A DNA stretch of 64,000 bases, taken from NCBI GenBank assembly GCA_022072455.1, contig JAJVHY010000012.1, forward strand, positions 62,001-126,000, in the 5' to 3' direction. This stretch comes from Verrucomicrobiia bacterium. Its GTDB lineage: Bacteria; Verrucomicrobiota; Verrucomicrobiia; Palsa-1439. Shown piece after piece: positions 1-64,000 of the stretch (the first letter of the stretch is position 1; each line of letters starts with the position of its first letter). The translations under genes were made by a program, and so were the position numbers. The notes beneath the pieces were generated by a model that made no database searches, had not been told where the DNA came from, and saw nothing but the letters and a program-made list of their open reading frames with translations.

Positions 1-1339
1 CGGAGGCGACGAGAAAGGGTTTCACGCCCATGTCAATAAGCCGCGTCACCGCCGACGGCGCGTCGTTCGTATGCAAGGTCGAGAACACCAAGTGGCCGGT
101 CAACGAGGCTTGGACGGCGATGTTGGCCGTTTCCAAATCGCGGATTTCACCGATCATGATGATGTTCGGGGCTTGCCGGAGAATCGAGCGCAAGGCGGCG
201 GCGAAAGTCAGATTGATGTCAGCGTTGGTCTGCACCTGATTAATGCCGGCGAGCTGGTATTCGACGGGGTCTTCGACGGTAATGATTTTCCGGTCGGGCT
301 TGTTGATCGTGTTTAAGCACGCATAAAGCGTTGTGGTTTTGCCCGAGCCGGTCGGCCCGGTCACCAGGAAGACGCCATCCGGCGAGCCGATGATTTTGTT
401 AATCATCTCCTGCTGGTCGGTGTAGAACCCAAGATCGCCCAACCCGAGGAGCAAGCTGCTCTTGTCGAGGATACGCATCACGATGCTTTCACCGTGATTC
501 GTCGGCAGCGCTGACACACGCAAATCGAGCGTCCGCCCCATGACTGGAATCTGGATGCGGCCATCCTGCGGCACCCGTTTCTCAGCAATGCTCATGTTTG
601 ACATGATCTTCAAACGGCTGATGATGGCCGGCTGCAAGCGCTTCGGCGGACTGTCCACTTCCTGCATCACACCGTCAATCCGATAGCGGACCCGGAGCCG
701 TTTCTCCAGCGGTTCGATGTGGATATCGCTGGCACGGTTCCGGTAAGCCTCCATGATGATCAACCCGACCAGTTTGATGATCGGGGCATCGGTTTCGGTC
801 TCGACCGTCTCTTCAATCTTCGATTCCACCGCCGGCTTGAATGCGGCGCCGAGATCCACTTCGCCTTCAGTGATCTCCTGCAACATGTTTTCGACCGAGT
901 CTTCGGTGGTGCCGTAATACCGGGCCAAGGAGGCTTCGATGTCGGGCTTCGTGGCCACGACCGGCTCGACGTTGGTCTTGAGGATGTACCGGAGACTGTC
1001 CACCGTATCCACGTCGAGTGGATCGCTGATGGCAACGGTCAAGGTGCTGTCGTGCTTGTAAACGGGAACGATTTTGTATCGGCGCGCCACGTGCCGCGGC
1101 ACCATGGCAAGAATTTCGTCCGGGACGCGGTAGTCCGCGAGTTGGATGAAATCCATCCCGTATTGGCTCGCGACCGCTTTGGACACGTCAACGTCGGTGA
1201 TTTTCCCACTCTTGAGAATCGCGTCCAACAAGCCCACCCCGCCGAGCTTCGTCAATTCCTTGGCCTTGAGGACATCCTCGTGAGTGATCAACCCGACATC
1301 GAGAAGTATTTCAACGATGTATTCGTCTTGCGCCGGCAT
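1..1339 (-). CDS. pilB: Type IV pilus assembly / type II secretion ATPase PilB/GspE (3' end outside window)
   Basis: Hexameric traffic ATPase that powers pilin or pseudopilin polymerisation at the inner membrane. Reading the minus strand from the ATG at 1339 (GGGAT just upstream) gives an N-terminal MshEN/T2SSE_N-type domain of about 150 residues, then the GspE core. The core has a Walker A (GPTGSGKTTTLY), an Asp box (EDPVEYQL), a Walker B/'APN' region (RQAPNIIMIGEIRD) and the His box (LTGHLVFSTLHTNDA). The C-terminus lies beyond position 1. The gene starts 49 nt after gatB and is probably co-transcribed with gatCAB. PilB and GspE cannot be separated without the rest of the pilus locus. Confidence 0.93.
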   Translation of the reverse strand, partial: MPAQDEYIVEILLDVGLITHEDVLKAKELTKLGGVGLLDAILKSGKITDVDVSKAVASQYGMDFIQLADYRVPDEILAMVPRHVARRYKIVPVYKHDSTLTVAISDPLDVDTVDSLRYILKTNVEPVVATKPDIEASLARYYGTTEDSVENMLQEITEGEVDLGAAFKPAVESKIEETVETETDAPIIKLVGLIIMEAYRNRASDIHIEPLEKRLRVRYRIDGVMQEVDSPPKRLQPAIISRLKIMSNMSIAEKRVPQDGRIQIPVMGRTLDLRVSALPTNHGESIVMRILDKSSLLLGLGDLGFYTDQQEMINKIIGSPDGVFLVTGPTGSGKTTTLYACLNTINKPDRKIITVEDPVEYQLAGINQVQTNADINLTFAAALRSILRQAPNIIMIGEIRDLETANIAVQASLTGHLVFSTLHTNDAPSAVTRLIDMGVKPFLVAS

Positions 1340-1387
1340 ATCCCTCTTGAGACTGCGAAAGCACTCTACTGTTTGCGCTCGGTACCG

Positions 1388-2758
1388 TCAAGAACCCTGC
1401 AATTTCTTGGCAAGCACACTACTCACCAATTGCGGGTTCGCCTTGCCCTTGCTTAACTTCATGACCTGCCCGACCAACGCGTTTAATGCCGCCTTGTTCC
1501 CCGCGCGGAAATCCGCGACCGATTTTGGATTCGCCGCAATCGCCTGCTCCGCGAACGCCTCAATCGCCCCGGTATCACTGACCTGCGCGAGCCCCTTCTC
1601 CTTGATAATCAACGCAGGCGGCTTACCGGCGGCGAGCATCTCGGCGAAAACATCCTTCCCCTGCTTGCCGCTGATTTGCCCGGCATCAATCGCCGCCACC
1701 AACTCCGTGATGTGTTCCGGCTGGATGGGCGTCGTCGTGATCTCCGAGACGGTCATGATCCAATTGGCTGCCGCCTTCGGATTCTTACCGGCGGCTTGCT
1801 CGAAGAAATTGGCTAATGCACCATTCGCCACCAAGACGCCGGCATCGTAATCCGGCAATCCATACTGCGCGACGAACCGATGCCGGCGTGCTTCCGGCAA
1901 CTCAGGCAGTTGCCGGCGTATCTCCGCCAGCATCGTGTCATCCACCACCACCGGCATCAAGTCCGGCTCGGGAAAATACCGGTAATCGTGCGCGTATTCC
2001 TTCGTCCGCATGAGAAACGTCTTACCGTCATCGTCGTCCCACCGCCGCGTCTCCTGCTGGAGTTTTTCGCCACGTTTCAGGGCGTTGATCTGCCGGGGAA
2101 TCTCGTACTCCAACGCGCGTTTCACACCGGAAATCGAGTTCATGTTCTTGATCTCGATCTTCTCGCCAAACGTCACCTGCCCGACCGGCCGCACCGACAC
2201 ATTGCAATCGCACCGTAACTGCCCCTTCTCCATGTCGCAATCGCTCACCCCGCCGGTCACCAGAATTTCCTTCAACGCGGTCAGATAATTGAAGGCGTCC
2301 TCGGGCGTCCGCATATCCGGTTCGCTGACGATCTCCATCAACGGCGTCCCGGCCCGGTTGAAGTCCACGCCGCTGTTGGTGGCAAAATGAAAACTCTTTG
2401 CGACATCCTCTTCGAGATGAATCCGCGTCACGCCCACCGCCCCGACCTTCCCGCCAAGACACAACGGCAAATCGTACTGCGAAATCTGGTAGTTCTTTGG
2501 CATGTCGGGATAGAAATAGTTCTTCCGATCCCACTTCGAGTGCCGCGTGATGTCGCAGCCGATCATCAACCCGGCCAGAATCGTCTTCCGAATCGCTTCT
2601 TCATTCATCACCGGCAGCACGCCGGGATAACCGAGACAGACCGGACAAACGCGCGTGTTCGGTTCCGCGCCGAAGTCGGTCGCGCAGCCGCAAAAGATTT
2701 TCGTCCGCGTCTTGAGTTGCACGTGGACTTCGAGACCAATGACCGCTTCGAAGTCCAT
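1388..2758 (-). CDS. gatB: Asp-tRNA(Asn)/Glu-tRNA(Gln) amidotransferase subunit B
   Basis: Subunit B of the GatCAB complex binds mischarged Glu-tRNA(Gln)/Asp-tRNA(Asn), activates it with ATP, and receives ammonia from GatA. The 456-residue protein opens with the signature VIGLEVHVQLKTRTKIFCGC and continues with CPVCLGYPGVLP (zinc-site cysteines) and the kinase-like core (YFYPDMPKNYQISQYD). The C-terminus is the YqeY-like tail domain (KSVADFRAGNKAALNALVGQ). It is slightly shorter than typical. Its start touches the gatA stop, so the order gatC-gatA-gatB is translationally coupled. Confidence 0.97.
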   Translation of the reverse strand: MDFEAVIGLEVHVQLKTRTKIFCGCATDFGAEPNTRVCPVCLGYPGVLPVMNEEAIRKTILAGLMIGCDITRHSKWDRKNYFYPDMPKNYQISQYDLPLCLGGKVGAVGVTRIHLEEDVAKSFHFATNSGVDFNRAGTPLMEIVSEPDMRTPEDAFNYLTALKEILVTGGVSDCDMEKGQLRCDCNVSVRPVGQVTFGEKIEIKNMNSISGVKRALEYEIPRQINALKRGEKLQQETRRWDDDDGKTFLMRTKEYAHDYRYFPEPDLMPVVVDDTMLAEIRRQLPELPEARRHRFVAQYGLPDYDAGVLVANGALANFFEQAAGKNPKAAANWIMTVSEITTTPIQPEHITELVAAIDAGQISGKQGKDVFAEMLAAGKPPALIIKEKGLAQVSDTGAIEAFAEQAIAANPKSVADFRAGNKAALNALVGQVMKLSKGKANPQLVSSVLAKKLQGS

Positions 2759-4191
2759 CAGAGCACCGGCCTTTGTTTGTGCCAGTCGGTGGATTGTTCG
2801 TAGGCCTGTGCCACGCGCAAGATTGTCTCCTCATCGAACGCCTTGCCGAGAATCTGCAAGCCGACCGGCAGTTTGCCGGCAAATCCGCACGGCACGCTGA
2901 TCCCACAATTACCGGCGAGGTTGCAACTGATCGTGAATATGTCGCACAGGTACATCTTCAACGGATCAGCGGACTTCTCGCCGATCTTGAAAGCCGGCTC
3001 GGCGGTGGTCGGTGTCACAATCGCATCGCACTTCTGGAACGCTTTCTCGAAATCTTGCCGGATCAACGTCCGCACCTTCTGCGCCCGCAGGTAATACGCA
3101 TCGTAGTAACCGGCGCTGAGCGCGTAGGTGCCGAGAATGATGCGCCGCTTCACCTCGGGCCCGAAGCCGGCCCCGCGAGTCTTGCCGTAGGTGTCAATCA
3201 CGTCTTCGCCGCGCACCCGCGCGCCATACCGGACGCCGTCGAACCGGGCCAGATTCGCGCTCGCCTCGGCGGTCGCAATCAAATAGTAAACCGCCACGGC
3301 GTACTCGGTGTGCGGCAACGAAATCTCCACGATCTCCGCGCCGAGACTTCCGAGTTGCCGGATCGCCGCCCGCACCGCCGCCTCGACTTCCCGGTCCATG
3401 CCGGGAATGAAATACTCTTTCGGCAATCCGAGCCGCAGTCCTTTGACTCCCCCGGCAATTGAGTATTGCGGCACCGGTCGCGGCACGCTCGTTGAATCCC
3501 GGTCGTCGTGCCCGGCAATCACTCGCAACATCGTCGCCGCATCGGCCACCGTTTTCGTGAACGGTCCGATCTGGTCGAGCGAAGACGCAAACGCCACCAA
3601 CCCATATCGGGACACGCGGCCATAGGTCGGTTTCAAGCCCACGCAGCCGGTCACCGCCGCCGGTTGCCGGATCGAACCGCCGGTATCGCTGCCGAGCGAC
3701 GCGATGGCTTCATCGCCGGCCACGCACGCCGCACTGCCGCCGCTCGAACCGCCGGGAATCCGTTCCAAATCCCACGGGTTGCGCGTGACGCCCCACGAAG
3801 AATTCTCCGTGGACGATCCCATCGCGAACTCGTCCATGTTGGTCCGGCCGAGAATGATGGCGCCTTCTTGTTTGAGGCGCGTGATGACTTGCGCGTCGTA
3901 AACGGACGTGTAGCCTTTCAGAATTTTCGAGGCGCACGTGCACGGCTGGCCGTCCACATTGAGCACGTCTTTGACGGCAATCGGAATGCCCGCCAACAAC
4001 TTGTCACTCTTCGCGTCCACTCGCTCGGCCTGTGCCAGGGCATCGTCGGGATTCAACCACAGATACGCGTTGAGTTTGCCGTCCACTGCTTGGATGCGAT
4101 TGAGCAGCGCCTGCGTGACTTCGCGGGCGGAAACTTCCCCCGTGCGGAGTTTCTCGCGAAGTTCGGCAATGGTAAGAGCAAACAGACTCAT
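2758..4191 (-). CDS. gatA: Asp-tRNA(Asn)/Glu-tRNA(Gln) amidotransferase subunit A (amidase)
   Basis: Glutaminase subunit that liberates ammonia for transamidation by GatB. The 477-residue protein has the amidase-signature Ser-cisSer-Lys triad: Lys in [12 protein letters not shown], and the serines in [12 protein letters not shown] and the glycine-serine-rich [10 protein letters not shown] stretch. The length is normal for GatA. It overlaps gatC by 4 nt (ATGA) and abuts gatB, forming one operon with the downstream pilus ATPase. Confidence 0.97.
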
Positions 4192-4469
4192 TCGACAATT
4201 TTCGGCACGATAAACAAATCGCGTGCGGATTCGGGAGCATTCTTGAGGATGCGTTCGGTGGCGATGGAGGGCCGGATTTCGTCTTTTCGCAACACATTCG
4301 TCAACGGAATCGCATGCGCCGTCGGCTCGACGCCGGTCACGTCCACACGGCTGAGTTGGTCCACATAAGCGAGCATGTCTTTGAGCTGGGCGGAGAACTT
4401 CACTTTCTCCGCGTCAGTCAATTCGATCCGCGCAAGGTGCGCCACGTGATTGATGTCCACATCCGGCAT
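4188..4469 (-). CDS. gatC: Asp-tRNA(Asn)/Glu-tRNA(Gln) amidotransferase subunit C
   Basis: Small subunit that wraps around and stabilises the GatA-GatB interface. The 93-residue sequence has the family pattern: [20 protein letters not shown] near the N-terminus, then [15 protein letters not shown] and a C-terminal APES segment. It is the first gene of the gatCAB-pilB operon. No clear promoter was recognised in the 370-bp region upstream. Confidence 0.95.
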
Positions 4470-4839
4470 GGCGGCGCATCCTATCGGCGCCCCCGGCAGC
4501 GCTCAAGGAAAAAGCCGGCAACCAACGCTTCTGGTGCGCATCTTTCCATTGCCGCGGTGGAGTGTTCTCGTCCACGTCAATTTTTCCCGAAATCCTCACC
4601 GGCGCGGACTGTAGCCGAAGCTGACACTTCGACAAAAAAGTCCGGATGCAATTCTACCCGCAGCATTTCCGCCACCTCATCCATCGCGTTGAGCGTGCCG
4701 AACCCGCGGTTCTGTGAGCCGCCGATTCCTTGATGACAACCACAACTCGGCGCTACGCAGTAGCACCGCGACACCGGCTGTCATAACACTGGTCTATTGA
4801 GTTGACCCAACGCACTACTTCCCCATAGAAACCAAGCGC
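4470..4839. other. Intergenic region, no gene recognised
   Basis: A 370-bp stretch between divergent gatC and the hypothetical gene at 4840. The short open frames in it have no recognisable protein features. An imperfect palindrome (CGAAGctgacaCTTCG, about 4617-4632) may be a degenerate REP-like unit. Promoters for both flanking genes should lie here, but none stands out. Confidence 0.5.
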
Positions 4840-5622
4840 ATGGCACTCGTCGAGAGTTGGAAATTTCAAGCGGACGAAGTCACCGGCTACATTGCTGGCG
4901 GCGGCGAACATGGGATCCAGATCGTCGCCACAGCTGACGGGAAACCCGGCACACGCGGGATGGGGATGAACTTGGAGCACTACTACAGCCGGTCGTGCGA
5001 ACAAGGCCGTTTCGTCCCGCGGTATCAGGCGAAAGTCCACAGCGAACAGACCGGCGAACAGGTGGTTCGCGTGCGCATCGAGCCGCACAAGGACTGGCAA
5101 ATTGAAGCGACGGTGGATTTTGCAGTGTTGCCGGGAGCGCTCATCGAAGTGCGGTATGGCTTCCATTTTCTCGCGGCGTACCGGGGATTCGAGGCGTTCG
5201 TCAGCAACTATTTTCACGATCCGACCGAGCCGCACCTGCACTTGAACGGCCAGTGGGTGCGTCCGACTGTGGCCGATAACGAGCATCGGTTCTGGCTGCG
5301 TAGTCCGGCCGACGCGGAGAATACTCTCGCCGTCCGCCACGCCGAACTGACTCCGTCAGCGGAGATCATCCAGCCGATTGACCCGGTCTGTTTCGACCAC
5401 CCGGTCATGGTGACGCCCATTGCCGGCTCGACACAGAGCATCGTCAACATTGTGGAAGCCGAGCATTGCCCGAGTCTTTCCGTCAACCGCCGCTGGAACG
5501 CGCACGATTTCTCATTGCTCGGGCGGGACGTGGCGGCCGGCGAACGTGTCACTTGCCGGGCTTGGTTTGCCTGTACAACACTCGCGTCACTCGACGACGC
5601 ACTCCGCCTTCAACCCCGGTAA
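4840..5622 (+). CDS. Hypothetical protein (beta-rich, possible sugar-binding fold)
   Basis: A 260-residue protein with no signal peptide or membrane helix. It starts MALVESWKF. The regular alternation of short beta-strands and the long acidic and aromatic segments (HYYSRSCEQGRFVPRY, VRYGFHFLAAYRGFEAFVSNYF) resemble beta-sandwich proteins of the aldose-epimerase type, but I do not recognise a family motif. It converges with queD: the stop is at 5622 and the queD stop at 5610, so the 3' ends overlap by 13 nt. Function unknown. Confidence 0.7.
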   Translation: MALVESWKFQADEVTGYIAGGGEHGIQIVATADGKPGTRGMGMNLEHYYSRSCEQGRFVPRYQAKVHSEQTGEQVVRVRIEPHKDWQIEATVDFAVLPGALIEVRYGFHFLAAYRGFEAFVSNYFHDPTEPHLHLNGQWVRPTVADNEHRFWLRSPADAENTLAVRHAELTPSAEIIQPIDPVCFDHPVMVTPIAGSTQSIVNIVEAEHCPSLSVNRRWNAHDFSLLGRDVAAGERVTCRAWFACTTLASLDDALRLQPR

Positions 5623-6011
5623 GTCACAAACGAGGTCGGGGTTTCCCAGAGGCGCACTTCGATGACCGGCAGGCCTTTCGAGCGGGCGTGGTCGAAGATG
5701 AGTTTGGCGATGTTCTCCGCGGTCGGATTCTCGTCCAGCAAGACGTAGAGTTCACCGCTCTCTTGGAGCGCCGGGATGAGTGGGTCGGCTTTGTTGAGGA
5801 GCATCCGGTGATCGAGCGTCTCGTCAATCCAGCTCTTGAGGATGCGTTTGATGTCAGCGAAATCCACAACCATGCCGCGCGCGTCGAGCTTGGCTGACTC
5901 AATGTCAACTTCGACGCGGCCATTATGACCGTGCAGGTGGCGGCATTGGCCGTCGTAGTTGAGCAACCGGTGGCCGTAACAGAAATCGATGTGTTTGGTG
6001 ACTTTGAACAT
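5610..6011 (-). CDS. queD: 6-carboxytetrahydropterin synthase QueD / 6-pyruvoyl-tetrahydropterin synthase family
   Basis: Converts dihydroneopterin triphosphate to 6-carboxytetrahydropterin in queuosine (7-deazaguanine) synthesis, or acts as a PTPS homologue. From MFKVTKHIDFCYGHRL the protein has 133 residues. It shows the first zinc histidine (GHRL), the catalytic cysteine and HxH zinc ligands in CRHLHGHNG, and the conserved glutamate near the C-terminus (EVRLWETPTSF). A longer in-frame start at 6041 would overlap the SDR gene; the start at 6011, just after the SDR stop, is preferred. It is co-transcribed with the pterin-reductase-like SDR. Confidence 0.93.
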   Translation of the reverse strand: MFKVTKHIDFCYGHRLLNYDGQCRHLHGHNGRVEVDIESAKLDARGMVVDFADIKRILKSWIDETLDHRMLLNKADPLIPALQESGELYVLLDENPTAENIAKLIFDHARSKGLPVIEVRLWETPTSFVTYRG

Positions 6012-6012
6012 G

Positions 6013-6732
6013 TTACGCTCCGGCAATGAGCCGGCCACCATCCACCATCAAGGTGTGACCGGTGATGAAGTCACTGCCTTCGATGAGGAAGATGACACTG
6101 TTGACGATGTCTTGCGGTGAACCCAGCCGTTTGACGACGGTGGACTCGATCACTTGCCGGGTTTCTTTCTTCGTGAAGTCCGCCGGCAACAGCACCGGGC
6201 CAGGCGCGATGGCGTTGACCTGCACGCGCGGCGCAAGCTCTTTGGCCAATGCTTTCGTGAGACAGATGATCCCGGCTTTCGAGACGAGGTACGGCAGATA
6301 GTGCCGGTACGGTCGCACCGCCGCCCAATCGGCAAAGAATATCATCTTGCCGGTCTTCATCCTTTTGCCGACTTCGAGCGACCAGAGAAACGGGCCTTTC
6401 AGGTTCGCATCCAGATGAAAATCCCAATCGGCTTCGGTTAACTTCGCGAACGGCGTGCGCTCGTATACCGCCGCGCTCGCGACAAGCACATCAATCTGGC
6501 CGGCTGTTGCAACGGCGGCGCGGACTTGCCGGGCGTTGGTCTGGTCCGCGCGGACGGCGACCGCGTTCACGCCGAGCGCTTTGATTTCGGCGACGAGTTG
6601 CCGGGCGGGACGGGCGGAGGTGTGGTAGTGAACGACAATGTTCGCGCCGCGCCGGGCGAGGCCGAGGGCGATTTCCCGACCGACGCGTTTGCCGGCGCCA
6701 GTCACGAGCACAGTCTTTCCACGCAGTTGCAT
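6013..6732 (-). CDS. Short-chain dehydrogenase/reductase, pteridine-reductase-like
   Basis: NAD(P)H-dependent oxidoreductase with a Rossmann fold. It has the cofactor motif TGAGKRVG (the Arg after the glycine-rich loop is typical of pteridine reductases/FolM), the catalytic Tyr-Lys in YLVSKAG, and the C-terminal TGHTLMVDGG. It lies 1 nt upstream of queD. Pairing of a pterin synthase with a pteridine-reductase-like SDR suggests reduction of a pterin (dihydrofolate, dihydromonapterin or a queuosine intermediate). The substrate is inference. Confidence 0.88.
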   Translation of the reverse strand: MQLRGKTVLVTGAGKRVGREIALGLARRGANIVVHYHTSARPARQLVAEIKALGVNAVAVRADQTNARQVRAAVATAGQIDVLVASAAVYERTPFAKLTEADWDFHLDANLKGPFLWSLEVGKRMKTGKMIFFADWAAVRPYRHYLPYLVSKAGIICLTKALAKELAPRVQVNAIAPGPVLLPADFTKKETRQVIESTVVKRLGSPQDIVNSVIFLIEGSDFITGHTLMVDGGRLIAGA

Positions 6733-6813
6733 GAGGCGACCTTACCGGAAGCCGGCGCGGCGATGCAAGGGAAACGGATTGAACCCACTCGCGGCACCGG
6801 TTATAGTCGGGCC

Positions 6814-7164
6814 ATGAAATTCAAAGCCTTGGCGATCATCGGCCTGACGGCGTTGTTGGTTGGGCCGTTCGCTTACGCCGACAACGACCAACCCCCGCGA
6901 AATCACAATGCGTTGCGCAAATTGGGGCGGGGCTTTTCAAATCTGTTGTTTGGAATTGTGGAGGTGCCGAACCAATTCACAAAAACCACCGCCGAACATG
7001 GCGGCGCGGCGGGCGTCACGTATGGTGTTGGCAAAGGCATCGTCCGCTGGGTTTGCCGAGAATTCGTCGGCGTGTATGAGATCCTCACCTTCCCCATCCC
7101 GGCGCCGCGCGGATATAAGCCGGTGATGAACCCAGAGTTTCCCAACGAAGATTATGAGCCGTAG
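6814..7164 (+). CDS. Small secreted protein, TIGR04073-like (exosortase-associated)
   Basis: A 116-residue protein with a signal peptide (MKFKALAIIGLTALLVGPFAYA). The mature part matches the TIGR04073 pattern as I recall it: LRKLGRGFSNLLFGIVEVPN, a glycine-rich stretch (GAAGVTYGVGKG), and a VGVYEILTFPIPAP ending. This family is found mainly in Verrucomicrobia/Lentisphaerae-type genomes with exosortase systems; its role is unknown. An upstream in-frame extension to 6526 is rejected because it would run through the SDR gene. A -10-like TTATAGT lies just before the ATG. Confidence 0.82.
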   Translation: MKFKALAIIGLTALLVGPFAYADNDQPPRNHNALRKLGRGFSNLLFGIVEVPNQFTKTTAEHGGAAGVTYGVGKGIVRWVCREFVGVYEILTFPIPAPRGYKPVMNPEFPNEDYEP

Positions 7165-7903
7165 CCGGCTGGTTGCGGCCATCCTGTTCCTGCTCGCCGG
7201 TGCGAACTTGGTTTCTGCCCAGCTCGCGACCGGGGATGCGGCGCTGGCGGAATTCAACTTGGACGGCGCGATTCAGGCCTACCGGAAAGCGTTGAGCGAT
7301 CAGCCTTACGATTACGAAACGTCCTGGAAACTGGCGCGCGCCATTCTCGACAAGGCAACCCTGACCAAAGACCTGGTCGAGCAGAAAACGTTGATTGCGC
7401 AAGGCGAAGTCCATGCGCGTCGCGCCGTGCAATCCCGGCCCGACGATTCAAAGGGGCACCTCTACCTCGCCATCGCCGTCGGAAAACTGGCCTTGTTTGA
7501 AGGCGGCAAACGCAAGGTTGAACTTTCCAAGGAAATCAAAACCGAAGCCGAAAAAGCCATCGCGTTGAACCCCGGCGAAGATGCCGCCTACCACGTCCTC
7601 GGCATCTGGCACCGCGAGATGGCGACGTTGAATGTCGTCCTCCGCAAGTTTGCCGAGTTTCTCTACGGCGCATTCCCGCCGGCCTCGCTGGCCGAAGCGG
7701 AAGCCAATTTGCGCAAAGCTGGTGAACTCGCGCCGGGTGTCGTCGCGCATCCGGTCGAACTCGGCCTGACCTTGCGAGTTGCCGGCAAGCGCGCCGAGGC
7801 GAAGAACACTTTGGAGGCCGCGCTGCAGTTGCCCAAAACTTGGGTGACCGATGATCATTATCGGAAGCTGGCGACGGACACGCTCGCCCGCCTGAAAAAG
7901 TAA
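7154..7903 (+). CDS. Secreted TPR-repeat protein
   Basis: A 249-residue protein with a signal peptide (MSRSRLVAAILFLLAGANLVSA) followed by tetratricopeptide-like helices (ALAEFNLDGAIQAYRKAL, AEKAIALNPGEDAAYHVLGI). The composition resembles the RMDN-type TPR proteins common in Verrucomicrobia and Bacteroidetes. It overlaps the 3' end of the TIGR04073-like gene by 11 nt and precedes xseA by 3 nt, so it is probably in one operon. Likely a periplasmic scaffold protein; partner unknown. Confidence 0.85.
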   Translation: MSRSRLVAAILFLLAGANLVSAQLATGDAALAEFNLDGAIQAYRKALSDQPYDYETSWKLARAILDKATLTKDLVEQKTLIAQGEVHARRAVQSRPDDSKGHLYLAIAVGKLALFEGGKRKVELSKEIKTEAEKAIALNPGEDAAYHVLGIWHREMATLNVVLRKFAEFLYGAFPPASLAEAEANLRKAGELAPGVVAHPVELGLTLRVAGKRAEAKNTLEAALQLPKTWVTDDHYRKLATDTLARLKK

Positions 7904-7906
7904 GCC

Positions 7907-9238
7907 ATGCCGGCGGCCCCCAACCAAGTCCTGACTGTCTCCGAACTGACCCGGCGCATCAAAAGTCTTCTCGAAGGTCAGTTTCCGGCAGTCTGGATTG
8001 AAGGCGAAATCTCGAACTTCGCCACTGCACCCTCCGGTCACTGTTACTTCACTCTCAAAGACGCCAATGCGCAACTCTCGGCGGTGATGTTCCGCGGCGT
8101 CGCCGGCAAGTTGACCTTTAAGGTTGCCGACGGTCAACAAGTCGTCGCGCGCGGTGACATCAGTGTTTACGAGCGGCGCGGCAATTACCAAATCATCGTC
8201 ACGCAACTGCAGCCGAAGGGACTCGGTGCGCTCCAACTCGCCTTCGAGCAACTCAAACAGAAACTGGCTGCCGAAGGTTTATTCGATCCCGCCCGCAAGA
8301 AACCGCTCCCCGCGCTGCCGGCACGAATCGGGGTCGTCACATCGCCAAGCGGTGCCGCCATCCGCGATTTCCTCAAAATCCTCGGTCGCCGGTATCCGAA
8401 CCGGCAGGTCATCATCAACCCCGTCCGCGTCCAAGGCGACGGCGCCGCGGCGGAAATCGCCGCCGCGATTGACCAGTTCAATGCGCTCGACCTCGTAGAT
8501 GTCATCGTCGTCACGCGCGGCGGCGGATCGCTCGAAGACTTGTGGGCGTTCAACGAGGAAGTGGTGGCGTGCGCCATCGCCCGGTCGCAGATCCCGACCA
8601 TTTCGGCCGTCGGCCACGAAATTGATTTCACGATTGCTGATTTTGTCGCCGACCTCCGCGCGCCAACTCCAAGCGCGGCGGCGGAACTCGTTGTGCGCGC
8701 GAAAGACGAACTACTCACGGAAATCCGGCAACGGCAGCAGCGGCTCGATAAAGATTTGCGTTACCGGCTCAGTGAAGCGCGCCGGCGATTGGCCGATTGC
8801 GTGCTCCGGCAACCCGGCGAACTAGTCCGGCAATACCAACAACGCGTGGATGATCTCGCCCATCGTTTGACGAACGCCACCGGCCATATTCTCGCGACAC
8901 AGCGGAGCCGACTCACGACTGCCACTGGCAGTTTGAAGCTGCTCACACCGCAGGCATTCATCCGGCAACTTCGCCAACGGCTTGACGCCAACGATCGCCG
9001 GCTGACCATGGAACTGGCCCGCCACCGGCAAGCCATCCGGCATCGCCTGGGCGCATTGGCCGGCAAGGTGGAGTTGCTCAGCCCCAAGTCTACCCTCGCC
9101 CGCGGCTACAGCATCACGCGGTTGGCCGATGGCCGCGTGGTGAAGTCCGTCACTGCGGTCAGCGCCGGCACGGCGGTCACCACGGCGGTTGCCGATGGCG
9201 AGTTTGAGTCGGTCGTGAGCAAGAAGTCACCGAAATAG
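7907..9238 (+). CDS. xseA: Exodeoxyribonuclease VII large subunit
   Basis: Catalytic subunit of the single-strand-specific exonuclease VII. The 443-residue protein has the N-terminal OB fold (WIEGEISNFATAPSGHCYFTLKD), the catalytic core with GVVTSPSGAAIRDFLKILGRRYP, VTRGGGSLEDLWAFNEE and the conserved VGHEIDFTIADFVADLRAPTP-type region, then a long coiled coil and a C-terminal LARGYSITR segment. No xseB follows: the next gene is a helicase. Confidence 0.96.
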   Translation: MPAAPNQVLTVSELTRRIKSLLEGQFPAVWIEGEISNFATAPSGHCYFTLKDANAQLSAVMFRGVAGKLTFKVADGQQVVARGDISVYERRGNYQIIVTQLQPKGLGALQLAFEQLKQKLAAEGLFDPARKKPLPALPARIGVVTSPSGAAIRDFLKILGRRYPNRQVIINPVRVQGDGAAAEIAAAIDQFNALDLVDVIVVTRGGGSLEDLWAFNEEVVACAIARSQIPTISAVGHEIDFTIADFVADLRAPTPSAAAELVVRAKDELLTEIRQRQQRLDKDLRYRLSEARRRLADCVLRQPGELVRQYQQRVDDLAHRLTNATGHILATQRSRLTTATGSLKLLTPQAFIRQLRQRLDANDRRLTMELARHRQAIRHRLGALAGKVELLSPKSTLARGYSITRLADGRVVKSVTAVSAGTAVTTAVADGEFESVVSKKSPK

Positions 9239-9278
9239 CTCTCGTCAGCGCGGAACTTCGGATAGGGTTAAATTTCTT

Positions 9279-10964
9279 ATGACACCCAAACTATTTTCGG
9301 AACTCGGCCTGTCGGCAGAATTGCTGAAAGCCATTGATAAGCTCGGGTTCGAGCAGGCTTCACCGATTCAGGCGGCGGCGATCCCGGTCTTGATGCAGGG
9401 CCACGACATCGTGGGCCAATCGCAGACCGGCTCCGGTAAGACGGCGGCGTTTGCGGTGCCGGCCATCGAGAAAGTGGATGCCCACGACCGCGCCGTGCAG
9501 GTGTTGATCCTCTGCCCGACTCGCGAACTGGCGGTCCAAGTGTCGGAAGAGGTTCACAAGCTCGCGGAGTTCAAGCGGGGCATCCATGCGTTGCCGGTCT
9601 ATGGGGGGCAATCGTATGAACGGCAGTTTCATGGGTTGAAGCAAGGCGCGCAGATTGTCATCGGGACCCCGGGTCGGGTGATGGACCACATGCGGCGCGG
9701 TACGCTTCGGCTGGAGAAGATCAAGACGGTGATTCTCGACGAGGCGGACGTGATGTTGGACATGGGGTTCCGCGACGACATCGAGACGATTCTCAAGGAC
9801 ACGCCGAAGGAACGGCAGACGGTGTTTTTCTCCGCGACGATGCCGCCGGCGATTCAGCAGTTGATCAAGAAATACGCGCGCACGCCGCAGGCCATCCGCA
9901 TTCAAGAAAAGACGATGACCGTGGCCACGGTCGAGCAAATCTATTACGAAGTCGACCGGCGGTTCAAAGTGGAATTGCTGACGCGGCTCATTGACATTCA
10001 CGATTTCAAACTCGGCGTGATCTTCTGCAATACGAAACGGATGGTGGACGAGTTGGTCACGCATTTGAATGCCCAAGGCTATTCAGCCGAAGGCTTGCAC
10101 GGCGATATGGGGCAGCCCGTGCGTGACCGGGTCATGAACAAGTTCCGCAAGTCCGGCCTCGAATTCCTCGTCGCCACCGACGTGGCGGCGCGCGGGATCG
10201 ATGTGGACGACGTCCAGGTCGTGTTCAATTACGATTTGCCGTATGACCCCGAAGACTATCTGCACCGGATCGGACGGACGGGGCGCGCGGGCCGGAGCGG
10301 GCGCGCGATTGCTTTCGTGTCGGGCCGGGAAGTTTTTCAAATCCAACAGATCGAACGCTTCACCCGCACCCGGATGCAACGCGGCAAACCGCCGACGCTC
10401 GACGAAGTGGATGAAGCCCGCGCCAATGTCTTCCTGAACAAATTGCGCGCCACGTTGCAGGAAGGAAAATTCAAACGGCAAGACCACCTCATCGAACGAT
10501 TATTGGAGGAAGGATTTACTTCGACGGACATCGCCTCGGCATTGCTCCATCACTTGCACGGTGGTGACTCAGCGCCTGCGCCGGTCACCAGCAAACCACC
10601 GGTCAGCCCGCCCGCAAAACCGGTTAAAGCGCCGCCGGATGAACGCAAGCCAAACCGAATCGAACGAGTCGCCAAAACCGGCAACCCAGCGCCCACGCCG
10701 CGCCCGGCAAAACACAGTCGCGCCACACCCAAACACCAAACCCGGCTCTTCATGAGCGTCGGCGAAGAAATGGGTATGACCCCCAGTCACATTGTCGGCG
10801 CCATCCTCGGCGAAACGGGCTTGGCCCCGGCAAGCGTTGGTACGATTGACATTCGGGCCCGGCATACATTTGTGGATGTCGCCAATGAGCACGCGGCACA
10901 CATCGTCGCAAAATTGAATCGCACCAAGATCAAAGGCCATGTCTTGAAGGCCAAACTGGCGTAA
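9279..10964 (+). CDS. DEAD-box RNA helicase with C-terminal DbpA-type RNA-binding domain
   Basis: ATP-dependent RNA helicase, probably acting in ribosome assembly or mRNA turnover. It has the Q motif (GFEQASPIQ), motif I (SQTGSGKTAAF), DEAD (ILDEADVML), SAT (FFSATMP) and motif VI (HRIGRTGRAGR). After a basic low-complexity linker (about residues 425-485) comes a DbpA/CsdA-like RRM fold (TRLFMSVGEEMGMTPSHIVG to the C-terminus) that in relatives binds 23S rRNA. Length 561 residues. Assignment as dbpA or csdA (deaD) is open. Confidence 0.95.
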   Translation: MTPKLFSELGLSAELLKAIDKLGFEQASPIQAAAIPVLMQGHDIVGQSQTGSGKTAAFAVPAIEKVDAHDRAVQVLILCPTRELAVQVSEEVHKLAEFKRGIHALPVYGGQSYERQFHGLKQGAQIVIGTPGRVMDHMRRGTLRLEKIKTVILDEADVMLDMGFRDDIETILKDTPKERQTVFFSATMPPAIQQLIKKYARTPQAIRIQEKTMTVATVEQIYYEVDRRFKVELLTRLIDIHDFKLGVIFCNTKRMVDELVTHLNAQGYSAEGLHGDMGQPVRDRVMNKFRKSGLEFLVATDVAARGIDVDDVQVVFNYDLPYDPEDYLHRIGRTGRAGRSGRAIAFVSGREVFQIQQIERFTRTRMQRGKPPTLDEVDEARANVFLNKLRATLQEGKFKRQDHLIERLLEEGFTSTDIASALLHHLHGGDSAPAPVTSKPPVSPPAKPVKAPPDERKPNRIERVAKTGNPAPTPRPAKHSRATPKHQTRLFMSVGEEMGMTPSHIVGAILGETGLAPASVGTIDIRARHTFVDVANEHAAHIVAKLNRTKIKGHVLKAKLA

Positions 10965-10984
10965 TTCCAGTCACGACTGCGGCT

Positions 10985-11320
10985 TCATTGGTCAATCATC
11001 GGGCTATCGAGGCGCGCGGATGTGACACGATTTTCCCGATCAAACCAGATGCGGTAGCGCCGACCATCTCCCAGATCATACTCCCACGCGACGGTGGTTA
11101 TGGCACCGCTGATCCGCGATTTTGTGCGGCTTGCTTCGCCAACCGCGCGCACCACCTCGTCCTCGGTCATCCCGACTTTGATGGCGGCGGTCAGTTCATC
11201 CAAGCGGGTCTGCGCGGCGGAGACTGAAGCCGGGGCGGGCGCAACGGGTGGCAAGGGCGCGACCGGCTCGCGACAGCCGCACAACAACAGCAGGCTTATC
11301 AGCATCCAGCGCGCACTCAT
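10985..11320 (-). CDS. Small lipoprotein with SmpA/OmlA-like fold
   Basis: Starting at MSARWMLISLL, the 111-residue protein has a lipoprotein signal with lipobox LLLLCGC. The C-terminal segment (IKVGMTEDEVVRAVGEASR ... WEYDLGDGRRYRIWFDRENRV) has the pattern of the SmpA/OmlA (BamE-like) fold. The start overlaps the preceding phosphoribosyltransferase stop by 4 nt, so the two genes are coupled. Probably an outer-membrane-anchored protein; role unknown. Confidence 0.78.
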   Translation of the reverse strand: MSARWMLISLLLLCGCREPVAPLPPVAPAPASVSAAQTRLDELTAAIKVGMTEDEVVRAVGEASRTKSRISGAITTVAWEYDLGDGRRYRIWFDRENRVTSARLDSPMIDQ

Positions 11321-11964
11321 GGAGAATCGCTTACCAGTTTCCGCCCCCCGCTGCAATCTCGAAGCAATTCGACCACTTCCGCGTCCGTCGTCTGGGTGAA
11401 ATCCTGGTAAAACTGGCCGACGCCTTGGAAGTTGCGCGGACGCAACAGGCAAATCAGATGGGGATAACTCGCACAGGCTTCAGGCGGCGCGACCGGCACG
11501 GCCACGATGATTTGCCGGGCATTGGCGCGTTGAACGGCTTGCACAGCGGCTTGCATCGTCGCGCCGGTCGCCAAGCCGTCGTCGACGAGAATCACGATCC
11601 GTCCAGCCACTGGAATCCGCGAGCGGACTCGCCGGTAACTGGCCTGCTGATCAGCCAACTCCGCGAGCCGGGTGCGTCGCTCTGCCTCAATGTAGTCGGC
11701 GCTGGCACCCGTCAGCCGCACGATGTCGTGGTTCAAGGCGGCGTGACCATCTTCGTCCACCGCACCCAACGCGAGTTCTGGATTGTTGGGGGCGCGGAGT
11801 TTTTTGACGAGGACAACATCCAAGTCCGCATTCAAGGCGCGGGCCACTTGTGCAGCCACCACCACACCGCCGCGCGGCAAGCCGAGAATGAGCGGGTGCG
11901 TCGGGCGCCAAGTTTGCAGCGCATCGGCCAATTGGCGACCCGCATCCTGGCGGTCAACAAACAT
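11317..11964 (-). CDS. Phosphoribosyltransferase family protein
   Basis: The 215-residue protein has the PRPP-binding loop typical of type I phosphoribosyltransferases (VILVDDGLATGATMQAAV) and the N-terminal LILGLPRGGVVVAAQVA. It is the ComF/Rv0571c-like, free-standing type whose substrate is usually unknown. It lies between the amidase and the small lipoprotein on the same strand with 1-2 nt gaps. Confidence 0.9.
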   Translation of the reverse strand: MFVDRQDAGRQLADALQTWRPTHPLILGLPRGGVVVAAQVARALNADLDVVLVKKLRAPNNPELALGAVDEDGHAALNHDIVRLTGASADYIEAERRTRLAELADQQASYRRVRSRIPVAGRIVILVDDGLATGATMQAAVQAVQRANARQIIVAVPVAPPEACASYPHLICLLRPRNFQGVGQFYQDFTQTTDAEVVELLRDCSGGRKLVSDSP

Positions 11965-11965
11965 C

Positions 11966-12949
11966 TTACTCCACCGATTTCTTGTATTCCAAAATTCCGT
12001 CGGTTATGGCCTCCACCAACTTATCCCGGTAAGCCGGCGTGCGGATCCGCTTTTCCTCGCTCCGATTACTGAGGAACCCGGCCTCAATGAGAATGGCCGG
12101 ACATTTCGCGTCGCGAATCACCACAAACCGCGCGCGGCGCACGCCCCGGTCATTGGCACCGGTCGCCTTCAACAAGTTCCGCTGGACGCAGTGCGCGAGC
12201 CAGACGTTGCGTTCGTCGAATTTGTTGCCGGCACAGGTTTTGTCGGCGGCATGACTGAAAAGATTGCGGGCTGACACGGCAGTGGAAGCAGCACCGGCCG
12301 GGGGGACACAATACGTTTCAATGCCCTCGGCACTACCGCCGGAGTTGAAATGGATGCTCACCAGCAGGTCCGCGCGGCGCCGCTCGGCAATCATCACGCG
12401 TTCCGCCAACCCGAGCGTCGTGTCGCGCGTCCGTGTCAGACTGACGTTCAGGCCAGCTGCCTCAAGCTGGCGCTGGACGCGTTTGGCGACGTCAAGCGTG
12501 AGAACTTTTTCCAAGGCCTGTGGGCCGCGCGCGCCGGTATCGTTGCCGCCGTGACCGGGATCGAGCACAACGGTCCGCACCGGCGCCTTCTCCCGGCTCC
12601 GGCCCTGCCGGAGCACCGGGTCCAGAGCTTTCAGGACATCAATACTGGAAACCCAGAGTTGCCCGCGGGCGGATACGACCGGAAAAGTCAGCCAATGCGT
12701 GACGCCATTCAGCAGTATGCTGCGGCGTTCGCTTTCGATCACCAGTTGCGCAAACGAAGTCCGGTATTCACCCCGCTCCGGACTGCGGGCCTGATCACGC
12801 TCGAGACTGTAGTAGTCCGCCACATCGCGAATGGTGACATAACTGGTGCCGCCAAAGCGCGTGGACTTCAGCGACCGCGGCTCTGCGTGCCCGGTGCTGA
12901 CAAATGCCAACGCGAGCAAGGCAAATAGAATTATTCGGCCGCTTACCAT
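11966..12949 (-). CDS. N-acetylmuramoyl-L-alanine amidase (Amidase_3)
   Basis: Zinc amidase cleaving the amide bond between MurNAc and L-Ala in peptidoglycan. The chosen start gives a signal peptide (MVSGRIILFALLALAFVSTGHA), then a copper-amine-oxidase-N-like or AMIN-like region (about 30-125) and the catalytic domain. Zinc ligands are in LDPGHGGNDTGA (His), the Glu in ALEKVLTLDVA and the second His in LLVSIHFNSGG; the catalytic Glu is in PAILIEAGFLSN. Longer in-frame extensions upstream of 12949 lack a signal peptide and are not used. Confidence 0.92.
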   Translation of the reverse strand: MVSGRIILFALLALAFVSTGHAEPRSLKSTRFGGTSYVTIRDVADYYSLERDQARSPERGEYRTSFAQLVIESERRSILLNGVTHWLTFPVVSARGQLWVSSIDVLKALDPVLRQGRSREKAPVRTVVLDPGHGGNDTGARGPQALEKVLTLDVAKRVQRQLEAAGLNVSLTRTRDTTLGLAERVMIAERRRADLLVSIHFNSGGSAEGIETYCVPPAGAASTAVSARNLFSHAADKTCAGNKFDERNVWLAHCVQRNLLKATGANDRGVRRARFVVIRDAKCPAILIEAGFLSNRSEEKRIRTPAYRDKLVEAITDGILEYKKSVE

Positions 12950-13032
12950 CCTTGTGCTGCGAAAACTCGCATGCCCCACCACCGATTGCAAGCATGGCCG
13001 GCCAGTTCGGGGCTTTTTACATCCCGCCCCGG

Positions 13033-14181
13033 TCACACCGTCCACGGTCCAAAGACCGGCGCAGCCATGTCGGCGGCATCCGTCAAATTGCAGAACGGCA
13101 ACAATCCTTTGCCGTACCGGACGGTGCTCCCTGCTGGGACGGCGTGGGTACAAATGAGAGTGACCGTTGCGTCCCGCGTCGACGAAACCGTCGCCGTACA
13201 CACCCGGTTTCGCTCCTCCCCGGACCATTGGACAACAAACCCGGCCACACGATCCTTCGGAAACAACGTCCCGTTCACCGACGAATACCGGACATGCAAC
13301 AGCCGGGCGTCGGACGAATCACGCTCCACGGCGACTGGCCGCGGGCCGAGTTCGAGGCGCGTGTCGCCATACAGATTGCGGCGCACGATTGTTGCAAACC
13401 GCCGGCCCAGTCGTTTTAGCCCGCCGGTCGCGATGTGTCCCCAATCGCACAACGGCAGGTCCACCGACACGCACATCCCGCCCGGTGCAAGCGTCGGCTC
13501 CAGTTGTCGCTGCAAATCCTGGAGAAGATTCCAATCCGGCAGCTCTTCTTCGGTCTGGAGCGCGAATGTCGCGATCTGGCTGTAGAAGAATGGCAAGTCC
13601 GGCTGGTTCAGATCGCGCCGGAAATCTGCGACGAGTTTTTTCATCCGCGCGACGTAATGCTGCGCTTTGCCGCCGAAGGAATCCGACTCGCCTTGCATCC
13701 AGAGAATCCCTTTGATCGGCCGGCCGACTTTGCGAATCCTGCGCAACGTCGCCCGGTAGAGCGCCATGTCGGGCGGCCCGTCATAATCTGGCGTCCATTC
13801 CTCCATGCGCGTGTCGCCCTTGGCGCAGAACAACAATCCGACGGGCTTGCCGGTGAATGCGGTCATGATTTTACCGAACGGCAGTCCCAAACCAGAACCT
13901 GCCGCGCGCCAGGTTGCCGCCATTTGTTTCCGGTAATTCGGATCGGCCCGATGCTTCTCGCGTTCGCCACGCATGATGGCGAAGGCTTCATCCACCGCCT
14001 CGTACCGGTCGCCGGCAAATGGTTCTTCAGCGATTTTCCACTGGTCTTGCAGCGTGTACAACCAAACGCGCGGATCGGGTGTTTCGCACGCTTCCCCAAA
14101 ACCCGAGCCGGCCATGTTCGACTGACCGGCCAAAACCCACACATCGGCGTCCGCCGGCAACTCACACCGTTCAAGCTTCAT
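13033..14181 (-). CDS. SGNH-type esterase, sialate O-acetylesterase family
   Basis: A 382-residue carbohydrate esterase-like protein. It has the block I serine motif (WVLAGQSNMAGSGFG), a block with QGESD (KGILWMQGESDSFGG) and the terminal Asp/His block (SVDLPLCDWGHIATGG). These match the SASA/DUF303 family that removes acetyl groups from sugars. No signal peptide is seen at MKLERCELPA. The start is the ATG at 14181; longer frames run into the divergent nitrilase fragment. Confidence 0.85.
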   Translation of the reverse strand: MKLERCELPADADVWVLAGQSNMAGSGFGEACETPDPRVWLYTLQDQWKIAEEPFAGDRYEAVDEAFAIMRGEREKHRADPNYRKQMAATWRAAGSGLGLPFGKIMTAFTGKPVGLLFCAKGDTRMEEWTPDYDGPPDMALYRATLRRIRKVGRPIKGILWMQGESDSFGGKAQHYVARMKKLVADFRRDLNQPDLPFFYSQIATFALQTEEELPDWNLLQDLQRQLEPTLAPGGMCVSVDLPLCDWGHIATGGLKRLGRRFATIVRRNLYGDTRLELGPRPVAVERDSSDARLLHVRYSSVNGTLFPKDRVAGFVVQWSGEERNRVCTATVSSTRDATVTLICTHAVPAGSTVRYGKGLLPFCNLTDAADMAAPVFGPWTV

Positions 14182-14242
14182 GCGCGAGCGTTTAACACAA
14201 TTGGTTTCAATTTTCGATGGGTTTGTGATAGGTCGAACGGCT

Positions 14243-14398
14243 GTGAAACCTCCCCAGAATCGAAAACTACGCGTGGCCGCCGTCCAGATAGAGAGTGCGG
14301 CCGGGAACAAGGACGACAACTTCGTCAAGATCGAGGCGTTCGCCAAACCAGCCGCCGGCCGGGAACGCGACACGCACGAGCTGAAAGTCGAGGTATAG
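14243..14398 (+). pseudogene. N-terminal fragment of a carbon-nitrogen hydrolase
   Basis: A short frame (possible GTG start at 14243) encodes RKLRVAAVQIESAAGNKDDN followed by FVKIEAFAKPAA. This is the first strand and helix of a nitrilase-superfamily enzyme. It then diverges (GRERDTHELKVEV) and stops. It lies 1 nt before the intact nitrilase-family gene, whose own N-terminus (LQVSCVQMHWAK) is similar in kind but not identical. It is best explained as the remnant of a second, deleted copy or a gene truncated by recombination. Confidence 0.6.
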
Positions 14399-14399
14399 C

Positions 14400-15254
14400 A
14401 TGCCGGCCACTCTGCAAGTTTCCTGCGTCCAGATGCACTGGGCGAAGTCGCTGGAATTCAATCTCGACCGCACCCTGCATTACATCGGCGTCGCGGCGAA
14501 GGCCGGTAGCCGGGTGGTGGTGTTCCCGGAAGCCAACCTCACGAGTTACTACTTCCCCTACCTCGTCAACCTCAGCCAACCGGCTGTCCGCCGCGCCCTC
14601 GCGAAGACGTGCGCCGCGGCGCGCAAGCATTCCATTTGGGTCATTGCCGGCACAATTCAGAAGACCGCCGACCGGTTTCTGAATCTTGCCCACGTCATCT
14701 CACCGAAGGGCGTGATCGTGCACGAGTACGCGAAAGTCAACCTAGCCGGCCGCGACGAGAAGAAGTATTGCCGGGGCGGCGACAAACTGGCGTTGTTCGA
14801 AATTGACGGCGTGCTCTGCACGCTCGTGATTTGTCGCGATGGCCGGCATCCAGAGTTATACCGGATCCCTGCGATGGCCGGCGCGCAGATTCTGTTTCAG
14901 CCGTCGTGTAGTTCCGACGAGATTGAGGCCGTGTGCTGGAAACGCACGTCCGGTCGCGCTCAGCAGCCGGTCGGGCCAAACTCCAAGATTTTTCATTGCG
15001 TCGCCAACACGATCGGCGAAGCGCCCGACGGCAAGCAGACTTCGAGCGGCTCGTCGTTTATCCGCGAGCCAAACGGCATTCCGCTGGCGGAAGCCGGTTT
15101 TTATCAGGAGGAGCTGATCACGGCAGTGCTTGATCTTTCGCGCGCCGACCGCGCCTACATTCGCGACAGCCAGACCAACCCACCGTTTCTCGCGAAATAT
15201 TGGAAACAGATGGTGGCGGAAACGCTCGCTCGCAAGGATCGGCGCCCTACGTAG
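14400..15254 (+). CDS. Carbon-nitrogen hydrolase (nitrilase superfamily)
   Basis: A 284-residue amidase/nitrilase-fold enzyme with the Glu-Lys-Cys triad: Glu in VVVFPEANLTSY, Lys in HEYAKVNLAGRDEK, Cys in TLVICRDGRHPELY. The conserved PSCSS region follows. Typical substrates are N-carbamoyl or omega-amide compounds; the actual one is unknown. It follows a truncated nitrilase start and precedes citrate synthase on the same strand. Confidence 0.9.
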   Translation: MPATLQVSCVQMHWAKSLEFNLDRTLHYIGVAAKAGSRVVVFPEANLTSYYFPYLVNLSQPAVRRALAKTCAAARKHSIWVIAGTIQKTADRFLNLAHVISPKGVIVHEYAKVNLAGRDEKKYCRGGDKLALFEIDGVLCTLVICRDGRHPELYRIPAMAGAQILFQPSCSSDEIEAVCWKRTSGRAQQPVGPNSKIFHCVANTIGEAPDGKQTSSGSSFIREPNGIPLAEAGFYQEELITAVLDLSRADRAYIRDSQTNPPFLAKYWKQMVAETLARKDRRPT

Positions 15255-15344
15255 ACCTGGCGCACGCGCCGCGCGGGATTTTCAGTTGACGGGGTGTGGA
15301 TGCGTCTCTATACACAATGCGCAACCCCCACGGCGAGAGATACC

Positions 15345-16643
15345 ATGAGCAAGACAGCGAAACTTGAATTAGAAAGCAAATCCTTAACCCTACCGGTCGT
15401 GGTCGGGAGTGAGGGCGAACACGGGATTGACATCTCGACCCTGCGGCAGCAGACCGGCTACATCACCCTCGATGACGGATATGGCAATACCGGCTCGTGT
15501 TCGAGCAAGATCACCTTCATTGATGGTGACAAGGGTATCTTACAGTACCGGGGTTACCCCATCGAAGAACTGGCGCTCAAATCAACCTTCGTCGAGACAG
15601 CCTACTTGTTGATCTACGGCGAATTGCCAACCGTTGCGCAACTCAACCACTTTTCCAATTTGCTCACCGAGAACGAAATGCTGCACGAGAACATGAAACG
15701 GCATTTCGAGAGCTTCCCACCCTCGGCGCATCCGATGGCGATTCTCTCGTCCATGATCAATGCGACGAGTTGTTATCACCCACGCTTGATGGAAGGCTAC
15801 AAAGCGGAAAACTTCACGTTGCAAGCTGCCCGTTTGATCTCGAAAGTCCGCACCATCGCCGCCTATTCCTACCGGCAGGCGCGCGGTTTTCCGATCATCT
15901 ACCCCAAGACCACCTACAAATACACGGCCAACTTCCTCCACATGCTCTTCTCCCAGCCGTACCGGGATTACGAACTCAAACCGGAAGTCGTCCGCGCCCT
16001 CGATCTGATCTTCCTGCTCCACGCCGACCACGAACAGAACTGTTCGACCTCGACTGTCCGCATGATCGCCTCCAGTCAGGCCAATCTTTTCGCCTGCGCG
16101 GCGGGCGGCGTCTGCGCGCTCTGGGGCCCGTTGCACGGCGGCGCGAACCAGGCCGTCATCGAAATGCTCGAAGACATACACAAGTCCGGCGACGACGGCT
16201 CCCGCTTCATTGCCGCCGCCAAAGACAAGACTTCCGGCAAGAGACTGATGGGCTTCGGCCACCGGGTTTACAAAAACTACGACCCGCGCGCCAAGATTAT
16301 CAAAGAGCAATGCGATAAACTTCTCAGCGTCCTCCACATCAACGACCCGCTGCTCGACATCGCCAAACACCTCGAAGAAGCGGCACTGCGCGATTCCTAT
16401 TTCGTGGAACGCAAGCTCTACCCGAATGTGGACTTCTATTCCGGCATCATCATGCGCGCCATCGGCATCCCGCCGGAAATGTTCACCGTCATCTTCGCCA
16501 TCGGCCGTATGCCCGGCTGGATTGCCAACTACAAGGAAATCGCCGAGACCCAAGGCAGTCGCATCTACCGGCCCCGGCAGATTTACACCGGCCCGACCAT
16601 CCGGCATTTCGTTCCTCTGGAACAACGCACCCAGAAAGCGTAA
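15345..16643 (+). CDS. gltA: Citrate synthase (type II)
   Basis: Condenses oxaloacetate and acetyl-CoA at entry to the TCA cycle. From [10 protein letters not shown] the protein has 432 residues. It shows the type II N-terminal domain with [18 protein letters not shown], the catalytic histidines in [16 protein letters not shown] and [26 protein letters not shown], and the Asp in [10 protein letters not shown]. Length and motifs are typical. sucC, a small ORF and sucD follow on the same strand, giving a TCA-cycle cluster. Confidence 0.97.
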
Positions 16644-16650
16644 GCACTTC

Positions 16651-17816
<1,166 letters not shown>

Positions 17817-17820
<4 letters not shown>

Positions 17821-18017
17821 AACTCTATTTGTACTACGAAAACGTCCAACACCCGTTGACCATCGACCTCCCGGACAACGAAGTGGACGGCTTCATGCAA
17901 GAATACGAAGAAGCCCTCCACGACACCTCCGTCGAAACCTTTCAGTGGAAGAATTCCAGCTTCCGCATCGGTGGTCTTATGGCCATCGTCTCCCACAAAC
18001 ACGCGAGCCTTTCATGA
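17817..18017 (+). CDS. Small conserved-looking protein between sucC and sucD
   Basis: A 66-residue frame starting [20 protein letters not shown] and ending in [20 protein letters not shown]..., with no membrane segment or motif I recognise. It overlaps the 3' end of sucC and the sucD start by 4 nt each (ATGA junctions), which argues that it is translated as part of the sucC-orf-sucD operon. It could be a small regulatory or assembly factor for the synthetase; that is a guess from position only. Confidence 0.65.
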
Positions 18018-18895
18018 GCATTCTTGTTGACCAAAACACCCGACTGATCATCCAAGGTCTGACCGGCAGCGCCGGCAAATTCCACGCCGAACAATGCGCC
18101 AAGTACGGCACCAATGTCGTCGGCGGGGTCACCCCCGGCCGCGGTGGTGAAACCGTCGAACTCAACGGCAAAAAGACCCCTGTCTTCAACACCGTTGCCG
18201 CCGCCGTCCGCGAAACCGCCGCAAACGTCTCCTGCATCTTCGTCCCCGCCGCTTTTGCCGCCGATGCCATCCTCGAAGCCGCCGATGCCGGCATCGAACT
18301 CGTCATCGCCATCACCGAAGGAATCCCGGTGTTGGACATGGTCAAAGTCAAACGTGCTCTTGCCGGCACCACCGTCAAGCTCATCGGCCCCAACTGCCCC
18401 GGCATCATCACGCCCGGCGCCTGCAAAATCGGCATCATGCCGGGTTATATACACAAACCCGGCCCCATCGGTATCATCTCGCGCAGCGGCACCTTGACCT
18501 ACGAAGCCGTCTGGCAACTCACCAGCCGCGGCATCGGCCAAAGCACCTGCGTCGGCATCGGCGGCGACCCGGTCAAAGGCCTCGACTTCATTGACCTCCT
18601 CGAACTCTTCGAGACCGACCCGCAGACCGAAGGCGTCATCATCATCGGCGAAATCGGCGGCAACGCCGAAGAACAAGCCGCCGCGTGGATCAAAGACAAC
18701 TTCACCAAGCCCGTCGCCGCCTTCATCGGCGGTGCCACCGCCCCCCCGGGCCGTCGCATGGGACATGCCGGCGCGATCATCAGCGGCGGTTCCGGCAAAG
18801 CCAGCGACAAAATCGCCGCGCTCGAAGCCGCCGGTATTGCCGTCGCCAAGACTCCTGCGGACATCGGCGAAACACTGATCAACTTGATCAAGTAA
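18014..18895 (+). CDS. sucD: Succinyl-CoA synthetase alpha subunit
   Basis: Alpha subunit carrying the phospho-histidine. 293 residues starting [20 protein letters not shown]. The CoA-binding Rossmann region, the phosphorylated His region ([19 protein letters not shown]) and [11 protein letters not shown] are all present. The pair with sucC is conventional except for the small ORF inserted between them. Confidence 0.97.
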
Positions 18896-18897
18896 CC

Positions 18898-19554
18898 GTG
18901 GACGCCCCAGCCACTCCTCCGCCTCGACTCGCGCATGAGGAGTTGATGCAGTTGCCGGTCCTGCAATACACCGGCCCGGTTCAACTCTGCGCCAACGAGG
19001 CCGATCTCCACGCGGCACTCAACGCCCTCCGGCACGAGCGCGTCATCGGCTTCGACACCGAGACCCGGCCGACCTTCAAGAAAGGCCAGTCCCACGACCC
19101 GAGCCTGGTCCAACTGGCCGGCAGTCAGACCGTTTACTTGTTTCAACTCAAACGTCTCAACTGCACCGCCGTGCTTACCGCCCTCTTCGACAACAACCAC
19201 ATCTGCAAAACCGGCGTCGCCCTCGGACGCGACCTGGCGGATCTCCAAAAAGTGTTCCCGTTCAAGCCCGCCAACTTTCTCGACCTCGGCGAGGTCGCGA
19301 AAAAAGTCGGTTACGAACAAACCGGCGTCCGCAACCTCGTCGGCATCTTTCTCGGCGGCCGGATCACGAAAGGCGCCCAAACCTCGAACTGGGCCGCCCC
19401 GACCCTGACCCCCAGGCAAATCACCTACGCCGCCACCGACGCCTGGGCCAGCCGGCAACTCTATCTGAAATTTGAAACTCTCGGCCTGCTCGCCGCCGCC
19501 GCCAAGATCCCCGACCGTCCACCCGCGAAAAAAGCCCCACCGCCTTCGGCCTAG
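18898..19554 (+). CDS. RNase D-like 3'-5' exonuclease (DEDD superfamily)
   Basis: Exonuclease domain with the DEDDy motifs: DxE in VIGFDTETRPTFKKG, the middle Asp in VALGRDLADLQ, and the YxxxD block in TYAATDAWASRQLYLKFE. The length of about 218 residues fits a stand-alone domain without HRDC repeats. I start it at the GTG 3 nt after the sucD stop; an ATG at 18946 is an alternative. A longer frame through sucD is only a shadow. Confidence 0.85.
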   Translation: MDAPATPPPRLAHEELMQLPVLQYTGPVQLCANEADLHAALNALRHERVIGFDTETRPTFKKGQSHDPSLVQLAGSQTVYLFQLKRLNCTAVLTALFDNNHICKTGVALGRDLADLQKVFPFKPANFLDLGEVAKKVGYEQTGVRNLVGIFLGGRITKGAQTSNWAAPTLTPRQITYAATDAWASRQLYLKFETLGLLAAAAKIPDRPPAKKAPPPSA

Positions 19555-19559
19555 CCCCC

Positions 19560-21323
19560 ATGAAACTCACCCCCCGCCTGCGCACAGTTATCGTGCTGGT
19601 GGGGTTTGCCGTCGTATTCACCGGCCTCTGCGTCAAAAGCTACCGGCAAAAATCGGCGACGTGGGACGAACCGCAACATGCCTTGCGCGGCATCCTTGGT
19701 TGGCGCGGCGACCACCGCATGGACCCCGAACACCCGCCCTTCCTGCGTCTCTGGGCGGCCCTGCCGGTCGCGTTCACTCCGAGTGTGAAGCTCGACACTG
19801 AGTTGATTGATAAAGTCAGCCCGGCTGACTGGGTCGGCAATGTCCAGTTCCAATACGCCCGGCATTTCCTGTACAAGGTCAATGACGCCGACTCGATCCT
19901 CTACCGCGAACGGTTCATGATCGTTCTGCTCGGCGTGTTACTCGGCTGTCTGCTGTTTGCGTGGATCAACGAATGGCTTGGTTTCTGGCCGGCTGTGGTG
20001 GCGTTGATGCTCTATGGTCTCGAACCCAACATCATGGCGCACGCGTCGCTGGTGACGACCGATTTCGGCGCGACCTGTTTCATGTTCGGCACCTTGTACT
20101 TCCTCTGGCGCAGCGCGCCACCGCAGAAGGTGAGAGCGACCGCAGCGCCGCGGCTTCTCCAGCGGGGCTTCACAATATTCAACACTGTCGGAGCCATCAC
20201 ATTCTTCACGTTGGCCATGGTCAGCAAATTCACCACCGTTCTCCTCATCCCGGCAATTATCATCCTCCTCGCTCTCACCGCGTACCGGCAGGCCAATCGC
20301 CGCCGTGCCCTTGCGATCGCCGCCGGTATTTTTTCCGGCATGCTGGCCACCACATGGTTTGCGATGTGGGCCGCGTACGGCTTCCGGTACGCTCCAAGTG
20401 CAAATCCGCACTGGCTCTTCCAATTCCAACAAGGCTCCCCTTTTGGCGACCACGTTCCCTTCATCGCCCGGCTCGCCGTCTGGGCCGACGACTACAAACT
20501 CCTGCCCAACGCCTGCACCCAAGGCTTCCTCCTCGGCCAAATCAAAGCCCAAGCCCGCGGCGCATACCTCTTCGGCGAAATCAGCTCCACCGGCTGGTGG
20601 TACTACTTCCCGGTCGCGTTCCTGCTCAAGACCCCGGCCGTTTTGCTGGTTTTCATTGCCGGGGGACTGACCGTCATGTTCGCCAAATGGCGTAAGCTCC
20701 TCAACACCCCCGTCTACATCCTGCTACCGAGCCTGATCATCGTCGGCATATCGATGACCCAAAAACTCAACATCGGCCTGCGTCACATCCTGCCGGTCTA
20801 TCCGCTCATGCTGATGGTGGCGGCCATCGCGGCGGCGTGGTTGATTCGCCGGAACTGGCGTGTCGCCATCGGTTGTCTCGCGGCCGCCATCGCGCTCCTG
20901 GCTGTGGAAGTGCGCCGCGCGTATCCGAGTCCCCTCGCCTTCTTCAACGTCTTTGTTGGCGGTCCCCAAAATGGCGACAAATATCTCGTCGATTCCAATC
21001 TCGATTGGGGGCAAGAACTCAAAGGCCTGAAACGGTGGATGGACTCCAACGAGGTCAAACACATCCACCTCTGTTATTTTGGTTCCGCCGACCCCGCCTA
21101 TTACGGCATCCAATACACACCGCTCCCCGGCAACGGCTTCATGGATGCCGGCAAATTGCCAACCGAGCCGGGTTATGTCGCCATTAGCGCCACCAATCTG
21201 CGCGGCGTCTATTTTACCGAACAACTCCGGCAATTCTACGCGCCACTCTTGAAGCAGAAACCCGTCCGCCGCATCGGCTACTCGATTTTGATTTACCGGG
21301 TGGATCGCCCGTGGTGGCAGTAA
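19560..21323 (+). CDS. GT39-like membrane glycosyltransferase
   Basis: A 587-residue integral membrane protein with many hydrophobic helices. The N-terminal extracytoplasmic loop carries the motif KSATWDEPQHALRG and DPEHPPFLRLW, typical of the PMT/ArnT-like glycosyltransferase family (GT39) that uses lipid-linked sugars. The C-terminal region contains SNLDWGQELKGLKRW, also seen in this group. Acceptor and donor are unknown. It lies between the nuclease and kdsB. Confidence 0.85.
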   Translation: MKLTPRLRTVIVLVGFAVVFTGLCVKSYRQKSATWDEPQHALRGILGWRGDHRMDPEHPPFLRLWAALPVAFTPSVKLDTELIDKVSPADWVGNVQFQYARHFLYKVNDADSILYRERFMIVLLGVLLGCLLFAWINEWLGFWPAVVALMLYGLEPNIMAHASLVTTDFGATCFMFGTLYFLWRSAPPQKVRATAAPRLLQRGFTIFNTVGAITFFTLAMVSKFTTVLLIPAIIILLALTAYRQANRRRALAIAAGIFSGMLATTWFAMWAAYGFRYAPSANPHWLFQFQQGSPFGDHVPFIARLAVWADDYKLLPNACTQGFLLGQIKAQARGAYLFGEISSTGWWYYFPVAFLLKTPAVLLVFIAGGLTVMFAKWRKLLNTPVYILLPSLIIVGISMTQKLNIGLRHILPVYPLMLMVAAIAAAWLIRRNWRVAIGCLAAAIALLAVEVRRAYPSPLAFFNVFVGGPQNGDKYLVDSNLDWGQELKGLKRWMDSNEVKHIHLCYFGSADPAYYGIQYTPLPGNGFMDAGKLPTEPGYVAISATNLRGVYFTEQLRQFYAPLLKQKPVRRIGYSILIYRVDRPWWQ

Positions 21324-21367
21324 AGTCATTTGCGCTCCGTGGCTGATTCTGTTACACGATATTCCCC

Positions 21368-23718
<2,351 letters not shown>

Positions 23719-23749
23719 ATTATAGCCACGGCGTGACTAGTCTGTGGTC

Positions 23750-24004
23750 ATGAAATCCGTCAAAGTCGCAACCTTGAAAAGTCAATTGAGCGAATACCTC
23801 GGCAAAGTTGAGGCTGGCGCAGAATTCGTCATCACTTCCCACAATCACCCCATCGCGCGCGTCGTCCCTTACCGCCCGCCCGCCAAACTCGAGATTCAAT
23901 TACCCATGCACCCGATGCGCGGTCTCAAGTCCCTGCGCGGTGTCCAGCCGCGGAAGCCCATTGATCCAGTCGCGCTCTTACTCGAGGAGCGGGACCGTCG
24001 TTGA
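23750..24004 (+). CDS. Antitoxin, Phd/YefM family
   Basis: An 84-residue antitoxin with the Phd/YefM N-terminal DNA-binding fold (MKSVKVATLKSQLSEYLGKV, SHNHPIARVVPY) and a short C-terminal arm (LLLEERDRR) expected to bind the toxin. It overlaps the PIN toxin gene by 4 nt. Such pairs autorepress through the antitoxin. It is inserted between pyrG and kdsA. Confidence 0.88.
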   Translation: MKSVKVATLKSQLSEYLGKVEAGAEFVITSHNHPIARVVPYRPPAKLEIQLPMHPMRGLKSLRGVQPRKPIDPVALLLEERDRR

Positions 24005-24417
24005 TTGTGTATTTGGATACATCAGTCGTTGTCCGGCACTTTCTGCGGCAACCGAACGGCTTATCATCGTGGGGGGCTTGGGAACAGGCGTACGCGAGCG
24101 TCCTCCTTCGAGTTGAAGCCGCGCGCACGTTTGACCGGTTGCGACTAGAATCCGTGATTGATGATGCCCAACGCGCTGAGTTGAACGAACAATTCCGGTA
24201 TCTCTATGACCGGCTGCATGTCGTGGGCTTGACCAATGACATTCTGGCTCGCGCAGCGCAGTCATTTTCCACCGTTATCGGAACACTCGACGCCTTGCAC
24301 CTCGCCACGGCGATGGCGGTTCAACAAGAAATACAAACACCCATTACATTACTCACCCATGATACCCGGCTTGCAGTGGCCGCTCAAAGCCAAGGGCTAA
24401 TCGTTAACGGAATCTAA
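24001..24417 (+). CDS. PIN-domain ribonuclease toxin (VapC-like)
   Basis: A 138-residue PIN-domain protein. The acidic metal-binding residues appear in MIVYLDTSVVVRHF (first Asp), VEAARTFDRL, IGTLDALHLATAM and LLTHDTRLAVAA. A TTG start at 24001 overlaps the antitoxin stop. It is a type II toxin cleaving RNA, probably tRNA; the target is not predictable here. Confidence 0.88.
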   Translation: MIVYLDTSVVVRHFLRQPNGLSSWGAWEQAYASVLLRVEAARTFDRLRLESVIDDAQRAELNEQFRYLYDRLHVVGLTNDILARAAQSFSTVIGTLDALHLATAMAVQQEIQTPITLLTHDTRLAVAAQSQGLIVNGI

Positions 24418-24424
24418 ACACTAT

Positions 24425-25240
24425 ATGAACACAGTTCACGTCGGCAAACTCACTCTCGGTGGCAATCGTGCGCCGCTCTTCATCATCGCCGGCCCGTGCG
24501 TAATCGAAGATGAAAAGATGGTCATGCACTGCGCGGAAACACTGGCCGGCATCTGTGCCGACTTGAAGCTGCCGTACATCTTCAAAGCCAGTTTCGACAA
24601 AGCCAATCGCACTGCCGGTGCCAGCTTCCGCGGCCCGGGTCTGAAACGTGGTCTCGCTGTTTTGGCAAAGGTGAAAAACAAGTTCGGCTTGCCGGTCTTG
24701 ACGGATATCCACAGCATCGAACAATGCAGGCCAGCGGCCGCGGTCTGCGACATCCTCCAAATCCCGGCCTTCCTCTGCCGGCAGACTGATCTCATCCAAG
24801 CCGCCGCCCGCACCGGCAAGTGCATCAATGTGAAGAAGGGTCAGTTCCTTTCCCCCGGTGACGCCAAACATGCCATCGCCAAAGTCGAAGCCGCCGGCAA
24901 CAAAAACATCTTACTCACCGAACGCGGCACCACCTTCGGCTACGGCAACCTTGTCGTGGACATGCGCGCGCTCGCCATCATGCGTGAATATGGTTACCCG
25001 GTCGTGTTCGACGCCACGCACAGCGTCCAAATGCCGGGCGCAGGTGGTTATACCGGCGGCGATCGACGGATGGCCCCCGTCCTGGCGCGCGCGGCAGTCG
25101 CAGCCGGTTGTGACGGCGTTTTCCTCGAAGCCCACCCGAATCCCGACAAAGCCAAGAGTGATGCCGCCAACCAGTTGCCGCTGACGCAAGTGAAGTCACT
25201 GCTCACGGCCTTGCGCGACCTGCACGCCGTGGTCGGCTAA
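24425..25240 (+). CDS. kdsA: 3-deoxy-8-phosphooctulonate synthase
   Basis: Makes Kdo-8-phosphate from arabinose-5-phosphate and PEP. 271 residues with LFIIAGPCVIEDEKMVM, FKASFDKANRT, KKGQFLSPGDAKHAI, RGTTFGYGNLVVDMR and FDATHSVQMPG. The presence of a cysteine in IIAGPCVI and of a conserved His-Cys set suggests a metal-dependent form, which is not certain. It closes the kdsB-pyrG-[toxin-antitoxin]-kdsA set. Confidence 0.97.
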   Translation: MNTVHVGKLTLGGNRAPLFIIAGPCVIEDEKMVMHCAETLAGICADLKLPYIFKASFDKANRTAGASFRGPGLKRGLAVLAKVKNKFGLPVLTDIHSIEQCRPAAAVCDILQIPAFLCRQTDLIQAAARTGKCINVKKGQFLSPGDAKHAIAKVEAAGNKNILLTERGTTFGYGNLVVDMRALAIMREYGYPVVFDATHSVQMPGAGGYTGGDRRMAPVLARAAVAAGCDGVFLEAHPNPDKAKSDAANQLPLTQVKSLLTALRDLHAVVG

Positions 25241-26934
25241 TTCGGCCAATCCGGCACCGCGTGCTCGCGCACCCGGAGAAACTGGAACGAATTGGTTATG
25301 CCGACTGTCGGATAACCCCACCGGCGCACTTCCACGGGCAAGGTCACAACATTGCTCCACGTCATGCCGGAAGTGAAGCTGGTGTTGGTCACACCTTCCA
25401 CCGAATACGTCCGCAGCCGGTAACTCGTCCACGTCAAAAGATTGCTCTTACCGGCCACCTGCAGCGCGGTGATCCGCGGCGCCGGCAACACCGTATTCGG
25501 CTCGTCGCTCGTCGGGAAAAGAAACGTGAAACATCGCGGCGAACGGACATCCCACCATTGTTCACTGTGCCAGTGGCCGTAGCCGATGGTGTGATCGAGG
25601 TCGTCGTTCAAGACGTAGCCGTTGCGTAACAACTGATCGCGTTCGCTCAGCGTCTCCAATAACGAATCGGTGTCCTCCTCGGCCGTGCTGCCGGCGGTGT
25701 CTTTGTTGCCGCTATCGAGATAGATCCGAATCGGGCGTTTCGTGTCGGGCGCGGGGATCGGTTGACAGACCCAGAACGATGACGACAGCGCCCCGATTTT
25801 GCCGAACGTGCCGGGAGACTGCCAACCGAGATACGCCGAGATCAGCCCGCCCATCGAAGACCCCAACACGCCGGTGTTGGAGGCGTTGGTCAAAGTCCGG
25901 TAGTTGGCGTCAATGAGCGGTTTGAGTTGATTGATGAGGAAGTCCGCGTACTGCGCGCCCAGTGCCGTCCCGCCCGACGGCGCTGAACAGCCGGGCGGCG
26001 TGTACTCACGGAGCCGGTTGCTGCTGCTGTCCACGCCGACGAGGATCGTCTCGCGCATCTTGCCGTACCGGATGAGATTATTGGCGTTGGTGTCGGCATG
26101 CCAGCTCCCAAAACTGCCCATGTCCAAGAACAGGTTTTGACCGTCGTGGAGATAGAATACCGGATAGCGTTTGCCGGTATTTTCGTTGTAACCACGCGGC
26201 AGATAAACGCGGATCGTGCGCGCCGCGAGACCGTTGCTCGGAGTAATCTCGAATGTCTCCACGCGGTTCGTTGAAACGAATGCCGGCGGCCAGTAGTTGT
26301 AAACCTGACCGTTCCGCACCGCACACGCATCGAGCGGCGTCTCATAATTGCGCCCCGGCACGAGATCGGGATTGTCGTAGTTGCCGAGATTGTCGGTGAA
26401 CACGAAGGTCAGATTCGTCTCGCCCGTTTGATTCAACCCATCCACACGCCACAGCCCATTACTGACCGGCACCATCGCGCGGACTGTGAAATTGCTGGTG
26501 GCGGTGTTCGAGAAGAGAATCGAAACGCTTGACCAACTGGAGAAATAAAAAACCGTCTTACCGGCAAAGGGCGCGGGTGGCCCGGGCGGTACGCTGCCGG
26601 TGCGATTCGCGCCCGGCTCGTAGATGATGTTGGCGGCGTTGCTGTAACACGTCGCGCAATCGTCTCGTTTCACAAACTTGTACTCAAAATTCGTCCCCTC
26701 CGGTAGGCCGATGGTCACCGCCCAATCGCAGGTTGCCCCGCTACAATTGCTCGGTACCATCTTGATGGCGCGGGTCGGATTCCAGTTCCCGAGTTGGGGG
26801 ATGCTGCCGAGAATGAACACACTCTGGCCAAACGTCGTGCTGGTCGTGTTCGTGAATTGGACTGGCACTTCAGCCGGTCCGGCAAACACACCAGTGGTTA
26901 AATGGAGACTGAGTATAAAACCGAGACCCCTCAC
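25237..26934 (-). CDS. Secreted esterase with N-terminal CBM20-like starch-binding domain
   Basis: A 565-residue exported protein (signal MRGLGFILSLHLTTGVFA). Residues about 20-115 match a CBM20 starch-binding domain (PVQFTNTTSTTFGQSVFILGS and NWNPTRAIKM). The rest is an esterase D/Fes-like alpha/beta hydrolase with the oxyanion/His strand YPVFYLHDGQNLF and the nucleophile elbow GVLGSSMGGLISAY. A C-terminal beta-rich segment follows. It may act on ester-substituted polysaccharide; substrate unknown. It ends 4 nt inside the kdsA 3' end (convergent). Confidence 0.82.
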   Translation of the reverse strand: MRGLGFILSLHLTTGVFAGPAEVPVQFTNTTSTTFGQSVFILGSIPQLGNWNPTRAIKMVPSNCSGATCDWAVTIGLPEGTNFEYKFVKRDDCATCYSNAANIIYEPGANRTGSVPPGPPAPFAGKTVFYFSSWSSVSILFSNTATSNFTVRAMVPVSNGLWRVDGLNQTGETNLTFVFTDNLGNYDNPDLVPGRNYETPLDACAVRNGQVYNYWPPAFVSTNRVETFEITPSNGLAARTIRVYLPRGYNENTGKRYPVFYLHDGQNLFLDMGSFGSWHADTNANNLIRYGKMRETILVGVDSSSNRLREYTPPGCSAPSGGTALGAQYADFLINQLKPLIDANYRTLTNASNTGVLGSSMGGLISAYLGWQSPGTFGKIGALSSSFWVCQPIPAPDTKRPIRIYLDSGNKDTAGSTAEEDTDSLLETLSERDQLLRNGYVLNDDLDHTIGYGHWHSEQWWDVRSPRCFTFLFPTSDEPNTVLPAPRITALQVAGKSNLLTWTSYRLRTYSVEGVTNTSFTSGMTWSNVVTLPVEVRRWGYPTVGITNSFQFLRVREHAVPDWPN

Positions 26935-26958
26935 GCCGATGACCTTAGCAGCGTGAGG

Positions 26959-27456
26959 TTACTCCAGCAAGCGTATGAGTGACCGGAAGGCATTGCGTTG
27001 TCCCTCGCGCAGGCTTCGCGGTGCCATTCCAACCATGCCGACGCTGGCAATGTCGCGGCTCGCGTCCCACTCCCGACGTAATGATTTTTCACTCCGGTAA
27101 TTACTCCGTGCCAACGCCACCACCATGTTCTCCAACTCGGCAGCATCGAGCCAGACTGATTCGCAGCGGTCGCACCGGTCAATTTGGATCGCTGCCAAGC
27201 CCATGTAGCCGTACTTCTCCAGCGGCGCCACGCATTTTGGGCAACGCAACAGGGGCTCGTGTTGCCAGTTTTCCGGCGCGACAAATTCCGCTTTTTCCGC
27301 CGTGGCCGCCGGGATCGCGCGCCAACTCCGATCAAGAATACTCACCAAGTCAGCATGCCGGACAAAAACACCATGGCAGGGCTGACAGACTGCGACGGAG
27401 AATTCATCGACTTGGTTGTCCACCAATTCCTGCCGGCAGCGGGGACAGATGGCCAT
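26959..27456 (-). CDS. TFIIB-type zinc-ribbon protein
   Basis: A 165-residue protein with two zf-TFIIB-like ribbons. The first is MAICPRCRQELVD ... VCQPCHGVFV, the second LRCPKCVAPLEKY ... IDRCDRCESVWLDAAELE, the WLD.gE ending being typical of that family. Function unknown. Directly upstream of it on the same strand lies mutL, whose stop overlaps its start by one base. Confidence 0.85.
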   Translation of the reverse strand: MAICPRCRQELVDNQVDEFSVAVCQPCHGVFVRHADLVSILDRSWRAIPAATAEKAEFVAPENWQHEPLLRCPKCVAPLEKYGYMGLAAIQIDRCDRCESVWLDAAELENMVVALARSNYRSEKSLRREWDASRDIASVGMVGMAPRSLREGQRNAFRSLIRLLE

Positions 27457-29192
27457 CAGACTTTTCTCCCGAACTTCTTGTCCAGCTCCGCATACGACAT
27501 CTGAATCAACGTCGGCCGACCATGCGGACAGGTGTACGGCAAGTCACATTGGTGAAGCTGCTCCAGCAACGCGCGCAACTCGTCGCCCTTGAGCGGGTCG
27601 CGCGCTTTCACCGCGTGCCGGCAGACGGTCGTCGCAATCTTATCTTCGCCCAACCGGCGGGCGTGAACTTGTTCACCAGTCTGCCGTAGTTCATCCACGA
27701 TGTTCCGGAAAATCTGCGGGAGGTTTTCGGTGGAAAAATACGGCGGCAAGGCATCCACCAGAAACGTTTTGTCACCAAACTCGCTGACGCCCATGCCGAG
27801 TTTGTGCAACGTCGCGAGATTGGCATTCAGGAAAGTCGCATCCCGCGGGTCCACTTCGACTGTGACCGGCAAGAGCAGTTTCTGGGACGGCGCGTTGCCG
27901 GCGGCAAGTTCCTTGAGCATTTTCTCGAACAACACGCGTTCGTGCGCCGCGTGCTGATCCATGAGCACGAGTCCTTCTGGTGACTCGATCAGCACGTAGA
28001 GTTTGCCGATGACGCCAAGAATGCGCCACCGACCTTCTTCGGTTTGGACTTCGGCGGAGGCGGGAGCTTGGGCTGGAAATTCCATTACCGGTTGCTGGTA
28101 GGGACGAGCCGCCGGCTCGTCCGTGGCCGACGCCATCCCGAGCGGACGAGCCGCCGGCTCGTCCCTACCGGAAAATTGCGGCCAGCCGACATTTGTGACC
28201 GGTTGAAATCTCTCACCGGACGGTTCGAGCGCCTTGCGCACCGCGTTGATCACCGCTTGCCGGACGGCGTACTCATCCCGGAACCGCACCTCGCGCTTGG
28301 CCGGGTGGATATTGACGTCCACGAGTTCAGGATCAATCTCGATGAACAAAAACGTGACGGGATACCGGCTTTTCATCAATGCCGTGTGGTACCCTTCGAG
28401 CAACGCGTAGTTGATGCCTTTGCTCTCGACCGGCCGGCCATTCACGAACACGTGTTGCTGACTGCGATCGGCGCGACTGATGCCGGGTTTACCAACATAG
28501 CCGGTAATATCCGGCCCCGGTAATGGCAGGAGTTGCTCGACCAGTTGGTTGCCGTACAGCTCGCGGAGCCGGTCGGCCAGCTTGCCGGCAGGGGCGAGGT
28601 TGAAACGTTCGCGGTCGTCCACGATCAAGCGAAACGCCACGGCGGGATGGGCCAAGGCGCAAAGCGTAACGATGTGTTCGATGTGGCCGGTCTCGGTTGG
28701 TTCGGAGCGGAGGAACTTGCGACGCGCCGGGAGGTTGAAGAAGAGATTGCGGACTTCGATGGTCGTGCCTTCGGCGGTGCCGGTGTCCTGCACGGTGAGA
28801 ATTTTGCCGCCGGCAATTTCGATCTGTGTGCCGCTGAGTGCGCCGCGTTCGCGGGATGTCAGGGTGAACCGTGAGACGGCGGCGATGCTGGGCAAAGCTT
28901 CGCCGCGAAAACCGAGCGACCGGATACTGGCGAGGTCTTCGGCTTTGGAAATTTTGCTGGTGGCGTGACGTTCGAGCGCGAGCAGCGCGTCGTCGCGGCT
29001 CATGCCCCAGCCGTCATCAGCGACAACGACCGCCGAACGGCCACCGGCTTTGATCGTAACTGAGATGCGCCGGGCGTCGGCGTCGAGGGCGTTCTCGACG
29101 AGTTCCTTGACGACCGAGGCCGGGCGTTCGATGACTTCGCCGGCCGCGATTTGATTCGCGACGTGCTCGGGGAGAAGCCGGATGCGGTTCAC
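27456..29192 (-). CDS. mutL: DNA mismatch repair protein MutL
   Basis: Mismatch repair matchmaker. 578 residues with the GHKL ATPase N-terminus (MNRIRLLPEHVANQIAAGEV, ELVENALDADA, DDGWGM, GFRGEALPSI) and the C-terminal dimerisation domain, which contains LMDQHAAHERV and CPHGRPTLIQM near the end. The linker includes two in-frame copies of DEPAARP encoded by a double palindrome (see repeat feature). Between gene and downstream zinc-ribbon protein there is a one-base overlap. Confidence 0.96.
   Translation of the reverse strand: MNRIRLLPEHVANQIAAGEVIERPASVVKELVENALDADARRISVTIKAGGRSAVVVADDGWGMSRDDALLALERHATSKISKAEDLASIRSLGFRGEALPSIAAVSRFTLTSRERGALSGTQIEIAGGKILTVQDTGTAEGTTIEVRNLFFNLPARRKFLRSEPTETGHIEHIVTLCALAHPAVAFRLIVDDRERFNLAPAGKLADRLRELYGNQLVEQLLPLPGPDITGYVGKPGISRADRSQQHVFVNGRPVESKGINYALLEGYHTALMKSRYPVTFLFIEIDPELVDVNIHPAKREVRFRDEYAVRQAVINAVRKALEPSGERFQPVTNVGWPQFSGRDEPAARPLGMASATDEPAARPYQQPVMEFPAQAPASAEVQTEEGRWRILGVIGKLYVLIESPEGLVLMDQHAAHERVLFEKMLKELAAGNAPSQKLLLPVTVEVDPRDATFLNANLATLHKLGMGVSEFGDKTFLVDALPPYFSTENLPQIFRNIVDELRQTGEQVHARRLGEDKIATTVCRHAVKARDPLKGDELRALLEQLHQCDLPYTCPHGRPTLIQMSYAELDKKFGRKV
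28097..28169. repeat. Double REP-like palindrome inside mutL
   Basis: Two copies of an inverted repeat with arms GGACGAGCC and GGCTCGTCC around a gcc loop lie at 28102-28122 and 28144-28164. They are flanked outside by GGTAGGG and CCCTACC, making the whole unit itself an inverted repeat of about 73 bp. It sits in the mutL linker and is translated in frame as two DEPAARP peptides. The layout resembles a BIME of paired REP units; such palindromes are usually intergenic. Confidence 0.75.
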
Positions 29193-29197
29193 GACGG

Positions 29198-30334
29198 TTA
29201 AAACTGTTTTTCGACGCCGAGGGCGATTTCATGCCCGCCCCGGTCACCGTTGCGAACGGCGTTCAGGCCGTAGCCGTAGCTGACGAGCATATCCAAGTTG
29301 CGCCCCAGCCGAAAACTGACCCCGGTGCCGACGCCAATATAGTTGTGGTATTCGCGCGCCAGGGGTGCCACGCCGCGCGCGCGGGCCCAATCGCCGTAAA
29401 AATGCAGGGCAAGGTTCGACTTCTCGTGGACCGGCACGCTCAGCGCGAGATTCGACATGAGAAACCGGTCGGTGAATAGTTCGCGGAGATAGTAGCCGTG
29501 GAGGGTGTACGCAAACGGGTCAATGTTGACGAGGTTGCCGCCGAGTTTCCAGGCGCTGAGTTGGTCGATGTCGTTGCCATACCCACCGCAAACCCGCGCG
29601 CCAATCGTGACCGGCCCCGCCGGCAGGCGCGCCCCGAGCGAACCGAAGACATGCTGATATTCACTGTGCCGGCCATAAACAACCGTTGGGACCGTCGGGC
29701 CAAATTGCTCAAACCCCGTCCGGTAATTCGCGTCAAGACCGATGTACAACTCCGCACCACGTTTTGAGAGCAACCCCGGTTCGATCCCGCCAAAGCGGAG
29801 TTCGGCTTGCGCGGTTTGGACGAAGAAATCCGTTGGGACCGTGAAGGTCGGCGCGGTAACGCTTTTATCGCGGTAGTAAAACTGCGTGATGAAATACGAC
29901 GCGCGCACGTTCAATGGCAACGGCGTCGGATTCGGGATCGTCTGGTTGATAAAAACCCTGCCGCCGACGTCATCACCATCGAACGTCTGCTGTGCGAGGC
30001 GTTCGCCTTTGACGTAAGGCGTGATCCCGTCGAGGTAAACCCCGCCGCCCGCGCCGAGGCCAATCGCGGTATTGGTATTGCCGCCGACGTAGTAGCTGAA
30101 CTCCGAGTCCACATAGACGCCGGCATAAATCACGCGGAGCGCGGTGTTCGTCCACGGGTAGTGGTTCTCGTTGAACCAAAAGTAGCCGAATCCACCGAGC
30201 GTCTCTTCGCTTTGATAAATAGCCGCGCCGGTTTGGAAGGTGAGAGTGCGTCGGTGTTCGATGTCCACTTGAGCAACGGCGGCAGCGGTGAACAACGAAA
30301 ACGCGACCGCCACGAAAAAGTTTCGGAGGTGCAT
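29198..30334 (-). CDS. Outer-membrane beta-barrel-like protein
   Basis: Starting at MHLRNFFVAVAFSLF (signal peptide ending about AAAVAQ; GGAGG just before the ATG) it has 378 residues. Alternating amphipathic strands with many aromatic girdle residues (SYFITQFYYRDK, LHFYGDWARARG) and a terminal Phe (GHEIALGVEKQF) are typical of outer-membrane barrels assembled by BamA. No specific family was recognised. It ends 6 nt after the mutL start region. Confidence 0.75.
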   Translation of the reverse strand: MHLRNFFVAVAFSLFTAAAVAQVDIEHRRTLTFQTGAAIYQSEETLGGFGYFWFNENHYPWTNTALRVIYAGVYVDSEFSYYVGGNTNTAIGLGAGGGVYLDGITPYVKGERLAQQTFDGDDVGGRVFINQTIPNPTPLPLNVRASYFITQFYYRDKSVTAPTFTVPTDFFVQTAQAELRFGGIEPGLLSKRGAELYIGLDANYRTGFEQFGPTVPTVVYGRHSEYQHVFGSLGARLPAGPVTIGARVCGGYGNDIDQLSAWKLGGNLVNIDPFAYTLHGYYLRELFTDRFLMSNLALSVPVHEKSNLALHFYGDWARARGVAPLAREYHNYIGVGTGVSFRLGRNLDMLVSYGYGLNAVRNGDRGGHEIALGVEKQF

Positions 30335-30443
30335 GGCGTCGCAGGATAGCGGGCAGAGAAGTGATTGCAATGCAAAACACACCTCCGGCAAGTCGCTTGA
30401 CCGCCCTCGGCGGCAATGCTAAACACACCACGCACTATGGATG

Positions 30444-30520
30444 GTGGCCGTAGCTCAGCCTGGTAGAGCTCCAGATTGTGGATCTGGCTGTCGCGGGTTC
30501 AAATCCCGTCGGTCACCCCA
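30444..30520 (+). tRNA. tRNA-His (GTG anticodon)
   Basis: Cloverleaf visible: acceptor GTGGCCG with 3' partner CGGTCAC, D arm AGCTCAGCCTGGTAGAGCT, anticodon arm CCAGA-TTGTGGA-TCTGG (anticodon GTG), T arm GCGGG-TTCAAAT-CCCGT, and an encoded CCA. An extra G at -1 (30444) opposite C73 is the identity element of tRNA-His. The 3' end is overlapped by the serine recombinase gene on the minus strand. Confidence 0.95.
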
Positions 30521-32010
30521 TCCTTTACTAACTCGTGGGACATGGCATATAAGCCATTGAAAAGGCAGTCACTTGCAACGGTTCTAATTCCTTTTTTCCC
30601 GTCTCGCATGAATCCCTGAGGACTTAGAACCGCAAGCAATCGCCGCTTCTGCTCAATGGAAAGCTGATTGTAGAGCGCGGCGGCGTTGGACATCACAAAG
30701 CAGGCAGTGTTGAGCGTGGCCTCAATGTCGATCTCGTCACTCTGACAATCGTGCATTGCTACTTTCGCGGTGAGTAGTTGCTCCTCCAGTTTGGCGCGGC
30801 GAGAGGTGTAAACGTCTTTGGTGATTGCTTCCTGCTCAATGAAAAGATCGTCGAGCCGTTGGAGTTTCTTTTCGATGTCCTCCACTGCTCCCTGACTCGC
30901 CGTTGCCCCAAGCATGGCTACATCGCGCTTCTGCTGCCATGCCCTGAGCACACTCTTGCGAAAATACTTCACGAAACCAGGCTTGGTTTGCCACTGCTCC
31001 AAATACTTCTCGAAGTCGGTCTCGAGCACGTCCTTTTTCACCGAGGTCTTGCGGACACACTTGCTATTCCAACAAGCGTAATAGGCGTAGTGGGTACCGC
31101 TGCGACCTTTGGCGTTGTACCCGGTCAACAGACTGCCGCAGCACTCACAACGAAACGAGCCGCGCAACGGGAAAAGTGGATTGTCGCGGAGATGGGTGGC
31201 CGGGGTGTTGAACTTGCGTTCCTGAACAATGAGTTGAACCCGGTCGAAAATTTCTTCGCTGACAATCGGAGTGAAGTTGCCGGTTACCTTCTGCCCCCAT
31301 GCCTTGACGTTGAGTCTGCCGGTGTAAATCGGATTGGCGAGAACTTGCACAAAGGTTCCTAGCGTGACCCTATTGCCGCGCGCAGTTCGCAGTCCCATCG
31401 AGGTGACTTTCCTCAGCACTTGCGTTTTGGTGTATTGGCCGGAGGCGTACAACTTAAATGCATGGCGAATCAGCGGGGCGCGTTGCGGGTCATGGGCGAG
31501 TGTCGGCTCGTTATTGGTGTTGCGTGTGCGGAGGTAGCCTATGGGCGCATTGAACGGCCAGCGGCCTTTTTCAATCGCCATCTTCATGCCGGCCACGGTG
31601 CGATCACCACGCATATTGTTGTCGAGTTCAGCCACTGCCGCCATGACTGTCTCGAAGAACTTGCCGGTGCTCGTTTCCTCAATCGGTTCGCTAACAGAAC
31701 GCAAGCTCGCGCCATATTCGCTGAGTTTCAATCTGACGGCGAGATGATCAGATGTGTTACGGGCAAAGCGGCTGAGATTATAAACAACTACCGCCCCCAC
31801 CCTCCCCGCATTGTCCCGGCAGTAGGTCAACATGGCCTGCAACGCTGGCCGATTGGTCGTTGCGGCTGACTCGCCTTCCTCGGTAAATACCTTTGCGACT
31901 TCCCAGCTGCTACGCTCACAAAAACGTTCGCACTCGCGGCGTTGGGTTTCCAAACTGAGATTCTTGACCTGCTCCTCGCTGCTGACACGAATGTAGATAA
32001 CTGCTTTCAC
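30499..32010 (-). CDS. Large serine recombinase (site-specific integrase)
   Basis: A 503-residue recombinase. The catalytic resolvase domain starts MKAVIYIRVSSEEQ (nucleophilic Ser in RVSS). A Recombinase domain (PFNAPIGYL, NPIYTGRL), a zinc ribbon (FRCECCGSLLTGYNA ... ACWNSKC) and a coiled-coil C-terminus follow. The last codons (GVTDGI) are encoded on the reverse strand of the 3' half of tRNA-His, so the gene reads into the tRNA. This marks an element boundary or attachment site. The start overlaps the small upstream ORF by 4 nt. Confidence 0.93.
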   Translation of the reverse strand: MKAVIYIRVSSEEQVKNLSLETQRRECERFCERSSWEVAKVFTEEGESAATTNRPALQAMLTYCRDNAGRVGAVVVYNLSRFARNTSDHLAVRLKLSEYGASLRSVSEPIEETSTGKFFETVMAAVAELDNNMRGDRTVAGMKMAIEKGRWPFNAPIGYLRTRNTNNEPTLAHDPQRAPLIRHAFKLYASGQYTKTQVLRKVTSMGLRTARGNRVTLGTFVQVLANPIYTGRLNVKAWGQKVTGNFTPIVSEEIFDRVQLIVQERKFNTPATHLRDNPLFPLRGSFRCECCGSLLTGYNAKGRSGTHYAYYACWNSKCVRKTSVKKDVLETDFEKYLEQWQTKPGFVKYFRKSVLRAWQQKRDVAMLGATASQGAVEDIEKKLQRLDDLFIEQEAITKDVYTSRRAKLEEQLLTAKVAMHDCQSDEIDIEATLNTACFVMSNAAALYNQLSIEQKRRLLAVLSPQGFMRDGKKGIRTVASDCLFNGLYAMSHELVKDGVTDGI

Positions 32011-32174
32011 TTTGCCGCCCTCCGCTTTGCTGCGTTGACTTTTCTCGCTTTGGCAGCCAGCGCAGAGATGCGCATGTAGTAGTCTTTGCCGCCCCGGAGC
32101 TTGGCCTTACCAGTCCCGGCCTTGCCGCCCTTCCTGGCTATCTGTTTTAGGTATCGTTTGACTGCCTCTTCCAT
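32007..32174 (-). CDS. Small basic protein next to the recombinase
   Basis: From MEEAVKRYLKQIARKG the frame has 55 residues, strongly basic (KGGKAGTGKAKLRGGKDYYM, KARKVNAAKRRAAK). An upstream ATG (32198) gives 63 residues. Similar short basic proteins accompany integrases in many bacterial elements; it may be a DNA-binding accessory factor. It overlaps the recombinase start (ATGA) and follows another small ORF. Confidence 0.6.
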   Translation of the reverse strand: MEEAVKRYLKQIARKGGKAGTGKAKLRGGKDYYMRISALAAKARKVNAAKRRAAK

Positions 32175-32225
32175 GTTGCCTCCCGTTGGCGAGAACATAT
32201 CACAAGCGGGTTGCTATGGCAACAT

Positions 32226-32411
32226 CTAAGCAGCTTTCTGTTGGTGACGCGCCTTTATGGCCTGCCGGTGCTTCTCAATACAGTTGTCGATCACCATTTC
32301 AGCCATGATATCCAACGCGGCGACAATTCGAGCAAGCTGCTCATCAGTCATGCCATCGGCATCCTCGCCGATAATCTGCCGGGCTTCTTGAATTGTGGTC
32401 GTGCTGATCAT
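32226..32411 (-). CDS. Small hypothetical protein upstream of the recombinase
   Basis: A 61-residue acidic frame, MISTTTIQEARQIIGEDADG then MTDEQLARIVAALDIMAEMV and a basic tail (KHRQAIKARHQQKAA). The helix-rich pattern is compatible with an excisionase-like or regulatory partner of the recombinase. No known family. It is probably the first gene of the small recombinase operon. Confidence 0.5.
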   Translation of the reverse strand: MISTTTIQEARQIIGEDADGMTDEQLARIVAALDIMAEMVIDNCIEKHRQAIKARHQQKAA

Positions 32412-32551
32412 GTTACGTCAAAGGGATGGGCGCGGAGCGTAAACGCATGCCCCCCCCCCGCGCCGGGCGCAGGGGCGACCGCCAGAAACTCCTGACATAG
32501 GGACGCAACCGTGCTTGGTCATTTCGCCCCTCCATCAATCTCCCCACCGAG

Positions 32552-35020
32552 CTAAAGCCTCCGCAGGATTTCCTGATATTCATTATCGTCCACCTGAAGC
32601 TGGTCGGGGCTCGCCATGAGTTGGCCCTCAAAGTTTGCGAGGATTTCGCTGCACACGAGGGTAAACTGCAGCTGCTCTTTCTGTATGCTGCCGATCAGCG
32701 TGACCAATGTAAATCGCCGCTCACGCCTCTGCTCGTCACCGCGCAACATCTGAAGCTGAATCCGCGCGGATTTGAATCGCTTCACCGGTGCATCGAGAGG
32801 CACATCAAAATCAGTCTGCATCAGGACCTGATCATCCTCCAGGAGTAGGAGCGAGGCAGCGCACACTACATTTGGCGCGAGGATGCCGACCCCTACCTCC
32901 AGCGCCGGGGCGATGCTCCGGTGTTCGGCAACTGACAGTGTCACGGAATTCCTCACCGAGCTGCCGCGCTTGGTTTGTGCATTCAAAACCAGCTTGGTCA
33001 CGGTCACCTGCTCCAGCACTTCCGTAGCCGATGCCACATGAAACGGAAAACTCGTAATCTCCCGCTCGCTAATGCGGATAATTAACCGGTACAGACCGGG
33101 ATCTTCCGCCAGTTCAGTTCCCCGGACTTGCACCACCAGTTTCGGCAATCGAACCGGCTCCGGTCGCAACACGAATTGAAGTTGGGCAATCTTCCTGAGA
33201 CCGGCAACACCGCCGGACAAGTGAACGTCCGCCACCACCGGCACCTCCGGTAGGAACCGGTTGAAGCCAGCGGCTCTCAAAGTGAGTTGCGGAATGACCG
33301 CATCACAACTGTCAGCCACAATCTCACTTTGATAGCGCCGACCACTGCACAGAACGTGCAGTTCCTGACCTTCCGCTCGCAAGTTCTGCAGAACCAACTG
33401 CTGAGTGTACGGAACGATCTCATCTTCAGCGAGGATTTGCAGCTTCACTTCCGCAACACGCGTCTGCTGTTTCTCCAACCGCAGCCGCCAGTGTCCCGGC
33501 AACAACCAACGCTGCTCCGTACGGAGCGGGATTTTCAGACCATTGCAGACGTTCTTACCGGGTTTAGTGCGAAAGTTGACATCCGTGGCAATGCTCTGTC
33601 CGGTATCTTCGTTGAGCAAGACAACCCGTAACCGCCACGCCACCATTGGGACGTCTTCATCAAACCCGTGACCTTCAACGGCAAACTTCGGCAGGATGGC
33701 TTCGTCCGTCGCGAAGATCACGCCGTCAATCGGTTGCGTTTCGCCATCACGGAGTACGTGAATTTGCACAGCGTCGACCACCAGTCCGTCAAGAATGCTG
33801 GCTGTCTTTTCCTGTCGAATTTGTTGCCGGGTCTTGTGGGTAAAAGCGGTCTGGGCCAGAAGACGGTTTTCCAGATGGATGGTGATTTCATAGCGTCCGG
33901 GACCGTGTTGAAGTAGCGTCGGCGTAATCGGAATCGAGAGCTGGTGACGTGGACTGCTGCCTCCCCACGCGGGGATTGATTGGACCTGATGACTGACGCT
34001 CGGCGTTCGTTCATCGCGACTGACCGTAAGAGCGATCAGGAGGTTCTCCTGGGGGAGCAGCGGGTCCGGCGTGGGCAACTCGAATTGGATGACAGCATCG
34101 ATCGTTCGTGAATCCTCGGCGACTACGTCCAACGGGACGACTTTCCCGTGACGGTCCACGACACTCCAATTGCTTTCCCTGACAATCGCGCCCGCCGTCA
34201 GCATCGCCCGGACGGCGGCCTGATACGTGTCGAAGTCGGTAACTTGAACGAGGTTGGATTTGATCAATTGGTTGGCCAACCGGACGCGAAAGATATAGTC
34301 GCCGGCACCATGTCGAAAGATTCCCGAGCTACCGATCTTCTCGCTCCAAGAACATCGGTCACTGGGGAACGACACTGGGTAAGACCATGACGCTATGCTG
34401 CTGGCACCGTCACCAACGGACGCCAATTCTAGGCTCATTACCAAGCCCATCTCGGTGAGCAACTGCCGATGTTCGGCATTCGGCAGGCTCCACTCGAGAT
34501 CGTATTCCAATTGAGCGACCTGATCGTGAACACGGTTGCATTCGACACGGTAATCCACGAATCGAGCCACTAGCGTCGCGCGATGAATAAGAATTTCTTT
34601 AGCCAGAGCGGCCCGGTCCACGCATTGGAAACGTAACTCCTCGACTGTCCGACCGTTGTCGCGACAAATGACCCTTAACACAAACCCAGACTCCCTGACG
34701 ACCGGCGCACCAGCGATCACGATTGTGAAGACTGAACCATGCTCCGTCGACTGTTCCCGGGTGGTTACTTCCCAGCCTTCGTGCACGCCTCGTCCCTCCT
34801 GATTTGACAAAACAAATTCCAACTGATTGCGACGGGGCCAGCCTATTCGTGGCCAGCGAACCTGTAGTTTGATCTCCAGCGCCTGGGAGTCGTCCAAGTA
34901 TTCACGAGCGAGCGTATAGCGTCTGGCCTCGGTGATCGACGTGCACCGAGACTCCAACAGTTTCACCCCAAACAAATAGGTGAAGAAATCCTGCAACACC
35001 TTTTGAATCGCTGCCATCAT
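32552..35020 (-). CDS. 822-residue Ig-like repeat protein of the E1-E2-JAB operon
   Basis: I do not recognise a named family. Repeated beta-sandwich segments share the pattern Gly-x-Tyr/Trp, an alternating hydrophobic strand, then a second strand: GDYIFRVRLANQLIKSN (about 240-256), GRYEITIHLENRLLAQT (375-391), GHWRLRLEKQQTRVAEVK (515-532) and GLYRLIIRISEREITSF (650-666). There is no signal peptide and no membrane helix. It is the last gene of the operon, 14 nt downstream of the E1-like gene, so it may be a large scaffold or the target of conjugation. Inference only. Confidence 0.75.
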   Translation of the reverse strand: MMAAIQKVLQDFFTYLFGVKLLESRCTSITEARRYTLAREYLDDSQALEIKLQVRWPRIGWPRRNQLEFVLSNQEGRGVHEGWEVTTREQSTEHGSVFTIVIAGAPVVRESGFVLRVICRDNGRTVEELRFQCVDRAALAKEILIHRATLVARFVDYRVECNRVHDQVAQLEYDLEWSLPNAEHRQLLTEMGLVMSLELASVGDGASSIASWSYPVSFPSDRCSWSEKIGSSGIFRHGAGDYIFRVRLANQLIKSNLVQVTDFDTYQAAVRAMLTAGAIVRESNWSVVDRHGKVVPLDVVAEDSRTIDAVIQFELPTPDPLLPQENLLIALTVSRDERTPSVSHQVQSIPAWGGSSPRHQLSIPITPTLLQHGPGRYEITIHLENRLLAQTAFTHKTRQQIRQEKTASILDGLVVDAVQIHVLRDGETQPIDGVIFATDEAILPKFAVEGHGFDEDVPMVAWRLRVVLLNEDTGQSIATDVNFRTKPGKNVCNGLKIPLRTEQRWLLPGHWRLRLEKQQTRVAEVKLQILAEDEIVPYTQQLVLQNLRAEGQELHVLCSGRRYQSEIVADSCDAVIPQLTLRAAGFNRFLPEVPVVADVHLSGGVAGLRKIAQLQFVLRPEPVRLPKLVVQVRGTELAEDPGLYRLIIRISEREITSFPFHVASATEVLEQVTVTKLVLNAQTKRGSSVRNSVTLSVAEHRSIAPALEVGVGILAPNVVCAASLLLLEDDQVLMQTDFDVPLDAPVKRFKSARIQLQMLRGDEQRRERRFTLVTLIGSIQKEQLQFTLVCSEILANFEGQLMASPDQLQVDDNEYQEILRRL

Positions 35021-35034
35021 GTTGAATTCACTGA

Positions 35035-35949
35035 CTACTCAGTTGGGTTCACCGTCGCAGTGTGTTGAGCTTGTGCCTCCAGAGCGTGAAGAATGCGGTT
35101 CGCTTCGGAGCTAACGGTGGTGGAACTGGCGCCGCAGACAAGGCACTCAGGGTCGCGCGGCACACTGAAAAACTCGCAATGCAATGGTCGACCAAGGACA
35201 ACATCACCGGTAAGTGGCCGGTTACAGAACACACAAAGATTGACCGTTCTGGGAATCCCGGTCAGATCGGGGTCACCGGCCAACAAAATGTGAAGGCCAA
35301 TCCGTGCCTGAATCAGCGCGATCTGTTCAATATCCAGATTCAGCGCACACGTTGATTGAATCTCAGCAACATCAAGATTGTTATAATCTATACTCCGTGG
35401 TTTGACCGGAGCCTGACGCGTCAACTGGAGGTGATCCGCGATGCAAGCGTAGCAGGCGGCCTGAGGACTGGCGATGGTGACTTCCCCGCCAATCCCTCCG
35501 TCATACACGCCGCCGGCAACCTGCGGGACACCGGCAGCCACGGCACACTCGTTAATGCAGTGCCGGGCGGGCTCGTTGTCGACGCAGACCATGATGAGTT
35601 GGGGAGACACGCTCCGAACCAATGCCAAGAACTCTTTCTGCTGCGTTGTCACATCCAAATTGACCGTCGTAACGCGACTCGCGGGATTCAGGTCTCGGAG
35701 ATGACTGGCAACCGCTTCATTTTTCAGTTGCCCGAGTACCGGATAACCCAATGGGAAACGAATAATGTTGTGTTCTTCCACTCGCTCGTTCGGCAAATCC
35801 ACCAAAACCAACTCAACGCCAATCCGTCCGAGTTCAATGGCGATGCGGGAACCACCGGATCCCAGCCCTACCACGATGACGCGTGTATTCTGCAGCCGCG
35901 CCGGTTGAAGAATCCCCACGATGCGTCGGTAATAGATCTCCGCATTCAT
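35035..35949 (-). CDS. E1-like ubiquitin-activating enzyme (ThiF/MoeB/HesA superfamily)
   Basis: Adenylates the C-terminus of a ubiquitin-like protein. The 304-residue protein has the Rossmann loop VVGLGSGGSR (GxGxxG at 28-33), the acidic residue at the end of strand 2 (VLVDLP, D51), the NIIRF motif (R64), K76 in GQLKNEAV and D124 in CVDNEPAR, all expected for an active adenylating site. C201 in QSTCALN or the CYAC at 166-169 could be the thioester cysteine. Two CxxC pairs (239/242 and 269/272) suggest a zinc ribbon. GGAGG precedes the ATG. It lies between the 73-residue protein and the Ig-like protein. Confidence 0.9.
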   Translation of the reverse strand: MNAEIYYRRIVGILQPARLQNTRVIVVGLGSGGSRIAIELGRIGVELVLVDLPNERVEEHNIIRFPLGYPVLGQLKNEAVASHLRDLNPASRVTTVNLDVTTQQKEFLALVRSVSPQLIMVCVDNEPARHCINECAVAAGVPQVAGGVYDGGIGGEVTIASPQAACYACIADHLQLTRQAPVKPRSIDYNNLDVAEIQSTCALNLDIEQIALIQARIGLHILLAGDPDLTGIPRTVNLCVFCNRPLTGDVVLGRPLHCEFFSVPRDPECLVCGASSTTVSSEANRILHALEAQAQHTATVNPTE

Positions 35950-36031
35950 GCTTTGCCTCCGTCAAGCTATTCAATTCATTGGTGGCGAGTGGGAGTGGAA
36001 TCATCCACTCCCACCCTTGTTTAGCCCGCGT

Positions 36032-36253
36032 TCACCGCGGCATTGCATCTCCGTAATGCCGGCCATACCGGACTAACCCAGTTGTGTTCGCGTTGGGCGA
36101 AACCAGATTGACCGGTGTGGTACCTACCACGCCCTTATCCGGGTTGATGACGAGGACCTCGCCCTTGCGTTCGGCCTCGTTGATATTCCACTCCAGTTCG
36201 TCCGCCTTTTGGCGGGGTAATCCAGCAAACGCTGGATCATGCTCACGACTCAT
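36032..36253 (-). CDS. 73-residue orphan in the ubiquitin-like operon, candidate modifier or target
   Basis: Strong start context (GGAAGG 7 nt before the ATG) and a position between the E2 and E1 genes argue for translation. The sequence is hydrophilic: a helix (LPRQKADELEWNINEAERKG), then a beta-like VLVINPDKGVVG and a flexible tail ending RHYGDAMPR. It has no clear beta-grasp fold and no C-terminal Gly-Gly, so it is not an ordinary ubiquitin-like protein. It is the only short gene in the position where a modifier is expected. Function unknown. Confidence 0.7.
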   Translation of the reverse strand: MSREHDPAFAGLPRQKADELEWNINEAERKGEVLVINPDKGVVGTTPVNLVSPNANTTGLVRYGRHYGDAMPR

Positions 36254-36331
36254 GACTGACCTTCCTTTCGTTCGGTTGTGTTGTTTCTTTTCTCGACCCG
36301 GCCCACCGTGGCGCCGAATCGAACACTCGCG

Positions 36332-36727
36332 CTAGCCGGCTGCCTTTGGCCACGTGCCTTTCGACAGATAGACCAGCAGACAAGCAAACCACCGGTGCGC
36401 CGCCGGGATACAGACTGCGGCCGTGTCCCGCGCCGGTTGCCACTCCGACCCAACCCAGTGGTTCGTCCAACAGAGTTCGTTCGCGCCCAGTTGATGCGGC
36501 GAACTCGGCAAGGACTTGACACTAACAATGCGCGGGGCTGAGGCCGGATAATTGCCGGGGTAGATGATGTGGATCGGGAACTCGCGGTCGGATTCCACAA
36601 CTGTGTATTCCCACCCGAGCTGATCTCCCCAACGCTTCAAGACGGCACGGTCACTGAATTTTTGTTCCATGGCACGCACCTCGGCGACCAATCGGTTCTT
36701 GTTGGTTAAGAGTGGATGTTGGGACAT
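36332..36727 (-). CDS. E2-like ubiquitin-conjugating enzyme
   Basis: A 131-residue UBC-fold protein. FPIHIIYPGNYPASAPRIVS (50-69) is the E2 core strand-loop with YPxxxP. The motif NELCWTNHWVGSEWQPA (84-99) matches the prokaryotic E2 pattern, LC followed by W-x-P, so C86 is the likely catalytic cysteine. A terminal W near KGTWPKAAG also fits. SD AAGGA is 7 nt before the start. It lies 15 nt after the JAB gene and before the 73-residue protein. Confidence 0.85.
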   Translation of the reverse strand: MSQHPLLTNKNRLVAEVRAMEQKFSDRAVLKRWGDQLGWEYTVVESDREFPIHIIYPGNYPASAPRIVSVKSLPSSPHQLGANELCWTNHWVGSEWQPARDTAAVCIPAAHRWFACLLVYLSKGTWPKAAG

Positions 36728-36742
36728 GATTGTTCCTTGTGG

Positions 36743-38065
36743 TTATGCACCGAATGGTGGAGGCAGATCCTCCCCGGCGGAGACCGACAGCGGATTCGCC
36801 ATGACAGTCAATGCCAGATGGGCCAGCCAGATATGGCGGCCAATGGCCGGCTGCTCCCACGCGCCGGGAATGTCGCGCACGGCGCCTGCCACATCCTGAA
36901 CCCGCACCTGGAGCGCGCCTGAGTTTTGACACACCACCTCAATGATCTGTGGACCGTGGGGCGGTTTAATCGTGCAGAGCACTCCATCGTCAGCGGTTTG
37001 CAGTGAAACTTGGGCTCCTAGTTGTCGCAGAACCGCAAAATCAAAGAACGCACTGAACGCACGACCGTTTTCACACAATGCCAGTAACAAAGGAGCGGGT
37101 TGAACCAATGGGATGTCTACCAGGCAGGGCTTAACCTTGACGTATTGATAGTTCGTCGCGTCCGCCATGATAAACAAATCGACTTTCAGGTTCTGGTAGT
37201 ACGTGCTCCGCGCATCCTGTTTCGGATTATTGATTGTGATGATGCCGAACAGGAGTGCCTTGGAAGGTGCGGTTTGCACTGATTGGCGGTCATCCTGCTC
37301 GTCGCCGGAGCTGCACTGGTCGAATTGCCCAGGATGACGGTGAATCATTCCCACATCGACCAGATTGGGATGCTCAATGCGGAGCGCGGCGAGACGCTGG
37401 GTTTGCCAGTGTGTATCGAACAGAATGCTGCCAGTTGAAAAACTCGCCTTGGGGCCGGCTGGAATGAAACCACAAACCCGGATCTCTCGCCGAGTACCTT
37501 CGCTAACAAACTCCCCAACCAGAAGCGCCCCGGCTTCCTGCTCTGGGCCGTGTTTTTGCAGAAACCCGGTGAGATACGCGTGGAGACTCGGAATCAAGTG
37601 CTCGGACAGAATAACCTTGGGAAGCACGCCCGGTTGTACTTCGGGTGCCGGGACGTGGTCTTGCGATGGATGCTTTGGAACCGTGGCGGGCGCAGTTGTC
37701 GTCCGCCCCAGGATGGACACACTCTCTGTTGGTGAACCATGATGGCCAACCGGTACGTCGGATTGGACGGATGGAACGGCACGATCGCATGGTTGCCGGC
37801 ATTGTCGGCAGCCTGCTTGTCGACAGTCGGTTCGCCGCAACAAATACAGAAACCCCAGCACGAAGGTGACTAGCTCAGTTAGTGCCAATAGAAACGCGGC
37901 GATGGCAAATGCGTTACAACCGGGACACGCCAGACTGGCGACTGGCTCCTCAAGCCAAATTCGCCAGAATTCACTCGCCGGCAAAAACGGCAGACCAGCG
38001 AATGTACCGAACAGCCCTGACCGTACTAGGAATCCGGTGGGGATGAGGTTCGGAAGTTTCCTCAT
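36743..38065 (-). CDS. Membrane-anchored JAB/JAMM metallopeptidase (deubiquitinase-like)
   Basis: Starting at MRKLPNLIPTGFLVRSG (GGAG upstream) the protein has 440 residues. A transmembrane segment near the N-terminus (AFAIAAFLLALTELVTFVLG, about 52-71) anchors it. The JAMM zinc motif is intact: HRHPGQFDQCSSGD with H242, H244, S252 and D255, and Glu177 upstream (EQEAGALLVGEF). The C-terminal 130 residues have no recognised fold. Enzymes of this type remove ubiquitin-like proteins from targets or process their tails. It follows a small membrane protein and precedes the E2 gene. Confidence 0.9.
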   Translation of the reverse strand: MRKLPNLIPTGFLVRSGLFGTFAGLPFLPASEFWRIWLEEPVASLACPGCNAFAIAAFLLALTELVTFVLGFLYLLRRTDCRQAGCRQCRQPCDRAVPSVQSDVPVGHHGSPTESVSILGRTTTAPATVPKHPSQDHVPAPEVQPGVLPKVILSEHLIPSLHAYLTGFLQKHGPEQEAGALLVGEFVSEGTRREIRVCGFIPAGPKASFSTGSILFDTHWQTQRLAALRIEHPNLVDVGMIHRHPGQFDQCSSGDEQDDRQSVQTAPSKALLFGIITINNPKQDARSTYYQNLKVDLFIMADATNYQYVKVKPCLVDIPLVQPAPLLLALCENGRAFSAFFDFAVLRQLGAQVSLQTADDGVLCTIKPPHGPQIIEVVCQNSGALQVRVQDVAGAVRDIPGAWEQPAIGRHIWLAHLALTVMANPLSVSAGEDLPPPFGA

Positions 38066-38171
38066 GGCGTTGCTCCGAGTGATAAGTTCACCGATTGATG
38101 AAAGTCGCCACTGGCTGCGCAGGGCCCGAGTGAGGTTATGCTCCGGCCAGCCTGGATTGTGGCGTGGGTGC

Positions 38172-38393
38172 TCATTTTCCTTGGGTGGTGAGAATCTTGA
38201 CGATGGCGACAAGAACCAGGCCGATTAGCCCCAGAACGAATAGGCCAATTGTCTTCTCGTCGGTCGTGTGACCGGGACCGATTTGTTTTAGGCCAGTCAG
38301 CGCTCCGGCGATTTGCGGCCCATTACTCGCCAGCAGTACGAGAACGATAATGACGAGAATCAGGGCGATTATGTTCCGCCATTGAATTTGCAT
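38172..38393 (-). CDS. Small two-helix membrane protein
   Basis: A 73-residue protein with two hydrophobic helices (NIIALILVIIVLVLLAS and TIGLFVLGLIGLVLVAIVKI) joined by a short polar loop. AAGGAG is 7 nt before the ATG; the start overlaps the 3' end of the nuclease-like gene by 25 nt. Probably a membrane subunit in the same operon as the JAB protein. Function unknown. Confidence 0.75.
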   Translation of the reverse strand: MQIQWRNIIALILVIIVLVLLASNGPQIAGALTGLKQIGPGHTTDEKTIGLFVLGLIGLVLVAIVKILTTQGK

Positions 38394-38854
38394 GGTCGGC
38401 TCCTTTCTGAGGATGTGGTTGCTGAGGTGATTGTTGGATGTATTAATGTCGTGTCGACATTCAGGACGGACTTTAAAAGACTTTTATTGCGAAGTGCCTC
38501 CAACACAGCGCCCACCGTCAGACAAAATACCGACAACTTCAGGGGACGACGGGTAGTTTGGCGGTCAGTCAGTTTTTGCCGAACGGTGCGCGCCAGTTGC
38601 TCATTGGGGACGACGATCAGCAGCAGGACTGCATGCATCGCCTGGGCCTTGGCGACATCCCAGTAAATGCGTTCGGCTGTCAGTTCGATCTCACAGGCGA
38701 TGCGGCGACCACCGCAAGTCACCATCAGATCGACGTAGCCTTCGAGTGCCGAGGTCACAATTCGATATTCCCGACACACCTCCGCCCCGCTGGCACGGAA
38801 GGCATGCTCGACGCGAGCCGCGAGCACTTGATTATGAAGAAAACCGCCTCTCAT
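38369..38854 (-). CDS. PD-(D/E)XK-like nuclease domain protein
   Basis: A 161-residue protein. The core VTSALEGYVDLMVTCGGRRI (D42) followed by ACEIEL (E55, E57) has the spacing of a restriction-endonuclease-like active site, with the usual ExK lysine replaced by Glu. Similar domains occur in archaeal and bacterial proteins next to HerA-type ATPases. It overlaps the HerA-type gene by 4 nt (ATGA). Whether it is catalytically active is open. Confidence 0.6.
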   Translation of the reverse strand: MRGGFLHNQVLAARVEHAFRASGAEVCREYRIVTSALEGYVDLMVTCGGRRIACEIELTAERIYWDVAKAQAMHAVLLLIVVPNEQLARTVRQKLTDRQTTRRPLKLSVFCLTVGAVLEALRNKSLLKSVLNVDTTLIHPTITSATTSSERSRPCKFNGGT

Positions 38855-40521
38855 ACACCCTCCGGTGCGGTAGTTCCGATAGCCGCAGAGGCCGAAGGCA
38901 ATGGCTCGAGAATCAGCGCCATGCGTCCACGGCGGCCGGTCGCGACCGAGTGTTCACGAATATGGCCGAGATCGACCAAGCGCGTTCGTACCTTGGCGGC
39001 AGTCTGTCCGTTGAGCCCAGCTTGGGTCGCATAGTAAGTCGAAGATTGACCCGGCTGCTTGATCACTCCTTGAAGAAACCGAATCTCCACCTCTGACAGC
39101 GTTGTGGTTTCAGATTTCATCTCCACGACCGGTCGCGGCTCCCAATGGGTGAATTCTTGAGCTGGCACCACGGGCAGCGCGTCGAGTTCGGCGACACTGG
39201 CAGCAACTTCCGCGTCATTCACGACTGCCGGCACATCGAGCAGCGGGACTTGGAATAGGAACGGTTCACGCCATGGCCCCTCTGCCACCTGACCAAGGAA
39301 CATTCCCGGCCGGGAGTGCAAACGCCACCAGTCGATCTGTTGTGAATTGAGGCCAAGGTCTGCCCCCACCGAACTGTAATCTTCGTGGCTCCCCAGCCGC
39401 CCGCAGAATTTCGTCGCCAGATTCGGCACCAGCCGGCGCGACAACCCGATTGTGCTCTGGACATTCACCCCAACGCCAATCGCGCTCCCGCGGATGATTC
39501 CGGCCAGCTCGTCCATTGGCGCAATTTCGCCCGACGCCAGTTCATGCGTCGTACTGAAGAAGCGCTGACCATCTTCAAAGAAAACAAACAGCCGTGTCGG
39601 CTGGTTGATGACACCGCGCTGCACCTCGTGCAAAAACAGCGAGTACAACAGCGGTTCCACCACAATCTGTTTCACCAATTCCGAGGTGCCACTCATCTCG
39701 AAGACGATTGAGTAGCGGGCTAGGTCCGCCGCTAACCATGCCTTCCGGTAGGCGGCACAGCGGGGAGTCAAGGAAAGCAACAGCGTGGCGAGCCGGTCAA
39801 GAATGGCTTCGCGGGAAGCAGCATTCAAATCCGGCGCGGTACGCACCCACTCGTAAAGGTCATAGAGTGTCGGCCACACATCGTGGTGACCGTCCCACAG
39901 ACCAAACCGCCGATATACCTCATGACACCCCTGATGGATGATCGTCCGAGCACGCGGCGGCAGCCCCAGCACCCGCACCAGTAAGTCAACCACCATGGCT
40001 AGGTGCAGACGAAGATCCGCAGTGTTGGCCTGCAGCAAATTCACCCGACATTGTTCCGGCCGCAGCACCACAAGATTCAACCCAACCCGCCGGCACAAAG
40101 TCCGCAGGTGCCGAAACTGGCGCTTGTAGAGATCGACAACCCAGAACCGCGTTTGCAGAGTTGCCAGTTGCAGCAGGAGACAGCACAGCAAATTTGTTTT
40201 GCCGCTACCGGTATTGGCTGCTAGCAGTAATCCGGCCCCCAGCCAACGGTGAGGGATTAGAACCTGTCTTCCTTGGGTATCCTTACCAAGTATTATATCC
40301 CCGGCATGTAATCGTGGCATACGGAACGGGACTAACTCTCCCAATGCGTCCGCCACTCGGACTGGATGTACCCGCCCACAGATCAGTTCTTCAACTTCGG
40401 GATCACGAGCACCATAGTACCAAGCGCGCAGAAGCCGTTTGCTGGTGCGGTCAAGAAACGCGTCGTGGTTTAAGCCCCAACGAATCTCGTCGAATGTTGT
40501 TGATGAAGAGGCTGACTTCAT
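38851..40521 (-). CDS. HerA/FtsK-type ATPase with C-terminal winged helix
   Basis: A 556-residue P-loop ATPase. Walker A is LLAANTGSGKTNLLCC, a strand resembling VirB4/HerA proteins (FWVVDLYKRQFRHL) follows, and Walker B is in RLFVFFEDGQRFF. The last ~85 residues are a winged-helix domain (EVEIRFLQGVIKQPGQSS, YATQAGLNGQTAAKV). A start at 40530 (GTG) would overlap the zinc-protein stop; ATG 40521 is preferred. Its place between the RING-like gene and the nuclease-like gene suggests a DNA-translocating or membrane-pump component of this system. Confidence 0.85.
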   Translation of the reverse strand: MKSASSSTTFDEIRWGLNHDAFLDRTSKRLLRAWYYGARDPEVEELICGRVHPVRVADALGELVPFRMPRLHAGDIILGKDTQGRQVLIPHRWLGAGLLLAANTGSGKTNLLCCLLLQLATLQTRFWVVDLYKRQFRHLRTLCRRVGLNLVVLRPEQCRVNLLQANTADLRLHLAMVVDLLVRVLGLPPRARTIIHQGCHEVYRRFGLWDGHHDVWPTLYDLYEWVRTAPDLNAASREAILDRLATLLLSLTPRCAAYRKAWLAADLARYSIVFEMSGTSELVKQIVVEPLLYSLFLHEVQRGVINQPTRLFVFFEDGQRFFSTTHELASGEIAPMDELAGIIRGSAIGVGVNVQSTIGLSRRLVPNLATKFCGRLGSHEDYSSVGADLGLNSQQIDWWRLHSRPGMFLGQVAEGPWREPFLFQVPLLDVPAVVNDAEVAASVAELDALPVVPAQEFTHWEPRPVVEMKSETTTLSEVEIRFLQGVIKQPGQSSTYYATQAGLNGQTAAKVRTRLVDLGHIREHSVATGRRGRMALILEPLPSASAAIGTTAPEGV

Positions 40522-40526
40522 GGAGA

Positions 40527-40988
40527 TCACCGGTTCTCAAACTTGACGAAGGGAGAAAGCAGAGCTCGGCTCACGCTGCGGATCCGCCGTGCACGACGAA
40601 TCTCCCCGTCGCACCCGCGACAAAAGCGTCCGGTCGCTGTCCCGTTATCAGCCAGCACATACACCGAATGCTCAAGGCAAAGAGGCTTTTGGCAACGAGC
40701 GCAACGGCCAGCACACCGCTGGCACGAAATACGACCACATCCACCTTCGGCGCACTTCCCACCCGGCGGAATCTCCATCGGGCATCCGCAATGATAGAAG
40801 TGGTCAGCGTGGATGTGCGTGGAATCCACTGAATCGCCGACCTCAATTGAGTCGGCTTCCATTGGCAGCTCTACTGGATCGCCGTTTTCATCTCTGGTCC
40901 AACGCAGGCGCTGACGCCGTCGCACCGGTGCGACGGCGTCATCTTGCACTATCTGAAACCGATGTTGGTTGCGCATATTTGTGTTCAT
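40527..40988 (-). CDS. RING-like binuclear zinc-finger protein (possible E3)
   Basis: From MNTNMRNQHRF the protein has 153 residues. The zinc-binding core has four metal-ligand pairs in order: C89/C92, C96/C99, C104/H107 and C123/C126, preceded by C67/C69/C79/C84. This CxxC...CxxC...CxxH...CxxC arrangement is the plan of binuclear treble-clef (RING/B-box-like) fingers, which are known from prokaryotic ubiquitin-like operons. The first 60 residues are charged. It starts 5 nt after the small membrane protein gene. E3 activity is inference. Confidence 0.7.
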   Translation of the reverse strand: MNTNMRNQHRFQIVQDDAVAPVRRRQRLRWTRDENGDPVELPMEADSIEVGDSVDSTHIHADHFYHCGCPMEIPPGGKCAEGGCGRISCQRCAGRCARCQKPLCLEHSVYVLADNGTATGRFCRGCDGEIRRARRIRSVSRALLSPFVKFENR

Positions 40989-40993
40989 GTCTC

Positions 40994-41170
40994 TCACCAA
41001 GGTTTTGAAAACATCGTCCGATCAAGGAATTGGACCAGGTGCGCCAAGAACTCGGCCACAAACCAAAGCGCCGCCAGACCGACAAGCACCAGGATCAGTA
41101 GGAACGGACCACGCCCAAGGAATCTCAGGCAATCGACTAGTCGTTCTAAGGGAGATTGTCGCCAAGCCAT
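40994..41170 (-). CDS. Small membrane protein (58 residues) at the head of the operon
   Basis: Strong ribosome binding site (GGAGG, 6 nt before the ATG). The product starts MAWRQSPLERLVDCLRFLG and has one long hydrophobic helix (PFLLILVLVGLAALWFVAEF) before a short amphipathic tail ending SKPW. It is 5 nt upstream of the RING-like gene, so translation of the two is probably coupled. Function unknown, but together with the two other membrane-spanning proteins it places the system at the membrane. Confidence 0.75.
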   Translation of the reverse strand: MAWRQSPLERLVDCLRFLGRGPFLLILVLVGLAALWFVAEFLAHLVQFLDRTMFSKPW

Positions 41171-41191
41171 TCTGACCTCCTGATTACTGAT

Positions 41192-41392
41192 TCAATCGAA
41201 TGTTTTGAATGCGGGCTTAGTCTCCGCGTGGCTGATGCATTGAAGGTACGATCCACGACAATGCAGTGGACACTCTGGCAAACTTGTCGATGGGTAACAG
41301 ACCCGCCACTCGAGCTCTGAAGAACCGCTAGTGCGGTATCCTCCATCCCGCGCCGTAAGATCGTTTTCGCATCCATGGTCATCGGGACACAC
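41192..41392 (-). CDS. Cysteine-rich small ORF, possible zinc protein
   Basis: A GTG-start frame of 66 residues ends 21 nt before the small membrane protein start. It holds a run of Cys/His ligands: CPDDHGC near the N-terminus, then VCYPSTSLPECPLHC and QCISHAE. The regular spacing resembles a zinc-binding treble clef, like the RING-like gene downstream. No good SD or ATG start is visible. An overlapping frame (41146-41382) is the competing possibility. Low confidence. Confidence 0.4.
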   Translation of the reverse strand: MCPDDHGCENDLTARDGGYRTSGSSELEWRVCYPSTSLPECPLHCRGSYLQCISHAETKPAFKTFD

Positions 41393-41555
41393 GGTATCAG
41401 TGTGAACGATAACTGAGGTGATGGTCTCCTACTCCGATTCCCAGCGCTCTCCCACCATTCCCACCAGACACGCTTCGATCAGAAACAGTACTGGCTAAAG
41501 CACCGTTGCCATTCGACTTCCATTTACCGTTGGCCGGGTGATATGATTTATTCCC
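41393..41555. other. Divergent intergenic region between the operon and the DUF4384-like gene
   Basis: About 160 bp between the minus-strand ubiquitin-like operon and the plus-strand gene at 41556. Promoters of both should lie here. I see no clear -35/-10 pair, inverted repeat or archaeal TATA box. Confidence 0.4.
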
Positions 41556-42731
41556 GTGACGCCACTGCGGTTCAGGTTGAATCTAACTCGCCGAGGACAG
41601 TTGAGTTTGGAGTCCACTGAGTTTTGGATGGCAGAGCAGCCGAGATCAGCTCCAGCAACTGCAACTGCGGTGTGTCCCCGCTTACAGGAAGCTGCCAGAC
41701 CAAACGACTCGGTGTTTCTTTGGACGGCGGGATCACGAGCGCTGACAGAATTCCTTTTGCGCGCACACGCCCATACTCCGCCCGGTGACTTTCAGTGGGA
41801 AGGCGGCCCCCAGTCTGGGGCACAGACTCTCGCCGAGGCTCTCCGCGACAAACAGACGAACCGGGGCCAGAAGACTTGGATTCAGGGAATATTTACAGCA
41901 TCAAGCGATCAACGACCGCACCCGCTCCCGTGGTCGCTGTTTCAACATAAGTATGATTCGCGAAAAGATTATTATGCAGTTCGTTTAGGCGAAGCTTGGC
42001 AGCACGCAGAGTTCTCAGTATTCGTCGACGGCCGACGTGTTTCCCACGCGGATTACAATTTCTATGCTGAACAACTGAGCAGTCAGTCTCAAGCATGGAC
42101 TCCGGCCCCTGCAAGACTAGACGGGACTGTTGAATTGCACGTGGTTGATGACAAGCGTTCGCAAGAGATTCCAATTCTTGACTATGGGTTGCCACTTCTG
42201 ACGGGAGCAAAGTTGATTGCACGAGTACGGTTGAACGAGCCGAGTTTTGCGTATTTGATCTGGATCACCAGCAAAGGGGAAGTTCAGCCCATCTATCCTT
42301 GGTTGGATTACCAATGGGAGAGCCGGGCTGCTTGCGATAAAATGACCGACTTGTGTCTGCCCCCACCGGATAATGAGGGAAATACCCGTTTCTATCCGGT
42401 CGACACAGATGGGGGGCTTGAATGCATATTTCTATTGACCCGCCACGAGCCCTTAGCAAATAGCTTTGAGCCGAAGCTCCGGCAATTGTTCGGATCGGTA
42501 GGACGTCTCGCGGCGAAAACTCCGGCACGACAGTCTAACTCTCTCTATCATTTCATCTACGCACCAGCTGTGGAAGCCCAACCACGAACCATGCGCCTGG
42601 GATTACCCCAAACGATGTACAACCCATTGGCTCGTTTCAGAACGATCATCTTTGATGGCCTGGGGCTGGAGTTCCCGGTGATAAAGGCTTGGGCTTTTTT
42701 TAATGCTAGAAGGTCGAAAGACCGGAACTGA
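41556..42731 (+). CDS. DUF4384-like protein adjacent to the CHAT protease
   Basis: A 391-residue protein with a GTG start. Residues about 215-300 (LLTGAKLIARVRLNEPSFAY, LIWITSKGEVQPIYPW) have the strand-GEVQPIYP pattern of DUF4384, a domain often found with caspase/CHAT or kinase effectors. The N-terminal ~150 residues are not recognised. It is divergent from the ubiquitin-like operon and convergent with the CHAT gene (73-bp gap). Likely a partner of the CHAT protein; role unknown. Confidence 0.65.
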   Translation: MTPLRFRLNLTRRGQLSLESTEFWMAEQPRSAPATATAVCPRLQEAARPNDSVFLWTAGSRALTEFLLRAHAHTPPGDFQWEGGPQSGAQTLAEALRDKQTNRGQKTWIQGIFTASSDQRPHPLPWSLFQHKYDSRKDYYAVRLGEAWQHAEFSVFVDGRRVSHADYNFYAEQLSSQSQAWTPAPARLDGTVELHVVDDKRSQEIPILDYGLPLLTGAKLIARVRLNEPSFAYLIWITSKGEVQPIYPWLDYQWESRAACDKMTDLCLPPPDNEGNTRFYPVDTDGGLECIFLLTRHEPLANSFEPKLRQLFGSVGRLAAKTPARQSNSLYHFIYAPAVEAQPRTMRLGLPQTMYNPLARFRTIIFDGLGLEFPVIKAWAFFNARRSKDRN

Positions 42732-42803
42732 AGTTTTGGGAGAAGAGCGAATTTCTCTTTGATCCATCACCGGGCATTCACATGTTCAGCCCGTGCGGCA
42801 CCC

Positions 42804-44444
42804 TTAGGTGTACAACACTGGTGCGAGCCAACTCCCGTCCGCCCACGCCCGGTCAGTTGCGACTTTGCCACGCGTCTGGCGCATGGCTTCTTCCGGCCCC
42901 AGTTGGGGATTCGTGATCAGACTTTGATAAAATGTCGAGCCGACTTGGACCGCAGCGTCATCTTCCACATTCCAGTGCATGCCGACCACGTGATTGACAC
43001 CCGCTTCCCGCCAGGCTTTGCACATGCTAAGCTGCCTTCCAGTCACTCGATCTTGCCCGACGCGTGCGCTTTGGCATGAATTCAGGAACACGAGATTCAT
43101 GGGACCGCCTTTCGTGCCGCTCTGACCCAATGTCCCAAATTCATGGAGGTAGAATCTTGTATTCTCGTCGAGCTCGAGAAAACTCTGCCAAGGGTGTTCG
43201 GCGTCGAACATGGAATGTCCCGAAAAGTGAAGAATATTGAAGGCCCGCGACTTCAGTGCCTGAATGAACTTTGCCCGATTGGCATCTGGTCCAGTCAAGA
43301 CTTCAATATTCGATAAACCGGCATTTTGTAGAATCCTGCCGATGTTCTCGACTTCCATCTCCACCCCCGGCAGGTCACCTTTAGAATCTGAGCCGACGAG
43401 AAGTATTCCGGGAGCTTCCCAGACACTAGCTGGAATCTCGGTATCACGAATTGAGGTTACGCAACGACTAAACCGAACTTTAAGCGCCAGAAATTCTTGG
43501 CCATCGTGCATCGCCTCCCACGGTAATTCCTCCGCCCGTCCATCCACTGTTAATCGAAGGACAGCAGATTGACCATGACTAACGACGATGGGCACAACAT
43601 TTATCAACTGGCCCGAACAAACCCGCGTGTAAAACGCATTACCAAACTCAAAGGCCGCCTGACGAAACGGAAGATTCTCGACTGGCCCGGTCATTTCGCC
43701 ACGTGCCGCCAATGCACGATTGTTGATCGCAGCCAGCTTTCTGGTTCCCGCCAGCAGTCCTGCGTATGAATCTTCCCCGAACTTCACCGTCTCCTGTGCG
43801 GCTACGATGTGCTGGTCCGGCATCTGCGCTTCAGCCGCAATCACCATGGCATCTGGAGTTGTAACAACCCGCAATACTCCTTGCGTTCGGAGTTCACGCA
43901 GCGGGGAGCGAAACGCGCCTCGGGCAAGTCTCCGTCGGAACTCCGCGACTCGGGTCCGTTGACCATCCTCGAGGGCAGATACAATTTGCCCGGCACTTGA
44001 AGTAAGTCGTTGCGCGGCTTTCTCGAGGTTCTGACAAACCGTATTCAAATACTTGTCGATATCGTCTCGCCTCCAGCAGGCGTAGAGTCGCATTGCGAAA
44101 GTAGTTAGCTCAAACGTAAGATTGAGATCAATTGAGGTCGTGTTCTCGTCGATGGCAAAGCAGGTGTATTTCGCAATCGTATGTGTTTTGCCCAAACCGC
44201 AGGGCAAACGTATGTCAGAAAGGATGCGAATTTTCCCTGAGGCACCGGTGTTCTCATGTTGGATTACCTCCATATCTAAACTCACGCCAAAAATCTTGGC
44301 GGCGAATTTGCCTTCTTCGATTCTGACGGCACGGAGCGGAGAATCGCTTAGAGCCGACAATATGTCCACGTTAGCTATCACGAAATCCACCCACGGGAAA
44401 CTGGCACTCAGGTTCTTACCGCGTTGGGCTTCCAGAAGTTTCAT
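42804..44444 (-). CDS. SRPBCC-CHAT protease fusion
   Basis: A caspase-like CHAT peptidase, residues about 280-546. The catalytic dyad is His in NILHFSGHSMFD (H410) and Cys in VFLNSCQSARVG (C457). The N-terminal ~145 residues resemble an SRPBCC/START-like domain (DIDKYLNTVCQNLEKAA at its end). GAGGAG is 8 nt before the ATG. CHAT proteases are used as effectors in several bacterial conflict systems. It lies next to a DUF4384-like gene and about 60 nt downstream of the glycosyltransferase gene on the same strand. Confidence 0.85.
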   Translation of the reverse strand: MKLLEAQRGKNLSASFPWVDFVIANVDILSALSDSPLRAVRIEEGKFAAKIFGVSLDMEVIQHENTGASGKIRILSDIRLPCGLGKTHTIAKYTCFAIDENTTSIDLNLTFELTTFAMRLYACWRRDDIDKYLNTVCQNLEKAAQRLTSSAGQIVSALEDGQRTRVAEFRRRLARGAFRSPLRELRTQGVLRVVTTPDAMVIAAEAQMPDQHIVAAQETVKFGEDSYAGLLAGTRKLAAINNRALAARGEMTGPVENLPFRQAAFEFGNAFYTRVCSGQLINVVPIVVSHGQSAVLRLTVDGRAEELPWEAMHDGQEFLALKVRFSRCVTSIRDTEIPASVWEAPGILLVGSDSKGDLPGVEMEVENIGRILQNAGLSNIEVLTGPDANRAKFIQALKSRAFNILHFSGHSMFDAEHPWQSFLELDENTRFYLHEFGTLGQSGTKGGPMNLVFLNSCQSARVGQDRVTGRQLSMCKAWREAGVNHVVGMHWNVEDDAAVQVGSTFYQSLITNPQLGPEEAMRQTRGKVATDRAWADGSWLAPVLYT

Positions 44445-44507
44445 CAACCCATCTCCTCATCAAGCGGCAAAGAGTTGGCAGATGCGCTCGTCGGACCTCT
44501 GGCCTCC

Positions 44508-45662
44508 TTATGCTTGTTCATAGTCACGCCCTCGCCAACGAACCTTCCCGCCCAATAGACCGGAAATTGCGGCACAGGCTGTACAAAGCGCCAAAAGTAT
44601 AATGGGGACTGGATAAAGTAACCCCCAACCTATTCGACCATTATGATAGCGACGTGACTGGAAGATACAAGCAAGACCTAACCCATATGCAGCAACGCCC
44701 GATGCTGCCAAGCTCACACTCCCGATCAACGAGTTCGCTTGGAGGGCTTTGAAGGCAAGCCAAGGCATGGCCGTGGTCGTGAGCCCAACGACCATCAGTG
44801 CGATTGCGGCAACGAGCGGAACAACTTTTCCAAGCCGAAGAAAAGGCACTGCCGACCGAGCGACGGCAGCCACAAAACCTCGAAACCCGTTGAACAACCT
44901 CACACGCACCGCCGCAGACATGTGAACAAACAGAGTCTTTCCACCCGCCCGCTTGACGTATCGCGCAAGTGAAATGTCATCCACGATCGCGCTCTTAATT
45001 GGATTATGGCCACCGATACTCCTGTAGAAATCTGCGCGTAGCATGTTGAAAGCGCCAGTTGCGGCACCCAATCTGGGAGCGGTGGTGAACAAGGCAATGC
45101 TTGAGCTAACCGCCAGGACAGGTGCGCAGATCTCCTCGGAAATCGCACAACTTTGAATGAAAAAATCTCCCCCCAAGTGATCGAGGCGACCATGTTCCAT
45201 CACGGCCGCTGCTGCTTCAACAGTTCCAGAAGCTAGCCAAACATCCGCGTCAGTAAAGAGGAGGTATTTGGTTCTTACAAGTTCCGCCCCATAGCTCAAA
45301 GCGTGGCTTTTACCTACCCAGCCTGGAGCAAGTTGCGGCGCCGAAAGAACGACAAGCCGCGCGTCGTCTTGCGCGATAGTTTCTGCCACGGTGCGGGTGT
45401 CGTCACTAGAATGGTCGTCCACAAATACAACTTGCCGTACGCTTTCTTGAGCGAGGATTGACTGCAGAGATTTGCCCAATGATCTGGCCTCATTTCGGCC
45501 GGCAATGACGACTGTAACATTCCTCAATACGGGTGAACTCGTGATGCCGTTCAATCTTGGAAGCGTCGCAGCTTTTCGAACATGCAACATCTCGGCCAGC
45601 ACCCAGAGGTAAAAAGCGCTGCACATAACGGCAAGAATAACCAAAACGCTGTTTGTAGCCAT
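44508..45662 (-). CDS. Family 2 glycosyltransferase, membrane-associated
   Basis: A 384-residue GT2 protein. An N-terminal helix is followed by the GT-A fold: VTVVIAGRNEARSLGKSL, VVFVDDHSSDDT, LLFTDADVWLA (DxD) and DDISLARYVKRAGGK. Four C-terminal helices follow (VPLVAAIALMVVGLTTTA). The pattern resembles HpnB/CrtQ-type glycosyltransferases. No known partner nearby. It may be cargo of the accessory region. Confidence 0.85.
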   Translation of the reverse strand: MATNSVLVILAVMCSAFYLWVLAEMLHVRKAATLPRLNGITSSPVLRNVTVVIAGRNEARSLGKSLQSILAQESVRQVVFVDDHSSDDTRTVAETIAQDDARLVVLSAPQLAPGWVGKSHALSYGAELVRTKYLLFTDADVWLASGTVEAAAAVMEHGRLDHLGGDFFIQSCAISEEICAPVLAVSSSIALFTTAPRLGAATGAFNMLRADFYRSIGGHNPIKSAIVDDISLARYVKRAGGKTLFVHMSAAVRVRLFNGFRGFVAAVARSAVPFLRLGKVVPLVAAIALMVVGLTTTAMPWLAFKALQANSLIGSVSLAASGVAAYGLGLACIFQSRRYHNGRIGWGLLYPVPIILLALCTACAAISGLLGGKVRWRGRDYEQA

Positions 45663-45951
45663 TTGGCTCGGACGAATTTCACAATTATGCTAGACGGTTT
45701 TCACGCCCATTCAAGCACATTACTCTAATTTGATATCTAGGAGGCCATCTTCGTGACATGCCTTGGATACACACTTGCGTTGGCTTCGTTTTCAGCTTGG
45801 CGACCCACATCTCGACGGCAGCCTTGAATGCTAGCACCGTCGCCAGCCTCCGTGGACGTTCCATCTTCACCGGTTAGCATTCATAACATCTCAAATGGTA
45901 GCTACAAACTACTTCCTTGAATATTGGAATCCATAGAGCCATATTTCCCGC
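45663..45951. other. Intergenic region, no gene recognised
   Basis: About 290 bp between divergent genes. A 61-residue minus-strand frame (45685-45870) opens MKMERPRRLATVLAFKAAVE; it has no detectable family and was not called. Confidence 0.4.
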
Positions 45952-47103
45952 ATGATAATTCCGAGAGCCGAGATTTCATCGAATGTTCGCAGCACGATTG
46001 AGGCAAGTTCAATCACCGGTTTGCTCGGACCGCGTCAATGTGGCAAGACTACTCTAGCCCGAGAACTCGCTGGCGAGCAAAAGGCTACGTATTTCGACTT
46101 GGAGGATCCGGAGGATCAAGCCAGACTCGAGAACCCCAAATTGACACTGGCTCCGTTGAAGGGATTGGTTGTACTCGACGAAATTCAGCGCCGACCAGAT
46201 TTGCTGCCGATGTTGCGAGTATTGGCAGATCGTCGTCCCCTCCCGAGTCGCTTTCTTTTACTGGGCAGTGCATCGCCGGACCTAATGAAAAACGCCTCGG
46301 AGTCTCTCGCGGGTCGGATCCAATTTGTCGACATGAGCGGATTCAACCTTAGTGAGGTCGGCACAGACCACCAGAACCAACTGTGGTTGCGTGGTGGATT
46401 TCCCCCTTCGTTTTTGGCTGGCGATGACGCCGCGAGTTTAGGATGGCGCGAGAGTTTTGTCCGGACATTTCTGGAGCGGGACTTGTCTCTTCTGGGTTTT
46501 CGGATGCCACCGGAGACGATGCGGCGCTTCTGGACAATGGTTGCGCATCATCACGGACAGATCTGGAGTGGGTCAGAGATTGGTTCGTCGCTGGGCATCT
46601 CGCACCACACGGCTCGGCGGTATCTGGATGCATTGGTCGGCTCGTATATGGTGCGACAACTGCAACCGTGGTTTCAAAACGTCGGGAAGCGTGTGGTGAA
46701 ATCCCCCAAAGCCTACCTGCGGGATTCCGGAATGTTGCACGCGCTGCTCAACGTACCAGACTTGTCGGCATTGCAGGCGCATCCGAAACTCGGCGCATCC
46801 TGGGAGGGGTTCGCGCTGGAGCAAATCGTGACATGGGCCGGGGAGCGGAATGCGTTTTTCTGGGCAACCCACGGCGGCGCTGAGTTGGACTTACTGGTGC
46901 ATGCGAAAGGCAAGCGCTGGGGCTTTGAGTTTAAGTACCAAGACGCGCCGAAGATGACGAAGTCGTTGCATACGGCCTTGGCCGATCTGCAACTAGAGCA
47001 CGCTTGGGTGATTTATCCTGGGACAGCGGCCTACGCGTTGCATGAGAAAGTGGACTGCCTCGGACTACGCGAGATCGCCAGCATCAAGCCCCTGATTGCT
47101 TGA
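45952..47103 (+). CDS. AAA ATPase with DUF4143 (archaeal-type ATPase family)
   Basis: A 383-residue protein with Walker A GLLGPRQCGKTTLARELA, Walker B LVVLDEIQRRPDLL, the arginine sensor region (FLLLGSASPDLM) and a C-terminal DUF4143 with nuclease-like WATHGGAELDLLVHAKG...FEFKYQDAP. These ATPases are abundant in bacteria and archaea, often as toxin-like solitary genes. No SD is obvious. It stands alone between the glycosyltransferase and the second HerA-type cluster. Confidence 0.88.
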   Translation: MIIPRAEISSNVRSTIEASSITGLLGPRQCGKTTLARELAGEQKATYFDLEDPEDQARLENPKLTLAPLKGLVVLDEIQRRPDLLPMLRVLADRRPLPSRFLLLGSASPDLMKNASESLAGRIQFVDMSGFNLSEVGTDHQNQLWLRGGFPPSFLAGDDAASLGWRESFVRTFLERDLSLLGFRMPPETMRRFWTMVAHHHGQIWSGSEIGSSLGISHHTARRYLDALVGSYMVRQLQPWFQNVGKRVVKSPKAYLRDSGMLHALLNVPDLSALQAHPKLGASWEGFALEQIVTWAGERNAFFWATHGGAELDLLVHAKGKRWGFEFKYQDAPKMTKSLHTALADLQLEHAWVIYPGTAAYALHEKVDCLGLREIASIKPLIA

Positions 47104-47131
47104 ACAGTATTCGGGGAATATCCCCACATAC

Positions 47132-47482
47132 TTACGTATGTACTGAGTCAGACTTCTGCCGGAGAAAGATTCGATACGGACGGTGGGACTTGTTCTTCAC
47201 GGCCTGAATCCGGTCGTAGAAGATCAGCGTTCCGTCGTGCGAGCCAAGCGGAATGGTGTTGGCCAGATACTGCAGCGCCTTGCGGATGGCAGCGCCACTG
47301 CGGTTACAGAGTTTCATCAACCGCGAAAGGGTGAGTGGATACCGGTAGCAGGGACGTGTGCCATACAGATTCTTGTAGTAGTGAACGATCTGCTCATACA
47401 CATGATTCAACAGTCGCACTTCACGTTCGTCGAGCACTTCAATAACACCGGACCTAACCCACACCCGCTTCTGAAGCATCAT
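47132..47482 (-). CDS. Hypothetical protein, winged-helix-like
   Basis: From MMLQKRVWVRSGVIEVLDE the protein has 116 residues; GGAGG lies directly before the tandem ATGs. The segment REVRLLNHVYEQIVHYYKNL followed by SRLMKLCNRSGAAIRKALQY looks like a winged helix (helix-turn-helix plus wing). It overlaps the 3' end of the HerA-type gene by 29 nt, so the two are coupled. Confidence 0.6.
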   Translation of the reverse strand: MMLQKRVWVRSGVIEVLDEREVRLLNHVYEQIVHYYKNLYGTRPCYRYPLTLSRLMKLCNRSGAAIRKALQYLANTIPLGSHDGTLIFYDRIQAVKNKSHRPYRIFLRQKSDSVHT

Positions 47483-48833
47483 CACCTCCGTCGCCAATAT
47501 CGGTGTCCATGACTGTGCCCCTCTCCACCGGCACGAGAGGGAATCTGACGTAGCATGGCTCAACTCGCCCTTTGATCTTCACAATCCCTTCGCCAACCGC
47601 TAACCGGTCGAGAAATACCTCATCGCCACGGGGAAGAAACAGGGCGCGCTTCGCCGTCACAATATCGTCCTCGTGCTGAAGGCCGAGATAGATCTGCGTG
47701 TTGCAGTTACCGAGAATGTAGACCGGCAGCATGGATGGATGCTGGGTGATATTCACCAAGCCCTCGCCAAAACTACGAATTTCCCTGAACACGGTCTCCA
47801 GGCTGTTGGTCGCTTGTTTCTCAATCTGACTTTTTGGAAATAAGTTGTGGACTTCTTCGAGTACGGTCACGTGCCGGAGTGAATCAGTCTCCCCTTGCCC
47901 CAGCCGGTAGAGATGAATCCACCGCAAGATGATGTCGTTCAGAAACACTCGTAGTGGCTTCGGTAACTCTTGATCAAGTTCGATGACGACGGGTTGTTCG
48001 AGTAGTTCCTCCAGCTTGATCGGGTTTCGCGCGTTGAACGCGCCGGCAGCCGGGCCAAAGATGAACGTGTTAAGAATTCTCAGGCAGCTATCCTGCCAGA
48101 GCATACGTCGTCCTTTGAACTGAACGCGGTCGAGTTCTTCCCGGGCATCGAAGAAGTTTGGGTACTGGTCCGGTATACCATTGTATAGACCGGTATCCGC
48201 GAATTTTTTGTCGAGAATCTCGATCAGAATGTCCGCCACGCCGGGGCCCGAGATGTGGGATTTCTCCAATGCCTCTGCCACTGTGCTGATCCATGTCTTA
48301 GGATGTACCCCCGGCGGGCCGCGCAACGGATTCCATCGAAACATGGACGCGCTTTTACGTCCGACAGTTAACACCCGCAGCTTCTTGGTGTTCGGCCGGT
48401 TCAATGCTCGCAATGACCGGTAACTACGTTTCCAATCAAGGACCAAGAATGGTACGTTTTTCTCCAGCAAACCGAGCAGGAGACTTTGCGCGACATTTGT
48501 TTTCCCGCCACCCGTGATGGAGAAGATCCCGATGTGCTTAATGAAGTTTTCCCGGCGAAGCTGAAGCGGAAAAAACTCCGACTTGCCGTAAAGAATCGTG
48601 CCCAGTGGAAACTCGCCATCGGCAGCCTCACGCGATGGCGGTGGCAGCAGAATCTTCGTATCGTCCACACGATCGGTCAGGTACCGGGTCGCGATCATTT
48701 GGATCAAGGCTTCCGACTGTCGTTTTGCCTCCGGTGTCTCCGCGGTCGCATAGGCAATCCAGAGGGCATCGGCTCGTTTGCCGACCAGCGGTTTCAATTT
48801 CCGGCAGAGTTCCTTCAATTGTTCCTCAAACAT
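47454..48833 (-). CDS. HerA-type ATPase, second copy
   Basis: A 459-residue P-loop ATPase (DUF87/TraD-like). Walker A is GIFSITGGGKTNVAQ (K111); the strand FLVLDWKRSYRSLRALNRPN equals that of the first HerA-type protein (VVDLYKRQFRHL). Walker B is VTVLEEVHNLFP. It overlaps an upstream coiled-coil gene by 8 nt. A conjugation or DNA-processing function is likely for this class. Confidence 0.85.
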   Translation of the reverse strand: MFEEQLKELCRKLKPLVGKRADALWIAYATAETPEAKRQSEALIQMIATRYLTDRVDDTKILLPPPSREAADGEFPLGTILYGKSEFFPLQLRRENFIKHIGIFSITGGGKTNVAQSLLLGLLEKNVPFLVLDWKRSYRSLRALNRPNTKKLRVLTVGRKSASMFRWNPLRGPPGVHPKTWISTVAEALEKSHISGPGVADILIEILDKKFADTGLYNGIPDQYPNFFDAREELDRVQFKGRRMLWQDSCLRILNTFIFGPAAGAFNARNPIKLEELLEQPVVIELDQELPKPLRVFLNDIILRWIHLYRLGQGETDSLRHVTVLEEVHNLFPKSQIEKQATNSLETVFREIRSFGEGLVNITQHPSMLPVYILGNCNTQIYLGLQHEDDIVTAKRALFLPRGDEVFLDRLAVGEGIVKIKGRVEPCYVRFPLVPVERGTVMDTDIGDGGDDASEAGVG

Positions 48834-49281
48834 CTTCCAGAAACGCTCCTCGCGCCTTAGCACGTTCGTATTCGTCCCAGAACATGAGAAAATCACGCAA
48901 CACAAGCACAATGTCCCGCCAGCACTGGGTGTCTTGATCTCGGCGTTCCTGAGTCAATTCAAAGTCGCGCTGATACAGCCGGTCCTTCTCCTTGTGATCA
49001 CGTAGATGATAATTCGCCGCGACGCTGATCTGTTGAACCATCCCGGTCAGTTTCTCGCGATCATCCGCGATGCGCTCAATGTTCTGTTGCCGGATCTTCA
49101 GCCGCGCCTGAACCGTCGTGCCGATGGCTTCCAGTTTCGTCCGCAGAATCCGTGTATTGACGTGGATCAGATCGTCGAGTGTCTTGTTGGTAGCACTGGC
49201 CAGAACCGGGCTTACGCTAACCGCATACTCCTTGCCCGGTATCCTGACCCGACTCCAATCAATCAGCTTCTCCAGTTCCAT
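48826..49281 (-). CDS. Coiled-coil hypothetical protein
   Basis: A 151-residue protein dominated by long helices (RLKIRQQNIERIADDREKL, HLRDHKEKDRLYQRDFELTQ). No membrane helix. Its stop overlaps the HerA-type ATPase start, so it is probably a partner of it. First gene of this three-gene minus-strand cluster. Confidence 0.65.
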   Translation of the reverse strand: MELEKLIDWSRVRIPGKEYAVSVSPVLASATNKTLDDLIHVNTRILRTKLEAIGTTVQARLKIRQQNIERIADDREKLTGMVQQISVAANYHLRDHKEKDRLYQRDFELTQERRDQDTQCWRDIVLVLRDFLMFWDEYERAKARGAFLEDV

Positions 49282-49388
49282 ACTGGAACCGGCCGGCTGA
49301 TTCTAAAGAGGTTTGCCAACATTGCATTCGGAACGGTGGGAGAATGGCTTGAGCCTGACAGCGTTCTGTGGCATCCTCCTGCACAACG

Positions 49389-49619
49389 ATGAACACTGAG
49401 CTTCTCCGCCGCATCACTATTGAACCTGACAAGTGCGGTGGACGTCCCTGCATTCGCAACACTCGCATGCGGGTCGTGGACGTGCTCCAATTGCTCAGCG
49501 CCGGCGCGCCCGTTGAAGAAATCCTCACCGACTACGCCTTTCTCGAGCGCGAAGACATTCTGGCGGCCATTGAGTACGCCGCGATGCAGACCGATCATGT
49601 GATCCTGCAGCCCGCGTGA
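49389..49619 (+). CDS. DUF433 antitoxin-like protein
   Basis: A 76-residue protein with the DUF433 pattern: RITIEPDKCGGRPCIRNTRM, VVDVLQLLSAGAPVEEIL and the winged-helix end DILAAIEYAAMQTDH. This family is usually the antitoxin partner of DUF5615 PIN-like toxins, which is the gene following it by a 4-nt overlap. Confidence 0.85.
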   Translation: MNTELLRRITIEPDKCGGRPCIRNTRMRVVDVLQLLSAGAPVEEILTDYAFLEREDILAAIEYAAMQTDHVILQPA

Positions 49620-49945
49620 AATTCCTCGTGGACAACCAACTCCCGGTTGCCCTGGCCAAGCGACTCGTGACTCTTGGCCATGAAGCTCAGCACGTACTTG
49701 ATCTCGGTTTGGACAAAGCCAGCGACACCGAAATCTGGAAACACGCGGCCACGCATTCGCTTGTATTGATCACGAAGGACGAGGACTTCCTACAACGCGC
49801 CTCGCAACCGGGGTCTCCCGTTCAAATCGTCTGGGTGCGCCTCGGCAATTGCCGCAACGCCATTTTGCTGGCGGCGTTCGAGTCCGTGCTTCCGCAATTG
49901 TTGACGGCGCTTCAAGCCGGCAACCACGTCGTCGAGCTTCGCTGA
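49616..49945 (+). CDS. DUF5615 PIN-like toxin
   Basis: A 109-residue Mut7-C/PIN-like protein. It has MKFLVDNQLPVALAKRL (Asp in the first strand), the second acidic region SDTEIWKHAA and LVLITKDEDFLQRA. It starts at GTG overlapping the DUF433 stop. The pair forms a compact toxin-antitoxin module at the start of the 49-58 kb cluster. Confidence 0.82.
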   Translation: MKFLVDNQLPVALAKRLVTLGHEAQHVLDLGLDKASDTEIWKHAATHSLVLITKDEDFLQRASQPGSPVQIVWVRLGNCRNAILLAAFESVLPQLLTALQAGNHVVELR

Positions 49946-50044
49946 CGCCCACTGGCCGAGAAGCGCGACTCCCAAGGCCGGGACATTGACCAGCCACTCA
50001 CCGGGAGATTGAGTTCACCCGTCACCACGCGTTGAGCACTACCA

Positions 50045-50061
50045 ACCGAAAGCTTTATTAA
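50045..50061 (+). promoter_or_regulatory. Archaeal-type BRE/TATA element of the winged-helix gene
   Basis: ACCGAAAGCTTTATTAA. A purine-rich BRE-like ACCGAAAG precedes a TATA-like CTTTATTA (50053-50060) whose centre is about 26.5 nt before the ATG at 50083. No Shine-Dalgarno precedes that ATG, as expected of a leaderless transcript in archaea. Confidence 0.6.
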
Positions 50062-50082
50062 CTCCCGAGTGACACCAGTCGC

Positions 50083-50661
50083 ATGGTGCAACTGGAGAGT
50101 GACAGCAAATGGTTGAAAAACGGACGGCAGCGCGCAGCAGTCGCCGAGGTAATGCGAAGACCGATGACGCCCTCGGAAATCTGGCACGCCGCCAAAGATA
50201 TCACGCCCCGCATTCAATTGCGTGATGTCTGGTTCATTCTGCGACAGATGGAGCAGCGCAAGCTCGTCACCTGTTTCAATCCCCGTGAGTTGACCGGCAA
50301 GGTGTACTTCTGGTTGGAGGCACCAACCTCCCGCACTCTCAATTGGCATGGATACGCCTTCGTGATCCGCGCAAAAGTGCGGCGACATGTTCTCCTGCAC
50401 CTTGCCCACCGGCCAGACCAACCGGCTACGCACATTCGCCGGAGTGTCAACGAACGTCATCCGGTAAGCTTGAATGCCGTCATCCGCGCGGTGCGTGACC
50501 TGCAAACGAAAAAATTGATCACGATTGCCGGCGAGGGCAACAAACGCGGACAAAAACTCTACCGCCTCACCGCCACCGGCGAGCGCATTGCCGGGGTGCT
50601 GGCCGACCGAACCGAATCGCCACAAAGCTTATTAAACCCCGCCTCTACTCGTTTTTCATGA
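50083..50661 (+). CDS. Winged-helix protein, leaderless-type start
   Basis: A 192-residue protein. Two repeated winged-helix-like regions are visible: RMTPSEIWHAAKD-like and SVNERHPVSLNAVIRAVRDL, each followed by a basic wing. It resembles the transcriptional regulators found at the start of archaeal and bacterial mobile elements. No SD; instead a BRE/TATA element 26.5 nt upstream. It overlaps the next small ORF by 4 nt (ATGA). Confidence 0.7.
   Translation: MVQLESDSKWLKNGRQRAAVAEVMRRPMTPSEIWHAAKDITPRIQLRDVWFILRQMEQRKLVTCFNPRELTGKVYFWLEAPTSRTLNWHGYAFVIRAKVRRHVLLHLAHRPDQPATHIRRSVNERHPVSLNAVIRAVRDLQTKKLITIAGEGNKRGQKLYRLTATGERIAGVLADRTESPQSLLNPASTRFS
50621..50636 (+). promoter_or_regulatory. 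Archaeal-type BRE/TATA element of the 53-residue ORF
   Basis: CACAAAGCTTATTAAA. CTTATTAA lies about 26.5 nt before the ATG at 50658. A BRE-like CACAAAG precedes it. It is inside the coding region of the winged-helix gene, so it would make an internal transcript. No SD before the ATG. Confidence 0.5.
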
Positions 50662-50819
50662 CCAAGAAACGTCGCAAGAAATCCGTCGCGCAACTCGCCA
50701 TCGAGATCCTCGGCCAGTTGCACGAGATCGACCAGAAAGTTGAACATCTCATCCGCCGGTTGCCCAAGAACGGGCATTCACACCCTCACGATCCCCATTG
50801 GAATCAATTCCTCGACTGA
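50658..50819 (+). CDS. Small basic protein (53 residues)
   Basis: Product MTKKRRKKSVAQLAIEILGQ then a helical LHEIDQKVEHLIRRL and a His-rich end (NGHSHPHDPHW). It is too short for the usual length cutoff. The start lies about 26 nt downstream of a TATA-like element and overlaps the previous gene (ATGA). A 7-bp inverted repeat (ACTGACC/GGTCAGT, 50815-50834) covers its stop codon. Function unknown. Confidence 0.6.
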   Translation: MTKKRRKKSVAQLAIEILGQLHEIDQKVEHLIRRLPKNGHSHPHDPHWNQFLD

Positions 50820-50929
50820 CCTTTTCAGGTCAGTTGTCGAACCGCTCGGCTGCGTTTTCACGCGTCCGGGCAACTGCAGCCGCATCTGTAGCGGAGCAGC
50901 CAACCAACCCCAACGAAAGGAGTCGTCGC

Positions 50930-51319
50930 ATGAACGTCTGCATCATCAGCGGACACTTGGCAAGTCGCGCCGTGGTGCGAGGAAAAGACAAGAACATCCT
51001 CGTCTTCACGGTCGTCACCAAGCAACAGAATGGCGAGACCGAACCAACGGTCTCGCACGTGCCGTGTGTCGTGTTCAACCCTAGCGCGGAGCTGGCCGAG
51101 TTGTTCACCACGCAAGGCAAAGGACTGGCCATCGAATTGCAAGGTCGCGTCAACGCGCGATTGAAACTCGACGAAGAGCCACGCGCCAGTGCCGAGGTGG
51201 TCGTGTACACCAAGACCATTCGGACCGGCACCCACGTAGCGACAGTGCCTGTCGTCACGAAACCACGCATCGGTGGTCTGCGGAGCGTTGCGGAAGTGCT
51301 GAAGAGCGCCGTCGCATAG
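50930..51319 (+). CDS. ssb: Single-stranded DNA-binding protein (OB fold)
   Basis: A 129-residue SSB-like protein with a good SD (AAAGGAG) before the ATG: MNVCIISGHLASRAVVRGKD, FTVVTKQQNG, PCVVFNPSAELAELF and the GLAIELQGRVNAR segment. The acidic C-terminal tail typical of bacterial SSB is missing; it ends GLRSVAEVLKSAVA. It could therefore be a plasmid/phage-type SSB. It is the first of a set of nucleic-acid genes. Confidence 0.8.
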   Translation: MNVCIISGHLASRAVVRGKDKNILVFTVVTKQQNGETEPTVSHVPCVVFNPSAELAELFTTQGKGLAIELQGRVNARLKLDEEPRASAEVVVYTKTIRTGTHVATVPVVTKPRIGGLRSVAEVLKSAVA

Positions 51320-51343
51320 ACCGCCAAGATCATCCCACTCACA

Positions 51344-51379
51344 CGGGCCTGTCTTTCCGGCAACGGGGAGACAGGCCCG
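51344..51379 (+). terminator. GC-rich hairpin after ssb
   Basis: Perfect 11-bp stem (CGGGCCTGTCT at 51344-51354 pairs with AGACAGGCCCG at 51369-51379) with a 14-nt loop. No T tract follows, so it may be a processing or regulatory hairpin rather than a classic terminator. Confidence 0.45.
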
Positions 51380-51414
51380 CCTTGTTCTCAGAACCAATCC
51401 CAAAAGGAGGTGCG

Positions 51415-51591
51415 ATGTATTCGCCCAAGATCGATGAGAAGCTCATACCGGTTCTCTATCGCGCAGCCAAAGCGCGGGGCATTCCGATGACCACATTGGT
51501 CAATCGTCTGCTCACCGAAGCCTTGGTGCGCGAAACCGTCCCTGCCCCCGCCGTTTCGCGTCCGCAAGTTGATGTCCAACTTGCGGCTTAA
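51415..51591 (+). CDS. Small ribbon-helix-helix-like protein
   Basis: A 58-residue frame with SD AGGAGG before the ATG. MYSPKIDEKLIPVLYRAAKA then GIPMTTLVNRLLTEALV resembles a ribbon-helix-helix DNA-binding domain (beta strand followed by two helices). Likely a small regulator of the element. Confidence 0.65.
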   Translation: MYSPKIDEKLIPVLYRAAKARGIPMTTLVNRLLTEALVRETVPAPAVSRPQVDVQLAA

Positions 51592-51622
51592 CCCACAACC
51601 ACAAAGCCAAAGGAGAAAAACC

Positions 51623-52183
51623 ATGATGTGCCTGCTTGACCCTGAACTCAAACCCGACGAGACCGCCTTGGTTCGTCACATCTATCAATGCGCCGCCAAG
51701 ACGTTGGCGCATGCCGGGCATCTGCCACCCGCCGCGTTCTTTCGCGTCGGCCCGGCAACGAAACTACCCGGCCTGAAGCCTGGCAACATCGCCGCGCTGC
51801 GGCTCGACATGCCCGGCAACGATGCCGGTAAGGATGCGCTCGCCAGCCTGATGCACGAATTCGCCCAGCGCGCCGATGCCGATCTGGCGATCCTGTTGCT
51901 GGAATCCTGGATGATCAAACCCAACGCGAAAGAAGCGCAATACATCAAGGAGCACGGGGAATTCCTCGTGCGTCCCTCGCAGCATCCGCAGCGGATCGAG
52001 ATCGTCCTGATCTCGGTCACCAAACCCGGCGGCCAAGGTTGGTCAGCATGGGTGGAGATCAGCCGCGACTCTAACGGTCGCCCCTCCATCCCGGCCGAAC
52101 TGCCGCCACTGGAGTATCTGCAAAGCGACGGCCGGTTCGCCAACATCCTCGACGGAGACAGCGACCGGCCTTCGTCGTCCTAA
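51623..52183 (+). CDS. Hypothetical protein, 186 residues
   Basis: SD AAAGGAG precedes MMCLLDPELKPDETALVRHI. Residues 50-90 have GNIAALRLDMPGNDAGKDAL and MHEFAQRADADLAILLLESW. I do not recognise a family; an alternative upstream start (51569) lacks an SD. It lies between the RHH-like gene and the ligase gene. Confidence 0.6.
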   Translation: MMCLLDPELKPDETALVRHIYQCAAKTLAHAGHLPPAAFFRVGPATKLPGLKPGNIAALRLDMPGNDAGKDALASLMHEFAQRADADLAILLLESWMIKPNAKEAQYIKEHGEFLVRPSQHPQRIEIVLISVTKPGGQGWSAWVEISRDSNGRPSIPAELPPLEYLQSDGRFANILDGDSDRPSSS

Positions 52184-52208
52184 CCCAAACCAAATCAGAA
52201 AGGAAACA

Positions 52209-53294
52209 ATGACCATGACGAAAGAAAGCACCACGTTGTATTACCGGGAAGGGTCGTCGGACAAAGTGTATCAAGCGACGATTGAGGAGGCAAAAGGCGG
52301 CTTTGTCGTCAACTTTGCCTTCGGCCGGCGCGGCAACACACTCAGTACTGGCACAAAGACCGCCATGCCGGTGCCTCTTACGAAAGCAAAATCAGTCTTC
52401 GACAAGCTGGTACAGTCGAAACTCGCCAAAGGTTACACCCCCGGCGAAGCCGGCACGCCCTACACCCATACGTCGAATGCAGACCGGGATACCGGCGTCC
52501 GCCCGCAGCTATGCAACCCCATCGAGAATGATGAGGCCACCGCCGAACTGCTCACGGACAATGAGTACTGGATGGAGGAGAAGCTCGACGGCAAACGCGT
52601 CCTCGTTCGCAAGGATGCCCAAGGCATCGTGGGCATCAACCGGCAAGGATTGCTCGTCGCCCTGCCGGAGCCGGTCGCGAAAGCGGCGGCTGCTTACGAT
52701 GAGCGCTTCATCCTCGATGGTGAGTGCATCGGCGATACGCTGCATGTGTTCGACCTGCTCGCGCTGGGTGGCGAGTCGTTGCTGACTCGCCCACTCCGGG
52801 TTCGACGGAACAAGCTGGAGCAACTGCTCCTAATTGACGATCCGCATCTCGTGATTGTCGAATCGTTTCGCACGACCATTGCCAAGTCACAGCAATACGT
52901 CACGCTGCGGAAAGGTCAGATGGAAGGTGTCGTCTTCAAGCATCCGGATGCTCCCTACGCGCCGGGCCGACCGGCCAGTGGTGGTACGTGGTTGAAATTC
53001 AAGTTCACCACGACCGGCTCGTTCATCGTCTGCCGGGTGAATGCCGACCGGCGCAGCGTCGGTCTTGAAGTGCGTGACGGGCGACGCGGTATCGAGATCG
53101 GCAACGTTACAATACCGGTCAACGCGGCTGTGCCCAAGCCGGGTGCGATCGTCGAGATCCGGTATCTATATGCGTTCAAAGGCGGCAGTCTGTACCAGCC
53201 GGTCTATCTCGGACAACGGGATGACCTCACGCCAAACGACTGCACCGTGCGACAGTTGAAGTTCAAGGCCGGCGATAGCGATGAGGCGTCGTAA
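52209..53294 (+). CDS. WGR domain-ATP-dependent DNA ligase fusion
   Basis: A 361-residue protein. Residues 8-85 resemble a WGR domain (YYREGSSDKVYQATIEEA, VNFAFGRRGNT). The rest is the nucleotidyltransferase core and OB fold of an ATP-dependent DNA ligase: motif I EEKLDGKR with Lys125, FILDGECIG (motif III Glu), MEGVVFKHPDAPY (IV) and TWLKFKF (V). WGR domains occur in DNA-damage proteins such as PARP. No DNA-binding domain is visible. Its SD is AAAGGAAAC. It lies with ssb, suggesting strand repair or replication of the element. Confidence 0.85.
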   Translation: MTMTKESTTLYYREGSSDKVYQATIEEAKGGFVVNFAFGRRGNTLSTGTKTAMPVPLTKAKSVFDKLVQSKLAKGYTPGEAGTPYTHTSNADRDTGVRPQLCNPIENDEATAELLTDNEYWMEEKLDGKRVLVRKDAQGIVGINRQGLLVALPEPVAKAAAAYDERFILDGECIGDTLHVFDLLALGGESLLTRPLRVRRNKLEQLLLIDDPHLVIVESFRTTIAKSQQYVTLRKGQMEGVVFKHPDAPYAPGRPASGGTWLKFKFTTTGSFIVCRVNADRRSVGLEVRDGRRGIEIGNVTIPVNAAVPKPGAIVEIRYLYAFKGGSLYQPVYLGQRDDLTPNDCTVRQLKFKAGDSDEAS

Positions 53295-53297
53295 GCC

Positions 53298-53696
53298 ATG
53301 GCCGATTACATCGCACAGTCGCGCAGCAACTACTTCCGCGTCCGCAACGCGCGAAGTTACCGTCGGTTCGCCGCACGTTACAACCTGACGGTGATCCATA
53401 CAGAGCAGCACGGGAAACACCGGTATGGTTTCCTGTCAGAAGAGTCTATCCCAACCGGCCGCGCTGACGCCAAGGGTGAGTGGATCGAGACCGATTTCCT
53501 CCAGGAATTGTCTCGGCAGCTTACCCGCGGCGACGTCGCGGTTGTGATGGAGATCGGCAGCGAGAAGCAGCGGTACCTCATCGGCTATGCCGCAGCAATT
53601 GATGCGCGCGGACGCCGAATTCAAGTCGCGCTCAGCGACATCTACCGGCGCTGCGAAGAGACATTCGGCGTCACCCCGACGCTCGTCGAGTACTAA
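53298..53696 (+). CDS. Hypothetical protein
   Basis: A 132-residue frame starting MADYIAQSRSNYFRVRNARS. The compact alpha/beta sequence includes HGKHRYGFLSEESIPTGR and VAVVMEIGSEKQRYLIGYAA. It starts 3 nt after the ligase stop. I recognise no family; similar short proteins occur in plasmid-like elements. Confidence 0.6.
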   Translation: MADYIAQSRSNYFRVRNARSYRRFAARYNLTVIHTEQHGKHRYGFLSEESIPTGRADAKGEWIETDFLQELSRQLTRGDVAVVMEIGSEKQRYLIGYAAAIDARGRRIQVALSDIYRRCEETFGVTPTLVEY

Positions 53697-53716
53697 CCCA
53701 CCCAAAACCAAAACCC

Positions 53717-53757
53717 GACACGGGCGGCAGTCTTCTAACGAAGCTGTCGCCCGTGTC
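53717..53757 (+). terminator. Hairpin before the MoxR gene
   Basis: Stem of 14 bp with one G-T wobble (GACACGGGCGGCAG at 53717-53730 against CTGTCGCCCGTGTC at 53744-53757) and a 13-nt loop, followed by ATTTCC. It may end the ssb-ligase transcript before moxR. Confidence 0.5.
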
Positions 53758-53782
53758 ATTTCCACAAAGGAAAGACAGCACC

Positions 53783-54520
53783 ATGAGTAAGAAAACCAAA
53801 GAACAAACCTGCTGGGATATCGTCTCAGCGATCCTCAGTCACTCCGTCCGCACGTTGTTGTACGGCCCGCCGGGCACCGGCAAAACCCACGCCGCAGCCC
53901 GGTTGGGATTGAACAGTGGTCAGCGAGTCTTCAGTGTCACGTTGACCGAAGAGACACCGGCGGCAGAGATGCGCGGGCACTACATCCTCAAAGACGGCAA
54001 GTATGCGTGGCAGGATGGTCCGGCTGTGGCCGCGTGGCGTTGTGGTGGTCGACTTGTCGTTAACGAGATTCAGCGCGGCGGACCGGATGTCCACGCGTTG
54101 TTGCTCGCGATCACCGACGATCCAGCCATCGCGGAAATCGACCTACCCAGCGGCGAGAAGGTAAAGCCAGCCGACGGCTTTGCCTGTGTCGCCACGATGA
54201 ACGGCGAGCCGAAGGAACTGCTCGACCCGGCCTTGTTGGATCGCTTCTGTGTTTCCATCGCGATCGACAAAGTCCACCCGGATGCCGTGAAGCAGTTACC
54301 GGCGGATATCCAACTCGCCGCCGAACGCACCGCGCTCATCGACAACGAGGAGCGGCGGATCAGTGTGCGCGCCTGGTACGCGTTCGCGCAGTTGCGCAAG
54401 GACCTAACGCAGGTCCATGGCCAAGAGCAGGCACAGCAACTCGCCGCCAAGGCCGTGTTCAACACCCGGGCGCAGGATGCCCTAGATGCATTGGCCATCG
54501 CGAAGTCGGAGGTGGGCTGA
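53783..54520 (+). CDS. MoxR-type AAA+ ATPase
   Basis: A 245-residue ATPase with SD AAAGGAAA. Walker A is LLYGPPGTGKTHAAARLG, Walker B is RLVVNEIQRGGPDVH, and the sensor regions include VATMNGEPKELLDPALLDRF. It pairs with the VWA protein that starts 1 nt downstream of its stop, as MoxR ATPases usually do; the pair acts as a chaperone or metal-insertion machine. Confidence 0.88.
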   Translation: MSKKTKEQTCWDIVSAILSHSVRTLLYGPPGTGKTHAAARLGLNSGQRVFSVTLTEETPAAEMRGHYILKDGKYAWQDGPAVAAWRCGGRLVVNEIQRGGPDVHALLLAITDDPAIAEIDLPSGEKVKPADGFACVATMNGEPKELLDPALLDRFCVSIAIDKVHPDAVKQLPADIQLAAERTALIDNEERRISVRAWYAFAQLRKDLTQVHGQEQAQQLAAKAVFNTRAQDALDALAIAKSEVG

Positions 54521-54521
54521 C

Positions 54522-55790
54522 ATGAACTCACGTCTCGTCTTCCCCTTACCGGAAGCGGTCGATCCCCACGGCACCGGGCCGTGGGGGATCGAGCCCTCGC
54601 ATCCCTACTCACCGAGAATCTTCCTGAAGCACCGGCTCTTGCAGGTGCCGTTGGATGACTCGGATCATGCGCGGTTCATGCGCGACCACGAACTCGGTCA
54701 TCTGCGGTGGTCGCATAAACATCCGGATGCTGTGGCGCGTCGGCACAAGATCCACTTCGATGTGCTGCAAGCCGTCGAGGATGCCCGGATCAACACGAAG
54801 CTCGAACAGTTGGCGATCGAGACCGGCAGCGGAGCGTTGCCGGAGGAAGTGGCGACTGCGGTTGCCAAGAATCTGTTGCGGCGGGGCGACATGCGGTCGG
54901 TGGTGTTGACGATGGTGGCCGCGCAGGGTTGCGGTGCCAATCAGGGACACTTCCGGAAAGTGTTCGCGGTACACCCGGAAGGTGCCAAAGTGATCCAGTT
55001 GGCCGAGATGGCCCGCAAGGCACTCTGGGTTAACGGCACCGCGAAGTTCCGGGACACCATCCGGGTCGCGAAATGGCTCCAGTTGATGCTGGATAACGTA
55101 GAGTCCTTGGAGTCGCTCGCGTTACGCCGGCTGCAACTCCCCGGCGGAAAAGGAGCCAGCGGTTTCGAGCAAGCTCTGGGCATCGCCACGCAACATGGCA
55201 TCACCCGGCGCTCCACTACCAAAGTGCCGTGGGGCAAGATGAAGCTCGAAAACCCACCGCGCGTGCGGCGGGTGGACGGGTACCTGGGTCGGGGGCGCAT
55301 CGCTTCCGATGAAGGCACCATCCCGCGCAGCATCCACCGGCAACTTGTGGATGGCCGCGTGTTTCAACGGGTGCGGCGACGGCGCGGCGGGACAGTCTTG
55401 ATCGACTGTTCCGGGAGTATGAGCCTCGGGACCGAAGATCTGCAACGGATCTTGGAGCACTCACCCGGTGCCTCAGTAGCCGCCTACTCCGGCAATGTTC
55501 GTGATGGCGTGTTGCGCGTCCTCGCAGCGGAGGGTCGTCAAGTCGACAATCAATGGATCGCGGCCCCCGCCGGCGGAGCCAATGTGATTGACGGTCCCGC
55601 ATTGCAGTGGCTGTCCAAGCAATCACAGCCAAGAATCTGGGTCAGCGACGGTCAGGTGACCGGCGTCAACGACCGGATGTCCGGTGTCAACAGCTTGGAA
55701 TGCTCCGCGCTCTGCCGCCAACGGAGCATCGCGCGCTGCAATGATGTTGCCGAGAGTGTGAAAGTACTGCGGGGAATCCGACGACGGTAA
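54522..55790 (+). CDS. VWA-domain protein with HExGH-like motif
   Basis: A 422-residue protein. Near residue 60 the motif RDHELGHLRWSHK resembles a zinc HExxH-type site. The C-terminal ~150 residues form a VWA domain: metal-ion-dependent adhesion site DCSGSMSLGTED and a further RIWVSDGQVTGVNDRM. It is the partner of the MoxR ATPase, as in CobT/CoxE-like complexes. The combined metallopeptidase-like and VWA parts are less common. Confidence 0.8.
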   Translation: MNSRLVFPLPEAVDPHGTGPWGIEPSHPYSPRIFLKHRLLQVPLDDSDHARFMRDHELGHLRWSHKHPDAVARRHKIHFDVLQAVEDARINTKLEQLAIETGSGALPEEVATAVAKNLLRRGDMRSVVLTMVAAQGCGANQGHFRKVFAVHPEGAKVIQLAEMARKALWVNGTAKFRDTIRVAKWLQLMLDNVESLESLALRRLQLPGGKGASGFEQALGIATQHGITRRSTTKVPWGKMKLENPPRVRRVDGYLGRGRIASDEGTIPRSIHRQLVDGRVFQRVRRRRGGTVLIDCSGSMSLGTEDLQRILEHSPGASVAAYSGNVRDGVLRVLAAEGRQVDNQWIAAPAGGANVIDGPALQWLSKQSQPRIWVSDGQVTGVNDRMSGVNSLECSALCRQRSIARCNDVAESVKVLRGIRRR

Positions 55791-55797
55791 ATCAACT

Positions 55798-55834
55798 CGG
55801 GAGCGTGGCGCCAAACGCTGGCGCTACGCTCCCG
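55798..55834 (+). terminator. Hairpin after the VWA gene
   Basis: 16-bp stem with one G-T wobble (CGGGAGCGTGGCGCCA at 55798-55813 against TGGCGCTACGCTCCCG at 55819-55834) and a 5-nt loop. It lies 8 nt after the VWA stop. No T tract follows. Confidence 0.5.
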
Positions 55835-55893
55835 CATGTTGTCAGGCATGGGCAATGTGCCCCATTTTTTGGCGAATTTCTCCGAATGGTTCG

Positions 55894-55909
55894 TTGGGAA
55901 GTTTTTTAA
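55894..55909 (+). promoter_or_regulatory. Archaeal-type TATA-like element of the 47-residue ORF
   Basis: TTGGGAAGTTTTTTAA, with TTTTTTAA centred about 27.5 nt before the ATG at 55933 and a purine-rich GGGAAG in the BRE position. It is the weakest of the five by sequence, but its distance fits. Confidence 0.4.
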
Positions 55910-55932
55910 TCTCGCGCCGATGAAAGAGAATC

Positions 55933-56076
55933 ATGAACACGGAACGCGTCCCAGCCGATGGTGAAGCGTGGCTCGATCAATACCCTGCCGAAGTTCTCGA
56001 GATGGTTCTGAAAATCCTTCAAGCCCGCGAGAACTCGTCAGCGCAGCGCCCGAGCCGACGGTCACGGGGGACTTGA
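55933..56076 (+). CDS. Small ORF (47 residues), leaderless-type start
   Basis: Product MNTERVPADGEAWLDQYPAE then VLEMVLKILQARENS and a basic tail (PSRRSRGT). No SD; a TATA-like element lies about 27 nt upstream. A competing shorter frame starts at 55920. Too short for the usual cutoff; function unknown. Confidence 0.45.
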   Translation: MNTERVPADGEAWLDQYPAEVLEMVLKILQARENSSAQRPSRRSRGT

Positions 56077-56125
56077 ACGCTTTTGTGCAATGACCGTCGG
56101 GGCCATTAAACAAAACCGTGCAAGG

Positions 56126-56142
56126 GCCGAAAACCTTAAATA
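56126..56142 (+). promoter_or_regulatory. Archaeal-type BRE/TATA element of the tyrosine recombinase gene
   Basis: GCCGAAAACCTTAAATA. CTTAAATA (56135-56142) is centred about 27.5 nt before the ATG at 56166, with CCGAAAA in the BRE position. The ATG has no Shine-Dalgarno. The distance decides the start: the upstream ATG at 56118 would lie before the TATA element. Confidence 0.65.
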
Positions 56143-56165
56143 CCCCCTCGCCCTTGTACGATTAT

Positions 56166-57347
56166 ATGGATACCAAAATCAGCGTTCACCCGAATGTATT
56201 AGCAGCCAAGAAACGCGGAATTACCCAGTGGCGCGTACCACAATCAACCCGCAAGGAACTACTCCAGTTCATTTCCGACCTCGAACTCGGCAAAGTCAAC
56301 CGAGGCCGGAAGATCTCCGACGCCGCCCAAGTAAAATATCTGAACATGCTCAAGATCTCGTTGGAGTTCTTTCAACGTCCGACAGCGCGCCTCACACTCA
56401 AGCATGTGGAGGAATTCGAACGCGCACTGAGCACCGATCGAATTCGCTGTAAACGCAAAGACGCAGGTTATTCACATTGGACGAAGATTGGCGTCCGGAA
56501 AGCACTGAAGGTATTCTTGCGCTGGCGATTGGGTTCCGGCAAGGCGATCGTGCTCGTTGGCTGGCTGGACACACGGGACCGGGAGCAAACGCCGGATTTC
56601 TTGACGGAGTCAGAAATTGAACAACTCTACCGTCAGTGTCATACCCCAGAGCAACGCTACCTCATCACCGTATTGTTCGACTCGGGGGCCAGAATTGAGG
56701 AGTTCCTGAACATCCGTGCTGAAGACGTCCGCTTGCCTGACGAGAAGGAGAACTTCGTCAAGATCACGCTCAAAGAGGAATACAGCAAAACAAAAGGCCG
56801 AACGATATCTCTCTATTGGCGACATAGTCTGGAAGCAATCAGTACCTACGTGAAGCAACGCCTGGCCGAGGGCATTTCTGCAAAGGACCCAGTCTTTCGG
56901 CACACATACGGGGCCGTGCGCATGTTTCTGAAACGGGCCGGCCAAACAGTACTCAAGCGGCGAGTCTATCCGCACCTGTTGCGCCACAGTTCAGCAACCT
57001 TTTACGCGACACGACTCAATCGGCAAGAGCTCTGTTACCGTTATGGCTGGCGATTCAGCAGTGACATGCCGGACATTTACATCTCACGAGCCGGTATGGA
57101 AAACCGCGATTTAGACCTAAAGTTCACGAAAACTGAGATGAGCGACCTGAAGGATGATCTGGCCAAGCTCCAGCAACAAACCACAATCAAGGACGATCGG
57201 ATCGCAAAACTGGAGAACTCGCTCACCGAACTCCAGGAGAACTACCGACTCGTCGCGGAGATTCTGCAACACAGACCATCCATCGCCGACGTGGAAGCGG
57301 CGCTACGGCGAAAAAGGAAGTTACAAGAGGCTACACCGCGACCTTAA
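56166..57347 (+). CDS. Tyrosine recombinase / integrase of archaeal type
   Basis: A 393-residue integrase. A SAM-like N-terminal domain (to about 120) is followed by the catalytic domain with R176 (LFDSGARIEEFLNIR), HLLRHSSATF (H270, R273) and the nucleophile Y305 in SSDMPDIYISRAG. The YRYGW...SSDMPDIYI block resembles archaeal integrases rather than XerC/D. A C-terminal coiled coil (LQQQTTIKDDRIAKLENSL) follows. The start is chosen at 56166 because of the TATA element; it would have acted on its own attachment site, which I did not find. Confidence 0.88.
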   Translation: MDTKISVHPNVLAAKKRGITQWRVPQSTRKELLQFISDLELGKVNRGRKISDAAQVKYLNMLKISLEFFQRPTARLTLKHVEEFERALSTDRIRCKRKDAGYSHWTKIGVRKALKVFLRWRLGSGKAIVLVGWLDTRDREQTPDFLTESEIEQLYRQCHTPEQRYLITVLFDSGARIEEFLNIRAEDVRLPDEKENFVKITLKEEYSKTKGRTISLYWRHSLEAISTYVKQRLAEGISAKDPVFRHTYGAVRMFLKRAGQTVLKRRVYPHLLRHSSATFYATRLNRQELCYRYGWRFSSDMPDIYISRAGMENRDLDLKFTKTEMSDLKDDLAKLQQQTTIKDDRIAKLENSLTELQENYRLVAEILQHRPSIADVEAALRRKRKLQEATPRP

Positions 57348-57415
57348 CAGTAACGGCATTCAACACGAGCCCCTTTCCGCTCTCTATTCGTCGCATCAAT
57401 AGAAAGTGTGACGCA

Positions 57416-57432
57416 GCCGAAAGATTTATATA
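57416..57432 (+). promoter_or_regulatory. Archaeal-type BRE/TATA element of the secreted-protein gene
   Basis: GCCGAAAGATTTATATA, the clearest of the five. TTTATATA (57425-57432) is centred 25.5 nt before the ATG at 57454, and GCCGAAAG is an ideal BRE-like box. No Shine-Dalgarno precedes the ATG. Confidence 0.7.
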
Positions 57433-57453
57433 CACCCAGGACCTGTAACTACT

Positions 57454-58020
57454 ATGAAAAACTGGCCAGTGGTTGTGTCTCTCATTGTGGTGATTGTTCT
57501 CGGAGCGGGCACGATCCGAATAGATTCTGCCGCAGCCGCATTGGGCGGACAACCCGGACTAGTATCGTCGATTACTTGTGCGCGAATGAGCAGTCTGCTA
57601 GGCGAGTGGACGAATATTGACAACGAAACCCACAGTCTGACGCACTTAAGCATCTCCAGAACACGTGGGACATGGACAATTCGGGCTTGGGGAAGCTGCC
57701 ATCCTACAGATTGCGATTGGGGAAGAGTGACGCTGTGGACCTTCGGCGATTCCGTCACAGACAATTCGCCCAAATACGGGGTTGCTCACTGGAATGCTGG
57801 ATTCAAGGAAACACGGCTCACCTTGCGTGTTAATGGCGAGGAGTTGGTGGTGGAGACGAATACGTGTTTTGACGATAATTCAGGACGCGCCAACTATCGC
57901 TCGGTTGAGCGGCTTAGACGGTTACGGGTCCGGCAGACGCAGTGGATAGAATATTTGCCCCCTCACATCGCGCCGGTACTTACGGATTCGTACCGGCTCG
58001 AAAACACCGCCTCCAAATGA
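57454..58020 (+). CDS. Secreted hypothetical protein with WxPTDCDWG-like motif
   Basis: A 188-residue protein with a signal peptide (MKNWPVVVSLIVVIVLGAGT). The mature part has LLGEWTNIDNETHSLTHLSI and AWGSCHPTDCDWGRVTLWTF, a motif of a small lipocalin-like family found in several bacteria and archaea. Function unknown. The promoter is archaeal-like. It is the last gene of the accessory run before bacterial catabolic genes resume. Confidence 0.75.
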   Translation: MKNWPVVVSLIVVIVLGAGTIRIDSAAAALGGQPGLVSSITCARMSSLLGEWTNIDNETHSLTHLSISRTRGTWTIRAWGSCHPTDCDWGRVTLWTFGDSVTDNSPKYGVAHWNAGFKETRLTLRVNGEELVVETNTCFDDNSGRANYRSVERLRRLRVRQTQWIEYLPPHIAPVLTDSYRLENTASK

Positions 58021-58243
58021 GGTCGATCTCCGTGTGTTGGGCCTCATTATGGATCGCACGACCGAAATCCAAGATGGCGGAGGCGGCGACGGATGACTTT
58101 TGACGTCGCAGTCGTCACGCTACGGTTGCTAGCGGACGAACTCGTGCGGCAAGGCTGGCTGTAATCACCACCACGGCCCAGCGAGACAAGTTCTTGGTGA
58201 CGAGGACTCGGATGCCACTCAACCGAAAACTGGCCCGGCTCAA

Positions 58244-59887
58244 TCACCGCTCTGCGCCTGCACCCAGCGGGCGGAATCCAGGCCGGAGAAATGCAGCGTT
58301 GAGATCACCACCGGTCACCAGACGGCGCAGATAGGGCAGTGCGTGCTCGATGCGGCGCAGGCTCTCGGCGTACATCGCCGCGCAATTTGTGAAGTGTGAG
58401 CCATGTCCACCAATATTCAGGTCCACCGGTTCGTTAACCATTTGCTGGTACGATTTCAGAATGCCGCTGTGCTCGTCCGGCACGCTGTGGTTCGCGATGA
58501 TGAAACTCAGTCCATCCGCTTCGCCGCGACTCTGGATGGTGTCGCCGGTGAGCGCCAATCGCAGGCCGTTAAACGTCAGCAGATAGCCGGCGTGGCAATA
58601 ACAATGCCCCGGTAAGTGGATCGTCCGGATGACCACATCGTGCCAACGATGGGGGGTGTCATCTCGGAGCACGATGTCCACTGCGACCTGTTCCACGCCG
58701 ACGTTGTACCAAGGCAAGAGCGCCGCGTAGGGGTAGTTCCGCGGCGCGCGCACGACTTGCGCAACGAGATCTAGTGCACCCACTCGGCACTCAGGGAAAC
58801 GCTCACGCAGTACCGGTGCCATGTCACAATGATCGCCATGCACATGCGTGATCAGAGCCAAGTCAATCGTGCGCAACCCGCATTCACTTTCGAAGAGGTC
58901 CAGGTCGCGACGAAATGTTTCAACGCGTGTGGGCGATTCGTAGTCACACGGGCCAGGGTCGAACATCAGTCCGCGACCTTGGTCGTCGATGAGAAGAATA
59001 CAATTGCCGAAGTTATCAATCTGGTAGATCCCCCGATACAGTTGTCGGTACCGTCCTATCAGCGGATACTCACATGCCGGGGCCGGCACATATGCACCAC
59101 TCTGCCAACGGAGTGCCGCGTGGTACTCGTCAATGGCAGCGGCCAATGCCAGAGCTTGCAGCGGCCCATCGGCCATGACCGGCCCAGTCGCCGGGAAGTA
59201 ACGCGTGACCGGTAACTCCGCCAACGACCGCAAGATCGCCGGCAAGCTGGGTAACGCTGTCCCGCCATAGTTGATTTCGAGATCATAAATGTTGACCAGT
59301 TGCGCCGGTGCGCGCAGCAAGTCGCCGGTGAAGATCGCCAGCGACTCACCCGCCAACTCCAACACAAACCCCACGTGCGCCAAGCCGTGCCCCGGTAACG
59401 CGCGTACCACTAGGGTGAGGTCCTGCCATTGGAGTCGTTCTCCCTCGTGAAACGTTCCCGCGATCTTCAATGGCTTTTCCGGCGGAAACACGGTTACGCT
59501 ACCGGCAATCCCGTACTTCTCGCGCCCCAGGGTGATCGGCCAGTCAGCGGGATGGTCCCACCGGGTTTGAGTGGCGCGGGCGTAGCCGACCGGATCGCTC
59601 GCCAATTCCACGAGTTCCGTGTGCACGAGAATCCGTGCCGAGGGAAAGTGGTTTGCCTCGCGGCAGTGAGCCGGTTGCACATGCGTGTGCAGGATCAAGT
59701 CCGGCATCGGCAATCCCCGTTGCGCGATCCAGTCGCGGAGTTGCGGCAAATGGCAGTCGATCAACAGGCTCTTCCCGTGCCACACGACCAAGTGACTGGT
59801 GGCATCTTCCCCGACCAGCGAGTGAACGCGCAGCTCCGGTGCCAAGGTGGTGATGGATTGGTTCAATGGGCAATGTCCGAGGGACAC
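58244..59887 (-). CDS. Double metallo-beta-lactamase-fold protein
   Basis: A 547-residue protein made of two metallo-beta-lactamase-like halves. The C-terminal half has the intact metal motif LITHVHGDHCDMAPVL (HxHxDH) and later LPGHCYCHAGY. The N-terminal half has a degenerate motif (LILHTHVQPAHCREANHF) and probably no full metal site. Hydrolase or oxidoreductase substrate is unknown. Its start overlaps the 3' end of the fucosidase gene, so it is in one operon with it. Confidence 0.82.
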   Translation of the reverse strand: MSLGHCPLNQSITTLAPELRVHSLVGEDATSHLVVWHGKSLLIDCHLPQLRDWIAQRGLPMPDLILHTHVQPAHCREANHFPSARILVHTELVELASDPVGYARATQTRWDHPADWPITLGREKYGIAGSVTVFPPEKPLKIAGTFHEGERLQWQDLTLVVRALPGHGLAHVGFVLELAGESLAIFTGDLLRAPAQLVNIYDLEINYGGTALPSLPAILRSLAELPVTRYFPATGPVMADGPLQALALAAAIDEYHAALRWQSGAYVPAPACEYPLIGRYRQLYRGIYQIDNFGNCILLIDDQGRGLMFDPGPCDYESPTRVETFRRDLDLFESECGLRTIDLALITHVHGDHCDMAPVLRERFPECRVGALDLVAQVVRAPRNYPYAALLPWYNVGVEQVAVDIVLRDDTPHRWHDVVIRTIHLPGHCYCHAGYLLTFNGLRLALTGDTIQSRGEADGLSFIIANHSVPDEHSGILKSYQQMVNEPVDLNIGGHGSHFTNCAAMYAESLRRIEHALPYLRRLVTGGDLNAAFLRPGFRPLGAGAER

Positions 59888-61125
59888 GGGTCGTAATGCG
59901 GATGCGGCCCGTGCGGCCCGCGCAATCCACCAGTTTGGTATATGACTGGCCGGCGGTCGCAGTCCAACCGGATCACTGGACAGACTGGATCAGGCGGAGT
60001 TTCCGGCAAACCCGTCAAGACTAGCCGCCCGTCTGTTTGCGTGAAGGTCACCGGCCGGTTCACGCCTAGTAAGGCAGCGGACTGCACTTTCGTTTCCATC
60101 CCGCCCAGTGTCGCCGTCGTGCCTGGCCAGCGACGCACCAGCCAATACAACGATCGGCCGCGCGTTGTCACCGGACCGGCATGATTCCAGTCGCCACGAT
60201 GATTACCTCTCTCGTGGAAATCAAACGTGAAGCGTTCGGTGTCGAAGATTGCTTCCGCGCCGCCGCGCTTCAGCCACGCACCGACCGCTGCCAACACGCG
60301 CACCGATTCTTCCGGCACCGAACCGTCGCCGCGCGGGCCGATGTTGAGCAACAGATTACCTTGACCTTGCGCGCAGGTCGCGAGCAGGTCGACGACCTGG
60401 CCCGGTGTCTTCCAATTGTGATCGCCGGCATGGTAACCCCAACTTTCGTTAAGCGTCAGGCAGGCCTCCCACGGGCGCCACGGTTTTGGCGAGCCGAGAT
60501 GGCCTTCGGGCGTGGCGAAATCGCCGGGGAGACCATTGCGGCCATTGAAAAGGATGTGCGGCTGGATGGAGCGGACCATTGCGTTCATCTCTTCGGCGCG
60601 CCAGCCCTCGGCATTGAACGGCCACCAACCGTCGTACCAGAGTACATCGATCGGATTATACTTAGTGACGAGTTCCCGGATCCGCGCGAAGGTATTTACG
60701 ATGAACTTCTCGTACGCCACCCTGTCTTCCATCGCGTCCACCGCGTCCGGCTGATCCATCCAGTTATTAAGCGAATGATAGAGTGCGATGCGCAGGCCAC
60801 ATTTTCGACAAGCGGCAATCAGCTCACCGGTCAAGTCACGTTTCGATTTGAAACTGCTGAACTGCGTATCATACAGCCGGTACCCGTCGTGATGCATCGT
60901 CGTGAACGTCACGTACCGCATCCCCCCCGCCACCGCAAGATCGGCGATGGTTTTCGCGTCGAATTTCTCCGCGAGAAAAGAAGGCGCGAGCTTGGCGTAC
61001 TCGACGGGTGGAATCTGCTCCCGATTCATCACCCACTCCCCACGCCCCAACAATGAGTACAGCCCGTAATGGACAAACAGTCCGTACCGCGCTTCCGCGA
61101 ACCAGGTTGTGTTTTCTGAATTCAT
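59863..61125 (-). CDS. Alpha-L-fucosidase (GH29)
   Basis: A 420-residue glycoside hydrolase family 29 enzyme. Conserved parts: FAEARYGLFVHYGLYSLLG, MRYVTFTTMHHDGYRLYDTQ and the nucleophile in VLWYDGWWPFN (D165). C-terminal NLLLNIGPRGDGSVPEESV also fits the family. No signal peptide. Probably takes part in fucose-containing polysaccharide degradation with the sulfatase upstream. Confidence 0.93.
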   Translation of the reverse strand: MNSENTTWFAEARYGLFVHYGLYSLLGRGEWVMNREQIPPVEYAKLAPSFLAEKFDAKTIADLAVAGGMRYVTFTTMHHDGYRLYDTQFSSFKSKRDLTGELIAACRKCGLRIALYHSLNNWMDQPDAVDAMEDRVAYEKFIVNTFARIRELVTKYNPIDVLWYDGWWPFNAEGWRAEEMNAMVRSIQPHILFNGRNGLPGDFATPEGHLGSPKPWRPWEACLTLNESWGYHAGDHNWKTPGQVVDLLATCAQGQGNLLLNIGPRGDGSVPEESVRVLAAVGAWLKRGGAEAIFDTERFTFDFHERGNHRGDWNHAGPVTTRGRSLYWLVRRWPGTTATLGGMETKVQSAALLGVNRPVTFTQTDGRLVLTGLPETPPDPVCPVIRLDCDRRPVIYQTGGLRGPHGPHPHYDPCPSDIAH

Positions 61126-61349
61126 AATGCCCCCGCTACCGGTGACGCTCTCGTCTGCCCATTGCGCGGCTTCTCACGATCCGGCAAGGAAACTGGCGCG
61201 CGACAGCATGCGTGTTGGGTTGACAACGATGTGTCGTACGCCTGCCCGGCGAGTTGGCCAATGTGCGGCGTCAAGGTAAACAGGTTGCCGCGGCAACCCA
61301 GCCGCCGGCGCGGGCTTGATATTGTGCAGGATGAGGACATTCTGGTGGT
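61126..61349. other. Spacer between sulfatase and fucosidase
   Basis: About 220 bp. A minus-strand frame ending at 61174 continues from within the sulfatase gene (product tail VYLDAAHWPTRRAGVRHIVV), but it has no recognised family. It may be a remnant of a gene. No terminator is clear. Confidence 0.4.
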
Positions 61350-62870
61350 TCATGAGCATTTCTGTGGTTGGGTTGGTTCGTCCGTGCCTCCCCGCATCCA
61401 CCACAACTCTTCCCAATCGGCATCTCCGAAATTTCTCTGCGGGACACCCGGGGTGCTTCTGCCGTGGCGCACGTAATCCGTCAGCAATTCCTTCAGCTTG
61501 GCGACGATGTCCGGATGCTCTGCGAACACATTCCGACGCTCTCCGATGTCCGCCGTCAAGTCGTAGAGTTGGATCGCCGGTAACCCGGCGCATTCCTGGC
61601 CCGGCCGCGGCGAACTCCAGCCACCGGAGCCGGGGCACATCTCGAGTTTCCAGCGGCCTTGCCGGATAGAGAATGAACCATCAAACGAATGATGAATGGT
61701 GGCTTCCCGCAAGGAATGATCCAGCTTCTCGCCACGCCACGCCGCTAGGTTGCTCACGCTGTCCTCACCGGCGTGGTCGGGAAGTTTTTCCTGCAGGATG
61801 TCCGCACAGGTCGCCAGCAGATCAATCAAGCACACCGGTTCGTCGCAAACCGCACCAGCCGCGAGGCGGCGCGGCCAGCGGATGATCAGAGGAATACGGT
61901 GACCTCCTTCATATATATCGGCTTTGTGCCCGCGGAACACGTAGCTGGGATTGTGACCGCACCGGGTCAGTTCCGGAAAGCCCGCCATCGGCGAGCAACC
62001 GTTGTCAGAAGCAAAAATCAGGATGGTGTTGTCCGCGACGCCGTTCCGTTCGAGGGCCGCCATCACTTGGCCGACGACATCGTCAACCTGAAGACAGAAA
62101 TCGCCGTAGGCATTGGTCTTGGATTTCCCCAGGAATGCCGGGGTCGGCAGGATCGGCGTATGCGGGGCCGGCAAGGAAAAATACAAGAAGAACGGGCGAC
62201 CTTCCCGGGTGCGCTCGTCAATGGATTGCACCGCTCGTTGTGTCAATTTCGGGAGCACTTCGTCATGCTGGAAATCCGGCGCAATCGGGCCGGCGCGCCA
62301 GAATGTTTTTCCTTCATTGGCGGGGATGATGCGATCCGGCCGCGCGGTGGGGCGCTCATTTGCCACATAGACGTATGGCGGCATATCCAGCGAAGCGCTG
62401 ATCCCAAAGAAACAGTCGAATCCCACACTGACCGGCCCATTGGTAATCCTCCCGGCGAAGTCCACCTCGTCCGGCCTGTCGCTCCGCATGGGCCAGTTCC
62501 AGCCGAGATGCCATTTGCCGATGCAGGCGGTGGCGTAACCGTGTTGCTTGAGGAACGAAGCTACCGTCATTCGTCCCGGCTCGATTACCGGCGGGGAATA
62601 TCCCTCCGTCACATGCTTTTTCAGCCACGAACGCCAGTTGTAACGACCGGTCAGAAGGCTGTAGCGCGACGGCGTGCAGACCGCCGAACTGGCGTGGGCA
62701 TCCCGAAAAATCATCCCCCTTGCGGCCAGTCGGTCCAGGTGCGGCGTTTGGATTCGCGATTGGCCATTCAGACAGGACAGGTCGCCGTAGCCCATATCAT
62801 CGGCGAGGATGTAAACCAGGTTGGGTTGATCAATGGCCAAGGCACGAGGGTCTTTCTGCAAGCTGATCAT
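61350..62870 (-). CDS. Sulfatase (formylglycine-dependent)
   Basis: A 506-residue type I sulfatase. The modification site is CTPSR at C65 (SSAVCTPSRYSLLTGRYNW), where Cys becomes formylglycine. Metal ligands are in VYILADDMGYGDL and ILIFASDNGC. No signal peptide is seen. With the fucosidase it suggests degradation of sulfated fucan-like polysaccharide. A formylglycine-generating enzyme is not in the window. Confidence 0.95.
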   Translation of the reverse strand: MISLQKDPRALAIDQPNLVYILADDMGYGDLSCLNGQSRIQTPHLDRLAARGMIFRDAHASSAVCTPSRYSLLTGRYNWRSWLKKHVTEGYSPPVIEPGRMTVASFLKQHGYATACIGKWHLGWNWPMRSDRPDEVDFAGRITNGPVSVGFDCFFGISASLDMPPYVYVANERPTARPDRIIPANEGKTFWRAGPIAPDFQHDEVLPKLTQRAVQSIDERTREGRPFFLYFSLPAPHTPILPTPAFLGKSKTNAYGDFCLQVDDVVGQVMAALERNGVADNTILIFASDNGCSPMAGFPELTRCGHNPSYVFRGHKADIYEGGHRIPLIIRWPRRLAAGAVCDEPVCLIDLLATCADILQEKLPDHAGEDSVSNLAAWRGEKLDHSLREATIHHSFDGSFSIRQGRWKLEMCPGSGGWSSPRPGQECAGLPAIQLYDLTADIGERRNVFAEHPDIVAKLKELLTDYVRHGRSTPGVPQRNFGDADWEELWWMRGGTDEPTQPQKCS

Positions 62871-63649
62871 TTCAATCCGGCGACTCCAAAGGCCCGCGCT
62901 GCGTTCGCGAACAGAATCTTGTGTTTGTCCGTGTCCGCAAGCCGCGCGAACAAAACTTTGCTGACCTGCTGCGCTAGGGAAAATAGCGGCTGATCGCTAC
63001 CCCAAACGATCTGGTCGGCACCCACCGTCCGGACAAAGTGCTCCAGTAAATTGGTGTGCTCACGGGAATACGTCAGGTCGAGATAAAAGTTGCGGGCCTG
63101 CCGCGCGGCATCAACGTAGGGTTGATACGTAAAATCGCTCCCCGCATGCGCGGCGAAAAACACCACGTCCGGGTGAGACCGGGCCGCACGATCATACCCG
63201 GTCAATTGTCCACCCCAGGTGTGCGCCAACACCGGCCAGTGTTGCGCCGCCGCAAATTCCCAGGCCGGTTCGAAGCGCGGATCATCGTACGGCACCCCTT
63301 GTTGATAGACCTTGATCCCCTTGAATCCGGGAGTCGCCCGACACCGTTCCAACTCGGGCAGGATTAGGTCTGGATAGTTGGCATTGATGTGGACGTAACC
63401 CACAAACCGCTGTGGCTGTCGCCGCAACAGGTCGGTCACCTGGTCGTTGCCGCGACGGATGTCGCCGGCAATCGCCTGCAACGAACTGATCGCCGTCACA
63501 CTCACGCCGACGCGATCCATTTCCGCCAGATGCGCCTCGATCCCGAACGCGTCGAACAACGCCCACTCGCCAACGTGCGAGTGCATGTCAAAGACCGGGA
63601 AATCGAGTTTGCGCCCGGTCCGCCCATACTGAATCAACGCGTCGCTCAC
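62867..63649 (-). CDS. Amidohydrolase 2 family protein
   Basis: A 260-residue TIM-barrel hydrolase/decarboxylase-like protein. FDMHSHVGEWALFD has the HxH metal motif; further ligands are in FFAAHAGSDF and VWGSDQPLF. It overlaps the sulfatase by 4 nt and the next amidohydrolase by 4 nt. Confidence 0.88.
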   Translation of the reverse strand: MSDALIQYGRTGRKLDFPVFDMHSHVGEWALFDAFGIEAHLAEMDRVGVSVTAISSLQAIAGDIRRGNDQVTDLLRRQPQRFVGYVHINANYPDLILPELERCRATPGFKGIKVYQQGVPYDDPRFEPAWEFAAAQHWPVLAHTWGGQLTGYDRAARSHPDVVFFAAHAGSDFTYQPYVDAARQARNFYLDLTYSREHTNLLEHFVRTVGADQIVWGSDQPLFSLAQQVSKVLFARLADTDKHKILFANAARAFGVAGLK

Positions 63650-64000
63650 CAGCGCACCTCCGTCATCAATTGTTCGATATTACCCGCCAGAATGAGCGCC
63701 TTGTCGGCGGCGGCCAGTTCGCAGTACATCACCATCCCGACCAACCCGCCCGGCCCATAGTGCGGTAACCCTGACCCGAACAACAGTCGTTTCGCCCCGA
63801 AATGTCGTACCCACCGCTCGACGCCGCCCGGCGGGACGTAGGTGTGGCCCAAACACGCACGCAACTCCGGGTGTTGCCGCAGCAGCGGGTACAACCACAC
63901 GTCCGCGCGGTAGCCGAGGTTCGTCACCACCAGCCGCAACGCCGGGAATTCCCGGCACCACTGCTGCACGCGGTCCGGTGGCACCTCCTCGGCCGACACC
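63646..64000 (-). CDS. Amidohydrolase 2 family protein (5' end outside window)
   Basis: The C-terminal 118 residues of another amidohydrolase. It contains LRLVVTNLGYRADVWLYPLL and the Asp-like end KRLLFGSGLPHYGPGG, which parallels the VWGSDQP motif of the downstream paralogue but has Gly in place of Asp. The 5' end lies to the right of the window. Its stop overlaps the next gene. Confidence 0.75.
   Translation of the reverse strand, partial: VSAEEVPPDRVQQWCREFPALRLVVTNLGYRADVWLYPLLRQHPELRACLGHTYVPPGGVERWVRHFGAKRLLFGSGLPHYGPGGLVGMVMYCELAAADKALILAGNIEQLMTEVRW

What the first reader, a model, noticed from the sequence alone, without database searches (positions are those of the whole stretch)
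32552..41170. A complete-looking ubiquitin-like conjugation operon with a RING-like protein, a HerA/FtsK ATPase and a nuclease
On one strand, with many overlapping starts, are a small membrane protein, RING-like zinc protein, HerA-type ATPase with winged helix, PD-(D/E)XK-like nuclease, second small membrane protein, membrane-anchored JAB peptidase (HxHx7Sx2D intact), E2-like (C86, W96), 73-residue orphan, E1-like (G28xG30xxG33, R64, K76, D124) and an Ig-like repeat protein. E1, E2, JAB and sometimes RING-like genes are known together in bacteria (prokaryotic ubiquitin-like operons, Bil and CBASS type II systems). Addition of a DNA-pump-type ATPase, a nuclease, three membrane proteins and an Ig-repeat giant is, as far as I know, an unusual combination. 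It may be a membrane-bound defence or envelope-modification system.
Basis: partly seen in the sequence, partly recalled or inferred. Interest (0 to 1): 0.88.

Follow-up and report, generated by a model that had tools for sequence, protein, structure and literature searches.

The report
Ubiquitin-like enzymes joined to HerA–nuclease
A mobile stretch of bacterial DNA carries ubiquitin-type conjugation enzymes in the same operon as a membrane-linked DNA pump and DNA-cutting enzyme, and comparison with other bacteria shows the operon is built from two separately conserved blocks, so it is probably a new variety of antiviral or anti-plasmid defence.

Summary
The operon is real, single-stranded and tightly packed. 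E1, E2 and JAB are confirmed by profiles, alignments and intact active-site residues. The operon is two modules, each conserved on its own in another phylum (Hydrogenedentota). Module 1, TM1–RING-like–HerA–nuclease, recurs in L077 in the same order but next to GrpE-like, Hsp70 and vWA genes instead of E1/E2/JAB; L078 has HerA (55% identity)–nuclease (45%)–GrpE-like–Hsp70. Module 2, membrane-JAB/E2/73-aa protein/E1/β-repeat protein, recurs in L024 (E1 41%, E2 42%, JAB 35% identity), with the 73-aa gene moved. The '73-residue orphan' is therefore not an orphan, and the zinc protein travels with HerA rather than with E1/E2, which weakens its reading as an E3. No ubiquitin-like β-grasp modifier is recognisable, so 'complete-looking' is not supported. 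A different E1/E2/JAB lineage also has a HerA-type gene next to E1 (L028, L029), so the coupling is recurrent. The operon lies beside a serine recombinase abutting tRNA-His, a variable locus in relatives. Best reading: an anti-invader system in which reversible conjugation controls a membrane-linked HerA–nuclease. No function was tested. New variant of a known kind.

The parts
30444..30520 (+). tRNA-His; likely integration locus of the island
   Evidence: ARAGORN; in relatives MutL and tRNA-His are neighbours but different genes follow
30499..32010 (-). large serine recombinase (CcrB/XisF-like) whose 3' end overlaps the tRNA 3' end
   Evidence: Pfam Resolvase 1e-35, Recombinase 3e-13; CcrB 1.5e-36; a 47% identical recombinase overlaps the neighbouring tRNA-Arg in G010
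32552..35020 (-). BIG: 822-aa protein with about five degenerate beta-strand-rich repeats (spacing about 130 aa)
   Evidence: repeat motif; homologue downstream of E1 in L024 (tblastn 1.6e-5; z = 9.5)
35035..35949 (-). E1-like adenylating enzyme
   Evidence: Pfam ThiF 5e-24, PADLOC E1-E2 1e-21, 41% identical to L024 E1, invariant motifs
36032..36253 (-). small conserved protein (73 aa), candidate modifier or conjugation substrate
   Evidence: homologue between JAB and E2 in L024 (E 5e-6; z = 11); similarity to the 57-aa Mesorhizobium protein is not significant (p about 0.05)
36332..36727 (-). E2-like conjugating enzyme, Cys86
   Evidence: PADLOC 3e-7; PDB E2s 1.6e-7; C86/W96/H78 invariant in 7
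36743..38212 (-). membrane-anchored JAB/JAMM peptidase (a likely start is ATG at 38065)
   Evidence: E226/H291/H293/S301/D304 conserved; PADLOC JAB 0.0024; TM segment about 91-119
38172..38393 (-). TM2: small protein with two TM segments; link to either module not shown
   Evidence: hydropathy; overlaps the nuclease gene by 25 nt
38369..38854 (-). NUC: predicted PD-(D/E)XK-like nuclease (D42, E55-x-E57); ends in NGGT
   Evidence: 45% and 34% identical homologues directly after HerA in L078 and L077; invariant residues; low-confidence model
38851..40530 (-). HerA/FtsK-type ATPase with C-terminal winged-helix-like region
   Evidence: PADLOC mad8 1.4e-9; 55% identical HerA in L078, about 25-27% in L077
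40527..40988 (-). RING-like/treble-clef zinc protein (ORF opens at TTG 41000; ATG at 40988 shown)
   Evidence: homologue upstream of HerA in L077 (z = 13); conserved Cys/His and C-terminal RRIR..SPF
40994..41170 (-). TM1: small membrane protein
   Evidence: ribosome-binding site and ATG at 41170, TM segments; homologue at the same place in L077 (z = 6.1, 1 of 5000 shuffles)

Best explanation
A mobile anti-invader (phage/plasmid) system of two modules. Shown: the gene content, the conserved catalytic residues, and the independent conservation of both modules. Inferred: TM1 and the zinc protein hold a HerA ring and the nuclease at the inner membrane, where the ATPase draws in invading DNA for cutting, as proposed for HerA/FtsK 'capture' systems and comparable to the DUF4297-HerA ATPase-nuclease complex. 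The second module controls it: the E1 adenylates and the E2 transfers the C-terminus of a short protein (the conserved 73-aa protein, or possibly the tail of the nuclease, which ends ...FNGGT) onto the effector or an invader protein, and the membrane JAB peptidase removes it. The repeat protein is a candidate sensor or binding surface. In relatives the control module is exchanged for GrpE/Hsp70/vWA.
For: Intact E1/E2/JAB residues. Conservation of JAB, small protein, E2, E1 and BIG in L024. Conservation of TM1-zinc-HerA-NUC in L077 and HerA-NUC in L078, with chaperone genes in place of Ubl genes. Second coupling of E1/E2/JAB to HerA-type genes in L028 and L029. Location at a variable tRNA site beside a recombinase. 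Precedents: Cap2 conjugates cGAS, which lacks a beta-grasp fold, through its C-terminal glycine, and Cap3 (JAB) reverses it (PMC10097602); DUF4297-HerA cuts dsDNA and protects against phage (PMC11291478); HerA/FtsK capture hypothesis (PMC12839542).
Against: No second genome with both modules together was found, so their functional link rests on one operon. L024 is a 4.7-kb contig that ends before module 1 could be seen, and HerA is not found elsewhere in that genome. No modifier is proven: the small protein has no conserved C-terminal glycine (L024 ends HYLN). RING and nuclease folds are unproven. No expression or phenotype data.
Confidence: 0.45

Rival explanations
1. Two independent defence cassettes that merely became neighbours on one island: TM1-zinc-HerA-NUC (normally chaperone-controlled) and a JAB-E2-small-E1-BIG cassette. 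Co-transcription is incidental.
For: Each module is found without the other elsewhere: L077/L078 without E1/E2/JAB, L024 without a HerA in its genome. No second joint locus found.
Against: Same strand with overlaps within module 1, and TM2-JAB possibly overlapping; L077/L078 have a regulatory gene set at the place where the Ubl genes stand here, which suggests exchange of partners; another E1/E2/JAB lineage also adjoins HerA-type genes (L028, L029).
Confidence: 0.25
2. A housekeeping role of the mobile element or the envelope, not defence: HerA acts as a coupling ATPase or partition pump for the element, and conjugation regulates envelope proteins.
For: Three membrane proteins; weak HerA similarity to DNA import/coupling proteins (NCBIfam CedB 0.024); serine recombinase next door.
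Against: No relaxase, mating-pair or partition genes were recognised in the ORFs examined with profiles; the nuclease partner and HerA similarity to a defence ATPase (mad8) point to DNA attack.
Confidence: 0.12
3. The E1/E2/JAB genes carry out small-molecule or peptide chemistry (MccB- or ThiF-like adenylation, sulfur transfer) rather than protein conjugation.
For: E1 also matches MoeB (2e-16) and MccB (about 2e-8) structures; no beta-grasp modifier gene.
Against: A catalytic-Cys E2 and a JAMM peptidase accompany it, as in CBASS II and other bacterial conjugation operons.
Confidence: 0.1

Closest known systems
CBASS type II Cap2/Cap3 ubiquitin-like conjugation
   Same: E1, E2 and JAB; E1 profile among the best PADLOC matches; conjugation without a beta-grasp modifier is established there
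   Different: No CD-NTase or SAVED/Cap effector; E1 and E2 in separate genes; JAB is membrane-anchored; HerA and nuclease present
Bil (ISG15-like) and 6a-6e prokaryotic Ubl operons (Iyer 2006, PMC1779556)
   Same: E1, E2 and JAB as neighbours
   Different: No recognisable Ubl or PolyUbl; additional HerA, nuclease, membrane and repeat proteins
FtsH-ternary vWA-MoxR conflict systems with JAB, E1, RING and Ubl-E2 (Kaur 2020, PMC7159879)
   Same: Separate JAB, E1 and RING-type genes; modular design with exchangeable parts
   Different: No MoxR, FtsH, vWA, EAD1 or Ubl-E2 fusion here; HerA is the ATPase
HerA-effector defence (DUF4297-HerA, Sir2-HerA/Nezha) and HerA/FtsK capture systems (PMC11291478, PMC12839542)
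   Same: HerA ATPase next to a nuclease gene
   Different: Different small nuclease; zinc and membrane proteins; Ubl enzymes instead of Dnd/BREX parts
Mesorhizobium sp. AR10 plasmid operon (L022)
   Same: Separate E2, E1 and JAB plus a 57-aa protein at the start
   Different: Metallo-beta-lactamase-like and patatin genes, second E2-like protein without the Cys, no HerA; E1 N-terminus in another frame in the record

Membership tests
Bacterial ubiquitin-like conjugation operon | E1 with ThiF-type adenylation motifs | tested here: met
Bacterial ubiquitin-like conjugation operon | E2 fold with catalytic Cys | tested here: met
   (sequence profiles, no structure)
Bacterial ubiquitin-like conjugation operon | JAMM-type JAB peptidase | tested here: met
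Bacterial ubiquitin-like conjugation operon | beta-grasp Ubl modifier in the operon | tested here: not met
   no beta-grasp family hit in any operon protein searched; the 73-aa protein is of unlike pattern (sequence reading)
CBASS type II | CD-NTase cyclase plus cyclic-nucleotide effector | tested here: not met
   none among the window genes examined
Bil (ISG15-like) | BilA-like tandem Ubl | tested here: not met
HerA-nuclease defence | HerA-type ATPase with Walker A and an adjacent nuclease gene | tested here: met
   nuclease by conserved residues only
HerA-nuclease defence | Anti-phage activity through a HerA-nuclease complex | not testable with these tools
   no experiment possible
RING E3 ligase | Cross-brace RING fold and action with an E2 | tested here: inconclusive
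   model pLDDT 45 with only weak treble-clef hits; homologue occurs with Hsp70 and no E2
FtsH-ternary vWA-MoxR system | vWA, MoxR and FtsH genes | tested here: not met
   none among the operon proteins and neighbours scanned

The most novel reading that the evidence does not exclude
A modular defence family in which a membrane-bound zinc protein-HerA-nuclease effector is placed under exchangeable control modules: Hsp70/GrpE/vWA in some genomes, and here a ubiquitin-like cascade that conjugates a conserved small non-beta-grasp protein (or the nuclease's own tail) to switch the DNA-cutting machine.
Probability: 0.25. Interest if true: 0.85.

Novelty: new variant of a known kind. Interest (0 to 1): 0.66.

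Why it matters
If true, it would be ubiquitin-type conjugation controlling a DNA translocase–nuclease in bacteria, with the control part exchanged for chaperones in relatives. It would add to the evidence that the conjugated protein need not have a ubiquitin fold, and it offers a small, testable candidate modifier conserved between phyla.

Tried and rejected
HerA, E1, nuclease and zinc-protein scans of viral contigs found no relatives. HerA was not found in plasmids, and no operon orthologue appeared in 384 class and 388 phylum genomes by HerA or in 388 phylum genomes by E1; the distant HerA hits there (L004-L008) show no E1/E2/JAB homologues nearby. The 57-aa Mesorhizobium protein as homologue of the 73-aa protein: not significant, kept only as a lead. 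Attachment-site duplicate of the tRNA-His end: none found. Single-sequence AlphaFold models of nuclease and zinc protein: too poor to use; Foldseek gave nothing significant. Conservation of the JAB C-terminal region, tested with the idea that it is an inactive E2: no support. CHAT and DUF4384-like genes upstream as part of the operon: rejected, because a + strand gene lies between.

Full report
What is there. RING/HerA and HerA/NUC overlap by 4 nt, and NUC/TM2 by 25 nt. The JAB start is uncertain: TTG at 38212 or ATG at 38065.

The conjugation enzymes are real. E1 matches ThiF (5e-24) and PADLOC E1-E2 profiles, and a two-sequence profile finds MoeB, UBA5 and Cap2 structures. G33, R64, K76 and D124 are invariant in five E1s; G28/G30 cannot be compared in the Mesorhizobium copy as annotated, whose N-terminal part is in another frame. 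E2 is supported by PADLOC (3e-7), by a profile of four bacterial E2 sequences against solved E2s (1.6e-7) and by invariant H78, C86 and W96 in seven E2s. JAB is weak in family libraries but keeps the JAMM glutamate, HxH, Ser and Asp, and its profile finds a solved peptidase (4.5e-4) and, weakly, Rpn11.

What is missing. No operon protein matches a β-grasp family. The only small soluble protein in the enzyme block, 73 aa, is not an orphan: a 64-aa homologue lies in the Hydrogenedentes contig L024 between JAB and E2 (z = 11, 0 of 2000 shuffles). Its C-terminus is not a conserved glycine (window ...HYGDAMPR, L024 ...THYLN), so a classical modifier role is unproven. The nuclease ends ...FNGGT, but that end overlaps the TM2 gene and the L078/L077 nucleases end differently, so this too is only a lead. 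Type II CBASS shows that E1/E2 can conjugate a protein without a β-grasp fold (PMC10097602).

Two modules. A genome scan with E1 gave one close relative, L024: JAB, 73-aa homologue, E2, E1, then a BIG-like gene. The genome of L024 belongs to a set of 68 phylum members that shares no handle with the phylum of the window, so the two appear to be in different phyla. HerA and zinc-protein searches of those 68 genomes gave L078, with HerA 55% identical, nuclease 45%, then a GrpE-like gene (Pfam 3e-9) and an Hsp70 read from its translation; and L077, with TM1-like (z = 6.1), zinc protein (z = 13), HerA (1e-51), nuclease (34%), an 82-aa ORF, GrpE-like, Hsp70 (4.5e-76) and vWA (2e-15) in order. No E1, E2 or JAB homologue was found in L077 or L078, though the L078 contig is only 3.8 kb. 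The conserved unit TM1–zinc–HerA–NUC therefore exists with chaperone partners. This undercuts the idea that the zinc protein is the E3 of the conjugation enzymes, though it does not exclude it.

Other couplings. In L028 and L029, also Hydrogenedentota, a different JAB–E2–E1 lineage is followed by a HerA-type ATPase (PADLOC HerA 7e-4; mad8 1.3e-9 and HerA 2e-7), then WD40-like and, in L028, kinase genes. L046, in the class of the window, has the same E1/E2/JAB lineage; no HerA was recognised there by the comparison used. Association of E1/E2/JAB with HerA-type ATPases thus arose at least twice or is old.

The nuclease. Family libraries are silent, and the single-sequence model is too poor to use (pLDDT 45). 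In three homologues E16, R28-E29, G39, D42, E55-x-E57, R62, D66 and K69 are invariant; the order of these residues fits a PD-(D/E)XK core, with ExE in place of ExK as I recall for BamHI. A profile search's best PDB hit is Cas4, but at E = 0.42, which is not significant.

Mobility. The operon ends next to a CcrB/XisF-like serine recombinase whose gene runs into the 3' part of tRNA-His. In relatives MutL and tRNA-His mostly stay together while the genes beyond differ, and G010 has a 47% identical recombinase overlapping the adjacent tRNA-Arg. No second copy of the tRNA end was found, so the far end of the island is unknown.

Mechanism. I favour an anti-invader system: HerA and nuclease as DNA-handling effector held at the membrane by TM1 and perhaps the zinc protein, with reversible conjugation as the switch. 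Every step beyond gene content and conserved residues is inference. The main weakness is that no second locus with both modules was found; two adjacent independent cassettes remain a serious rival.

Literature. In the held library, searches did not reveal a description of E1/E2/JAB joined to HerA–nuclease, but key papers on prokaryotic RING and Ubl systems were not held, and an earlier work on HerA/FtsK capture systems cited by PMC12839542 could not be identified or read, so priority cannot be claimed.

Noticed in passing
L077:6417-12283 and L078:3-3774: TM1-zinc protein-HerA-nuclease followed by GrpE-like, Hsp70 and (L077) vWA genes, with a tyrosine integrase nearby in L077: a possible chaperone-controlled HerA-nuclease system.
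   Followed up: partly
L028:1269-12250 and L029:3221-12281: JAB-E2-E1-HerA-type ATPase followed by helical proteins, WD40-like and, in L028, Ser/Thr kinase and TPR genes; another complex conflict-type locus.
   Followed up: partly
window 47454-48911: A second HerA-type ATPase (DUF87 4.5e-11) whose N-terminal region resembles that of the distant HerA family L004-L008.
   Followed up: partly
window 42804-44447 and 41556-42731: CHAT-protease gene (Pfam 8e-37) and a divergent gene with a weak DUF4384 match (below cut-off) directly upstream of the operon; island neighbours with a defence flavour.
   Followed up: no
L022:7763-12669 (Mesorhizobium AR10 plasmid): 57-aa protein ending LGGEY, E2, Cys-less E2-like protein, E1, JAB, metallo-beta-lactamase-like and patatin genes; E1 N-terminus is in another frame in the record.
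   Followed up: partly
L046:7149-17091: JAB-E2-E1 of the Bradyrhizobium-type lineage with several unassigned genes downstream in a genome of the same class.
   Followed up: no
L047:817-3165: A further ThiF-type E1 gene with small neighbours on the same contig as L046, perhaps another Ubl-type operon.
   Followed up: no

What the first reader, a model, noticed from the sequence alone, without database searches (positions are those of the whole stretch)
40527..40988. Four Cys/His pairs in the RING-like order: a bacterial E3 candidate
Pairs C89/C92, C96/C99, C104/H107 and C123/C126 plus upstream cysteines give the ligand plan of a binuclear treble-clef finger. The gene is next in line to E1-E2-JAB genes. 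RING-like fingers are rare in bacteria.
Basis: partly seen in the sequence, partly recalled or inferred. Interest (0 to 1): 0.6.

Follow-up and report, generated by a model that had tools for sequence, protein, structure and literature searches.

The report
FYVE-like zinc adaptor beside DNA pump
A small bacterial protein flagged as a possible ubiquitin ligase looks instead like a two-zinc adaptor of a type best known from eukaryotes; it is encoded with a DNA-pumping ATPase and a nuclease-like protein, and that set is coupled to ubiquitin-like enzymes in some bacteria and to quite different signalling genes in others.

Summary
Distant positional relatives repeat a C-x(2,4)-C / C-x2-C-x4-C-x2-H / C-x2-[CH] plan. 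Ligand pairs 2 and 4 are lost together in three relatives, which implies interleaved (cross-braced) zinc sites, so 'binuclear treble clef' survives. 'RING-like' does not: the RING spacing is absent, and in two AlphaFold models the last ligand pair opens a long alpha-helix, as in FYVE/PHD fingers. The best structural matches are FYVE-type domains, though weak (Z 4.4 and 5.7). 'E3 ligase' is not supported. The neighbouring gene is a HerA-like ATPase, not E1, E2 or JAB. A finger gene directly precedes this ATPase in 11 of 12 family loci and in none of 6 generic HerA loci, but only 3 of those 11 loci have an E2-like gene. The others carry a JAB-E1 fusion with an AAA ATPase, TerY/PP2C(/kinase), GrpE/Hsp70/vWA, or none of these. 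I read the finger as an adaptor of a membrane-linked HerA/nuclease core (probably defensive), with E1/E2/JAB as one of several interchangeable regulatory cassettes. Sequence support for homology between the window finger and its relatives is weak, and nothing is tested biochemically.

The parts
40527..40988 (-). the finding: 153-aa zinc-finger protein
   Evidence: stop codon overlaps the ATPase start by 4 nt (sequence)
40611..40754 (-). FYVE-type finger, residues 79-126 (proposed site 1: C79,C84,C104,H107; site 2: C96,C99,C123,C126)
   Evidence: choice of C79/C84 over C89/C92 is inferred
40994..41170 (-). 58-aa hydrophobic (membrane) ORF just upstream of the finger
   Evidence: by position equivalent to the TM gene of related loci, no sequence match
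38851..40530 (-). HerA-like ATPase, GTG start
   Evidence: Pfam DUF87 weak, 0.027; PADLOC mad8 1.4e-9
38369..38854 (-). restriction-nuclease-like protein (conserved D...ExE by eye); fused to the ATPase C-terminus in related loci
38172..38393 (-). 73-aa two-TM ORF
36743..38065 (-). JAB-like peptidase with hydrophobic N-terminal part; HxH-x7-S-x2-D seen by eye
   Evidence: (Prok-JAB 0.029, below cut-off); start codon chosen
36332..36727 (-). E2-like protein
   Evidence: PADLOC E1-E2 3.2e-7, E2 4.7e-5
36032..36253 (-). 73-aa ORF between E2 and E1; modifier candidate by position only
   Evidence: no Pfam match
35035..35949 (-). E1-like ThiF protein
   Evidence: ThiF 5e-24; E1-E2 1.2e-21
32552..35020 (-). 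822-aa protein of unknown family, last gene of the run

Best explanation
The protein is a zinc-stabilised adaptor with a FYVE/PHD-type binuclear treble clef. It belongs to a core module made of a small membrane protein, the finger, a HerA-like DNA-pumping ATPase and a nuclease-like protein. Proposed mechanism: the finger is made together with the ATPase (shown: 4-nt gene overlap), anchors the ATPase/nuclease assembly at the membrane protein (inferred), and offers a docking surface through which a regulatory cassette switches the pump on or off (inferred). In the window that cassette would be E1/E2/JAB attaching and removing a modifier; in relatives it would be TerY/PP2C/kinase, GrpE/Hsp70/vWA, or a JAB-E1 fusion with an AAA ATPase. 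The likely outcome is degradation of invading DNA (inferred).
For: Finger gene directly before the family ATPase in 11 of 12 family loci (the 12th, L066, has a truncated ATPase), and no pair-rich ORF before the ATPase in 6 of 6 generic HerA loci (coordinates). A homologous TM gene precedes the finger in clade-1 loci (BLAST links among L028, L042, L062, L063, L064, L065), and the same gene order is listed for L036. The nuclease-like gene is next in 8 of 8 loci with an unfused full-module ATPase, and its profile matches the C-terminal tail of the clade-2 ATPases (hhalign prob 94.9, E 4.6e-8), a fusion that argues for joint action. Cassettes differ: E1+JAB+E2-like in 3 of 11, JAB-E1+AAA_2 in 2 of 11, TerY-type vWA+PP2C in 2 of 11 (kinase seen in one), GrpE+Hsp70+vWA in 1 of 11, none of these in 3 of 11. 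Fold: FYVE-type rows lead both VIA lists; last pair at the helix N-terminus in both models. PADLOC mad8 is the top hit of the ATPases L062, L028 and L067, and the L062 kinase hits mad6.
Against: Sequence similarity of the window finger to the others is weak: BLASTP pairwise E 0.028 with G371, hhalign prob 13.7, E 0.002 with clade 1, and no real match with clade 2. Clade 2 fingers share only a C-x-[CH]...C-x2-C half. L065 has one Cys where pair 1 should be. The window model has mean pLDDT 59.8, and both Z values are below the level at which a match is convincing. Several contigs end near the module, so cassette absence is not proven. In the window and in G371 the finger does sit with E1/E2/JAB. 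Membrane anchoring and defence are inferences. The mad8 hit of the window ATPase is not specific: the generic window HerA at 47454-48911 also hits mad8 (3e-8).
Confidence: 0.5

Rival explanations
1. It is a genuine E3 of the E1-E2-JAB set: a non-RING binuclear treble clef that binds E2~modifier and directs it to the ATPase complex.
For: E1, E2-like and JAB genes lie in the same run in the window and in both G371 copies. RING-type E3s occur in bacterial Ubl operons (PMC7159879 passages). FYVE-like fingers exist in eukaryotic E3s such as CHFR (PMC4999995 passages).
Against: RING spacing absent in 11 of 11; RING-like C-terminal strand absent in both models; no E2 found in 8 of 11 finger loci and no E1 in 6 of 11; gene coupled to the ATPase.
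Confidence: 0.12
2. The finger is the nucleic-acid-recognition subunit of the HerA/nuclease complex (reads DNA or RNA) and has no role in linking to the regulatory cassettes.
For: Constant partner of an FtsK/HerA-type ATPase and a nuclease-like gene; Arg-rich C-terminal helix in the window protein (sequence); treble clefs include nucleases and ribosomal proteins (PMC4999995 passages; L24e-like ribosomal and endonuclease VII rows).
Against: The NWDTWEAYD helix region of clade 1 is not basic; the ATPase already carries a winged-helix-like C-terminus (weak; seen by eye).
Confidence: 0.22
3. The fingers upstream of the different ATPases are not one family; unrelated Cys-rich small proteins occupy the same slot by convergence, and the window protein is a singleton.
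For: Very weak sequence links between window, clade 1 and clade 2 fingers.
Against: Shared ligand plan and -LC-x2-H- core, same gene slot, same predicted topology in two models built for different proteins; but the window model's alignment contained the clade 1 rows, so the two are not fully independent.
Confidence: 0.12
4. The four pairs plus upstream cysteines form a redox or metal sensor that triggers the system, the regulatory cassettes acting downstream.
For: 11 Cys and 6 His in 153 aa; TerY-P triads are hypothesised to be metal-sensing (PMC11090510 passages).
Against: Three relatives keep only four of the eight ligands, which suits a structural rather than a sensing site.
Confidence: 0.04

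Closest known systems
FYVE and FYVE-related fingers (Vps27, RUFY, EEA1, melanophilin, RIM2)
   Same: C-x(2,4)-C / C-x2-C-x4-C-x2-[CH] / C-x2-[CH] order (FYVE spacing recalled); two hairpins; last pair starts the terminal helix; best structural rows (Vps27 1vfy: Z 5.7, rmsd 2.2 over 55 residues for the G371 finger)
   Different: Bacterial; no Pfam FYVE match; no phosphoinositide R(R/K)HHCR motif (motif recalled); His in pair 3; weak Z
Prokaryotic RING-type E3 of bacterial Ubl operons (Burroughs 2011, not held; Kaur 2020 PMC7159879, passages)
   Same: small zinc protein in a run of genes with E1, E2-like and JAB
   Different: not RING spacing or topology; genomic partner is a HerA-like ATPase; also occurs without detected E1/E2
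Bacterial B-box membrane proteins (e.g. L043:8979-9404 found here)
   Same: CxxC-x4-CxxC/H core; found by the same profile
   Different: pair 4 follows pair 3 after 13-15 residues here, 3-6 in the B-box pattern used (recalled); no TM segment fused to the finger in L043's manner; own gene slot before the ATPase
MADS anti-phage system (mad6 kinase, mad8 ATPase)
   Same: family ATPases hit PADLOC mad8, one kinase hits mad6, one locus has an adjacent methyltransferase
   Different: finger matches no mad model; window has E1/E2/JAB and no mad gene other than the ATPase among the 6 window proteins scanned
TerY-P triad (vWA, PP2C, kinase)
   Same: present in L062; TerY and PP2C in L042
   Different: is a swapped cassette here, not the finger's own system

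Membership tests
RING finger E3 | C-x2-C-x(9-39)-C-x(1-3)-H-x(2-3)-C-x2-C-x(4-48)-C-x2-C (PMC11354881 passages) | tested here: not met
   0 of 11 family fingers; a version allowing C or H at every position matches only the window protein, and the matches listed start at His 60, 63 and 66
RING finger E3 | three-stranded sheet with last ligand at the start of a C-terminal strand (PMC4506424 passages) | tested here: not met
   last pair starts a helix: window 124-147, G371 model 89-108
RING finger E3 | binds E2 and promotes transfer | not testable with these tools
   needs protein work
Binuclear cross-braced treble clef | two zinc half-sites interleaved along the chain (PMC4999995 passages) | tested here: met
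   of 8 alignable fingers pairs 2 and 4 are both present in 5 and both absent in 3, never one alone (for seven, window); indirect, no metal measured; the 3 clade 2 fingers were left out because their register is uncertain
FYVE/PHD-type finger | second zinc site is itself treble-clef-like, last pair at helix N-terminus (PMC4999995 passages; helix detail inferred) | tested here: met
FYVE/PHD-type finger | fold match to solved FYVE structures | tested here: inconclusive
   FYVE-type rows first in both lists but Z at most 4.4 and 5.7; Foldseek E above 0.4
FYVE (phosphoinositide-binding) | R(R/K)HHCR basic motif at pair 2 (recalled) | tested here: not met
   absent in the translations
B-box | pair 4 three to six residues after pair 3 (recalled spacing) | tested here: not met
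   0 of 11
AN1 | C-x2-4-C-x9-12-C-x1-2-C-x4-C-x2-H-x5-H-x-C (recalled) | tested here: not met
   0 of 11; Pfam zf-AN1 0.059 for the G371 finger, below cut-off
MADS | mad8-type ATPase | tested here: inconclusive
   window ATPase 1.4e-9 but a generic HerA reaches 3e-8
MADS | other mad genes next to it | tested here: not met
   no mad model other than mad8 among 6 window operon proteins, nor for the 822-aa protein; flanks not all scanned
Bacterial E1-E2-JAB conjugation set | E1, E2, JAB and a modifier in one operon | tested here: inconclusive
   E1 and E2 supported, JAB weak; no modifier identified in window; 84-aa candidate in G371 by position only (no match of note)

The most novel reading that the evidence does not exclude
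Bacteria use a FYVE-type zinc finger, a fold so far associated with eukaryotes (recalled), as a universal socket on a membrane-bound HerA/nuclease machine, into which exchangeable protein-modification cassettes (ubiquitin-like conjugation, Ser/Thr phosphorylation, Hsp70 chaperones, unfoldase) are plugged.
Probability: 0.2. Interest if true: 0.8.

Novelty: new variant of a known kind. Interest (0 to 1): 0.5.

Why it matters
If right, one DNA-pump/nuclease core is controlled by unrelated kinds of protein modification in related bacteria, with a zinc adaptor as the common interface. That gives a concrete way to ask what bacterial ubiquitin-like conjugation actually regulates: the target would be the ATPase complex next door. 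It also would place a FYVE-like topology in bacteria, bearing on where eukaryotic membrane-trafficking fingers came from.

Tried and rejected
No relative of the finger by sequence in plasmids or viral contigs; the phylum search with the single protein gave 15 marginal genomes besides the own one (best E 4.2e-4), which I did not follow one by one. A genome-contig scan with an ATPase alignment returned only three loci I already had. E2 as a bait gave one doubtful genome and one plasmid E2/E1 protein. Single proteins against solved structures by sequence gave nothing meaningful; the clade 1 profile gave a FYVE domain first but only at E 0.052. G266/L043, found by the finger profile, is a different B-box membrane protein and was left out of the counts; generic HerA loci L029-L033 were kept as controls. 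The E. coli plasmid ATPase hit had no finger listed next to it; a Streptomyces plasmid hit of P0005 and one of the L062 ATPase were not followed. The last part of the script stopped with an error, so its JAB check was not used; the same script showed no BLAST similarity between the vWA or PP2C proteins of L042 and L062, whose identity rests. I searched the held literature for bacterial FYVE fingers and for HerA with TerY or ubiquitin and saw no paper on this combination in the listings; the library lacks Burroughs 2011 and Maestri 2024, so it may be in print there. No coordinates of the models were available, so zinc distances were not measured.

Full report
What is there. The gene is on the minus strand, 40988-40527, 153 codons. 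It ends inside the start of the next gene (4-nt overlap), a HerA-like ATPase at 40530-38851, followed by a nuclease-like gene, a small membrane ORF, JAB, E2-like, a 73-aa ORF, E1 and an 822-aa protein. A hydrophobic 58-aa ORF ends 5 nt upstream of the finger. A serine recombinase lies beyond the far end (30499-32010). No relative of the ATPase was found in 10 further genomes of the same family (11 genomes searched including the own one), which suits a mobile island.

More than chance. Four CxxC/H pairs occur in 117 of 20,000 shuffles of the protein, the complete eight-ligand spacing in 0 of 20,000, and 2 of 184 ORFs of at least 100 aa in the window have four pairs.

Relatives. The finger itself finds nothing reliable, so I used its neighbour. 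The ATPase led to G371, which carries the same gene order twice: TM, finger, ATPase, nuclease-like, 84-aa ORF, E2-like candidate, JAB, E1. The G371 E2-like and 84-aa proteins match no library model of note, so they are candidates by position and by eye. A three-sequence finger profile found G320 (1.6e-5) and a different B-box protein in G266. An ATPase profile found 12 of 387 genomes. From these I took 12 family loci: window, two in G371, G320, G127 C80, G227 C206, G339, G273, G247 (clade 1 and window), and G127 C15, G165, G227 C111 (clade 2, by BLAST scores). The rest of the 18 matches were the generic HerA loci and further pieces of the G320 gene. By BLAST score the window ATPase stands apart from both clades. 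G227, G127 and G371 are Pontiellaceae B12227, Kiritimatiellales OB10 and Kiritimatiellae STD1_155.

The finger goes with the ATPase. In 11 of 12 family loci the ORF directly before the ATPase has two or more CxxC/H pairs; the 12th (L066) has a truncated ATPase and no finger. In 6 generic HerA loci (L029-L033 and the second HerA of the window) the ORFs before the ATPase have at most one such pair. In clade 1 a homologous TM gene comes before the finger. The nuclease-like gene is found in 8 of 8 finger loci with an unfused ATPase (the profile contained 7 of these 8; L063 was found independently, 1.9e-28). In clade 2 the same domain is fused to the ATPase (hhalign prob 94.9).

The cassettes change. 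Of the 11 finger loci, E1 is found in 5 (window, L028, L036, L063, L067; the profile contained all five), and an E2-like gene in 3 (window; L028 and L036 with a different type). L063 and L067 have a JAB-E1 fusion and an AAA_2 ATPase. L062 has vWA, PP2C and kinase, some 4 kb downstream behind a methyltransferase and a recombinase. L042 has TerY (6e-40) and PP2C (3.1e-10) before the contig ends. L065 has GrpE, Hsp70 and vWA. L064, L068 and L069 show none of these in the stretch held. Contig ends near L042, L065, L067, L068 and L069 limit the negatives. So the finger belongs to the constant core, and E1/E2/JAB to the exchangeable part.

Fold. Across the eight alignable fingers (window and seven of clade 1), pairs 2 and 4 are both present in five and both absent in three (L062, L063, L064), while pairs 1 and 3 stay, except that L065 has a single Cys at pair 1. 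Joint loss is what interleaved sites 1+3 and 2+4 predict. Clade 2 keeps a C-x-[CH]...C-x2-C half and a separate Cys/His group, and its register with the others is uncertain. AlphaFold on the window protein is confident only from about residue 90 to 145 (block means 83-88 for 91-140, 74 for 141-150; overall 59.8). On the G371 finger, without the window row, it is better (80.9). Both end in a hairpin and then a long helix that begins at the last ligand pair. In the VIA second look at Foldseek's list, the first twelve rows for G371 are FYVE or FYVE-related domains (1vfy Z 5.7, rmsd 2.2, 55 aligned); for the window model they are among the first rows, with endonuclease VII mixed in (2zet Z 4.4, 1vfy 3.9). 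RING rows come lower (TRAF3 2ecy Z 3.2; RNF12 6w9d Z 2.1). All Z are low and the fold claim rests on topology, spacing and co-loss together.

RING or not. The RING consensus quoted in PMC11354881 (passages) is absent in all 11 fingers; the gap between pair 2 and pair 3 is four residues here, 2-3 in RING. PMC4506424 and PMC4999995 (passages) define RING-like clefs by a C-terminal strand and describe the second site of FYVE/PHD as treble-clef-like. The models fit the latter.

Mechanism. Shown: gene coupling, constant module, exchangeable cassettes, ligand plan. Inferred: a protein-protein docking role, anchoring at the membrane protein, control of the pump by modification, and DNA degradation as the output. 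PADLOC links the family ATPases to mad8 (8.8e-19, 1.8e-16, 1.1e-18; window 1.4e-9) and one kinase to mad6, which points to anti-phage defence, but the window hit is not specific because a generic HerA also matches mad8 (3e-8). MADS itself I know only from recall and from citing passages.

Noticed in passing
window 42804-44447 (-) and 41556-42731 (+): A CHAT (caspase-like) protein (Pfam 8e-37; PADLOC BovA 1e-11) and a weak DUF4384 protein lie next to the operon; the CHAT gene could be an effector of the same island.
   Followed up: partly
L028 and L036 (G371): One genome carries the complete module twice, finger proteins 68% identical, about 93 kb apart on one contig.
   Followed up: partly
window 36032-36253, L028 11600-11854, L036 12278-12532: Small ORFs beside the E2-like genes that could be the modifier; none ends in an obvious Gly-Gly and none matches a library.
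   Followed up: partly
window 45952-57347: A second HerA-like ATPase (47454-48911), a WGR/ATP-dependent DNA ligase (52209-53294) and an integrase-like gene (56118-57347, by eye) suggest a further integrated element.
   Followed up: partly
L067 9185-12058: 957-aa protein with pentapeptide repeats (Pfam 2.8e-16) and, by eye, a caspase-like N-terminus, directly downstream of the clade 2 module.
   Followed up: no
L065 6615-7244, L068 1895-2725, L069 6463-7182: SprT-like metalloprotease genes beside the module in three loci (Pfam 1.3e-5, 9.6e-8, 2.7e-10).
   Followed up: no
window 26959-27456 (-): The only other window ORF of at least 100 aa with four CxxC/H pairs (165 aa), next to a mutL-like gene (by eye).
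   Followed up: no
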